A DNA stretch of 32,931 bases from IMG/VR virus record IMGVR_UViG_3300021364_000094, positions 1-32,931 of that record. One strand, given 5' to 3'. This stretch comes from a virus. Numbering within the stretch: the stretch's first letter is position 1; every line of letters begins with the position of its first letter. The notes beneath the pieces are model-generated. The model was not told where the DNA came from. It saw only the letters and a program-made list of their open reading frames with translations, and did no database searches. Below, piece by piece: positions 1 through 32,931 of the stretch. Both the position numbers and the translations under genes were made by a program.

Positions 1-51
1 AGTTTAAAAAAAATCGCCAGGAAAAAAATCCACCAAAACCTTTTTTGAAAT

Positions 52-80
52 ACCTTATGCTATATAAAACTAGCATGGGT
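52..80 (+). other. Hairpin just upstream of the first gene
   Basis: A perfect 6-bp inverted repeat, ATGCTA at 57-62 and TAGCAT at 71-76, surrounds an 8-nt loop reading TATAAAAC. The arms extend through a T-G wobble, one bulged T and an ACC/GGT pairing (52-54 with 78-80). A run TTATTTT follows at 80-86 and the start codon is at 89. It could be a terminator for an upstream gene, a leader hairpin, or an AT-rich promoter region; the sequence alone does not decide. Confidence 0.4.
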
Positions 81-88
81 TATTTTAA

Positions 89-313
89 ATGTCTATTGAA
101 GATTATGATATGGATGATTATTCCCGTTATTTGGAGTACAGTACAAACGAGGACAAAATGCTTACTGACGAACCGATGATTAGTTACGATTCATTTATTG
201 ACAGATTCATTCTGGATGCACCAAATGGAGAGACGTATTATTTCAGAGATTATGAAGGTGCCGAAGATTTCTGGATGTTAAACTTCAAGGAAAACGTTGA
301 TTTAGATGCCTAA
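89..313 (+). CDS. Small acidic protein of unknown function
   Basis: This is a 74-residue protein that I do not recognise. It is strongly acidic and rich in Asp, Glu and Tyr, starting with MSIEDYDMDDYSRYLEY and ending in ENVDLDA. There is no signal peptide or membrane segment. No clear Shine-Dalgarno sequence precedes the ATG; the leader is AT-rich and holds the hairpin at 52-80. The last 8 nt overlap the start of the 455-residue structural protein gene, which suggests translational coupling and co-expression. The position at the head of a baseplate cluster makes a structural or assembly role possible, but nothing in the sequence shows this. Confidence 0.65.
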   Translation: MSIEDYDMDDYSRYLEYSTNEDKMLTDEPMISYDSFIDRFILDAPNGETYYFRDYEGAEDFWMLNFKENVDLDA

Positions 314-1673
314 TTATAAACCTGTTGTTGAGAGTATAGGGGCAGGATCTAGTAATATTGATGTAGCATATGAGATAGGTACTGAGATACCATTAGCATA
401 TCCTTCAGGTACATTTGATGCTAATGCAAATCCACCTGCTTATATCAATGTAGGAACTGCGACTTCTGACAGTAATTACAGAGATAAGAGACATTACACA
501 CGATCAAACAATACCTATAGGCAGACATGGAAACTGCCTAATGGGGTATCAATAGATTCGTGTGACTCATCAGGTCAGACATGGTATATTGACAGTTATT
601 CTAGTGAGACTGATCGTATTGTATATTTGGGGGAGGATCTTACAGCAAGTTTAAATAATAATTATACTGGATGTTGTTTTGATGAGAATGGGAATCAAGT
701 ACCAGAACCATCATTAAATCAGAAGCGTGTTACTGAGATTGTATTAGAGGGTATAACATTTGATACTTATGGAAAAGTAAACACAGCATCTGGTATTGAG
801 TATAAAGCTAATTGTATAGTTGAACCTATAGTATCTACCGTTCGTAGTGAGACATTTACAGTAACATTCAATAGTATGGTTCCAAATATTGCGGATAATG
901 CTCCATATTTGGATGATGATATTACAGTTACATTAGAGCGTAGTGATGGTAGTAGTGTAATTGCCACATCAAGTACGGGAACCGTAACGATGAGTGCGGT
1001 AGCACCACAAACAATCACAATAAAGATTGGAGGGGAGTTTGGAAAAAAACTTTTTCCTGATGAGGTTTGGGAGTATTATTATGAAAAAAATTCCGAGTTT
1101 ACGGAGATTCCAAGTCATTTAAATGTTGATATTGAATTTAATGAACGTAAACCAAATCCCAATGAGTTATTTGAATTATATCGTATTGATAAAGATAATA
1201 ACACGGGGCAGAATTTAAATGATTTAAGTCAGGAAGTACCTGAGGGTTCAGCATTATATGCATATAGGGGAGATCGAACAGAACGTGAAGCAGGTATAAA
1301 CCCTATTGAGGGTAGTACGAGTCGTGCAGGGCATCGTGATATTGTATTTAATTTTACAGTAACGAGTAGTATTCCTGTATTACCGACAACTCCTTGGGCA
1401 CATGGTACATTATTACCCACAGGATCATATTGTACTAAGGGTGGGTCTACCTATTATGTGGAATTAGGAGGTATACCAAGTCTAGCTATACCAGCAGATG
1501 TAGGACCTAGTGGTACTGGGTTCTTTATTGATAATAGTGGTATGCGTTATCGTTATATTCCACCTGAGGGATTAGTTACCACTAGAGGTGCTGGTAGTTT
1601 TAGTACTACATTATACGTAATGAATAATTATGCAAATGGTGCTAATCGTGTTGATGAATTGTTAGGAGATTAA
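306..1673 (+). CDS. Putative virion structural protein (paralogous domain with the next gene)
   Basis: This 455-residue protein is rich in Thr, Ser, Asn and Gly with beta-strand-like alternation, as in phage structural proteins. It has no signal peptide or membrane helix. Residues about 183-270 (FTVTF ... PNIADNAPY ... GSS ... TITI ... LFPDEVWEYYYE ... P) have the same order of motifs as residues about 43-130 of the next protein, so the two probably share a domain. The C-terminal part (from about 300) is Gly/Pro-rich with no motif I can name. Arginine is mostly encoded by CGT, unlike the AGA-rich genes from gp25 onward. The gene sits two genes upstream of a PAAR spike protein, so a role in the baseplate hub or spike region is a reasonable inference. 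Confidence 0.75.
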   Translation: MPNYKPVVESIGAGSSNIDVAYEIGTEIPLAYPSGTFDANANPPAYINVGTATSDSNYRDKRHYTRSNNTYRQTWKLPNGVSIDSCDSSGQTWYIDSYSSETDRIVYLGEDLTASLNNNYTGCCFDENGNQVPEPSLNQKRVTEIVLEGITFDTYGKVNTASGIEYKANCIVEPIVSTVRSETFTVTFNSMVPNIADNAPYLDDDITVTLERSDGSSVIATSSTGTVTMSAVAPQTITIKIGGEFGKKLFPDEVWEYYYEKNSEFTEIPSHLNVDIEFNERKPNPNELFELYRIDKDNNTGQNLNDLSQEVPEGSALYAYRGDRTEREAGINPIEGSTSRAGHRDIVFNFTVTSSIPVLPTTPWAHGTLLPTGSYCTKGGSTYYVELGGIPSLAIPADVGPSGTGFFIDNSGMRYRYIPPEGLVTTRGAGSFSTTLYVMNNYANGANRVDELLGD

Positions 1674-1676
1674 ATT

Positions 1677-2426
1677 ATGCCTATACCTACAGTTTATACA
1701 CCAATTCAACCAACACCTAGTGTTGTAATGAGACCTATTGTCTGGACACCCAATGTCTGGACAGCGGTTGTTTGTAGTCCTGGACCTCCAATTATTCCAG
1801 AGGTGTTTACAGTTACTGTAACTAATTTTCAACCTGTTATTGCACCTTCTGCATATTTTGGAGATCCTGGATTAAGAATTGATTTGATTAGTACTAATGG
1901 TTCTAGTGGGTCTGCAGGACCTGGAGGGATTGGTATTGCAACAGCAACTTGTACATTCCCTGGAACCATTACAATGAATGTATCTCTCAACTATACAGAC
2001 TATCTGTTCCCTAATAAAGAGTACAAGTATAGAAGGGATGTAGTTCCTCCTATACACCTTCCTACAACTGTTGTATCGCCTTCTGGGTATACTGCACAGT
2101 ATGGAACCCTTAATCAGGGTTCTGCAACCCTTAGGGGGACGTTTAAGAACCCTATTGGTGGTCTTCTTATTGCAGGTACTCCTACAGTAGGAATGATTAA
2201 TGAAATTGGAACAACTGATCATATGCAGCATTATTTTCCAGATCCTAACTTTATGATTATTGTAGAATATACAGTAGTCATCACAAGTAGTTGTGGTGTT
2301 GGTGCTGGTACATTTCCAATCAAACAAATTGTCTATGATGACAAGGACATTGCATCACAGAGGTTTGTTGATGCAGTAAATAGTCAGACAGGACGTAATC
2401 TTAATAATCCTAAATCATTGCCATGA
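1677..2426 (+). CDS. Putative virion structural protein, shorter relative of the previous one
   Basis: The product is 249 residues. The N-terminal 40 residues are unusual, with repeated Pro and two Trp-Thr-Pro/Ala segments (IVWTPNVWTAVV). A beta-rich region follows at about 43-130 (VFTVTVTNF ... VIAPSAYF ... NGSSGS ... GTITM ... YLFPNKEYKY ... P), and it parallels residues 183-270 of the upstream protein. A Gly-rich stretch lies at about 74-86. The C-terminus (FPIKQIVYDDKDIASQRFVDAVN) looks helical. Only 3 nt separate it from the upstream gene and it overlaps the PAAR gene by ATGA, so the three are probably translated together. This fits a spike-associated virion protein, but the function is unknown. 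Confidence 0.75.
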   Translation: MPIPTVYTPIQPTPSVVMRPIVWTPNVWTAVVCSPGPPIIPEVFTVTVTNFQPVIAPSAYFGDPGLRIDLISTNGSSGSAGPGGIGIATATCTFPGTITMNVSLNYTDYLFPNKEYKYRRDVVPPIHLPTTVVSPSGYTAQYGTLNQGSATLRGTFKNPIGGLLIAGTPTVGMINEIGTTDHMQHYFPDPNFMIIVEYTVVITSSCGVGAGTFPIKQIVYDDKDIASQRFVDAVNSQTGRNLNNPKSLP

Positions 2427-2758
2427 CAAAACCAAGACAGTTATTAAATAAACGTTGTACTTATGTTGGTGCTTTATCTGCAGGGCACATTTGTTATCCA
2501 CCAACTGCTCTTACGCAAGGATCACCTAATGTATTTGTAAATTTCATTCCTGGTGGGCGTGTGGGGGATTTATTTGCTCCTCATGCATGTCCTTGCTCAA
2601 ATTGTCCTCCTCCACACCTAGTAAGACCCATTTCATCGGGTCCAGTTAACGTGTATTTCAATTTTCGTCCACCTGGACGTATTGGAGACGCAATTGGTTG
2701 TGGGGATATCGTTGCTCAGGGGTCATTTAACGTCCTTGCAGGCAGTGCTGGGACTTGA
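2423..2758 (+). CDS. PAAR-repeat protein, tip of the tail spike
   Basis: This 111-residue protein looks like a PAAR protein. PAAR proteins form a small cone that binds a metal ion through His/Cys and caps the central spike that pierces the cell envelope (T4 gp5.4, type VI secretion tips). Two related repeats are visible. One is at about 29-57 (GSPNVFVNFIPGGRVGDLF followed by APHAC), the other at about 69-111 (PVNVYFNFRPPGRIGDAIGCGD ending GSFNVLAGSAG). His/Cys ligand candidates include His22, the His-Ala-Cys near 54-56 and the CPCSNCPPPH segment. The length fits the family. The ATG overlaps the previous stop by 4 nt, and the stop codon lies inside the -35 box of the downstream promoter. Confidence 0.87.
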   Translation: MTKPRQLLNKRCTYVGALSAGHICYPPTALTQGSPNVFVNFIPGGRVGDLFAPHACPCSNCPPPHLVRPISSGPVNVYFNFRPPGRIGDAIGCGDIVAQGSFNVLAGSAGT

Positions 2759-2783
2759 CAAAGCGTAAAATCTCTCTTATACT
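2755..2783 (+). promoter_or_regulatory. Sigma70-type promoter
   Basis: A perfect -35 box TTGACA (2755-2760) and a -10 box TATACT (2778-2783, one mismatch to TATAAT) are separated by exactly 17 nt. This matches the bacterial housekeeping-sigma consensus closely. The -35 box overlaps the TGA stop of the PAAR gene (2756-2758). Transcription would begin near 2790 and read into the 49-residue basic protein gene at 2813. Confidence 0.82.
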
Positions 2784-2812
2784 ACTGTAGTTCACACAAA
2801 AACACGTAAATT

Positions 2813-2962
2813 ATGGCAATGCGGTCCAAAGTTGGTCTTTCTGGCGCTAATTTCATGCCTGGAAAACCCAAAACTACTCGTCAAGGGTCATCTAAAAACA
2901 CAAAATACGCTGCAACTTCGCGTAATAACAAGAAAAAGCGTTATCGGGGTCAAGGACGTTGA
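2813..2962 (+). CDS. Small very basic protein, 49 residues
   Basis: The open frame runs MAMRSKVGLSGANFMPGKPK ... to ... KKKRYRGQGR. About fourteen of 49 residues are Lys or Arg and there are no acidic residues, so the protein is likely to bind nucleic acid or an acidic partner; that is inference. The start is the first ATG after the strong sigma70-type promoter; a second in-frame ATG is two codons later. I believe close relatives occur in marine T4-like cyanophages, from memory only. The stop codon overlaps the TTG start of the next gene. The promoter, size and charge suggest an early host-interaction or regulatory protein. Confidence 0.8.
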   Translation: MAMRSKVGLSGANFMPGKPKTTRQGSSKNTKYAATSRNNKKKRYRGQGR

Positions 2963-3117
2963 GACCAGAGACCAGAAAAGCAATGGAAATGCTTTGGAGT
3001 GCCAAATGGAACCTCCCAAAAGCAGCAAAACACTGCAATCTCACTAACAAAGAGATGAAAATTACATTTAATGAGTATTGTGCATTCCATCCACCCACAT
3101 TTAAGGTAGAAAAATGA
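2959..3117 (+). CDS. Small helical protein, possible helix-turn-helix, TTG start
   Basis: A 52-residue frame starts with TTG at 2959, overlapping the previous stop, and ends at TGA, overlapping the ATG of the next gene. The product begins (M)RPETRKAMEMLWSAKWNLP and continues PKAAKHCNLTNKEMKITFNE. The pattern helix / AAKHCNLT / helix resembles a helix-turn-helix unit (turn near the Asn-Leu-Thr), so DNA binding is possible but unproven. An alternative start is the ATG at 2983, which would lose eight residues of a continuous, protein-like N-terminus. The overlaps on both sides support the TTG start and translational coupling. Confidence 0.72.
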   Translation: MRPETRKAMEMLWSAKWNLPKAAKHCNLTNKEMKITFNEYCAFHPPTFKVEK

Positions 3118-3620
3118 CTAAACCTCTCCTGTTCATATCACAAGATAAGGAGATGGCACTCATTCAGGAGATGTCATACAAGATCAAGAGAGCGGGATGG
3201 GACATCCACCCCTCAAAAACTTGTTTTTTGTGTGTATCTCCTGATTATTCTAGTATTGTTACTCAACATCTCTCCCATTCACTCACCATGGATGGGGAGA
3301 TTTTTCATGTTGAGGCAGTCAATGTGCCATTTCCTGATGAATCTGCAGAAAATTACAGAGTTAACTTTGAAATTAACTATGCAGATTGGGTTCTTGACTG
3401 GGAAAACTTCGTATTATGCGAAGCAGGCGTAATCCGAGGAGGTAATTATACCTGGATTACAGAATCTATGAAGAAATTTAGTAAGAAAAATTACTACACC
3501 TTGTCTCTTTGTGAGAATATTGGTAGTAAGTATAAGAGTGACATGGTTTCTCTCTATTATGATGATAGTAAGGAAGATTTACATTTTTGGTGGGAACAAC
3601 CTAATAATCATTGGCGATAA
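3114..3620 (+). CDS. Conserved-looking cytoplasmic protein of unknown function
   Basis: The product is 168 residues, with no signal peptide or membrane segment. Its composition differs from the structural genes around it: it has several Cys and Trp, and mixed alpha/beta character. A conspicuous segment near residues 94-112 reads WENFVLCEAGVIRGGNYTW. It has the hydrophobic strand, acidic residue and Gly-Gly turn seen in phosphoribosyltransferase-like or Rossmann-type folds, but the match is too weak for a call. The C-terminus is rich in aromatic residues (DLHFWWEQPNNHW). The gene overlaps the upstream 52-residue gene by ATGA, so it belongs to the unit driven by the sigma70-type promoter at 2755. 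A role in the infected cell rather than in the virion is inferred from that context. Confidence 0.78.
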   Translation: MTKPLLFISQDKEMALIQEMSYKIKRAGWDIHPSKTCFLCVSPDYSSIVTQHLSHSLTMDGEIFHVEAVNVPFPDESAENYRVNFEINYADWVLDWENFVLCEAGVIRGGNYTWITESMKKFSKKNYYTLSLCENIGSKYKSDMVSLYYDDSKEDLHFWWEQPNNHWR

Positions 3621-3623
3621 ATA
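3616..3623 (+). promoter_or_regulatory. T4-type late promoter motif GATAAATA
   Basis: GATAAATA matches the T4 late -10 element (TATAAATA) except at the first base, and overlaps the stop codon of the 168-residue gene. It would restart late transcription for the 47-residue gene and the gp25-gp6 block after the early-type island. Confidence 0.6.
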
Positions 3624-3635
3624 TATTGGAGATGG

Positions 3636-3676
3636 TAACCTCCCAAAAAGTTCTATAACGTTTATTTAAGAGGTTA
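3636..3676 (+). promoter_or_regulatory. Inverted repeat that can pair with the ribosome binding site
   Basis: TAACCTC at 3636-3642 is the exact reverse complement of GAGGTTA at 3670-3676, with a 27-nt loop. The right arm includes most of the Shine-Dalgarno AAGAGG (3668-3673) of the 47-residue GTG-start gene, so a folded transcript could hide that site. No regulator or ligand is visible. Confidence 0.4.
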
Positions 3677-3678
3677 TT

Positions 3679-3822
3679 GTGGCAAATTCACCAATTCCAG
3701 ATCAAAGTGAAGATTTTCGTAAATCCGGAATGGTTTTGATTACAGATCCAAGGTCTGATTATTATTTGAAAAAAATAGAAAAACAAAAAGAAGATAAGAA
3801 AAGTAAGATATATAAAGTATAA
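3679..3822 (+). CDS. Small charged protein, GTG start
   Basis: This 47-residue frame begins with GTG at 3679, 5 nt after a good Shine-Dalgarno AAGAGG. The product starts (M)ANSPIPDQSEDFRKSGMVL, continues with ITDPRSDYYLKKIE and ends in a Lys-rich tail (KQKEDKKSKIYKV). The tail looks helical and basic. I do not recognise a function. The gene lies between a late-promoter-like motif and gp25, with the gp25 start 12 nt after its stop, so it is probably expressed with the baseplate wedge genes. The ribosome site and protein-like composition argue that it is real; an independent homolog would settle it. Confidence 0.68.
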   Translation: MANSPIPDQSEDFRKSGMVLITDPRSDYYLKKIEKQKEDKKSKIYKV

Positions 3823-3833
3823 AGAGACTGAAA

Positions 3834-4226
3834 ATGCCATCTATATCTAAAAAATTCGTTGATCTTAATCCCAATTTCACCAAACATCCCGTTACTGGTG
3901 ATATTGGGGTATTGAAAAATGAAGATGCAATTAAACAGTCGGTAAAAAATATTGTTATGACCCAGTTAGGTGAAAAGTTTTTCGATCCTCTGTTTGGTAC
4001 ATCAAGTAATAGATTATTATTTGAAAATTTTAATAGTATTATTTCTGATCAATTAGCATTAGAGATTGAAGATGCGCTTAAATTTTATGAACCTAGGGTA
4101 AATTTTGACAATATTGATATCGTTGAAGATGTAAAAAATAATTCTATTAAATTTAATGTAAATTTTACGATTATTGGTTCTCCTTTAGATCAGCAAGCAA
4201 TTAGTCTCATTCTGGAAAAAGTATAA
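3834..4226 (+). CDS. gp25: Baseplate wedge protein gp25
   Basis: The product is 130 residues, close to T4 gp25 (132). gp25 is the small wedge protein with a lysozyme-like name but no proven enzyme role. It joins gp6 at the inner baseplate and primes sheath assembly. The family pattern is clear: an N-terminal strand region, then QLGEKFFDPLFG at about 45-56, LLFENFNS at about 62-69 and the hallmark acidic-Pro-Arg in YEPRVNFDNIDI at about 88-99. The C-terminus is a conserved beta-hairpin ending in a helix. The ATG follows AAAGAGACTGAAA. The stop codon shares one base with the gp6 start (TAATG), matching the tight coupling of these genes in T4-like phages. Confidence 0.95.
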   Translation: MPSISKKFVDLNPNFTKHPVTGDIGVLKNEDAIKQSVKNIVMTQLGEKFFDPLFGTSSNRLLFENFNSIISDQLALEIEDALKFYEPRVNFDNIDIVEDVKNNSIKFNVNFTIIGSPLDQQAISLILEKV

Positions 4227-6082
4227 TGGCATTCAATCAAGTTACTAATTTAGATTTTGAGGACGTAAAGCAAAGTTTACGGGAGTTCATGCGTTCTTCC
4301 GAAACTTTTACTGATTATAATTTTGAAGGATCTGTATTATCTCAATTTATTGATGTATTAGCGTATAATACGTATTACAGTGCATTAAATGCTAACTTAG
4401 TTGCTAATGAGGTATTTTTAGATTCTGCATCAATCAGAGAGAATGTTGTATCTCTTGCAAAAAGTGTTGGATATGTTCCAAGTGGTGCTACGGCATCAAA
4501 AGCAGTAATAAATCTTGATATATCATTACCAGCAGCATCATCAGTTACTCAATTAACTTTAAAGCAAGGAAGTGCGTTAGTTGGGAAGAATGATGAGGGT
4601 TCTTTTGTCTTTACACCTGCTAATGATGTTACGAGACAAGTATCATTAAATTCAGCAGGACGTTCGATTATATCATTTGAAGATTTAGAAATATTTCAAG
4701 CAACGCCACTTTCACTTACTTATACTGTAAACGATTCAACTGTTCAAAGATTTATTATTCCTGATAGTAATTCAGATGTTAACTTAATTCAAGTTAAAGT
4801 GAATGAAATTAATAATTCAATAATTGAAACGTATAAACCGATAACAGATATTACAACATTAAATAGCACTGATAGATCATATTTTGTTCAAGAAAATAAA
4901 AATGAACAATATGAGTTAATTTTTGGTGATGATACTTTTGGTAGAAAATTAAAAAATGGTGATGTGGTTGAGATTACTTATTTTATTACTGATAAAACTT
5001 TAGGTAATGATTGTTCTGAGTTTAGTTTTACTGGTAGACTTATTGATCAAACAGGCAATGGATATTTTGCAACAGAACCAAGTGTTAGAGTAGTATCTCC
5101 ATCTTCTGGAGGATCTGAACCCGAAAGTATAACATCTATCAAATATCTTGCTCCAAGAAGTTATTCTGCACAGCAAAGGGCAGTTACAGTTAATGATTAT
5201 GAGTATTTGGTCAAGACTAAACTTCCTGGTTTAGAATCATTAACGGTATATGGCGGCGAAGATTCTTCTCCACCCCAATACGGAAAGGTATTTGTTGCTG
5301 CAAAACCTTTTGGTGCAGATAAATTAACAACTACTGCTAAATTAAATCTAATTAAAGATTTAAAACAATTTACAATTTTAACTGTTGTTCCTACAATTGT
5401 AGATCCTTCTTTTTTATACATTGATATTGAAAGTTATGTATATTTCAACTCTAAATTAACTAAAAAAACACCTCAACAACTTCAATCTTCAATTAGGGGG
5501 TCTATATTACAATTTGGAAATACACAAGAACTTAATAAATTTAACAGTAAATTTAAATATAGTAAACTAGTATCATATATTGATGAAGTTGATCCTGGTA
5601 TAACTTCAAACATTACAAGAATTAGAATTAATAAAAGGTTAGAAGTTTCTAGTAATATTTTTGCTTCTTATGAAATTTGTTATGGTAATAGAATATCTTC
5701 TAATACAAATTTAACTTCCAATGGATTTAAATTGACTGGTCAACCAGATAATTATGTATTTTTCTTTGAAAAGTATGATGATGCTGGAACAGTAGCAGTA
5801 TATAGAAATGAGGGTAGTGAGAAAAAGTATTTCAGCACTTCAGTTGGAAGTATTGATTATGAAAAAGGTGAAATAAATATCAATAACATCAACATTAATA
5901 GTGTAGTTGGGGATGTTGACTATATTTCTTTATCAGTCATTCCAGCATCAAATGATATTTTAGGTTTGAGAGATTTATATCTATTATTTGATCCTTCTAA
6001 TGTAAATGTAAACGTGATTTTAGATGAATTATCTTCATCATCAAGATCAACGGGTGTCGGACAAATTCCAGTATCTAGTTAA
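4226..6082 (+). CDS. gp6: Baseplate wedge protein gp6
   Basis: The product is 618 residues against about 660 in T4. gp6 forms the inner baseplate ring, dimerising around gp25 and holding gp7 and gp53. It is related to baseplate J proteins of other contractile systems. The N-terminus is typical: LDFEDVKQSLREFMRS, then DYNFEGSVLSQFIDVLAYNT and VANEVFLDSASIRENVVSLA in the first 80 residues. A central J-like region contains GDDTFGRKLKNGDVVEITYF (near 230-250) and AVTVNDYEYLVKTKLPGLES (near 318-337). The C-terminal third is beta-rich and ends in a Ser-rich tail. The gene starts inside the gp25 stop, and the giant gp7-like gene starts 3 nt after its own stop. Confidence 0.95.
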   Translation: MAFNQVTNLDFEDVKQSLREFMRSSETFTDYNFEGSVLSQFIDVLAYNTYYSALNANLVANEVFLDSASIRENVVSLAKSVGYVPSGATASKAVINLDISLPAASSVTQLTLKQGSALVGKNDEGSFVFTPANDVTRQVSLNSAGRSIISFEDLEIFQATPLSLTYTVNDSTVQRFIIPDSNSDVNLIQVKVNEINNSIIETYKPITDITTLNSTDRSYFVQENKNEQYELIFGDDTFGRKLKNGDVVEITYFITDKTLGNDCSEFSFTGRLIDQTGNGYFATEPSVRVVSPSSGGSEPESITSIKYLAPRSYSAQQRAVTVNDYEYLVKTKLPGLESLTVYGGEDSSPPQYGKVFVAAKPFGADKLTTTAKLNLIKDLKQFTILTVVPTIVDPSFLYIDIESYVYFNSKLTKKTPQQLQSSIRGSILQFGNTQELNKFNSKFKYSKLVSYIDEVDPGITSNITRIRINKRLEVSSNIFASYEICYGNRISSNTNLTSNGFKLTGQPDNYVFFFEKYDDAGTVAVYRNEGSEKKYFSTSVGSIDYEKGEININNININSVVGDVDYISLSVIPASNDILGLRDLYLLFDPSNVNVNVILDELSSSSRSTGVGQIPVSS

Positions 6083-6084
6083 AG

Positions 6085-9000
6085 ATGTTTAACGATTTAA
6101 GAGTATCAAATTCAATTTCTGGACAAGTACCTTCGTACTTTGTACAAGAATATCCAAATTTTGTAAATTTTTTAAAAGACTACTATAGGTTTTTAGAAAC
6201 TAATGGTAATTCTTTAGATTTATTGCATGGTATACAAGATTTAATTGATATTGAGACTTATACTGGAGTAGATTATACAGCTGTATTGAGGGAAGATATT
6301 GATGCTGACGATGAAGAAGTTTTAGTTAATGGGCACGTCAAATATCCATTGACAAATGGATTACTTAAAATTAATAATGAGATAATTTTTTATAAAACAT
6401 TTAGTTATGAAGTATTTAATGATATTAAATACACAAAATTTACTGGTTGTGTTAGAGGATATACTTATAATACTCTGACAATTGAAGAGGGATTTAAACC
6501 TAATGTTAAAACTACACCAGAATCGCATACTGCTGGTGCAACAGTAGAGAATCAATCATATACTTATTTACTTTACTTTTTAGAGCAACTTAGAGAACAA
6601 TATCTTTCAGATTTTCCTAAAGGTATTTTAGCAGATAATTTAGAAAAGGGACTTAATATTAATAATCTTTTAAAAAAGATTAAAGATTTTTATCTGACTA
6701 AAGGAACTCCTAGGGGTATTGAATTTTACTTTAAGTTCTTATTCCAACAAAAATCAGAAATTCGTAATTATAGAGACTCTATTTTTACACCTTCAGATGC
6801 AATTTATGAAGATAAGGTAGTTGTCAGATTAGAAAATTTAGATTCTTTTACTGTTCCAAATTTAATATTAAAAGAACTTGTACAATCAGATAATACTTTT
6901 ACAATTTTATCATTTGAAAGTTTATATTCAAATAAAACGTTAGCACTTGAATATGAAATTTCAACTCCAGAAAAATTACTACCTACGAAATTTGCTAAAA
7001 TTATAAGCACTCCCAATTTAGAGAAAAAATATATTTACGTTGATAGTACTGAAGGATTTCCATCAAATGGAATTTTAAAGTATAGAGATTTCTTCATCAA
7101 TTATACATCAAAACAATCTAATTATTTTGTTTGCGATGATACTATTCAAAGAATATCTACATTCTTTAATGGAAATTTAACTCATTCTCTTGGTGAATAT
7201 GTTTATGATTTAAATACACTTTGTGTATTAAAAGATTTTCCAGAATTTTATTTTTCTGTGTATACTGGAATTGCAAATGTTAGTACTACAAAAAATATTG
7301 GATATGTTCCCGGAGATATAGGATTTGTCAGTCAAGTTACATTATCCAATGATCCAATTCTCACTTCTTGGGTATATAATGATATTTTACCTGCAAGGAC
7401 AAATAATGGATTACTATCATCAGTAACAAATTTATATTTTTCCGATACTGCAGCATTTTTGAGTGTATCAAAAGTTCCATTTTCACAACACCCTGGAGAA
7501 GGGTCCCCTCAAAATAATGAGTTGGAAATGGGAGCAAATAGATTATCTTTAATTGATCGTTTTGTAAAAATTCCAAGAATATTTAATTTAAGAGATTTTA
7601 GCAATAGAGAAAATACTATTGCACAATTTCCAGTTGGATTAATGATTGATGGTACTCCATTAATGAACTGGAAAAATAATAATGTAGTAACTCTTGGTAG
7701 AATAGAGAGCATTGATATTCAAAATGGTGGATCTAATTTTAATATAGATTCTCCTCCAATAATTGTGGTCAATGAACCAACTACTGACGAAAATGGGAAA
7801 GAAACAGCAGAATTAGAATTAAAAATTTCTGGTGCAGTTTCAGAGGTAAATATTGAAAATGGTGGATCTGGATATCCAAAAAACGTTTCTATTTTTGTAA
7901 AAAAATCTGATAATAATGATCCAAATGTTGATTTTAGGCAAGCAATTTTATCTGCCGTAGTTGTTGGAGGTAAGATTACACGAGTTAAAATTATTGATCC
8001 TGGATCTGGATATACTGATACCCCATCTATTGAAATAACTCCAGATTTTACACAGGCAAATTCTGCAGGAACACCTGCGGATATTTCAGCATTGGTTGAA
8101 GGTAGTATCTATAGAGTTGATTATAAAACTGATGGTAATAATAATCCAATAAAAGGTAAAAAATATACACAAAATCCATCATATGAACTAAAGAAAGGTT
8201 TCGGTGCAACTGCTGTTCCAATTATTTCTAATGGTAAATTAACAGATATTACTTTAATTAATGAAGGTAAAGAATATAATTCACCTCCAAAAGTTAATGT
8301 AATAGATATTTCTGGATCGGGAATTGGTGCTAAAGTTATTTCTAAAATTATTAATGGTAAAGTAACTGATTTTTCAATAATTAACTCGGGAATTAATTAT
8401 AATGAAAATACTACTAGACTAGAAATAGTCGAATCTGGTGAGGGAGACCTTATCAATTTAAATACTCAAATTTGGACTCCTGTTAATAATTATTTTCAAC
8501 CAATTAATAGCGATGGTTCCTTTATTGAAGAAATTGATTCTGAAAATAATATAGTTACCTATAATATTTTAGGATTTCCAAAAAATTTAAAATATCATGA
8601 TAAATCTACAAATACTTATCAAAGTATAGAATTTGGAACAGAATCTGATAATCATTCTCCAATTATTGGTTGGGCATTTGATGGATCTCCAATTTATGGT
8701 CCATTTGGATTCCGAGAAGCATTAGATTCCGGATCTGAAATTGCTAAAATGACCAGTGGATACCGCAAAAAGACTTCTTTTGATAGTATTAGACAACAAG
8801 TAGGTGGCCTCGGTCTTGCTCAATTTGAAATAGGATATTTTGCAGAAGACTGGGAGTGGATACCTGATCCATTAAACTTAGATCAAGAAAATGGTAGATT
8901 TTGCGTTACACCAGAATTTCCAAACGGTGTTTATGCATATTTTGCTACTATTGAAACTTTAAATCCAGAAACTCAAAATAAAGAAGGATTTCCATATTTT

Positions 9001-12000
9001 GTAGGAAGTAAGTACAAGGGATCTACATTTAATGAATTTAATACTAAAGAAATTCGTAATCTTTTTGAAGAAAATATAACTAAATTTATAAGTAATAACG
9101 ATACAGTATCAATTAAACCAGTAGATCCTGGATTATTTGCAGTTGAGTCTATTCCAGAATCTACGGACTCAAAATTATCTTCAATTGAAGTTTCTAATGG
9201 TGGTGATTTATATAAATTTGGTGATAAAGTAGTATTTGATAATACTGAAACGCAAGGTTTTGGTGCTTCTGCATTTGTTAGTGTTTTGAAAGGAAGAAAT
9301 GTAGTAAATGTTTCAAAAGAATTATACGATTATATTGAATATGAAGATGAAAGTTCTCCTATCACTGAAGGTACGGTACTAAAAACTAATAACGGTTATG
9401 AAGGTACGGTATACAATGTAAATCAAACTAGAAAACAAATTTATATTGATAGGACTGCAGGAACAACAATTGATGAGGGTTTTGAAATTTTTGATGATCA
9501 AAATTTAACAGATACTCTTATTCAAACAAAATTAACTGAAACTATTAATAATAATTTGTTTACAACTTCTTTGACTAATGATGTTGGAAGAACAAGTTTA
9601 CTTATAACTGTAAATAGTGTTTCTAATATTTCTGTAGGTGATTACATAAAAATTGAAGATGAGTATATAAAAGTTATTAGAATTAACGGAACAGAATTAT
9701 TTGTTATTAGAGGAATTAATGGCACAATATCAAAATCATATAGTGCTAATGATAGTGTGAAAATTTTAAATAAACTAAACGTGTTTAGTTCTGTAGAATT
9801 TCTCATTAACGATGTTATTAAAATTGAAAGTGAAGTTTTTAGAATCGTTAACATATTATCTACTAGAGAATCTAGTATCCAAGGAATTAATATTATTAAT
9901 GGTGGAAGTGGTATCAGTGCAGGTACATATTACTTGTATTTTGATGGAATTTTACAAACAAATGGTGGTAATAATGCAACAACAGTTACTGTTTTAAATG
10001 GTTCTGTTACTCAATTAACTTTTGATGAGAACACTTCTATATCTGATAATCCTTTAGTGCAAATTGGAGATAGCGCAACATATGCCTCTGCTAACTTTTT
10101 AACTGGAATTACAATTAAAGCTTCAAAATTTAGACATGTTCTTGATGTAGAGAGAGCTATATTCTCTACTACTGCTCAGCAACATCTTTCTGGTCTTGGC
10201 GTATCCGGACAAAACTTCATTAGTGCTACTGTAACAAAATTTGAGCAAGATAGAATTTTAACTACTATTGGAGCACAGAGCAATTTACTTGTTCCTGATG
10301 ATGAGATTACAGTTACTGCATCTTTACAAACATTAGTTTCTAAAGAAATTACCATATCAAATAGTCAAATTTTAGTTGATGGCACTGCAGTAAATAGTTT
10401 AGATCTTTTTGAAGGATATTCTTACACATTTACTGCTAACGGATTGAAATTTGAGTTCTTTGGAATTTCTACCGATAGTAACAATAATTTTATTCCAGGT
10501 AAAAGATATTTTGATGTTACTGTTGAAGAAGTATTTGATAATAGTGGTGAATTAGAGACATTTACTATTAAACCTAAAGCATCAGATTTAACCCAGTATT
10601 TCTTAGTTATTACAGACCCAGATAACCCAACAATCACTAAAAATATATTAATAAACACTATTAGTGAACCTATAAATGGATTATATAAGATTATTCGATC
10701 AACTTCTAGTGATTTTACATTTTATACAGAAACTGATCCAGGAAATCAATTTATATCAAATTATAATTCACAAACAATTAAATATACTACAACTTCAACC
10801 ACTGCAAAAGGACCAATTGAGTTTGTTACTTTAACTTCTGGAGGATTTTCCTATGTTACTCCACCTGGAGTTTCTACTGTAACTTCAAATGAAGGTATTG
10901 GTGCAATTTTAACTCCAAAAACAAATAGTATTGGTGTTATTAATAATATTACCAATAATTTTTCTGGATATGGATTTAGTTCAGATTTTAGACAAAAACC
11001 TGTAGTAAGATTTCCACAAATTTCTCAAATAGATAATATTTTTACTGTTTCATCTGCAAATCTTATTTCTGGTGGTGAGGATTATCTATTTACTCCAAGA
11101 GTTGTCGTAACTGGTGGTGGATTATCAGATAATGACCCTTCACATGCTGTTATTGAAGCAACAGCTGCAAAAACTGGGATTAGAGAAATTTTAAATTTAG
11201 ATTTAATAAGTAGAGGTCAAAAATATAATTCTGCACCAAATATTATTATTGAAAAATATTATTTTGTAGAATTAAATGGTTCAGGTAGCAGTACAACGTT
11301 AACATTTAAATTTCCATTTAGTCAGTATATTAGACAAGATGATAAATTTAAAATAAGAGGTTATTATTTAAATAATAATGGTGAAGAAATATTTGCTGAA
11401 AGTAATACTTTTCTCGCAAATTTACAAACAACTACAATTACATGTAGAGAGTCTGGTTCTAATGTAGATTTAGATCCAAGAACTACCGGAACTTTAGCAA
11501 CTGTTAATCAAGATATTTTAAGATACGAATTTATTTCTGAAAGTAGAGTTGCCACTGCTAATGCAATTGTAACTAAATCTTCTTTCACTCCTTCAGAAAA
11601 AATTATATTTAATGTAGAAGAAGGTATAGATAAATTTGGATTTGTATCACGTAATTTTGGTTGGCAACCTGCAAATTCAACTTTACGTATTGAGAATTTT
11701 AATTATCAATTCCAAGTTGGAGATACTGTTTTTGGAGAAAGTAGTAAATCTGTTGGAGTTATTTCTAAAGTAGAATCTTCTTCGTCAATTGGTGAACTTG
11801 GAGTAACAGTAAAAAAACCAAAAACTTTCTTAACTAAAAATTCTTTCTTAGGATCAAATTTTGAAAAACTACAAGATAGTTTTAGATATCAGAGATTTGC
11901 CTATGAGATTGGTGTGGACACTCCATTAAGTAAGTGGAAAGAAAATTATAAACAAACAGTTCATCCCACTGGTTATAATTTATTTGCGAGAACTACTATT

Positions 12001-15000
12001 AGAAATGATGTTAGAATTGGAGCAGTTGAGGATGATCCAAACAAAAACGGTATTACAGTTATACCAAATCAAGTTATTTCTACTAGCGTAGCACAAGAAA
12101 TTTCTATTAGAAGAAAATATAATTATCTTCTCACTCAAAATGTAGGGGATGTAGAAGTTAAAGTTTTAAATAAAGAGTTAACTGATGTTAAACAAACAAA
12201 AGACGCGATTGTTGCGGTTTTTGAAGATTTTTCTGATCAATTTGATGGTATAAAAACTTCATTTTTACTTAGGGCAATTGATCCGTTAAATCCTGAAATA
12301 GATAATCAACCTAATTATATTGAAAATTATGACGTAGATCAAATGCTTGTCTTATTAGACAATGTAATACAAACTTATGGATCTTCTTGGTTTGTAACTG
12401 ATTCAGATAAAAATATTAGATTTACTTCAAGTCAATCTCAAGGAGAATTGCTACCTGAAGGTGAAAAGATAATCTATAGAAAATTTAATGATTCAACCGT
12501 AATTCACGAATCTTCAGAAGTTGTAAGTTCTGCAGGATCTGTGTTCCCAATCAGAGATAATAGTGGTAGTGCTTGGCCATCAGGAACGTTTTCTTCAATA
12601 GATAACGACAATTATCTTGTTTTTATTGATGGCATTTGTCAAAATAATTCTGTATTTACTATATCTAATACTAATAATGGTCAGATTGATTTTGGTTCAG
12701 ATATTTTACCTGTTGATACTCAAATATCTGTAAGATATATTTCAGGTCTTTTAAAAAATGAATTTACGTCAGGTTCAGTTACTGCAAATACTGCAGTAAC
12801 TTTATCTAATAAACCTTCATTGTCAACTTCTAAACAAAGTTACTTCGTATTTGTAGACGGAGCATTAATGACAAGTGGAGATGACTCGATCTATGATATT
12901 GATGCTAATAAAGATATTGTATTTAATGTAAGTTTTAATTATGATTCATTGGTTGTAGTTATTGATCCTTTGGGAGTTGCTTTAACTACACAAGAAGATG
13001 ATATAATTGCAGAAAAATATTCTTATAAAATTGAGGATGGTCAACTTGAAATTCCAGTAGGAACTGTTATTAATCCAGAAGAATATATTTTAGAAATTGC
13101 GGGTGTAGTACAAACTCCATATTTGGTATATGAAATTTTGTCTAGTGGTGAAAGAAAAATTAACTTTACAGAACCACCTAGAAGATTTCTTTCTGAAGAA
13201 AATGATCCAAATACAGATGATGATGATATTCTTGTCGGACGCCAATTTATAGGTTTATTATATCAAAGAAGTGATCCAACAGGATCTGGCGGAACTACTA
13301 AAAATTATCAATTTGATGACATTAGTCAAAATATAATTCAGATTAAAGAAAATTTAGATAACTTTATGGTTGGAGATAATATTAGTAGAAGTGATGGTTT
13401 ATCTCTTGCAACTATTGTTGATAAAAAATCTACAAGTACTAAAATTATTGCAGAAAGTCAATTTGTTAATGCATCTTTTGCCCCAAATGATACTGGAACT
13501 ATAACTGTAAATTCTCTTAAAAATATATTTGAGGGAGATAGATTTGAATTTAATGGAGGAATAGGATTAACAAGTATAGATGATGATGAAATTGAAATTA
13601 CGTCAATTAATTATAATACAAATGTTATAACTATTACAAATATTTCTTCAAATACTTTATCAATAACCATTGAAATTGATGATAACTTTAATGTAAAACA
13701 CAATACTATTGAAATTTCAAATCTAGAAACAAGTATTGCTAACAAAGATGATGCCTTTGTAGATGGAAGTGTAATTTTAAGTGGTGCTGCAAATCTTCAA
13801 TCAACTAATGTTAATAGTACTATTGACAATACTGTCGGTCTTAGATTAGATTCTGCAATTGCACGAGTGCAGGCAGGAAACGTCTCCAATGGTGCTTTAA
13901 CTGGTAATGCTGATATTGTTAATGGAGGATCGTTGTACGCCTCACCACTACCAGAGATTAAACTTATTGGTGGTTCTGGTAGTGGAGCAACTATTAATGC
14001 GACTGTTGTTGGAGGAGTGATTACTCAACTTGCATTAAGTGGTGGAACTGGGTATGATGCTGCTGATTTACCTGAATTAATAATTGGAGGACCTCCTGCT
14101 AGTGTCCTTGAAGTTCCTACCGGAGATGGTGCATCATTTAGCATTGGTGATTATATTTTTATTAATGAAACTGAGGTTGTAAAAATTACTGGGATATCTA
14201 CAGATGACCTTACTGTAAGTAGAGGTGAATTGGGGACTAATGTTCAAGATTTTTATATTAAAACCACAAACATTAGAAAAGTTATTCCATATCAAGTTAC
14301 TGCTAAATCTTTTAGAAGAGGATTTGATGGAGATAAAACTTCATTTAAACTTACTGAAGAATTCCGTGCGACAAATATTCCAGTTGACTCTGATATATTT
14401 GTAATTTTAAATGGTGTCTTACAAAAAATTGGTGCTAATGACTCATATACACTATCTGAATCTGGTGGTGAAATTTTTATCAACTTTACTGAGGCACCAA
14501 AATTTAGTAGTCCTTGTAATATATTCTATCTTGGTCAAACCATATCTGTTCAAAATATTTCAGATAAATTTAATGGTGTAAGGAAAGTATTTGAACTTCG
14601 TGACAGTTTAGGTGAAATTTTTAGTTTTGTTGCCAAAGATCAAGCAAACGCAAACATTTCTGCAAATTTAATTATTTTTATTGATGGTGTATATCAAATA
14701 CCATCAGTAATATCTGATGATAGAGAACCTGCATACTCAGATTCTTTATCATCTTACAGATTGTTTGGTAGTTTAATTGAATTCTCTGCACCTCCTTCAC
14801 CTGGGGCTACATTTGAAGCATTTATCTATGTCGGTTCAAATACTGATTATGAAACTATTGATATTGAACCTGCAGTAGAATCTGGAGACTTTATTGATCA
14901 AAGTAATGAAAGAAGTGAGAGAGAAGTTATTAATATTATCAGTTCAAATACATTAGCAGTTACTGATAGTTTAGGTCAAATTGAAAATATATCTGGAAAT

Positions 15001-15714
15001 ATCCCTCAATTTACAGATTTAATACAATCTGAACCTGTAAGAGAATCTCTAAGATCAAGAAGACTATTATCTTCTCAAGTTGCAACAGGATTATCATTCC
15101 CAACAGTAGGTAGGGTGTTACTTACTAGTACAGTAGCATCAATTGAGATTGAACCTATTGATAATTTTATTCCAACAACTCCAGATCCTGGAACTGATAC
15201 ATTTACTTTTGAACTTGCAGCATCTACGAATTTCCCAGTTAGATTCTTAAATTCAAAATATACAAATGCTACATATGGAGCAACTCCAAGTGATAATGAT
15301 ACCCTTTCAAATGTTACTGTTGGATATGATTTACCTTTCAACAATATCATTCATTTACAGACCGGCGCACCTACAATATTTGATGAATCATCATTGGGTT
15401 CTGAGATTGTTGAAAATGGTAAAGTTATTTCTAGACCAATAACTAAACAAATTTTAAGAGTCACTTATGGACCAACTACATTTGAAGAATTTGGAGCAGA
15501 TGTAGTTAGATGGGAACCTGATAATGATAATATTGGTGGTAAATTATATTTAAAATTAGATGATACCTCAAATCCACCTCTAATTACTCATCAAATTAAA
15601 ATTACATACCCAACTGATCCAATTACAAGTAACAATTTTAATATTGACGATGATGATTTGATTTCTGAATATCAAACATTATCAGTTGGAGATAAATTTT
15701 ATTATACAACATAA
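6085..15714 (+). CDS. gp7: Giant gp7-like baseplate wedge protein, 3209 residues
   Basis: The position between gp6 and gp8 is that of T4 gene 7, but T4 gp7 is about 1030 residues. From memory, two parts match the C-terminal half of T4 gp7. Residues 1-250 contain YFVQEYPNFVNFLKDYYRFL and DFYLTKGTPRGIEFYFKFLF. Residues about 1945-1975 contain SKWKENYKQTVHPTGYNLFA. Between them lie about 1,700 extra residues. These include repeated GGxGY-type units (near 543, 593, 635, 726, 766, 1035, 1269, 1582, 1661, 1706), a YHYH-like domain at about 855-960 and a 'GDYIKIEDEYIKV ... RGINGT' unit near 1175-1230. After 2045 come repeated 'FIDGVxQ ... INF' beta-domains to about 2920, with further GGxGY units near 2611 and 2651. 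A wedge role is inferred from order and these matches; the added domains probably face outward. Confidence 0.82.
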   Translation: MFNDLRVSNSISGQVPSYFVQEYPNFVNFLKDYYRFLETNGNSLDLLHGIQDLIDIETYTGVDYTAVLREDIDADDEEVLVNGHVKYPLTNGLLKINNEIIFYKTFSYEVFNDIKYTKFTGCVRGYTYNTLTIEEGFKPNVKTTPESHTAGATVENQSYTYLLYFLEQLREQYLSDFPKGILADNLEKGLNINNLLKKIKDFYLTKGTPRGIEFYFKFLFQQKSEIRNYRDSIFTPSDAIYEDKVVVRLENLDSFTVPNLILKELVQSDNTFTILSFESLYSNKTLALEYEISTPEKLLPTKFAKIISTPNLEKKYIYVDSTEGFPSNGILKYRDFFINYTSKQSNYFVCDDTIQRISTFFNGNLTHSLGEYVYDLNTLCVLKDFPEFYFSVYTGIANVSTTKNIGYVPGDIGFVSQVTLSNDPILTSWVYNDILPARTNNGLLSSVTNLYFSDTAAFLSVSKVPFSQHPGEGSPQNNELEMGANRLSLIDRFVKIPRIFNLRDFSNRENTIAQFPVGLMIDGTPLMNWKNNNVVTLGRIESIDIQNGGSNFNIDSPPIIVVNEPTTDENGKETAELELKISGAVSEVNIENGGSGYPKNVSIFVKKSDNNDPNVDFRQAILSAVVVGGKITRVKIIDPGSGYTDTPSIEITPDFTQANSAGTPADISALVEGSIYRVDYKTDGNNNPIKGKKYTQNPSYELKKGFGATAVPIISNGKLTDITLINEGKEYNSPPKVNVIDISGSGIGAKVISKIINGKVTDFSIINSGINYNENTTRLEIVESGEGDLINLNTQIWTPVNNYFQPINSDGSFIEEIDSENNIVTYNILGFPKNLKYHDKSTNTYQSIEFGTESDNHSPIIGWAFDGSPIYGPFGFREALDSGSEIAKMTSGYRKKTSFDSIRQQVGGLGLAQFEIGYFAEDWEWIPDPLNLDQENGRFCVTPEFPNGVYAYFATIETLNPETQNKEGFPYFVGSKYKGSTFNEFNTKEIRNLFEENITKFISNNDTVSIKPVDPGLFAVESIPESTDSKLSSIEVSNGGDLYKFGDKVVFDNTETQGFGASAFVSVLKGRNVVNVSKELYDYIEYEDESSPITEGTVLKTNNGYEGTVYNVNQTRKQIYIDRTAGTTIDEGFEIFDDQNLTDTLIQTKLTETINNNLFTTSLTNDVGRTSLLITVNSVSNISVGDYIKIEDEYIKVIRINGTELFVIRGINGTISKSYSANDSVKILNKLNVFSSVEFLINDVIKIESEVFRIVNILSTRESSIQGINIINGGSGISAGTYYLYFDGILQTNGGNNATTVTVLNGSVTQLTFDENTSISDNPLVQIGDSATYASANFLTGITIKASKFRHVLDVERAIFSTTAQQHLSGLGVSGQNFISATVTKFEQDRILTTIGAQSNLLVPDDEITVTASLQTLVSKEITISNSQILVDGTAVNSLDLFEGYSYTFTANGLKFEFFGISTDSNNNFIPGKRYFDVTVEEVFDNSGELETFTIKPKASDLTQYFLVITDPDNPTITKNILINTISEPINGLYKIIRSTSSDFTFYTETDPGNQFISNYNSQTIKYTTTSTTAKGPIEFVTLTSGGFSYVTPPGVSTVTSNEGIGAILTPKTNSIGVINNITNNFSGYGFSSDFRQKPVVRFPQISQIDNIFTVSSANLISGGEDYLFTPRVVVTGGGLSDNDPSHAVIEATAAKTGIREILNLDLISRGQKYNSAPNIIIEKYYFVELNGSGSSTTLTFKFPFSQYIRQDDKFKIRGYYLNNNGEEIFAESNTFLANLQTTTITCRESGSNVDLDPRTTGTLATVNQDILRYEFISESRVATANAIVTKSSFTPSEKIIFNVEEGIDKFGFVSRNFGWQPANSTLRIENFNYQFQVGDTVFGESSKSVGVISKVESSSSIGELGVTVKKPKTFLTKNSFLGSNFEKLQDSFRYQRFAYEIGVDTPLSKWKENYKQTVHPTGYNLFARTTIRNDVRIGAVEDDPNKNGITVIPNQVISTSVAQEISIRRKYNYLLTQNVGDVEVKVLNKELTDVKQTKDAIVAVFEDFSDQFDGIKTSFLLRAIDPLNPEIDNQPNYIENYDVDQMLVLLDNVIQTYGSSWFVTDSDKNIRFTSSQSQGELLPEGEKIIYRKFNDSTVIHESSEVVSSAGSVFPIRDNSGSAWPSGTFSSIDNDNYLVFIDGICQNNSVFTISNTNNGQIDFGSDILPVDTQISVRYISGLLKNEFTSGSVTANTAVTLSNKPSLSTSKQSYFVFVDGALMTSGDDSIYDIDANKDIVFNVSFNYDSLVVVIDPLGVALTTQEDDIIAEKYSYKIEDGQLEIPVGTVINPEEYILEIAGVVQTPYLVYEILSSGERKINFTEPPRRFLSEENDPNTDDDDILVGRQFIGLLYQRSDPTGSGGTTKNYQFDDISQNIIQIKENLDNFMVGDNISRSDGLSLATIVDKKSTSTKIIAESQFVNASFAPNDTGTITVNSLKNIFEGDRFEFNGGIGLTSIDDDEIEITSINYNTNVITITNISSNTLSITIEIDDNFNVKHNTIEISNLETSIANKDDAFVDGSVILSGAANLQSTNVNSTIDNTVGLRLDSAIARVQAGNVSNGALTGNADIVNGGSLYASPLPEIKLIGGSGSGATINATVVGGVITQLALSGGTGYDAADLPELIIGGPPASVLEVPTGDGASFSIGDYIFINETEVVKITGISTDDLTVSRGELGTNVQDFYIKTTNIRKVIPYQVTAKSFRRGFDGDKTSFKLTEEFRATNIPVDSDIFVILNGVLQKIGANDSYTLSESGGEIFINFTEAPKFSSPCNIFYLGQTISVQNISDKFNGVRKVFELRDSLGEIFSFVAKDQANANISANLIIFIDGVYQIPSVISDDREPAYSDSLSSYRLFGSLIEFSAPPSPGATFEAFIYVGSNTDYETIDIEPAVESGDFIDQSNERSEREVINIISSNTLAVTDSLGQIENISGNIPQFTDLIQSEPVRESLRSRRLLSSQVATGLSFPTVGRVLLTSTVASIEIEPIDNFIPTTPDPGTDTFTFELAASTNFPVRFLNSKYTNATYGATPSDNDTLSNVTVGYDLPFNNIIHLQTGAPTIFDESSLGSEIVENGKVISRPITKQILRVTYGPTTFEEFGADVVRWEPDNDNIGGKLYLKLDDTSNPPLITHQIKITYPTDPITSNNFNIDDDDLISEYQTLSVGDKFYYTT

Positions 15715-15717
15715 CTC

Positions 15718-15725
15718 TATAAATA
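15718..15725 (+). promoter_or_regulatory. T4 late promoter TATAAATA
   Basis: An exact TATAAATA, the T4 late -10 consensus, lies in the 30-nt gap between the gp7-like gene and gp8, 19 nt before the gp8 ATG. This is the only sizeable gap in the wedge block, which supports a real promoter for gp8 and the genes after it. Confidence 0.8.
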
Positions 15726-15744
15726 GTAAAAAAACTGTTTCACA

Positions 15745-17190
15745 ATGGCAGCGTTATTAACAGACAGATTTCGCGTAGTTTTAGCGGAAAACTTTAGAAG
15801 TAGAGTGCAACTTGGAGAGAGTGCAAGTCTCTTAAGTGCTTTTACTGCAGGGGGAGGGGATCCTACAGAATTTCCAATTGATTTATGGTTATTTTTTGCC
15901 AGATCAGATTCATGGTCTAGTGGTATACCTGATCCTCTTGATAATCAAGAAGGAAATTTTAACATTTATGACCAAATGTTAGGATTGAAAAAAGTTGAAT
16001 CTTCTAGTATTAGAGGTGTAATTCGTAATCAAACCTGGAGTAGTGGTACTGTTTATGATATCTATAGACATGATTATGGTTCATCATATACAGATGCAAA
16101 TAATGTTTCACGATTAGTTTTAGGAAGAAGATCAGAATCTAAATTATATGAAACTAAGTTTTATGTCGTCACTTCAGAATTTAAAGTATATAAATGTTTA
16201 AGTAATAACAATGGAGCAAATTCTATTGAGGAACCTACATCAACCTCAAGTGCTCCATTTACAACTGCTAGTGATGGATATTTGTGGAAGTATATGTACA
16301 GCGTAAGTGCTTCTGATTTTGAAAAATTTAAAACAGATGATTATATTCCAATCCCACTCCAAAGTCAGTTAGTTCCTGGTAATGAAATTAACCCATCTTC
16401 AAATTTTGGAGGATCTATTTACAATGTAGTTGTCGAGGCAAAAGGACTTGGATATACAATTGACGATCTTTTTACCGTTGAAGGAGATGGTAGTGATGCC
16501 CAAATTCAAGTAAGTTCTGTTGGTGTAAATGGTGAAATTAATGCGGTTAAAGTTATTAACCCCGGACAATCTTACACTTATGGAGAGTTGGTCCCAGTCA
16601 CAGGGCAGAATTCTGGATCTAATGCACAAATACAAGCAATTTTTTCACCAAAAGAGGGGATTGCTAAAGATATTGGATTGGAATTAGGAGCATATAGACT
16701 GGGATTAAATGCAAAATTAAATTCTGCAGACTTTCCATTTGAAAATGATTTTTCTGTAGTTGGATTAATATACAATCCGATTATTAGCGATGATGCAACT
16801 AGTATTGCAATTGGTACATATAGAATGAAACTTCAAGCAGCACTATCACAAGATCCTGCAAATGACTCACTTATATCTTCTGCTGACAATGGTGCTAGTG
16901 GTAAATTAATTGAATACAAAGTAATTGATAGTGTCCCTTATATCTGGTTTACACAAGAAAATATTCTTAATGAAGGTTTAAATTCAGCAAATGAAAAAGT
17001 TTCATTTATTCCCGGTGCTCAAATTACAGTTGGTGGGACTATATCTGGTAATATAAGCAATGATTCTGATGCTATTTCTCAACCCCAAATTACAAGAGGG
17101 TCTGGAGAAATCATCTACATAGATAATAGGGATCCAATTTCCCGAGCAGCGGACCAATCAGAAGATTTTAAAATTATATTAGAGTTCTAA
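15745..17190 (+). CDS. gp8: Baseplate wedge protein gp8
   Basis: gp8 is a wedge protein that forms a dimer linking gp7 and gp10 in the T4 baseplate. The product is 481 residues against 334 in T4. Family features recalled from T4 gp8 are clear: LFFARSDSWSSGIPDP near 49-64, the DGYLWKYMYSV box near 177-187 and the C-terminus GSGEIIYIDNRDPISRAADQ followed by an acidic strand and a final Phe. The extra length is largely a block at about 228-310 made of two GGxGY-like repeats (EAKGLGYTIDDLFTV and VINPGQSYTYGELVPV), inserted before the conserved LNAKLNSADFPF region. It has its own exact late promoter at 15718. The stop is 1 nt from the next start. Confidence 0.93.
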   Translation: MAALLTDRFRVVLAENFRSRVQLGESASLLSAFTAGGGDPTEFPIDLWLFFARSDSWSSGIPDPLDNQEGNFNIYDQMLGLKKVESSSIRGVIRNQTWSSGTVYDIYRHDYGSSYTDANNVSRLVLGRRSESKLYETKFYVVTSEFKVYKCLSNNNGANSIEEPTSTSSAPFTTASDGYLWKYMYSVSASDFEKFKTDDYIPIPLQSQLVPGNEINPSSNFGGSIYNVVVEAKGLGYTIDDLFTVEGDGSDAQIQVSSVGVNGEINAVKVINPGQSYTYGELVPVTGQNSGSNAQIQAIFSPKEGIAKDIGLELGAYRLGLNAKLNSADFPFENDFSVVGLIYNPIISDDATSIAIGTYRMKLQAALSQDPANDSLISSADNGASGKLIEYKVIDSVPYIWFTQENILNEGLNSANEKVSFIPGAQITVGGTISGNISNDSDAISQPQITRGSGEIIYIDNRDPISRAADQSEDFKIILEF

Positions 17191-17191
17191 A

Positions 17192-20100
17192 ATGCCCCAG
17201 TCAACCAATCTCAATACTCCTCCATACTTTGAGGACTTTGACCCAAAGAAAAAGTTTAATAAGGTATTGTTTAAGCCTGGGGTTCCTCTTCAGGCAAGAG
17301 AACTAACTACACTGCAATCTATTTTACAAGATCAAGTTGAAAAACTAGGATCAAGCATCTACAAAGAAGGTGCTATGGTAGTTCCCGGTCAAATTGGATT
17401 TGATCTTTACTATAATTCTGTTTTAATTGAAGATGAGTATTTTGGATTAGCATCTTCACAATTGGTTGATTTTATAGTAGGTAAAACTATAACAGGGCAA
17501 TCTTCTGGGATAAGAGCTAAGGTTGTTAATGCTCTTACTGCAGAGCAGTCTGAGAAAGGATTTACTACATTATTCATTAAGTATATTACTGCAGCAGATG
17601 ATTTTACATCAACTTCATTTGAGGATGATGAAATTTTAATCGCAAATGAGTCTTTCAGTATTGGTGGAACTGTAATTACTGAAAACACAGATTTTGCTAA
17701 ATGCATCACAAGAAATGCTACTTTTAGGGGATCATCTTCTTCTATTACATCTGGAGTCTATTATACAAAAGGTTACTTCGTTTCTGTAGATAGTCAAGAG
17801 ATTATTCTTGACCAGTTTGGCAGTACTCCTTCATATAGGATTGGACTTCAAGTTTTAGAAACTATTGTAAGTTCATCTACAGATGAAAGTTTAAATGACC
17901 CTTCCCAGGGATTTTCTAATTTTGCGGCACCTGGTGCAGATAGATTTAAACTTGAGGCAAAGTTAGTTAAAAAATCATTATCCGATAATACAGTTACTGA
18001 TTTTATTGAATTATTAAGACTTAATAATGGTGAATTAGTTGAATTGGAGAATGGAAATCTCAATCAACTTGATAATCTTCTTGAAAATACTCTTGCACGA
18101 AGAACTTTCGATGAATCTGGAAATTATGAAGTAGAACCATATATTTTTACAAAAGAAGAATGTTTAGATGATGGTGTAAATAACGGTGTTTATCAACCAC
18201 TATCAAGAACTGCAGATGAGAATGTTGCATCTAAAGATTTATTTGAAGTTGCAGTAAGTCCTGGTAAATCATATGTTCTTGGTTATGAATTAACTACAAC
18301 ATCAACTGAATATGTCGATGTTGAAAAAGCAAGAAAATTTAGATCTATTGAAGATTTCATTACAAATACCGATGCAAGAGGATTTGTAATAACACTTGCA
18401 TCTCCACCACCTTATGTAAATTTAAATGCGTCTTTATCTGGGACTAGAATTATAGCATTAAGAGATGCCAGTAATGCTATAATTGGTTATGGAATTCTTC
18501 TTTCAGTTCAAGGTAATGATATAAGATTGACTGCAATTAAATACCTTTCAGAAAAATCAATTAACAATCTTTCTGAAGTTGTAATTGGTGGTACTATTAA
18601 TTATGTAAACAATACAGTTGCTGGCGGAGCAGTAATTTCTGTATCTTCAACTTCAGGTTCAGCAGCACCAAAATTCTTTAAACTGTATCAAGATAATGTA
18701 ATTAAATCTGTAGATGATATATCGTTAACTGATATCAGAGCTTTTGCTTCAGGTACTCTTACTAGTGGTAGTACAACTTTTAATAACGTACCATTCAATA
18801 GTGATACTTTAGGTGATTATGAAATTGTGTTACAAGACACTAGTAATGTAGGTACTGTTACTGTTAATGCTGACCTTCAAAATAGAACACTCACTGTAGA
18901 TGTCGGTAATACTTCAAATACACAGGGAATTGTAGTTTTTGGTCCACAAACTATTGCAAATCCCACTGAGAGATTATTGCAATATAAACCAATGACAATT
19001 GCAAGGTTGACCAACATTGCAAATAAATATGATATTAATGGAGATGTATTAAGTCTTGGTATTACACGAGTATGTAAACTTAGAGGAGTTTACATTGGAA
19101 ACTCTACAGCAACTCCAACAGATACAATTCCAAATATTACGTTAACCTCTAACTTATTGTTGCAGAGGGGAGAAATAATTGAAGGTAGTTCTAGTGGTGC
19201 TAAAGGTAGAGTAGCAGATGTTGATGGGGCACAAGTTTATTTTGTTTATGAAAACGATAATCGATTTATTCCAAACGAAATAATTAAATCTTATCAAACT
19301 CAATTAACGAGTAATGTATCTACAACTGTAAATGGTGCGGAAGATGTAAAGAGCAAATTTAAATTAAATGATGGTCAAACACCAAATACTTTTGAGTTTT
19401 CTTCTATAGAAAAAATAAATACTTCTCTTTTAATTGAACCCAATAGTAGAATTTTTGTAATTTATGATGTTTTCCAAGATACTAACTATGGAAATGGTAC
19501 TTTTACTACTGTAAATTCTTTTTATAACGCAGATTTAGATAAAGTTCCATCTTATAAATTTGAGGATGAAGAAGTTTATTTATCGGATGTAATTGATTTT
19601 AGACTTGATCAATCCGACGTTGTTACTGGAGATGGAACTGCACAAAGTCCCTTTTTAATTCAGGATACTGAAATAGAAACAAATACTGATTTATTTAATT
19701 ATGGTAATAACAATTATGAAGTTTTACCAAATAATCAAGTTATTCCTGAAGGATATGCTCAAAGTGATACTATTGAATACTATCTTCCGACAAAAAATAC
19801 TTTATATTTAAACAAGGATGGAAATTTTACTATTAAATCTTTTGAAGATTCTGTGAACAATTCTTCCAATAACGTTTATGAAGAAAAAAATTCAATGCCT
19901 CTCATTGACATTGAGATCCCTGCATATACTAGAGATTTAAATAAAGTTACTTTTTCTAGATATAGAAATAACAGATATACCATGAAAGATATTGGTGAAA
20001 TTGAATCTAGAATTGAAAATGTTGAATATTATACTCAGTTATCATTATTAGAATCTGATACTAGCAATTTATTCATTCCAGACTCTAATGGAAATAATAG

Positions 20101-23100
20101 ACTTAAGAATGGATTTATTGTAGATAATTTCACTTCACATGATGTTGGAGAACCTCGTCATCCTAATTACTTATGTTCTATGGATTTTGGTCAGGGCGAG
20201 TTAAGACCTCAACACAATACAACTAACATTTCTCTTAAATATAAAGATGGAGTAGAACCATCTAATTATTTAAAAGACAATCTTATTTTATTAAATTACA
20301 CTGATTTCCCTATAATTGAGCAAACATTTGCTTCTGGTGCAGAAAATGTAAACCCATTTGCAGTTATTTCTTGGATTGGCGATATTGTTTGTACTCCAGC
20401 AACAGATGACTGGATTGATGAAATAAGACTTCCAGAAACTACTACAAATGTTGAAGGTAACTTTTTAGCAGAAGCATTGGCAGAAGGTGTTACTGATTTT
20501 AGAATTGGTGGTTTTGGTCGCACTCAATGGAATGCATGGCAAACAGATTGGACAACCAGAAGAAGAAGTTCATCTTCAAGAATTGAAACAAGGTCTACAC
20601 CACCATTTGCAAGAAGAGTTACAACATCTCGTACTACGACTACTTCACAACAATCAAGAACTGGTATTAGACCGAATGTTACTCCAAGGACTGATAGAAG
20701 AATTCTTGGCGACAGAGTTGTTGATACTACATATTCAAGGTGGAAACGTTCAAGAAATATAAGGTTTAAATCTAGAAGATTAAAACCTTTCGTTGAGTTA
20801 TATCCATTCTTTGATGGTAGAGATATATCTACATATACGACGCCAAAACTTATTGAAATTGAAATGTTAAATGGTCAATTTGAAGTTGGTGAAGATATTA
20901 TTCTAGTTTCAGAAAGTTCTCCAGGAAGATTTTTTAGAGCAACTTTAGATTCTCCTACTGGTGGTACAGATGAAATTACTTTTAATAAAAATCCATACAC
21001 TAAAGAATTAACTTCAAGTAATTATACACAAAATTCAAATCTTTTAAACTTTAATGTAGTCAAAACAACAATAATTGGCAACAATCAGGGTGGATATTTA
21101 CTTAAAGATGATATCATAAGAGGTGAAAATAGTGGTGCAAGAGCAAGAATTACAAATAAAAGATTTATTACTAATGAAAGTGGTGATTTAATAGCAGCAT
21201 TTTTCATTCCTGAACCCAGCGTTGAAGGAAATCCAAGATGGAAAGTTGGTGAATCAGTAGTTAGATTTACTGATTCACCAACCAATAGTCTTATTCCTGG
21301 AGATGTGGATAGTGCTGGTGAAGGTAACTTTACAGCAAGTGGAACAATTTTATCAAAACAATCTGATGTTCTATTAGTTAGAAATGCTCAAGTTAGAAGA
21401 GATGATGTTTCTGAAACAAGAATCATTAGAAGTTCTAGCAGCAGTACTAGAACAGGTGCATGGGTCGATCCTCTTGCACAATCGTTCTTAGTTCCTGAAA
21501 ATGATGGAATGTTTGTTACAAAAATTGATACATATTTCCAACAAAAAGATACATCGGGTCTTCCTGTGACATTGGAAATTAGAACCATGGTTAATGGTTA
21601 TCCATCTCCAACTGTTATCGGAAAAGCAACTTTAACTCCAGACAATGTAAATGTTTCTGATGATGCTTCAGCAGTAACTACATTTACCCTTGATGCTCCA
21701 GTATATGTTGAAGGACTTAGAGAATATTGTTTTGCAATATTAACATCTTCAGTTGAATATAAAATGTGGATTTCTACAATGGGACAAGACGACTTGAATG
21801 GAAATCGTATTACTGGTCAACCTTATGCTGGTGTTTTATTTAAATCTCAAAATGCTTCTACCTGGACTGCAAACCAGTTAGATGATCTTAAGTTTAAGAT
21901 ATATCGTGCAGAATTTGATATTTCAGAAACACCAGAAATTGAATTTGAAAATGATGCAAGTTTAGAATCTACAACTAAACGATTACCAATTGATCCTATT
22001 GAATTGTTATTAAACACTCAAAGTGTTCCATATTCAGTTTCAAATCCAAAATCAACCACGGGATATATTAAGATAAATCATCCAAACCATGGTATGCATG
22101 ATCCTGCATCCTTTGTTGCGATTGATGGAGTTAAATCTGGAGTAGGAACTACTTTAGCAGCAGATTGGAACGGTACTATTGGAACAGCAATTCCATTGAC
22201 GGGTGGAAATACTGTAGAAGCTTTATTTAAAAATACAACTCCGATTAATGGAGTTGCACCAAGTTCTACTAATTTAGCATTCATTAGAATTAGAGATGCT
22301 GTATATTCATATGATGCATCTCAAGCGAATAATACTCTTAATGGAACATTTACAATTACATTGACGGCATTAGTCTCAGGTTCAATTCCATCAAATGGTT
22401 ATAATGGGGGTGATAATATATCAGTAGAATATTATATCGTGAATGGTGTACCTTTAACTGAAATTAATAAAACTCATACTAATCTTAGATGGATAACACT
22501 CGATTCTTATCAAATTTTTATTGATAAAATAAGAAATACTACAAGTAATATTTCTTTTGGTGGTACTAAGGTAACTGCTACAACAAACACCTTATTTACA
22601 AATGTATTACCTCAAGTTACATATCAAGAACTTAGTGGAACTTTTGTAACTGCAGAAATGAGGACTACTTCTGGAACCTCATTATCAAATTCTAGTTTTT
22701 CGGATCCAAGTAACTCTAACATTCCACCTGAGAGATCTTACATCAAGGAACCTAGTTTTTCTCCTGTAAATTTAAATGACAACAACTATTATGATACTAC
22801 AAAATTAATAGCATCAAATGCAAACTCTATTGGTTTAATGCAGAATCAATCTTCAGTTGGTTTGAAACTTAAACTTTCAAGTAATAGTACAAAATTATCT
22901 CCAGTTATTGATGCTGAAAGAGTTAGTTTAATTGTTACCTCAAATAGAATTTCTAATATTAATGGTAATTATAAAAAAGAATATTTTGGAGATAATCCTG
23001 GAGAGACTTTTACTAATATTGAATTAAATGCAATCACTGATTACAATAATGCCAACTATGTTACAAAATTAGTAAATTTACAAAATCCAGCAACTGCTTT

Positions 23101-23407
23101 AAGAATTGAATTAGCTGCATATAATCCTGCAAATATTGCAGATATTGATGTTTTAATTAAAGTATTGAGCGGTGAAGAATCTGATCCAAATCAAATTAAT
23201 TGGATTAATTTGGACGATGCTGCTTTTTCAAATTCTAACAAAAGAGGAACTGAAAATTTTGCAGATCAAAGATGGAATTTTGATATAACTGATCTTACCC
23301 CTAACGGTAAGGCATTTACTTCATTCCAGGTTAAAATTAGAATGCGCTCCTCTAACCAATCCTACCCACCATTAGTTAAAGATTTGAGATGCATAGCTCT
23401 AGCCTAA
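17192..23407 (+). CDS. DUF4815-type large baseplate/fiber-base protein, 2071 residues
   Basis: The N-terminus (TPPYFEDFDPKKKFNKVLFK, then PGVPLQARELTTLQSILQDQ) is the signature of DUF4815 phage structural proteins. Residues about 1120-1185 form an unusual Arg/Ser/Thr-rich segment (WTTRRRSSSSRIETRS, then TTSRTTTTSQQSR). It is followed by RSRNIRFKSRRLKPFVELYP and FFDGRDIS, a widespread virion-protein motif. Residues about 1425-1531 (DPLAQSFLVPENDGMFVTKI ... YFQ ... TLEIRTMVNGYPSP ... VYVEGLREYCFAIL ... MWISTMGQ) form another domain common in large phage structural proteins. The C-terminal 500 residues are beta-rich. In T4 this locus holds genes 9 to 12, so the protein probably serves as the outer wedge or fiber attachment part. 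The product's exact role is unknown. Confidence 0.85.
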   Translation: MPQSTNLNTPPYFEDFDPKKKFNKVLFKPGVPLQARELTTLQSILQDQVEKLGSSIYKEGAMVVPGQIGFDLYYNSVLIEDEYFGLASSQLVDFIVGKTITGQSSGIRAKVVNALTAEQSEKGFTTLFIKYITAADDFTSTSFEDDEILIANESFSIGGTVITENTDFAKCITRNATFRGSSSSITSGVYYTKGYFVSVDSQEIILDQFGSTPSYRIGLQVLETIVSSSTDESLNDPSQGFSNFAAPGADRFKLEAKLVKKSLSDNTVTDFIELLRLNNGELVELENGNLNQLDNLLENTLARRTFDESGNYEVEPYIFTKEECLDDGVNNGVYQPLSRTADENVASKDLFEVAVSPGKSYVLGYELTTTSTEYVDVEKARKFRSIEDFITNTDARGFVITLASPPPYVNLNASLSGTRIIALRDASNAIIGYGILLSVQGNDIRLTAIKYLSEKSINNLSEVVIGGTINYVNNTVAGGAVISVSSTSGSAAPKFFKLYQDNVIKSVDDISLTDIRAFASGTLTSGSTTFNNVPFNSDTLGDYEIVLQDTSNVGTVTVNADLQNRTLTVDVGNTSNTQGIVVFGPQTIANPTERLLQYKPMTIARLTNIANKYDINGDVLSLGITRVCKLRGVYIGNSTATPTDTIPNITLTSNLLLQRGEIIEGSSSGAKGRVADVDGAQVYFVYENDNRFIPNEIIKSYQTQLTSNVSTTVNGAEDVKSKFKLNDGQTPNTFEFSSIEKINTSLLIEPNSRIFVIYDVFQDTNYGNGTFTTVNSFYNADLDKVPSYKFEDEEVYLSDVIDFRLDQSDVVTGDGTAQSPFLIQDTEIETNTDLFNYGNNNYEVLPNNQVIPEGYAQSDTIEYYLPTKNTLYLNKDGNFTIKSFEDSVNNSSNNVYEEKNSMPLIDIEIPAYTRDLNKVTFSRYRNNRYTMKDIGEIESRIENVEYYTQLSLLESDTSNLFIPDSNGNNRLKNGFIVDNFTSHDVGEPRHPNYLCSMDFGQGELRPQHNTTNISLKYKDGVEPSNYLKDNLILLNYTDFPIIEQTFASGAENVNPFAVISWIGDIVCTPATDDWIDEIRLPETTTNVEGNFLAEALAEGVTDFRIGGFGRTQWNAWQTDWTTRRRSSSSRIETRSTPPFARRVTTSRTTTTSQQSRTGIRPNVTPRTDRRILGDRVVDTTYSRWKRSRNIRFKSRRLKPFVELYPFFDGRDISTYTTPKLIEIEMLNGQFEVGEDIILVSESSPGRFFRATLDSPTGGTDEITFNKNPYTKELTSSNYTQNSNLLNFNVVKTTIIGNNQGGYLLKDDIIRGENSGARARITNKRFITNESGDLIAAFFIPEPSVEGNPRWKVGESVVRFTDSPTNSLIPGDVDSAGEGNFTASGTILSKQSDVLLVRNAQVRRDDVSETRIIRSSSSSTRTGAWVDPLAQSFLVPENDGMFVTKIDTYFQQKDTSGLPVTLEIRTMVNGYPSPTVIGKATLTPDNVNVSDDASAVTTFTLDAPVYVEGLREYCFAILTSSVEYKMWISTMGQDDLNGNRITGQPYAGVLFKSQNASTWTANQLDDLKFKIYRAEFDISETPEIEFENDASLESTTKRLPIDPIELLLNTQSVPYSVSNPKSTTGYIKINHPNHGMHDPASFVAIDGVKSGVGTTLAADWNGTIGTAIPLTGGNTVEALFKNTTPINGVAPSSTNLAFIRIRDAVYSYDASQANNTLNGTFTITLTALVSGSIPSNGYNGGDNISVEYYIVNGVPLTEINKTHTNLRWITLDSYQIFIDKIRNTTSNISFGGTKVTATTNTLFTNVLPQVTYQELSGTFVTAEMRTTSGTSLSNSSFSDPSNSNIPPERSYIKEPSFSPVNLNDNNYYDTTKLIASNANSIGLMQNQSSVGLKLKLSSNSTKLSPVIDAERVSLIVTSNRISNINGNYKKEYFGDNPGETFTNIELNAITDYNNANYVTKLVNLQNPATALRIELAAYNPANIADIDVLIKVLSGEESDPNQINWINLDDAAFSNSNKRGTENFADQRWNFDITDLTPNGKAFTSFQVKIRMRSSNQSYPPLVKDLRCIALA

Positions 23408-23616
23408 TTTCAGTTGAGGGTCATAGTAATTTTAAACGTGACTCTCGCACTAATGCTATAATAAATACAAATTCTAGTGATTATGAAAAATATATTTCTG
23501 AACGAGAAAATAAAAAAAAATTAGAAGAAACAGTAAAAAACACTGTTAAAGAATTGTCTGAGTTGAAATCTGAGATTGGAGAAATTAAAGAAATGTTATT
23601 AAAAATAATTTCCTAA
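23389..23616 (+). CDS. Small coiled-coil structural protein
   Basis: The product is 75 residues. Residues about 9-33 (VEGHSNFKRDSRTNAIINTN then SSDYEKY) resemble a motif found in short virion proteins of large myophages, with the pattern 'GH.N..RD..T.AI.N.N...Y'. The remainder is one long Lys/Glu-rich helix with hydrophobic spacing fit for a coiled coil (ETVKNTVKELSELKSEIGEI, ending in KIIS). The only upstream ATG is at 23389, inside the end of the previous gene in another frame, giving a 19-nt overlap. The VEGHSN core begins nine residues in. Overlap with a baseplate gene and the coiled coil suggest a small structural or trimerising protein. Confidence 0.78.
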   Translation: MHSSSLISVEGHSNFKRDSRTNAIINTNSSDYEKYISERENKKKLEETVKNTVKELSELKSEIGEIKEMLLKIIS

Positions 23617-23619
23617 ATA
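23613..23619 (+). promoter_or_regulatory. Late promoter-like motif CTAAATA
   Basis: CTAAATA overlaps the stop codon of the coiled-coil gene and lies 21 nt before the next ATG. It is a variant of the late -10 element and recurs in the same position in the following gene gaps. Confidence 0.55.
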
Positions 23620-23640
23620 ATTATAAGGAAGGAAAGAGTC

Positions 23641-23991
23641 ATGTCAGCGATACCAATCAATCTTACAATAAACAAAAATACTGACTTCAAGGTTTCTATT
23701 AATATAAGGCAATCAGATAATAATTATCTGGATTTAACTTCTTATTCAGTTGAAGCCAAAATGGCAAGAAACTATACTACAACCAATAAAATTAATTTAA
23801 ATGCTCAAAAAGTTGATCCCTCCACTGGATTAATAGAATTGTCTTTACCAGATGTAAGTTCTGGTTTAATTGTCGGTACGGATAGTTTGAAAATTGGTAG
23901 ATATGTTTATGATGTAATTTTAACGGACTCTTTACTATCTAAAGAAAAAGTTATTACTGGAGTTATTGAAGTTCAACCTTCTATTACATAG
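23641..23991 (+). CDS. Small beta-sandwich structural protein
   Basis: The product is 116 residues. Alternating strands suggest an Ig-like sandwich: PINLTINKNTDFKVSINIRQ, then DLTSYSVEAKMARNY, GLIELSLPDVSSGLI and GRYVYDVILTDS, ending GVIEVQPSIT. The layout resembles the N-terminal domain of phage baseplate upper proteins (BppU-like). That domain describes an intended property plus a chosen range, with 'L.G..V...' and 'G.Y.YDV' strands. This is pattern-level only. A strong Shine-Dalgarno AAGGAAGG precedes the ATG and a late-type motif sits 21 nt upstream. Its place between the DUF4815 protein and the fibers suggests an adaptor in the baseplate. Confidence 0.78.
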   Translation: MSAIPINLTINKNTDFKVSINIRQSDNNYLDLTSYSVEAKMARNYTTTNKINLNAQKVDPSTGLIELSLPDVSSGLIVGTDSLKIGRYVYDVILTDSLLSKEKVITGVIEVQPSIT

Positions 23992-23993
23992 AA

Positions 23994-24275
23994 ATGTCAA
24001 AATATAACGTAAGGTTAAACGCAGGCAATAATAAAATTATTCAGGCAATAAAGAAAAGTCCTGTCAATGTTGATGTATCTACTTCTCAAGAGGTAGATAC
24101 TATTGGAGAATTAGATGATGTTGATCTTACTGATAGGCAAGATGGTTATCTCTTAATGTGGAATCAATCTAGAGCTATACATGAATATGTTCCACCATTT
24201 GAAGTTGTCGATAGATCAGACAGTGATGATCCAGTTCTTCCTGGAGACAATGCCATTGATTATGGTACATTTTAA
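23994..24275 (+). CDS. Small structural protein ending in a DYGTF tail
   Basis: The product is 93 residues and follows the previous gene by 2 nt. The first 25 residues are basic and strand-like (MSKYNVRLNAGNNKIIQAIK). They are followed by an acidic middle (EVDTIGELDDVDLTDRQDGY, then LLMWNQSRAIHEYVPPF). 'L.DV.....DGYLLMWN....YVP' is typical of marine-phage structural proteins in which a short link region precedes a beta strand. The last residues NAIDYGTF resemble the DAGTY ends of two other proteins in this cluster. Function is unknown; an adaptor or fiber-base part fits the location. Confidence 0.75.
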   Translation: MSKYNVRLNAGNNKIIQAIKKSPVNVDVSTSQEVDTIGELDDVDLTDRQDGYLLMWNQSRAIHEYVPPFEVVDRSDSDDPVLPGDNAIDYGTF

Positions 24276-24278
24276 CTC

Positions 24279-24285
24279 CTAAATA
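24279..24285 (+). promoter_or_regulatory. Late promoter-like motif CTAAATA
   Basis: CTAAATA lies 3 nt after the stop of the 93-residue gene and 32 nt before the 561-residue fiber gene. It is identical to the motifs at 23613 and 26248. The start codon is directly preceded by AATTAATCTC, with no clear Shine-Dalgarno. Confidence 0.55.
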
Positions 24286-24317
24286 AAATATAAGGTAAAA
24301 GTAAATTAATTAATCTC

Positions 24318-26003
24318 ATGGCAGCACCACGTTTAAGGTTAAGGAGGGGTACATCCAACCCACAAACATTGACTGGTACGGGGCAAGTTTTTAATACTAC
24401 TCCTGCACTTGTTGGTGAACCATTTTTTTCAGACACTAATGGGACAGCTCCTACAACTGCTGGTGCTGGTACGGGAGATTTTTATATCGCAGATGGTCCT
24501 ACGTCTTTTGTTCATATTGGAGGATCTTCTTATACTTCAAGAGTAGATGAAATTTTAACGGAAAGTACTACTACTGTTGGTAGTATTGTTACCTTTGCCG
24601 AGGGTAGTAATAATGGTAGTAATACTATAGAATTTAAAGCGCCAGCGAGTATAACTGGATCTTATGAATTAACTTTACCTGCAGCAAAACCAGGAGTTGC
24701 AGGTGCATATTTACTTGAATACGATCAAGGTTCAGAAACCCTCTCCTTTGTAGAATCCGGTGCTGGAGAAACAGTTGAGACAGTAAGTAGTGATGTTGAT
24801 GCAAGTTTCTTCCTAACTTTTGTAGATGCAAATAATTCAACTGCAACTGATGAGCAAGTATTTACTGATGGAGAACTTTCATATAATCCAAACACTGATA
24901 TCTTAACAGTAAGTGGAGAAGTTGATGCTCAATCTATTGATGTTGGTTCTACTGGTATTGATATTGCGGGTTCAACTTCAGGAACGGTAACTCTTGTAAC
25001 TGCTGCCGCAGCAGGGTCTACAACAATCACGCTTCCGGCAACTACAGGTGCTGTTGTAACCACTGGTGATAATGGTACTGTTACCAGTACAATGATTGCT
25101 AACGGTACAATTTTAAATGCAGATATTAGTACTACTGCTAATATTGCTGATACCAAATTAGATACAATTTCAACAGCAAATAAAGTTTCTATTTCTGCAT
25201 TAGATATTGATGGCGGTGCTGCACTTACTGCACTTGCCGATGCAGATTTGATTATTGTTGATGATAATGGTTCTGGTGCTAATCGTAAAGCAGCAATAAC
25301 AACAGTTTCTGATTATACATTTTCAAAAGTTAGTGGTGATGTTTTAATCACTAGTATGGGTGTTGCCACTATTCAGGCAAACTCTGTTGCACTTGGTACA
25401 GATACCACTGGTAATTATGTTGCTGATGTATCTGCAGGTGAAGGTCTTGTTAAAACTTCATCTGCAAGTGAAGGACAATCTGTAGATTTAGCATTTAAAA
25501 ATGCTGCAAATTTAACTACAAATACTGTCCTTAAATGGGATGATAGTAATACACAGTTAGTAAATAGTTCTATTGTAGATGATGGCAGTACTGTTACCAT
25601 CACTGGTAATTTAACTGTCACTGGAACGAATACAGTTACTAATGTCCAAACAACCAATACTCAAGTCTCAGATGCTTTACTTGAATTAGGTACTGGTACG
25701 ACTGGAACTCCTGCTGCAACTAGAGACATCGGTTTAATAATGGAGCGTGGTGATGATCCTAATATTTTTATTGGTTTTGATGAGGGTGATGATGTATTTG
25801 TTGCTGGAACAACAACTGCAACTGGATCTAGTACTACTATTGCTCCATCACCAATTGCATTTTTAGCAGGTTCTTATAAAATTACTGACACTGCTGGTAC
25901 TAATGAAAATGTAGTTAGTTATCTTCTTGCAGGTAACGCACCTGATGGCACAACTGCTGGTAGATATCTTCAAAATCTTACGGTAGATGCGGGAACATAT
26001 TGA
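24318..26003 (+). CDS. Tail fiber-like structural protein, 561 residues
   Basis: The product begins MAAPRLRLRRGTSNPQTLTG, a start shared in kind with the 960-residue protein downstream (MAAPKIRLRR). It continues with GEPFFSDT ... GDFYIADGPTSFVHIGG, a fiber N-terminal region. The rest is low-complexity Thr/Ser/Ala/Gly/Val beta repeats such as GSYELTLPAAKPG and STTITLPATTGAVVTTGDNG. Residues about 430-490 (GNLTVTGTNTVTNVQ ... LLELGTGTTG ... IGLIMERGDDPN) form a module that recurs in the partial fiber at 29479. The last five residues are DAGTY. Fibrous beta structure and cluster position suggest a tail fiber or baseplate appendage, but no receptor-binding head is recognisable. Confidence 0.83.
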   Translation: MAAPRLRLRRGTSNPQTLTGTGQVFNTTPALVGEPFFSDTNGTAPTTAGAGTGDFYIADGPTSFVHIGGSSYTSRVDEILTESTTTVGSIVTFAEGSNNGSNTIEFKAPASITGSYELTLPAAKPGVAGAYLLEYDQGSETLSFVESGAGETVETVSSDVDASFFLTFVDANNSTATDEQVFTDGELSYNPNTDILTVSGEVDAQSIDVGSTGIDIAGSTSGTVTLVTAAAAGSTTITLPATTGAVVTTGDNGTVTSTMIANGTILNADISTTANIADTKLDTISTANKVSISALDIDGGAALTALADADLIIVDDNGSGANRKAAITTVSDYTFSKVSGDVLITSMGVATIQANSVALGTDTTGNYVADVSAGEGLVKTSSASEGQSVDLAFKNAANLTTNTVLKWDDSNTQLVNSSIVDDGSTVTITGNLTVTGTNTVTNVQTTNTQVSDALLELGTGTTGTPAATRDIGLIMERGDDPNIFIGFDEGDDVFVAGTTTATGSSTTIAPSPIAFLAGSYKITDTAGTNENVVSYLLAGNAPDGTTAGRYLQNLTVDAGTY

Positions 26004-26009
26004 TAAATA
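26002..26009 (+). promoter_or_regulatory. Late promoter-like motif GATAAATA
   Basis: GATAAATA overlaps the TGA stop of the 561-residue gene and lies 21 nt before the next ATG. It is a one-base variant of TATAAATA. Confidence 0.6.
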
Positions 26010-26030
26010 ATATAACATGAAATTAATCTT

Positions 26031-26246
26031 ATGAATGATATTCAAGTAGATTATGCAACTCTTGTTGAAATTATGACTGTTGAGTTAAATACTTATCAAA
26101 GTCAATTGATTGCATTAAAAGCAAAATTAAAAATTTATGATAAAGAACTTACTGAAGCTTTAAATAAAGTTTCAGAACTTCAGAAAGAAAAACCAGCAAC
26201 TCGTAAAAAATCTGTAAATACAGATAGAGACGCCGGAACATATTAA
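26031..26246 (+). CDS. Short coiled-coil protein between two fiber genes
   Basis: The product is 71 residues. Residues about 8-52 are a continuous helix with heptad-like hydrophobic spacing (LVEIMTVELNTYQSQLIALK, then LKIYDKELTEALNKVSELQ). A basic linker (KPATRKKSVNTDR) and the end DAGTY follow. That end is the same as in the preceding 561-residue fiber-like protein. The ATG is preceded directly by AATTAATCTT and not by a Shine-Dalgarno sequence. A coiled coil with a fiber-type tail suggests a trimerising adaptor or assembly factor for one of the neighbouring fibers. This is inference from size, helix and position. Confidence 0.78.
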   Translation: MNDIQVDYATLVEIMTVELNTYQSQLIALKAKLKIYDKELTEALNKVSELQKEKPATRKKSVNTDRDAGTY

Positions 26247-26247
26247 C

Positions 26248-26254
26248 CTAAATA
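26248..26254 (+). promoter_or_regulatory. Late promoter-like motif CTAAATA
   Basis: CTAAATA lies 1 nt after the stop of the 71-residue gene and only 10 nt before the next ATG. If it acts as a late promoter, the transcript would have a leader of just a few bases. It may instead be a conserved remnant of the junction sequence. Confidence 0.42.
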
Positions 26255-26264
26255 GGTAATTCTA

Positions 26265-29147
26265 ATGGCAGCACCAAAAATACGCTTGAGGCGTTCAGCA
26301 ACTGCTGGAAACGCTCCCACTACTTCGCAGATAGAATTAGGTGAAGTAGCGATTAATACTCATGATGGTAAAATATTTTTAAAAAGAGATCAGAGTGGCA
26401 CAGAAAGAATTGTAGATGTCACTGCACCTCTTGAAGCAAACGAACCCATGGGGCACAATAATGCCTCAGAAAGTACAATATCATTTACTGATGCAACTAG
26501 AGTATTTTCTATTGCACCCGTATCAACTAGATTCGACGTTTGGTGTCAAGGTATTAGATTTGCATTTACCTCGGCACAAACAACTACAATACCAAATACA
26601 AATGGATTGTATTATATTTACTTTGATGGCGATGGAGTTTTGCAAAATAAAGCAGCAAGTTCTGCAGATATAGATTATAAAACAGAAGTTCCAACTGCAA
26701 TTTTATATTGGAATGGAAGTTCTGCTGCTTTTATATTTGATACCAGACATGGAATTACTTTAGATTGGCAAACTCATGAGTATTTGCAAAAAACTAGAGG
26801 TGCAGTAGTTGCATCTGGATTTACTGCAGTAAGTTATTCTACTTCTGGTGATGGCACTACAAATAGTCATGCACAATTTGGTTTAGGTGATTCTGGGGTA
26901 TTTTATAATGAAGACTATAAAGTTTCTATAAACCATGCTTCATCCCCTTCAAATTTATTTGAACAAATTATATCTGGTGCTGGGCAGTTTCCAATTTTAC
27001 GTAGGGATGGAACTGGTGGTCAATGGACAAGAGATGCTGCTACTTCATATCCTGTAAAATTTTCTACAGGTAATCTTATTGAATATAATGTTTCTGGATC
27101 TTCTTGGTCTTCTTCTCAAGTAACTGATGGAAATTATGCAGTTTATTTTATAGTTGCTACTTCGGATATTAATGCTCCTATAGTTTCTATTCAGGGGCAG
27201 GGAGATTTTGCAACTTTAAATGATGCAGTAACATCGGAGTTTGAAGATTTAGATCTGGGCAATGATGATCTTACAAATGCCCCAAAATTTCCTCGTAATG
27301 ATGTAAGACCATTATTTAAATTAATTTTTGAGGCAAATAGTACTTTCACTAATGCACCAAAAGCACGTTTAGTAAATATATTAGATCTAAGACAAAATGT
27401 TTCTGTTGAATTAACAGGAGCACAAGGATCGTCAATTGCTGTAACTGCTCCTGAATCTAATATCATATATGTAAGTAAAGATGGAGATGATGCAAATATT
27501 GGTGCTACTTTAGGGACAGCAAAAGCTACAATTAAATCTGCACTATCAGTTGCATCTGCTGGAACTGTTGTTAGAGTTTATCCTGGCGAATATACAGAGA
27601 ATAATCCAATTATAATGCCTGCACAAACTTCCATTGTTGGTAGTAGTTTAAGAGAAGTTACACTTAAACCACAGAATGGAAATACTGATTTTATCTATGT
27701 AAATAATGGTTGCTATATTTCTGATTTATCATTTAATTCATCATCCTCTAATAATGGTGATGTAATTTCATACAATCCAAGTGATCCTCCATATATTGAT
27801 CAATCTCCATATATTCAAAATTGTACCAATTTTATTACTGGGTCAACCGGTCTTCATATTGATGGAGACGATGCGATTGGGGATATTAAATCAATGGTAG
27901 TTGATAGTTTTACTCAATTTAATTCTGGAGGAGTTGGATGTAAAATTAGCAATGAGGGTTATGCTCAATTAGTTTCTATGTTTACTATATGCACAGAAAC
28001 AGCAGTAGAATGTAATAATGGTGGAAGTTGCGACTTAACAAATTCAAATTCATCTTTTGGAACTAAAGGTTTAGTTGCTGATGGTGTAAGTCCTAAAAAA
28101 TATACGGGCACAGTGGCACAAGCGTCAAGTGCTGGAGATAATACAATTAGAGTAAATATTGCAACTACTCAAAGAAGTGTTTCTACAGCATCTTATGCAG
28201 AAACTACTGGAGTATTAACTGTAACTACAACAGCAGCACATGGGTTTGAAGTGGGAATGGATGTAAAGATTGAAAACCTTACCTTCAGTTGCACAAGTCC
28301 AAGTGGTACTGCAGTATTCCCATCAGGTAATTATGGTTATATTTTTAAAGTAGAATCTACTCCATCTACAACACAATTTACAGTAAATGTCGGTACATCC
28401 ACAATTGCACACACTTATGTATCGGGAGGAACTGCTGAAATAGAAGCAGTACGTCCATTTGCAGGACAAGTAGTTTTCTTTGATACTTTATATTATGAAG
28501 TTACTAAAATTAATGTTACTAATGGGGGTAGTGGATACGATCCAAATAATCCTCCTACAGTAACACTTGCAAGTTCTCCAGAAAGTTGGGGTATTGACGC
28601 CGAGGCAATCGCAGAGGTATCAAGCACTGGAGTAGTAACTTCTATTACTGTAACTTCTAATGGTAGGGGTTATGGTTCAACTATAGCAAACCCAACAATT
28701 TCTGCACCAACTTCTGGAACTACAGCAACAGCAACAGCACAATTAAGTCCTTCATATTTTATCGTAGAATCTTCATTTGAAACTTCTACAGATGTATATG
28801 ATATTACATTTTCTAACGAAGTTCCTATTGCATTGACAACCAGTAGCGTTGCTAATTTTTACAAACAAAGTAGACTTTTAGCATCAAGTCATTCATTCCA
28901 ATATATAGGATCAGGTACTAATATTAATACTGCTCTCCCCCAAACTGGAGGAGTTCCAATCCCAGAAAATGAAACTATTAATCAAAATGGTGGATTAGTA
29001 GTTTTTACAAGCACGAATGAATCTGGAAACTTTAAAATTGGTGATGGCGTAGTTATAGATCAAGCTCTGGGTCGAATTTCCGGTCAATCATATTCACAAA
29101 GTCTATTTTCTCAAGTAACACCTTATATCATCGCACTAGGAGGTTAA
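26265..29147 (+). CDS. Tail fiber / tailspike-like protein with beta-helix region, 960 residues
   Basis: The N-terminus MAAPKIRLRRSATAG plus QIELGEVAINTHDGKIFLKR is a classic phage fiber attachment segment. Residues about 404-480 (VSKDGDDANIGATLGTAKAT ... VRVYPGEYTENNPIIMP ... GSSLREVTLKP) match the start of a right-handed parallel beta-helix of the pectate-lyase type. Short strand repeats follow to about 610. Such helices bind or cut surface sugars; no catalytic residues can be assigned here. Residues about 645-730 (GVLTVTTTAAHGFEVGMDVK ... VNVGTSTIAHTYVSGG) and a GGxGY pair near 748-800 are repeats seen in other marine phage structural proteins. It probably contacts the cell surface. The codons for its last two residues and stop overlap the AGGAGG site of the next gene. 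Confidence 0.87.
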   Translation: MAAPKIRLRRSATAGNAPTTSQIELGEVAINTHDGKIFLKRDQSGTERIVDVTAPLEANEPMGHNNASESTISFTDATRVFSIAPVSTRFDVWCQGIRFAFTSAQTTTIPNTNGLYYIYFDGDGVLQNKAASSADIDYKTEVPTAILYWNGSSAAFIFDTRHGITLDWQTHEYLQKTRGAVVASGFTAVSYSTSGDGTTNSHAQFGLGDSGVFYNEDYKVSINHASSPSNLFEQIISGAGQFPILRRDGTGGQWTRDAATSYPVKFSTGNLIEYNVSGSSWSSSQVTDGNYAVYFIVATSDINAPIVSIQGQGDFATLNDAVTSEFEDLDLGNDDLTNAPKFPRNDVRPLFKLIFEANSTFTNAPKARLVNILDLRQNVSVELTGAQGSSIAVTAPESNIIYVSKDGDDANIGATLGTAKATIKSALSVASAGTVVRVYPGEYTENNPIIMPAQTSIVGSSLREVTLKPQNGNTDFIYVNNGCYISDLSFNSSSSNNGDVISYNPSDPPYIDQSPYIQNCTNFITGSTGLHIDGDDAIGDIKSMVVDSFTQFNSGGVGCKISNEGYAQLVSMFTICTETAVECNNGGSCDLTNSNSSFGTKGLVADGVSPKKYTGTVAQASSAGDNTIRVNIATTQRSVSTASYAETTGVLTVTTTAAHGFEVGMDVKIENLTFSCTSPSGTAVFPSGNYGYIFKVESTPSTTQFTVNVGTSTIAHTYVSGGTAEIEAVRPFAGQVVFFDTLYYEVTKINVTNGGSGYDPNNPPTVTLASSPESWGIDAEAIAEVSSTGVVTSITVTSNGRGYGSTIANPTISAPTSGTTATATAQLSPSYFIVESSFETSTDVYDITFSNEVPIALTTSSVANFYKQSRLLASSHSFQYIGSGTNINTALPQTGGVPIPENETINQNGGLVVFTSTNESGNFKIGDGVVIDQALGRISGQSYSQSLFSQVTPYIIALGG
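29138..29143 (+). promoter_or_regulatory. Strong ribosome binding site AGGAGG inside the previous gene
   Basis: A full AGGAGG sits 7 nt before the ATG at 29151. It is formed by the last sense codons (GGA GGT) of the 960-residue fiber gene. It is the best Shine-Dalgarno in the fiber region, and it suggests strong or coupled translation of the 108-residue protein. Confidence 0.75.
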
Positions 29148-29150
29148 CCC

Positions 29151-29477
29151 ATGGCATTAAAATTAAACGTTTATAAAACAGTTACACCATCAGTTTCTAC
29201 TTCTGCAACAGTAGTTTATACTGCTCCCACTGGATATACTGGTATTGTATTGTTAGCGAATATTTCAAATCCTACTACTGGAACGCTTACAGTTACATTA
29301 GAGCATAGAAGAAGTGCAACAGATACAAGTATTGTTACTGATTTTCCTATAAGTAGTAAAGATTCTACAAATTTAATAGATGGTAAATTATTCTTACAGT
29401 CTGGAGATCAGTTAGTATTATCTGGTCAAGCAACTACATTAGAAACAGTAATATCTATCCTGGAGACACTCAACTAA
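29151..29477 (+). CDS. Small beta-sandwich structural protein
   Basis: The product is 108 residues, a compact all-beta protein: VYKTVTPSVSTSATVVYTAP, then GIVLLANISNPTTGTLTVTL, an EHRRSATDTSIVTDFPIS loop, and LFLQSGDQLVLSGQATTLET. The pattern (gene-flanking 'P.G.T.IVL...I.N......V.V' and 'L.L..GD.L.L') is common in small virion proteins encoded next to marine-phage tail fibers. It may decorate or connect the fiber. It has a consensus AGGAGG ribosome site and ends 1 nt before the next fiber gene, so it is probably made in large amounts and coupled to that gene. Confidence 0.78.
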   Translation: MALKLNVYKTVTPSVSTSATVVYTAPTGYTGIVLLANISNPTTGTLTVTLEHRRSATDTSIVTDFPISSKDSTNLIDGKLFLQSGDQLVLSGQATTLETVISILETLN

Positions 29478-29478
29478 A

Positions 29479-32400
29479 ATGGCAAAATATCTTTCAAACC
29501 GAGTAAGAACTTTTGATATTGGTATTACTAGTATTACTGAATCTGATGTTGTATTGAACGTTATTGGTAATAGTACCTTTACAGGCGCTACCACATTCCA
29601 AGGAGACGTTCGTATTACTGATGATGATAAATTAAGATTTGGAACTTCTAGTGGTGGAATTCTTCAGATTTATACAAACGGAACTAATTCATTCTTTAAA
29701 CAGACAAGTGGTGATTTAAAATACGAACTTGCTGATCAGTTCGTAGTTCAAAAAGATTCTGGCGATGAACCAATCGCAGTCTTTACTGCTGATGGTTCAG
29801 TAGAACTCTACTACGACAATTCTAAGAAATTTGAAACTACTGCTACTGGTGCAACTCTAACTGGAACTTTAATTGCTGATGGTGTTGATCTTGGAGATGA
29901 TGAAGAAATTCGGTTGGGTGATGGTAATGACTTACAGATTTATCATGACTCTAATTTTAATAATGGCATTATAAAAGAATCTGGATCTGGAAATTTATTA
30001 TTGGGTGGAAACGATATATTTTTTAGAGATTCTGCACTTTCAGAATTATATGCGAGGTTTATCAGAAACGGAGCAGTAGAACTCTACTACGACGACGCCA
30101 AAAAATTTGACACCACTGCTTCTGGTATTGATGTAACTGGTCTCACAGAAACTGATACCTTAAATGTTTCTGGTGTTTCTACATTCCAAGATAACGTTAC
30201 CTTTGCTGATTCTGTACGGGCAGACTTTGGTAATGACCAAGATCTGAGAATTGTTCATATTGCCAACCAAAATTGGATTCAGAATTATACGGGTAATTTC
30301 AATATCAATCAAAACTCTGATGATTCTGATATTACTTTTAGATCTGATGATGGTTCTGATGGATTAGCTGACTATATTAACATAGATGGTAGCACTGGTG
30401 AGGTTGTTCTTTACCATTATGGCACTCAGAAACTTGCCACTAAGTCTGGTGGTATTGATGTAACAGGTCTTACTGAAACTGATACCTTAAGAGTTTCTGG
30501 TGTTTCTACATTCCAAGATAATGTTCAGCTTGGTGACAATGATGAATTAAGGATTGGTGATAGTGATGATTTAAAGATTTTTCATGATGGAAATGCCAAT
30601 TATATTGTAGGTAATAATGGAACACTTAATCTCAAAAGTGATTCTTATGCTTATTTGAAAGCTTTCAATACAGATGGTAAGGTGCAAATTTATCATGGCA
30701 ACTCTGTAAAACTTGAAACTACTTCTACTGGTGCAGATTTAACTGGATCTCTCAGAGCATCTACTTCATTAGTTACTACAACTGATGGAACTGGTATTAC
30801 TATTACTAATAATACAATTGAAGGTCCAACAACTTTAACAATTGATCCAGCAGCAGTCGGAGATAATACCGGTACGGTGGTAATTGCAGGTAACCTCCAA
30901 ATTGATGGAACGACCACAACTGTGAATTCAACCACGATGTCAGTGGATGATAAAAACCTTGAGTTAGGTACAGGTGCTGCGAATGATGCTGCAGCTGATG
31001 GTGGTGGTATTACTATTGTATCTGGAGATGGAAATAAGACATTCCAATTTGAAGCAACAGGAGATAATTTAGGGTCTTCTGAAAATTTAAATCTAGCCAA
31101 TACTAAAGAATATAAAATTAACAATACTTCAGTATTGAGCGCAACAACTCTTGGTAGTGGGGTAACTTCTTCTTCACTTACATCAGTAGGGACACTTAAT
31201 GGTCTTACCGTTGATGGTGATTTGTTGATATCTGATAAAATTACTCATTTGGGTGATACTAATACGGCTATCAGGTTCCCTGCTAATGATACGATTAGAC
31301 TTTCAACATCTGGTTCTTCTAGACTTGATGTTACTCAAAATGGTTATATTTTACTAGGAACGACTAGTGAACCTTCTGGTGGTGATGCTCATGCACAAAA
31401 TGCAAAATTACTTATTCAAGGAAGAATTGGTAATACTTCTGATAGTGGTCGTATCAATCTACAAAGAGGATCATCTGCATCTAATGGTTCTAGTATTGGA
31501 AGTATTAGTTTTACTGATAATAGTAATAATGCTTTTTCTAGAATTGAAACTTTTGCTGATGCTACACCAGGAAATGCCAGTTTTCCAGGCAGAATTGTTT
31601 TCAGTACGACAAATGACGAGGCAACAACACCAACAGAAAAACTTCGTATAACTAATGATGGTCAAGTTAGTATTGGAGCTGATTTAAGTCAGTCTACTAG
31701 TGCAAAGTTAACTGTTGAAGGATCAGCCACATCAAGCAATCTCAATCAAACTTTAGTGGTCAGAGATAGTAATACTAATGATGCTGTTGGTAATGGTGGA
31801 TTTATAGGTCTTGCTGGATTTGTAAACAATGTTCCTAGAACTTTTGCTGGTATACGTGGATTAAAAAGTTCTTCTGGTACTAGTTTTAATGGTGGTCTTG
31901 CTTTTTATACAAGACAAAATGCTGTAGCAGATTTAGATGAAAAACTTCGTATAACTTCTGCTGGTCTGGTCGGAATCGGAATTGGTAATCCTTCAGCAAA
32001 ACTTCATGTATCTGGAGGAGACCTATACGTAAACTCTTTAGATGGTAGTGAAGTAGACATTAAACTTGGTATTCATGCCACACATTCTAACTTTGGTGTT
32101 ATTAAAAATGTAAGAGCATCTGACTCTCAAAACTATCTATCCTTTAACATACACCAAAGTGGCACATTATATGAGGCTTTACAAATTCATTACGATGAAG
32201 GTGTTTATGTTAGGGGAAATGGAAGCTATGACACGACCGCATATACAGGAAATGTTGCTCATGTACTTTTTGGTGATCAAGAAAGACAATTTGCTGATTT
32301 AGTTGCAGAAAGCGAGAGTACTTCTAGTGCCCTTGGATCTCTTGTATTTAAAACAAAAGGATCTGTTGGATTATTCCCACAAGAAAGACTTCGTATAACT

Positions 32401-32931
32401 TCTGATGGTAAGTTTGGATTTGGAACTAATAATCCGCAAGGAACTGTACATATTTCATCAGGAACTTCTGGAGATGCAACGTTAATTCTTGAAGCAGATA
32501 CTGACAATGATCAAGAAGCAGACAATCCATATATTGTGTTTAGGCAAGATGGTGGTGTTAGTGCCTCTGCGATAGGACATGGTGTAGATTCTGGAGTTGA
32601 TGGTAATGGATTGACCATAGCAAATTCAATTTCTAGTGGATTTATATCTTTTGCTACAGGAACTACAAATGGTTATACAAACGCGACAGAAAAACTTCGT
32701 ATAACTTCTGATGGTTCGGTCGGAATCGGAACTGATAATCCAGACACACTTCTGCACTTACAGTCTAATAATCCTATCCTTAAAATTACAGATGCTAATC
32801 AAGCAACAGATAATAAGAGTTGGAACATTGGTGCCGGACAACCTCAAATATTAAGAATTCAAGCAATTAATGATTCCGGTACAGGTGGTGGAAAACTATT
32901 TGATTTTTATAGAGATGGTACTCAGGTTGAA
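29479..32931 (+). CDS. Repetitive tail fiber protein, partial (3' end outside window)
   Basis: An uninterrupted frame from ATG at 29479 runs to the last base, giving 1151 codons without a stop. The product starts MAKYLSNRVRTFDIGITSIT. Two repeat families are visible. Four units of 92-109 residues start at residues 108, 200, 309 and 402 with motifs such as VELYYDNSKKFETTATG, often followed by 'LGDxxELRxGDxxDLxIxHD'. Then 'EKLRITSDGxVGIGTxNP' units start at residues 720, 821, 969 and 1071. Residues about 471-530 match a module in the 561-residue fiber. This is the usual build of marine-phage long fibers, often ending in an S74-type self-cleaving chaperone; that end lies outside the window. Confidence 0.9.
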   Translation, partial: MAKYLSNRVRTFDIGITSITESDVVLNVIGNSTFTGATTFQGDVRITDDDKLRFGTSSGGILQIYTNGTNSFFKQTSGDLKYELADQFVVQKDSGDEPIAVFTADGSVELYYDNSKKFETTATGATLTGTLIADGVDLGDDEEIRLGDGNDLQIYHDSNFNNGIIKESGSGNLLLGGNDIFFRDSALSELYARFIRNGAVELYYDDAKKFDTTASGIDVTGLTETDTLNVSGVSTFQDNVTFADSVRADFGNDQDLRIVHIANQNWIQNYTGNFNINQNSDDSDITFRSDDGSDGLADYINIDGSTGEVVLYHYGTQKLATKSGGIDVTGLTETDTLRVSGVSTFQDNVQLGDNDELRIGDSDDLKIFHDGNANYIVGNNGTLNLKSDSYAYLKAFNTDGKVQIYHGNSVKLETTSTGADLTGSLRASTSLVTTTDGTGITITNNTIEGPTTLTIDPAAVGDNTGTVVIAGNLQIDGTTTTVNSTTMSVDDKNLELGTGAANDAAADGGGITIVSGDGNKTFQFEATGDNLGSSENLNLANTKEYKINNTSVLSATTLGSGVTSSSLTSVGTLNGLTVDGDLLISDKITHLGDTNTAIRFPANDTIRLSTSGSSRLDVTQNGYILLGTTSEPSGGDAHAQNAKLLIQGRIGNTSDSGRINLQRGSSASNGSSIGSISFTDNSNNAFSRIETFADATPGNASFPGRIVFSTTNDEATTPTEKLRITNDGQVSIGADLSQSTSAKLTVEGSATSSNLNQTLVVRDSNTNDAVGNGGFIGLAGFVNNVPRTFAGIRGLKSSSGTSFNGGLAFYTRQNAVADLDEKLRITSAGLVGIGIGNPSAKLHVSGGDLYVNSLDGSEVDIKLGIHATHSNFGVIKNVRASDSQNYLSFNIHQSGTLYEALQIHYDEGVYVRGNGSYDTTAYTGNVAHVLFGDQERQFADLVAESESTSSALGSLVFKTKGSVGLFPQERLRITSDGKFGFGTNNPQGTVHISSGTSGDATLILEADTDNDQEADNPYIVFRQDGGVSASAIGHGVDSGVDGNGLTIANSISSGFISFATGTTNGYTNATEKLRITSDGSVGIGTDNPDTLLHLQSNNPILKITDANQATDNKSWNIGAGQPQILRIQAINDSGTGGGKLFDFYRDGTQVE
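30124..30525 (+). repeat. Pair of 75-nt direct repeats inside the fiber gene
   Basis: Positions 30124-30198 and 30451-30525 are 69 of 75 bases identical and 327 nt (109 codons) apart. Both encode GIDVTGLTETDTL followed by VSGVSTFQDNV with one changed residue (Asn to Arg). The substitutions are mostly silent. The pair marks a recent duplication, or a gene-conversion tract, within the fiber repeats. Confidence 0.9.
31636..32715 (+). repeat. Four EKLRITSDG repeats in the fiber gene
   Basis: The sequence GAAAAACTTCGTATAACT or a one-base variant recurs in frame at 31636, 31939, 32383 and 32689, so the spacing is 303, 444 and 306 nt. Each copy encodes E(K/R)LRIT followed by a short turn and a strand ending (V/F)xIG or GFG. 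The near identity of codons across copies is stronger than protein conservation needs. Confidence 0.88.

Follow-up and report, generated by a model that had tools for sequence, protein, structure and literature searches.

Moron genes of tailed phages are independent transcription units among late genes. The preQ1 and SAM/SAH riboswitches and the leader of T4 gene 32 are pseudoknot leader RNAs. In T4, the early genes repEA and repEB of oriE are located inside late gene 5 and run antisense to the late genes (PMC3016281). According to a review (PMC2984593), the cyanophages S-PM2 and Syn9 have sigma70-like motifs before early genes and NATAAATA before late genes. Here we have analyzed a stretch of DNA that is a whole 32.9-kb virus record (hereafter the window), and it appears probable that T4-like cyanophages (Kyanoviridae and relatives) carry a moron-like slot for accessory genes between PAAR and gp25-gp6, equipped with a host-type promoter.

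Gene order in the window

By its genes, the window corresponds to the baseplate region of T4-like cyanophages; among annotated matches, Synechococcus myoviruses of the Kyanoviridae come closest. The structural genes follow the order PAAR, gp25, gp6 and then a very large structural ORF (6085-15714, 3209 aa). The features of the region from PAAR to gp6 are as follows.

2423..2758, + strand: gene for a PAAR-repeat spike protein, 111 aa (PF05488, 35.4 bits with a cut-off of 27; PHROG 281, E 7e-24)
2755..2783, + strand: sigma70-type promoter TTGACA-N17-TATACT, predicted from sequence and positional conservation, also in cultured S-RSM4, S-PM2, S-H9-1 and S-SCSM1
2813..2962, + strand: O49, 49 aa, very basic, the first gene of the slot and always kept (ATG start; PHROG 516, E 3e-24; pI 12.0)
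2959..3117, + strand: O52, 52 aa, predicted three-helix HTH (PHROG 1308; TTG start inside the O49 stop)
3114..3620, + strand: O168, the cargo gene, 168 aa, predicted PRTase fold with a degenerate PRPP loop (PHROG 29004; ATG overlapping the O52 stop; AlphaFold pLDDT 85)
3616..3623, + strand: T4-type late promoter -10 motif GATAAATA (sequence; in relatives, this junction shows enrichment of ATAAATA)
3624..3657, + strand: core of an RNA leader, hairpin GGAG-AUGGUAAC-CUCC and then AAAAAGUUCU (CM match of 43.3 bits; covariation)
3650..3684, + strand: downstream part of the leader with a Shine-Dalgarno-like GAGG (the predicted MFE structure pairs AUGGUAACCUC with GAGGUUAUUGU; helix enriched in relatives)
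3679..3822, + strand: O47, a small protein of 47 aa preceded by the RNA leader (PHROG 1414, E 2e-19)
3834..6082, + strand: the baseplate wedge genes gp25 and gp6, where the late structural block resumes (PHROG 261, PHROG 219, PF04965)

An earlier note, made from the letters alone, had described three overlapping genes of non-structural appearance, facing a sigma70 promoter of their own that overlaps the PAAR stop codon and followed by a late-type motif at 3616 that restarts the structural block. These observations are confirmed. The three genes (49, 52 and 168 aa) overlap by a few bases, and none of them is virion-like by any family search; the very basic product is O49, the HTH-like product is by prediction O52, and the soluble product, O168, is predicted to have a PRTase fold, one of those that the note had proposed to search. 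The -35 TTGACA (2755-2760) overlaps the PAAR stop codon (2756-2758). The interpretation given in the note, an early-type gene island with candidate regulators of host takeover or of the late switch, is partly supported.

A sigma70-type promoter precedes O49

With its -10 TATACT at 2778-2783 and a spacer of 17, the window promoter scores 11/12, a value reached by just two sites in 16 kb. Promoter-like sites are frequent in the AT-rich DNA of the window, and the number of consensus matches of at least 9/12 in these 16 kb (89) is not beyond the shuffled expectation (90.7), so that comparison with relatives is needed. Such a count would be expected if the promoter-like sequence were a match by chance or by coding constraint and the genes were late genes of the ordinary kind, transcribed by read-through from upstream, and in one clade TTGACA-N17-TACAAT indeed appears to be within coding sequence. 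We compared the 100 nt upstream of each start of an O49 relative, which gave 133 non-redundant regions of at most 75% identity. Between -50 and -15, 62% of these regions (19% of shuffles) contain a TATAAT-like box. Sigma70 matches score 10/12 or better in 40% (2% of shuffles) and 11/12 or better in 26% (about 0%), and the -10 is of the extended type in 32% (2%). The -10 box peaks sharply at -29/-30 from the ATG, and the extended -10 (TGn) accompanies it in 46 of the 84 upstream regions having the box. At the control junctions before gp25, gp6, PAAR and O47, sigma70 matches of at least 10/12 occur in 0-5% only, without enrichment. The sharp position conserved across divergent flanks, the frequent TGn and the missing box at control junctions all argue against a chance match, which we regard as very unlikely. 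It is the position of the promoter and its conservation in relatives that make it significant, and these results suggest that the three genes have a host-type promoter of their own.

Members of the clade to which the window belongs retain TTGACA and the -10 box in changing flanks. Besides the four cultured phages listed above, weaker forms of the promoter are found in S-SZBM1 and S-WAM1, and in the comparison of cultured phages it is missing in Syn9, ACG-2014d, S-RIM4, S-H35, S-ShM2 and P-TIM40. S-SKS1 and Sf-CH8 have large cargo but no promoter directly before O49, where other small genes precede it. An AGTCAATTGAT-like sequence is located directly 3′ of the -10 box, approximately at the expected RNA 5′ end, in S-RSM4, L036, L037, L237 and others, and GTCAA occurs in 21 of the 84 O49 upstream regions having the box. 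The extended -10 together with AGTCAA was also considered as a genome-wide early motif of S-RSM4 and rejected as a general signature, with only two copies found.

The late-type motif shows the opposite pattern. ATAAATA is enriched before gp25 (65% vs. 5%) and before O47 (30% vs. 3%), whereas it was not found before O49 in the upstream regions of relatives. In the window, the late motif overlaps the stop codon of O168.

Cargo between O49 and O47 is exchanged among relatives

A survey of synteny in related phages revealed a constant order, PAAR, O49, variable genes, O47, gp25 and gp6, in which the cargo is swapped and in some phages absent. In the closest relatives (L007, L008 and L012), a 217-aa protein replaces O168, and O49, O52 and O47 are kept; S-H9-1 and S-PM2 also have cargo different from that of the window. 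Across other phages the slot holds members of a 217-240-aa family, 2OG-Fe(II) oxygenases, a 2Fe-2S ferredoxin, other proteins, or nothing, and it is empty and without promoter in Syn9, ACG-2014d, S-RIM4 and S-H35. The count of O168 among the loci is inflated because O168 was itself one of the queries. The 217-240-aa family is present in 124 of the loci examined, and its representative has no Pfam match; the gene annotated ‘PurM’ at 1682-2398 of the S-SKS1 locus (L445) belongs to this family, and the annotation looks wrong. The GC content is 0.44 in O49, 0.38 in O52 and 0.375 in O168, compared with 0.44 in PAAR upstream and 0.28-0.30 in O47, gp25 and gp6. No terminator-like site, and hence no intrinsic terminator after the cargo, was found on the + strand at 3600-3679 of the window.

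The presence of the promoter is associated with the presence of cargo. Among lineages with PAAR directly upstream of O49, to which the comparison was limited, O49 and gp25 are more than 450 nt apart in 26 of the 40 lineages with the promoter and in 1 of the 20 without it (P = 6e-6, Fisher’s test), a relation that is an association and not a proof, since the 75%-identity filter removes shared ancestry only in part. The one promoter-less lineage with a large gap, L127, keeps TTGACA and has a weaker -10, TATGCT.

O49 and O52 are near-core genes and not accessory ones. They are near-universal in cyanomyoviruses and are found in 445 and 438 phage records, respectively. The three-helix HTH of O52 is predicted with an AlphaFold pLDDT of 86, and a fold search with this model gave weak HTH/homeodomain-like matches only, none with E < 0.39. 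A CP12 match of O52 (E 0.11) was under the cut-off and was rejected. One could propose that O49, O52 and O168 form a dedicated regulatory unit for host takeover or the late switch, in which the promoter serves the conserved small proteins and not the cargo; this would agree with the very basic and near-universal O49, with the predicted HTH of O52, and with the location of the promoter directly before O49. However, lineages free of cargo, such as Syn9 and ACG-2014d, retain O49 (and O52) yet lose the promoter, and in the ACG-2014d genome O52 is located elsewhere. As the promoter tracks interchangeable cargo, an accessory slot is a better explanation than a regulator dedicated to the late switch. 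The late-switch role put forward in the earlier note is unsupported, and we consider a regulatory unit of this kind unlikely.

The promoter might instead make a replication primer, as at T4 oriE. The oriE region resembles the slot in that an early-mode promoter and small early genes are found among late baseplate genes, close to PAAR (5.4) and gene 6. The T4 early genes repEA and repEB, however, run antisense to the late genes and are linked to an origin of replication, whereas the genes of the slot are co-directional with the late genes. Moreover, no iteron array was found in the window, there is no skew break at the site, and O49, O52, O168 and O47 have no similarity to RepEA, 5.1, 5.3 or 5.4, the four T4 proteins compared. 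The analogy with oriE was rejected on these grounds, and a primer function seems hardly credible.

O168 is predicted to have a phosphoribosyltransferase fold

O168 is present in five phage records, which represent three distinct phages, and in at least 236 IMG/VR stretches; in S-SSM7 it is relocated next to psbA. Structure prediction followed by fold searches, the check proposed in the earlier note, points to a 6-oxopurine PRTase fold for the 168-residue product (Foldseek E 2e-6). The O168 model aligns with 6-oxopurine PRTases over nearly its full length (VIA Z 14.7, rmsd 2.4, 144 aligned) and with PyrR at Z 13.0. Thus the predicted fold is shared over almost all of O168 with HGXPRT (5bqp), 7kl6, XGPRT and PyrR (Z 12-14.7), but the identity is 13-16% to the closest 6-oxopurine enzymes and 7-11% to PyrR, and the PRPP loop of O168 is degenerate. 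Matches of O168 to PycC and Lar0958 (13.8 and 14.5 bits) were rejected as noise.

The shared fold (Z 14.7) and a conserved C-terminal WWE(R/Q)PNNHW could suggest that O168 is an active purine-salvage phosphoribosyltransferase that feeds nucleotides to phage DNA synthesis. However, the PRPP-binding motif with its acidic pair is missing in O168, where EAGVIRGGN aligns to VVDEIVDSGNS of 7kl6, and the acidic pair and the catalytic aspartate of the loop are replaced, invariantly or nearly so, in 36 members, which makes an active enzyme improbable. With its PRPP loop degenerate, O168 more probably binds or senses nucleotides than acts as an ordinary catalyst, and its function may be the binding of purine nucleotides rather than ordinary phosphoribosyl transfer.

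A structured RNA leader precedes O47

The RNA leader is located directly after the late motif, and its structured span is 3624-3684, with a stem of 3628-3631 and 3640-3643. Among 139 distinct instances, the second pair of the stem is GC in 99, AU in 31, CG in 6 and UA in 3, with zero mismatches, and the fourth pair likewise occurs as four pair types. In 50 aligned sequences, the covariation is 0.250, compared with 0.082 for shuffles and no more than 0.092 when slid; the pattern by which these sequences were chosen fixes the loop and the tail but leaves the outer stem free. Taken by itself, the leader has a minimum free energy that is not unusual (z of about -0.1 in the window), and the RNA claim therefore rests on covariation only. 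The pairs between loop and tail, AGNAAC/GUUCU, are almost invariant, so that an H-type pseudoknot is a possible but not a proven fold. Alternatively, the tail can pair just before the start codon, where helices of 6 bp or longer form in 56% of cases vs. 9% of shuffles, and a Shine-Dalgarno-like sequence is located in or next to the 3′ arm of this downstream helix in 39 of 59. By prediction, the downstream hairpin can cover the ribosome-binding site of O47. A U-run follows the GAGG-type arm in 14 of the 139 relatives of the downstream leader.

The leader is found in 66 of 132 intervals of relatives, 21 of these 66 with ATAAATA within 35 nt. S-RSM4, Syn9, ACG-2014d and S-SCSM1 have one strong match each, that of S-RSM4 without a late motif directly upstream, and a search of T4 and S-SSM7 gave no match. 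In S-SCSM1 the leader is at 127 kb, followed by an unannotated O47 ORF, and gp25 is far away at 5.8 kb; having moved together with O47, away from gp25, the leader belongs to O47. This O47 homolog (MANSPVDKSNAFIESGMTLITDP...; L443, 124000-130000, approximately 3.0-3.2 kb in the locus) is flanked by a protease-like gene and by plastocyanin/PTOX genes. The RNA pattern has 10 matches in cellular genomes, approximately the number estimated by chance. Five of the 10 have O47-like ORFs 3′ of the match, and these are probably misbinned phage contigs (archaeal and bacterial MAG contigs L308, L309, L311, L312 and L313).

None of the 4227 models of Rfam 15 matches the leader at the gathering score, the best hit being on the opposite strand with E 8.6, and the O47 leader is thus a compact structured element that is undescribed and not in Rfam 15. 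Like the preQ1 and SAM/SAH riboswitches and the leader of T4 gene 32, it combines a short hairpin, an A-rich linker, a tail that could pair with the loop and an adjacent ribosome-binding site, but it lacks an Rfam match and its putative pseudoknot pairs are mostly invariant. We tentatively suggest, with more doubt than confidence, that a new class of regulatory RNA is located on the late side of the slot. Its 28-nt hairpin, which may be an H-type pseudoknot, stays with O47 and would share its 3′ strand with the hairpin over the O47 ribosome-binding site. Such an RNA would act as a two-state translational switch, keeping O47 silent on early read-through RNA and being opened later by binding of a protein, a ligand or an ion.

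Expression of the slot and comparison with known systems

In the accessory slot that we favor, the sigma70-type promoter would be read by host polymerase without phage factors and would start a short transcript at about 2790. This early transcript would carry the constant O49, in most cases O52, and a single exchangeable cargo gene, which is O168 in the window; the gp55-type late promoter at 3616 would restart the baseplate genes after replication and serve O47, gp25 and gp6. Cargo could then be expressed from the onset of infection despite its position in late DNA. The early timing and the use of host polymerase are suggested by the motif rule of S-PM2 and Syn9 (PMC2984593), according to which O49 and the cargo would be transcribed early by host polymerase, with the gp55-dependent late promoter acting later. 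No per-gene time-course data for the slot locus were found in the searched passages of the P-HM2 and S-PM2d papers. If true, this model would explain how lytic T4-like cyanophages retain exchangeable redox, oxygenase and nucleotide-fold genes in the late tail block and could express them from the start of infection. It also predicts where new host-takeover genes should be sought in many marine phage genomes, i.e., between O49 and O47.

The slot shares with morons the placement of non-virion genes between late genes, a sigma70-type promoter, and presence/absence and exchange among relatives. Its cargo is inserted between genes that adjoin in relatives, and consensus and conservation point to a sigma70 promoter of its own; as a terminator was not seen in the window, where the RNA leader marks the late side, we call the slot moron-like only. 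It also differs from morons in belonging to a lytic T4-like phage, not a prophage, and in having the near-core O49 as its constant first gene, retained even without cargo. The principle, an independent early unit among late genes, is an ordinary one, but the setting in which it is found here is new and widespread and is bordered by a structured RNA that is undescribed.

Follow-up and report, generated by a model that had tools for sequence, protein, structure and literature searches.

Gp7-type baseplate wedge proteins have been described in very different sizes. In phage T4 (PDB 5IV5, 5HX2), gp7 lies between gp6 and gp8 and carries two core blocks, in order, in its C-terminal half, behind an N-terminal half of ~640 residues. 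In gp17 of Vibrio phage XM1, a T4 gp7 ortholog of 242 aa, domain I consists of residues 1-79 and 107-133, with one tail spike held by the loop 80-106 and another by the C-terminus 201-242 (PMC10457771); in phage A-1(L), the long tail fibre is anchored by an insertion of gp31 together with a C-terminal loop of gp32 (PMC10966104). Cyanophages encode giants annotated as gp7 or baseplate wedge initiator, namely S-PM2p084 of S-PM2 (3,048 aa) and the proteins of P-HM1 (4,446 aa), S-SM2 (4,156 aa), S-SSM7 (3,007 aa) and P-SSM4 (7,312 aa), and one relative, ORF122 of S-CREM2, is a proven virion protein with 91 unique peptides, which shows this family to be part of the virion (PMC10665884). Existing cyanophage annotations are mixed, some reading gp7 or wedge initiator and others virion structural protein, and according to a comparative paper, cyano- and pelagimyophages lack T4 gp7 and have VrlC as its substitute (PMC7029224).

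Here, we analysed a window of 32,931 nucleotides (the whole of IMG/VR record IMGVR_UViG_3300021364_000094), in which ORF 6085-15714 (+) encodes a protein of 3,209 aa with no internal stop. We consider it likely, at a probability of roughly 0.8, that a marine, Kyanoviridae-like myovirus here encodes its gp7-type (single-copy, BW2-type) wedge subunit, and that the two peripheral outlets of this protein have expanded into large scaffolds rich in beta structure. Three additions enlarge the core: a beta domain of ~95 residues, ~1,630 residues at the position of domain V, and a tail of ~1,160 residues.

Gene neighbourhood

The gene order gp25-gp6-gp7-gp8-VrlC in the window matches that of Pelagibacter phage HTVC008M, with the VrlC-type gene in the same place as the VrlC of that phage:

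3834-4226 (+): gp25-like wedge subunit / sheath initiator (PF04965)
4226-6082 (+): gp6-like wedge subunit, the expected partner of gp7 (PHROG 219, E 1.6e-175; PF21379)
6085-15714 (+): gp7-type baseplate wedge ORF, 3,209 aa (PHROG 2885 'baseplate wedge subunit', E 4.5e-207; collinear relatives)
15745-17190 (+): gp8-like wedge subunit, 481 aa, enlarged (PF09215, PHROG 438; beta repeat in common with gp7); the T4 gp8 gene taken for size comparison is L001 10152-11156
17192-23407 (+): VrlC/DUF4815-type large protein, 2,071 aa (PF16075; PHROG 358)

In the wedge operon, ORF 6085-15714 occupies the place of a gp7-type (BW2) member, flanked by gp6 and gp8. An assembly fusion as the origin of the ORF was ruled out by collinear copies of 3,120-3,258 aa on independent contigs. 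Upstream of gp25, positions 2423-2758 encode a PAAR-motif spike-tip protein, as is likewise the case in P-HM1; ORFs 306-1673, 1677-2426 and 3114-3620, also upstream of the wedge genes, gave no informative family matches, the last of them matching PHROG 29004, a family with no function assigned.

None of the T4-type families PF21427, PF21428, PF21456 and PHROG 964 is among the matches listed for the window protein, although they match T4, and residues 1-640 of T4 gp7 found nothing in the window beyond a chance-level match on the other strand. The protein thus falls outside a strict T4-type definition of gp7, based on these family models plus the N-terminal half of ~640 residues, and the absence of the T4 N-terminal half, already suspected in the preliminary description, is borne out. 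A single-sequence search of the PDB with the whole protein returned chance hits only.

Two core blocks in T4 order

For profile comparisons, 15 sequences were aligned for the first block (A1) and 15 for the second (A2), both sets excluding T4, and an alignment of six Straboviridae gp7s (A3) was the target for A1 and A2 in hhalign. The protein can be divided as follows:

6100-6264 (+): N-terminal helix-turn-helix of the core, residues 6-60 (PF23786 at 8-39; invariant or near-invariant A1 columns; helices predicted at 6-54, pLDDT <50)
6265-6549 (+): lineage-specific beta domain in the core, residues 61-155 (A1; confident beta fold, pLDDT mostly 75-85)
6550-6828 (+): second core helices and 'DFYxxKG' block, residues 156-248, corresponding to T4 gp7 ~723-760 (BLASTP, A1 profiles)
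6829-11727 (+): large insertion between the core blocks, residues 249-1881 (survey of gp7s; root of a compact relative superposes on T4 domain V, Z 9.1)
7687-8484 (+): beta-repeat region with 'GGSGY'-type repeats, residues ~535-800 (pLDDT ~80-90; related stretches in gp8 and ORF 26265-29147)
8590-8955 (+): YHYH domain (PF14240), residues 836-957, motif YAYF (E 1.6e-24)
11728-12234 (+): second core block, residues 1882-2050, corresponding to T4 gp7 ~843-929 (BLASTP, A2 profiles; peak conservation at 1921-1980, 'HPTG')
12235-15711 (+): C-terminal tail, residues 2051-3209, with repeated 'FVDG/LNGV' beta modules (collinear relatives, survey of gp7s)

BLASTP of T4 gp7 against the window protein gave two top segments, pairing residues 201-226 with T4 733-758 and 1921-1979 with T4 847-903 (E = 0.006). 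Overall, ~190-227 aligns with T4 ~723-760 and ~1920-1980 with T4 ~847-903, in the same order, and both counterparts are neighbouring parts of the T4 C-terminal half; the aligned blocks lie ~1,690 residues apart here vs ~100 in T4. Pfam PF23786, modelled on a compact wedge subunit of 284 aa, is split likewise, its N-terminus matching residues 8-39 and its C-terminus DNA 11854-11991 (~residues 1924-1969). The N-terminal helix-turn-helix of the core bundle is therefore present by sequence (PF23786, A1), as it is in low-confidence predicted helices, and would be expected to join two gp6 copies in that bundle.

In hhalign, A1 matched A3 at T4 ~723-760 (E = 1.3e-8, probability 95.5) and A2 matched it at T4 ~870-900 (E = 7.6e-5, probability 62), compared with best values of 0.08 and 0.014, respectively, in 40 column shuffles of A3; nothing was found with a reversed control. 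When A1 was searched against all PDB sequences, T4-type gp7 alone fell below E = 0.1 (8.7e-5 and 2.7e-4; next match 0.16), and in the whole T4 genome it found a single place, inside gene 7 (E = 2.9e-7). A2 alone found no match in the PDB and none in the T4 genome at E 0.001, so what ties the second block to T4 is the comparison of profiles together with the pairwise alignment and the block order. The sequence comparisons accordingly show homology of the first trifurcation block (DFYxxKG) with T4 ~723-760 and, with a more modest score, of the second block, which follows it, with T4 ~847-903.

The gp7-like identity proposed in the preliminary description is upheld by the two ordered block matches, the shuffle controls and the gp6-gp8 position, and the recognisable parts are indeed far apart, separated by inserted domains; both blocks, and not one end only, matched Straboviridae gp7s. 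The figures of that description need adjustment: what 1-250 has in common with T4 is mainly ~190-227, plus N-terminal helices seen through other phages, and 1945-1975 is better given as ~1920-1980; the more than 1,200 residues said to follow are ~1,230 after residue 1980 but 1,159 after the profiled second block (1882-2050).

These results also bear on a reading in which the resemblance goes no further than motifs, the ORF encoding a baseplate protein of another kind, with gp7 truly absent and replaced by VrlC. The published statement of that absence and substitution (PMC7029224) and the silence of the four T4-type family models speak for it; against it stand two independent ordered blocks, the shuffle controls, the position between gp6 and gp8, the domain V fold of a relative (see below), and VrlC itself, which has a gene of its own downstream of gp8. 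We regard this reading as largely refuted and very improbable. S-PM2 and HTVC008M each have a gp7 carrying both blocks, separate from VrlC, and the claim that gp7 is absent from cyano- and pelagimyophages is therefore contradicted. As these phages are among the commonest viruses of the ocean, it matters that gp7 is present in both, swollen or misannotated, beside VrlC.

Architecture across phage gp7s

The survey set comprised 85 gp7s in which both blocks could be placed, using HMMs trained with T4 included, which are thus not independent for T4 itself. Block order was unchanged in all 85, with a gap of 83-2,751 residues: (i) 83-92 residues in T4, Citrobacter phage Miller, a Vibrio phage and Desulfovibrio phage 7757, (ii) 345 in Melnitz-1, 501 in Caulobacter phage Cr30 and 784 in Sinorhizobium phage phiM7, (iii) 1,633 in the window protein, and (iv) up to 2,751 in marine contigs. 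The gap measures ~466 residues in HTVC008M. The beta domain of ~95 residues within the helix-turn-helix occurs in cyanophage-type gp7s and, according to A1, is missing in Cr30 and phiM7. P-SSM4 and similar contigs have a further insertion, of ~500 residues, that interrupts the first block.

Compared with the window protein, T4 gp7 has the N-terminal half in addition, a gap of ~84 residues (domain V) instead of 1,633, and a tail of ~103 residues instead of 1,159. The Desulfovibrio phage 7757 gp7 (586 aa) shares with the window protein both blocks and the lack of the T4 N-terminal half, but has a gap of 92 and a tail of 250. Cr30 and phiM7 are likewise devoid of that half, which places the first 640 residues of T4 gp7 outside the common core; the core is the constant part of gp7, since a phage such as the Desulfovibrio one has a 586-aa gp7 without them. 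Encoded at L114 6980-8740, and combining a T4-sized gap with no T4 N-terminal half, this protein makes a useful minimal gp7. A small constant core with outlets provides an annotation rule for wedge proteins of 586 to more than 7,000 residues, and the outlets indicate where in the baseplate fibre docking should be sought.

The cyanophage giants resemble the window protein in gene place, both core blocks, the beta insert in the helix-turn-helix, a YHYH domain in the insertion and a long C-terminal tail; they differ in an N-terminal part only ~25-32% identical and in the lengths of insertion and tail, and P-SSM4 has its extra insertion inside the first block. Kyanoviridae relatives of the window gp7 span 3,000-7,300 aa, several being already annotated 'gp7'. 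A giant gp7 is therefore the rule among the Kyanoviridae cyanophages examined, not an oddity, and the window gp7 is a divergent new member, not a new kind. In HTVC008M, I899_gp055 (1,016 aa; NC_020484.1 33435-36485) is annotated 'head closure Hc2', but it shares with the window protein the gene order, lying between gp6 and gp8, and both blocks, and is probably a misannotated gp7. XM1 gp17 appears to have the same two outlets, the loop inside domain I and the C-terminus, an equivalence taken from its published description and not from an alignment; with lengths of 27 and 42 residues, they bind the spikes directly, whereas those of the window protein are far larger.

Structure models and domain V

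AlphaFold2 was applied to a compact IMG/VR relative of 896 aa (L035, whose gp7 is 99% identical to that of Melnitz-1) and to residues 1-1110 of the window protein, hence to its first block only; neither model is confident in the N-terminal core. In the compact relative, the helical core was poor and the inserted beta region confident. The best PDB matches of this model were T4-type gp7s (Foldseek E 6.5e-4; VIA Z 9.1 over 86 residues at 3.3 A), and residues spanning 235-617 fell on the contiguous stretch T4 765-851, which is domain V. By profile comparison, window residues 230-306 match region 223-298 of the relative (E 2.9e-8). Since the modelled residues 235-617 superpose on contiguous T4 residues, domain V appears to be the place in which the insertion lies.

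The model of window residues 1-1110 has low overall confidence (mean pLDDT 58.5). It shows helices at 6-54 and 157-220, as expected, a confident beta domain at 62-156 and likewise confident beta repeats at ~535-800. Foldseek gave no significant match for this low-confidence model and did not list T4 gp7, and the best VIA matches concern small beta domains. The domain V barrel between the two blocks, seen in the compact relative and linked to the window protein by profile, did not come out in the model of the window protein itself.

In structure searches, a repeat module (window residues 586-672; residues 363-505 of the compact relative) resembles T4 tail sheath gp18 ~99-187, with Z 8.5 in the relative, 5.7-6.1 in the window and 21-26% identity. 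Profile comparison does not support this resemblance, which is kept as a lead only.

Inheritance and content of the insertion

Identity to three collinear relatives (L010, L016 and L017) is 80% over the first 60 residues, 62-64% in the second block and ~61% for gp6; the insertion, at ~39%, remains collinear with theirs along ~1,626 aligned residues. For VrlC, identity to L016 and L017 is 53%. The window gp6 is ~39% identical to the best known phages among the matches listed. The 46.6-kb L016 record contains no full-length counterpart of the fibre-like ORF 26265-29147, but this record may be a fragment, so that a homologue could lie outside it. Given the collinearity at 39% over this length, and the fibre-like ORF without a full counterpart in L016, the insertion is inherited with the wedge, evolving faster than the core and not being exchanged as fibres seem to be.

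Residues 836-957 match the YHYH model at 87.4 bits against a cut-off of 25. Among the best 80 YHYH loci in IMG/VR, the gp7 first block is in the same ORF in 76 and the YHYH signature is found there in 72; the domain is nearly constant in giant gp7s. YHYH domains have been predicted to be tail-associated metal-dependent hydrolases (PMC7824862) and have been linked to host recognition (PMC7029224). Together with this near constancy, these reports would fit insertion and tail that are themselves receptor-binding or enzymatic, for instance with the YHYH domain as a tail hydrolase, and not a scaffold. We judge this unlikely: the Y-H-Y-H motif was not found in the window domain, where the name-giving histidine positions read YAYF (the motif position within the Pfam model being inferred), and the published hydrolase prediction is therefore not transferable; nor was a hypervariable receptor-type segment seen in the gp7 identity profile. 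Many close bacterial relatives of the gp7 YHYH domain, largely from Bacteroidetes, also read YAYF. A loss of the motif specific to gp7 was accordingly rejected in favour of a subfamily trait.

In the favoured reading, that of a gp7-type wedge subunit with two enlarged outlets, the two core blocks would, by homology with T4, fold together and with two neighbouring gp6 copies into the wedge heterotrimer, comprising core bundle and trifurcation. The domain V insertion and the C-terminal tail would be the outlets pointing to the baseplate rim, and may form large arms, rich in beta structure, as a scaffold carrying or bracing fibres and peripheral proteins. By analogy with XM1 and A-1(L), the enlarged outlets may act in docking these. 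Insertion and tail look like scaffold rather than receptor-binding tip because they are inherited collinearly with gp6, gp8 and VrlC while downstream fibre genes seem to be swapped. Earlier talk of a rebuilt wedge overstated the case, as the wedge core is conserved and the additions lie mainly at the two outlets.

The baseplate periphery

It had further been suggested that the extra domains replace other peripheral proteins such as gp10 or gp11. A broader version is that the giant gp7 took over the jobs of T4 gp10, gp11 and gp12, perhaps also gp9, in one polypeptide. No Kyanoviridae phage tested matches the GP11 or gp12-mid model, S-PM2, P-HM1, S-SM2 and P-SSM2 lack the gp9/10 N-terminal domain, and a review reports cyanomyoviruses to be without g10, g11 and g12 (PMC2984593). 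However, the same losses accompany the small gp7s of Cr30, phiM7 and the Desulfovibrio phage; the GP11 model is absent in 10/10 non-Straboviridae phages tested, including those with gp7s of 586, 767 and 1,006 aa, and P-SSM4 keeps a gp9/10-type N-terminal domain alongside its giant gp7. In the phages tested, gp9/10-type domains come and go independently. The gp12 control is weak, Miller, a T4 relative, being likewise without a match, and VrlC and gp8 are equally good candidates. We hold such a takeover to be improbable; the data allow a replacement of gp10 or gp11 without singling it out, and as a specific claim it is not supported, GP11 being absent whatever the size of gp7. The low-confidence model of residues 1-1110 gave no match to a gp10/gp11-like fold.

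Slightly less doubtful, and offered tentatively, is the idea that the Kyanoviridae gp7 combines the wedge core with most of the peripheral baseplate, insertion and tail being the arms that T4 builds from gp9-gp12, with beta modules in common with gp8 and fibre genes. If so, the work of the T4 rim would have moved into gp7 and not been lost.

The 'GGSGY'-type beta repeats recur within the insertion and are also found in gp8 (E 5.6e-6) and in the fibre-like ORF (~5e-5). A beta-repeat module is common to gp7 (7687-8484), gp8 (15745-17190) and ORF 26265-29147, as if copied between baseplate genes.

Follow-up and report, generated by a model that had tools for sequence, protein, structure and literature searches.

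A C-terminal tag shared by fiber chains of a marine T4-like phage locus, with predicted dual coding at closely spaced gene junctions

The marine T4-like phages count among the ocean's most abundant viruses. C-terminal chaperones are a frequent requirement of phage fibers, as established for T4- and Mu-type fibers, and in the map of T4 itself gp11-gp12-wac lie between gp10 and gp13. Attachment to the virion has been described for T4 fibritin, which binds the neck by its N-terminus (PMC3797505), and for DT57C, in which LtfC forms a ring that anchors the fibers, the connection being made by short donated strands (PMC10713586). The window considered in this work, the 32,931 nucleotides of IMG/VR record IMGVR_UViG_3300021364_000094 (positions 1 to 32,931), is a fragment of a T4-like marine myovirus, Kyanoviridae-like, in which a fiber locus, flanked by gp10/VrlC and gp13, contains three tag-bearing gene ends that come shortly after an LtfC homologue.

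Gene order and the LtfC-like protein

The locus is read from the following genes:

23389..23616, + strand: virion structural protein, 75 aa (phrog_473, E 3e-23), first gene after the VrlC/gp10-like gene
23641..23991, + strand: LtfC-like beta-sandwich protein, 116 aa, homologue of the T5 p132 / DT57C LtfC collar protein
23994..24275, + strand: small fiber/adaptor protein, 93 aa, ending DYGTF (weak phrog_13853 match)
24318..26003, + strand: fiber protein, 561 aa, MAAPRLRLRR start, DAGTY end (orthologues in L002, L003, L006, L007, and L008)
26031..26246, + strand: coiled-coil-like protein, 71 aa, with the DAGTY end in the window clade only (counterpart of P-SSM2 PSSM2_119)
26265..29147, + strand: fiber, 960 aa, MAAPKIRLRR start, no tag (phrog_17885, E 4e-163)

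The 75-aa gene keeps its position in P-SSM2, P-HM1, S-CAM9, and S-T4; the P-SSM2 homologue of the 960-aa fiber sits elsewhere in that genome. Both ORFs with the MAAP start, at 24318 and 26265, begin with ATGGCAGCACCA. The 93-aa protein has homologues in five IMG/VR loci and distant ones across Kyanoviridae; by tblastn, neither it nor the 71-aa protein matched annotated phages, both being too divergent, and a PDB search with the small-protein profile returned chance hits only. Related loci were gathered by gp13 scans and by single-protein scans.

The 116-aa protein at 23641-23991 belongs to the LtfC (T5 p132) family by both homology and fold. Searched alone it gives no LtfC match; Pfam LtfC matches 7 of the 9 members of its family, and the family profile finds 7qg9_R (p132; E 3.6e-5) and 8hqz_Q (E 5e-4) in the PDB. 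Its AF2 model (pLDDT 86) has the beta-sandwich fold of LtfC, with 7qg9 (E 1.3e-7) and 8hqz (E 1e-6) as best Foldseek matches, at a query TM of 0.65-0.71. An LtfC homologue is encoded in all five larger or complete tag-bearing genomes tested, including P-SSM2; it need not adjoin the tag, being found elsewhere in P-SSM2 and in the L095 genome. Nor is gp13 adjacency a requirement, as seen in loci L040 and L047, where LtfC, the tagged genes, and the coiled coil have moved jointly to a position after gp13-gp14-gp15. S-CAM3 and HTVC008M encode LtfC without tagged genes, so not every LtfC needs the tag. An apparent LtfC-fiber fusion in L062 was rejected as a functional Rosetta-stone fusion: only the first ~44 LtfC residues are left, and it thus looks like an in-frame deletion.

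A C-terminal tag specific to the fiber locus

The three tag copies in the window are:

24258..24275, + strand: copy 1, DYGTF and TAA (GATTATGGTACATTTTAA), ending the 93-aa ORF 23994-24275
25986..26003, + strand: copy 2, DAGTY and TGA (GATGCGGGAACATATTGA), ending the 561-aa ORF 24318-26003
26229..26246, + strand: copy 3, DAGTY and TAA (GACGCCGGAACATATTAA), ending the 71-aa ORF 26031-26246, lineage-specific

A first-pass annotation of the window had reported these ends, the TAAATA after each, and the two MAAPxxRLRR starts, and is right base for base. The three ends are nevertheless unequal: copies 1 and 2 occur in protein classes that are tagged across the whole group, whereas the 71-aa coiled coil is tagged in the window clade only, its homologues ending in SEAF, EEF, NQSEE, and similar. 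At the position of copy 1 the homologues show a conserved D-[YAG]-G-[TS]-[FY]; within the window clade the variants follow gene class, DYG in the small protein and mostly DAG in the fiber.

The sequence D-x-G-x-(F/Y/W)-COOH is a real, locus-specific C-terminal tag. In the related loci, tag-type ends are found in 56 of 86 interval genes and in 2 of 984 others, both of which belong to the same fiber locus. Across a held-out set of 231 IMG/VR loci the tag ends 282/382 interval genes and 0/1,099 other genes, counts that are not of independent events, since the loci share phylogeny. When genes are chosen by position alone, ignoring the motif, it is present in 125/126 with a close-coupled next gene and in 51/59 with a distant one. 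In a six-frame pattern search of ten complete genomes, the strict tag-like gene ends seen fall in the fiber locus; of the strict matches beyond these, the one examined is antisense within a P-HM1 gene. Synonymous tag codons vary, and the constraint therefore acts on the protein. A few fibers run one residue past the tag (DGGTFV, DGGTYS, DGGTWE), and in S-SM1, whose virion proteome is published (PMC3037559), a large structural protein replaces the tagged module.

Tagged fiber families include phrog_13853, phrog_3384, and phrog_15769, and tagged genes of known cyanophages include PSSM2_117 and PSSM2_118 (P-SSM2) and PHM1_092 and PHM1_093 (P-HM1). The tagged cyanophage genes are annotated as hypothetical or of unknown function, one as YadA domain-containing, and none of the annotations or papers retrieved mentions the shared end with its dual use; among the best-ranked open-access literature matches to the strings DGGTF, DGGTY, DGGSF, DAGTY, and IDGGT there was no phage-fiber work.

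Tag codons and the start of the next gene

With the next ATG no more than 6 nt away, the second tag residue is Gly in 109/109 junctions of the held-out loci, as against 15/26 far junctions (1.7e-9), at which Ala, Tyr, or Cys are also found, the window included; the codons are GGAGG-like in 108/109 near and 8/26 far junctions (Fisher 2.6e-15), with near and far partly tracking clades. The discovery set gives 34/35 versus 4/35, and internal Gly-Gly pairs of the same genes start with GGA/GGG in only 16%. In 70 near junctions, which have a 1-nt stop/start overlap, GGAGG/GGGGG lies 9 nt before the ATG; in the other 38 it lies 10-16 nt before it. The near-junction tag codons, GGA/GGG-GGN, are thus shown to have the sequence and the spacing of a predicted Shine-Dalgarno of the next gene, and this putative dual use is new here. 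An anti-SD complement at the right spacing is found at near junctions only; the window junctions are 18-42 nt apart.

The window lineage instead has spaced genes with late-promoter-like TAAATA between them, and residue 2 would therefore be free for Ala or Tyr. TAAATA is the T4-type late-promoter motif; the T4-type late promoter of S-PM2 is NATAAATA (PMC2984593). It follows the tags at 24280, 26004, and 26249, preceded by C at 24280 (CCTAAATA) and by A at 26004 (GATAAATA):

24280..24285, + strand: late-promoter-like TAAATA at junction 1; TAAATA or TATAAATA in 6/6 clade members
26004..26009, + strand: late-promoter-like TAAATA at junction 2, directly after the stop (TGATAAATA); kept in 6/6 clade members
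26247..26256, + strand: CCTAAATAGG at junction 3, conserved as CCTANATAGG, its TAAATA not conserved

A conserved intergenic motif of this type is thus present at junctions 1 and 2 and no conserved site at junction 3, where 4/6 clade members read TACATA or TAGATA within the conserved stretch. Close-coupled junctions of the held-out loci have TAAATA in 0/109 cases.

Fiber exchange, the role of the tag, and known systems

Among near-identical relatives, 130 replacements fall within tagged genes and 10 elsewhere, about 42-fold per base. L224 and L227, for example, are 99.0% identical upstream over 2.5 kb, then carry 686 and 335 nt of unrelated sequence, with homology resuming 20 nt upstream of the stop-codon end; L237 and L238 are 96% identical on both sides, with homology resuming at 41 nt. 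Between the unrelated tips ..PTWTSxIDGGxY and ..GTLxAGLIDGGxY, homology resumes exactly 20 nt before the end of the stop. The 3' breakpoints lie at or upstream of the tag, never past it, and each of the 130 replacements has its 5' breakpoint within the fiber gene (146-1,871 nt in, median about 550). Exchange takes in the distal fiber half, and the tag is retained when this half is replaced by unrelated sequence.

The first-pass annotation had suggested that the repeated ends could be DNA homology junctions at which whole fiber genes are swapped as cassettes, had raised the tail peptide as a possible shared docking signal, and had proposed a comparison across relatives. Its expectation of turnover holds, both in the concentration of exchange in tagged genes and in the 3' edge at or before the tag; the outcomes that it had named as telling against it, no turnover in relatives or an end motif absent or unconserved elsewhere, are not what the 130 replacements and the 282 tagged genes of the held-out set show. 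The junctions as repeats for gene swapping did not hold up: no whole gene was exchanged junction to junction in the 130 replacements, and with the 5' edge inside the fiber gene, this is not a trade of cassettes from one junction repeat to another. The stretch common to the junctions is ~15-20 nt long, with synonymous differences, and its codons are not homogenised within genomes; given the same residue, they agree in 55% (65/119) within a genome and in 48-50% between genomes, a small difference whose significance was not computed. The likeness of DNA noted before two of the stops, a 10-bp identity (GGAACATATT), is present, and by this per-codon measure is a coincidence of codons only. One within-species set (45 ACG-2014f records) showed no exchange at the locus. 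L040 does have a duplicated small gene, its two adjacent tagged copies sharing a nearly identical stretch; the cassette mechanism nonetheless seems to us quite improbable. Still less credible is that the motif is merely a Shine-Dalgarno, DGG being what GATGGAGG encodes before an overlapping gene: this would suit the codons of 108 of 109 near junctions, but offers no account of the terminal F/Y/W, and at far junctions, where no SD is needed, 51 of the 59 genes picked without reference to the motif still have the D, the Gly3, and the terminal aromatic. As a full explanation it is refuted.

It is fairly probable that this is a fiber-assembly locus whose short and long fiber chains end in D-x-G-x-(F/Y/W)-COOH as an assembly or docking signal, with dual coding at near junctions. 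The locus would encode a collar-type LtfC-like protein, a short fiber/adaptor, a long fiber, and a small coiled-coil protein; as a shared, conserved end peptide, the tag is plausible as a signal that one shared partner recognizes, whether joint, cap, chaperone, or collar component, an arrangement that may let different fiber tips plug into the same virion slot. The first candidates for this partner are the LtfC-like protein and other proteins of the module. Against docking, the tag is at the presumed distal end, and the DT57C fiber docks on LtfC via N-terminal strands and not via its C-terminus (PMC10713586). For the 93-aa protein, AF2 gave a monomer of low quality (pLDDT 64) that is uninformative on the tag. 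That the tag instead belongs to the folded tip at the C-terminus of a trimeric fiber, as a last beta strand or trimer cap serving folding or stability and not docking to a separate partner, is rather unlikely. In its favor, the sequences closed by the tag include beta-rich ones of fibers (..NYILTTNxxGIPTWTSxIDGGTY) and small proteins for which a beta hairpin is predicted, and an invariant Gly and a terminal aromatic would fit a chain end that is packed; but the tag is common to at least two unrelated tip sequences and a short protein that share only the last ~five residues, and one of the tagged proteins of the window clade is coiled-coil-like. A signal for a fiber-specific chaperone or protease, absent from or unused by the finished virion, is a further reading, and the locus does have small unassigned genes such as the coiled-coil gene; it appears improbable, as no chaperone candidate consistently follows the tagged genes, and single-gene loci (S-T4, S-SRM01, ACG-2014f) retain the tag yet lack the coiled-coil gene. 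The docking or assembly reading can be extended, more tentatively, to all exchangeable fiber chains of the locus across marine T4-like phages: the tag may be their sole common attachment or assembly signal, its codons also setting translation of the next gene and so locking tag and gene order together.

In practice, the five-residue tag offers an easy means of finding all fiber chains of the locus in metagenomes, marks the side of fiber-tip swaps that stays fixed, and opens the docking question to direct tests; a protein tag lying over a predicted ribosome-binding site would be a clean natural two-code case, with near and far junctions as a built-in control.

The locus resembles the T5-like fiber collar (T5 p132, DT57C LtfC; 7qg9, 8hqz) in having an LtfC-like beta sandwich directly upstream of the tagged fiber genes. 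The T5-like phages, however, are siphoviruses in which LtfA attaches by its N-terminus, whereas the marine myovirus locus is known here from genes and predicted fold; the portions of the DT57C LtfC/LtfA description considered make no mention of a C-terminal D-x-G-x-aromatic tag (PMC10713586). With the T4 gp11-gp12-wac region it shares its place on the map, which has a gp10/VrlC-type baseplate gene on one side and gp13 on the other; no sequence relation to gp12 or fibritin was found. The tagged fiber genes of P-SSM2 and P-HM1 share both the locus and the C-terminal tag. As in tip exchange of the T4 gp37/gp38 type (PMC3797505), the distal fiber half is replaced among close relatives while the flanks are conserved; here, however, the conserved 3' flank is not an adhesin/chaperone gene but a five-residue chain end and the start of gp13.

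The fiber locus and its terminal tag

The window is a 32.9-kb virus record and derives from a T4-like marine myovirus. Besides baseplate wedge genes it has a VrlC/gp10-like gene (2,071 aa), next a gene for a structural protein of phrog_473, and behind that the fiber locus, in an order that matches S-SRM01, P-HM1 and S-CAM9. One arrangement is common to IMG/VR relatives and annotated cyanophages: gp8 and VrlC/gp10 are followed by one or two small proteins, then by a 112-aa protein and another small one of ~75 aa; often a ~550-aa fiber and often a ~65-aa coiled-coil protein come next, and gp13 is last. On the T4 map, gp11-gp12-wac occupy this position. In P-SSM2, the final three genes ahead of gp13 are PSSM2_117-119. 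Profile and predicted fold both identify the 112-aa protein as homologous to T5 p132 and DT57C LtfC. The genes concerned in the window are:

23994-24275, 93-aa protein ending in DYGTF
24318-26003, 561-aa fiber ending in DAGTY
26031-26246, 71-aa coiled-coil-like protein ending in DAGTY
26265-29147, 960-aa fiber

The three gene ends, three TAAATA motifs and two MAAP starts reported here by the first-pass annotation proved correctly placed when the sequence was re-read. The tag, D-x-G-x-(F/Y/W) at the C-terminus, ends 56 of 86 genes between LtfC and gp13 in the discovery loci vs 2 of 984 other genes (both mis-assigned members of the same locus), and 282/382 vs 0/1,099 in held-out loci, where the untagged interval genes mostly encode the coiled-coil protein or end with W or one to two extra residues. 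When genes are chosen by position behind LtfC alone, the tag ends 125/126 of those whose next gene is close and 51/59 of those whose next gene is distant. A degenerate pattern searched across ten complete genomes found strict tag-like gene ends only at the fiber locus; the single other strict match examined runs antisense within a P-HM1 gene. The constraint acts on the protein, since synonymous tag codons vary and are scarcely more alike within genomes (55% agreement) than between them (48-50%). We found no description of the tag in the open-access papers searched.

Elsewhere in the window, a 3,209-aa baseplate wedge protein (6085-15714) contains a YHYH domain (PF14240, E 1.6e-24, residues 836-957), and a 111-aa protein (2423-2758) with repeated glycine-rich patterns (GRVGDLFAPH, GRIGDAIGCGD) presumably resembles a PAAR-type spike tip. 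Directly behind the tagged genes lies a phrog_17885 fiber module (26265-32931: 960, 108 and 1,151+ aa); the homologous fiber, together with the small gene that follows it, is far from the tagged genes in P-SSM2 and S-SRM01, and the module here occupies a different place. In two related loci, L040 and L047, the whole module follows gp13 and three further genes instead of preceding gp13, and tagged small genes stand two in tandem (L040:8252-8811, L047:4282-4835), a duplication of the small gene; the middle of the L040 pair is nearly identical (VLVTADQVLSTSSEDNDLPDDF).

Tag codons and junction DNA

Near junctions are those with the following ATG no more than 6 nt from the stop codon; there, the tag bases look like the next gene's Shine-Dalgarno sequence. 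In the discovery set, in which the pattern was first seen, residue 2 is Gly in 35/35 near and 12/35 far junctions, with GGAGG-like codons in 34/35 and 4/35; separate test loci gave 109/109 vs 15/26 for Gly (Fisher 1.7e-9) and 108/109 vs 8/26 for the codons (Fisher 2.6e-15), near and far junctions partly tracking clades. Both kinds occur in each of S-CAM9, P-HM1 and L047, which show the expected difference in residue 2 and codons. At near junctions these codons stand most commonly 9 nt ahead of the ATG in a TAATG or TGATG overlap, and internal Gly-Gly pairs of the same genes use GGA or GGG first in only 16%. An SD-like tetramer precedes 43% of the genes that start with ATG across these loci; SD use is therefore normal for these phages. 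Residue 2 is free only where genes have separated, which explains DYGTF and DAGTY in the window, where distances of 42, 27 and 18 nt separate the ends from the following starts. In the eight SD-like far ends the following start is just 7-13 nt off; these ends may be inherited from overlapping ancestors.

TAAATA occurs at 18/26 far vs 0/109 near junctions. Cyanophage late promoters read NATAAATA (PMC2984593), and the spacers between the window's tagged genes are late-promoter-like. Behind the 71-aa gene, CCTAAATAGG (26247-26256) overlaps what is probably the ribosome-binding site of the fiber gene that follows; it is kept as CCTANATAGG in 6/6 clade members, with the CCTA/TAGG arms retained and the middle base variable.

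Exchange of fiber tips

The first-pass annotation proposed that fiber genes could be swapped by recombination at their repeated junctions. Turnover is indeed concentrated in tagged genes: 614 pairs of similar loci, which are not independent, gave 130 unrelated-sequence replacements inside them vs 10 elsewhere, ~42-fold commoner per base. Whole cassettes are not traded between junctions, however; in related loci the 5' edges fall 146-1,871 nt inside the gene, rather than at the upstream junction, and the 3' edge always keeps a distance of at least 20 nt from the stop end. Since the 5' edge is internal and the 3' edge spares the tag, distal fiber halves are exchanged while the tag stays. When one of the two tip types, ..PTWTSxIDGGxY or ..GTLxAGLIDGGxY, is substituted for the other, the 3' edge lies exactly 20 nt from the stop end. 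ACG-2014f records show no turnover at the locus. T4 is a well-known case of fiber-tip exchange (PMC3797505).

A possible partner for the tag

Local, held at the protein level and resistant to swapping, the tag, whose codons seem to serve also as Shine-Dalgarno-like sequence, would have a common partner that recognizes it, either while the virion is assembled or in the virion itself. One candidate is LtfC, since in L040 and L047 the module travels with it and all larger tag-bearing genomes tested encode it; but LtfC is also present in genomes without tags. P-SSM2 has two tandem LtfC homologues far from its tagged genes (NC_006883, 173643-175171, minus strand), and the genome behind locus L095 has three; at L062:3309-4364, the first ~44 LtfC residues are joined to a tagged fiber, apparently by in-frame deletion.

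In the window (24318-24350, 26265-26297; MAAPRLRLRR/MAAPKIRLRR) and in related locus L008 (8354, 10233; MADPRLQL/MADPKVQV), the two fibers of a genome have similar-looking N-termini, which could reflect a shared N-terminal docking partner. The N-termini RVRVGQQNAIKVV and MAAPRLRLRR look like short strands; they could attach to LtfC, in which case the C-terminal tag would be available to a joint or cap. In DT57C, fibers join a 12-subunit LtfC ring by donated strands (PMC10713586), and the use known for LtfC, with fiber N-termini, speaks against LtfC as the tag's partner, the tag here being C-terminal.
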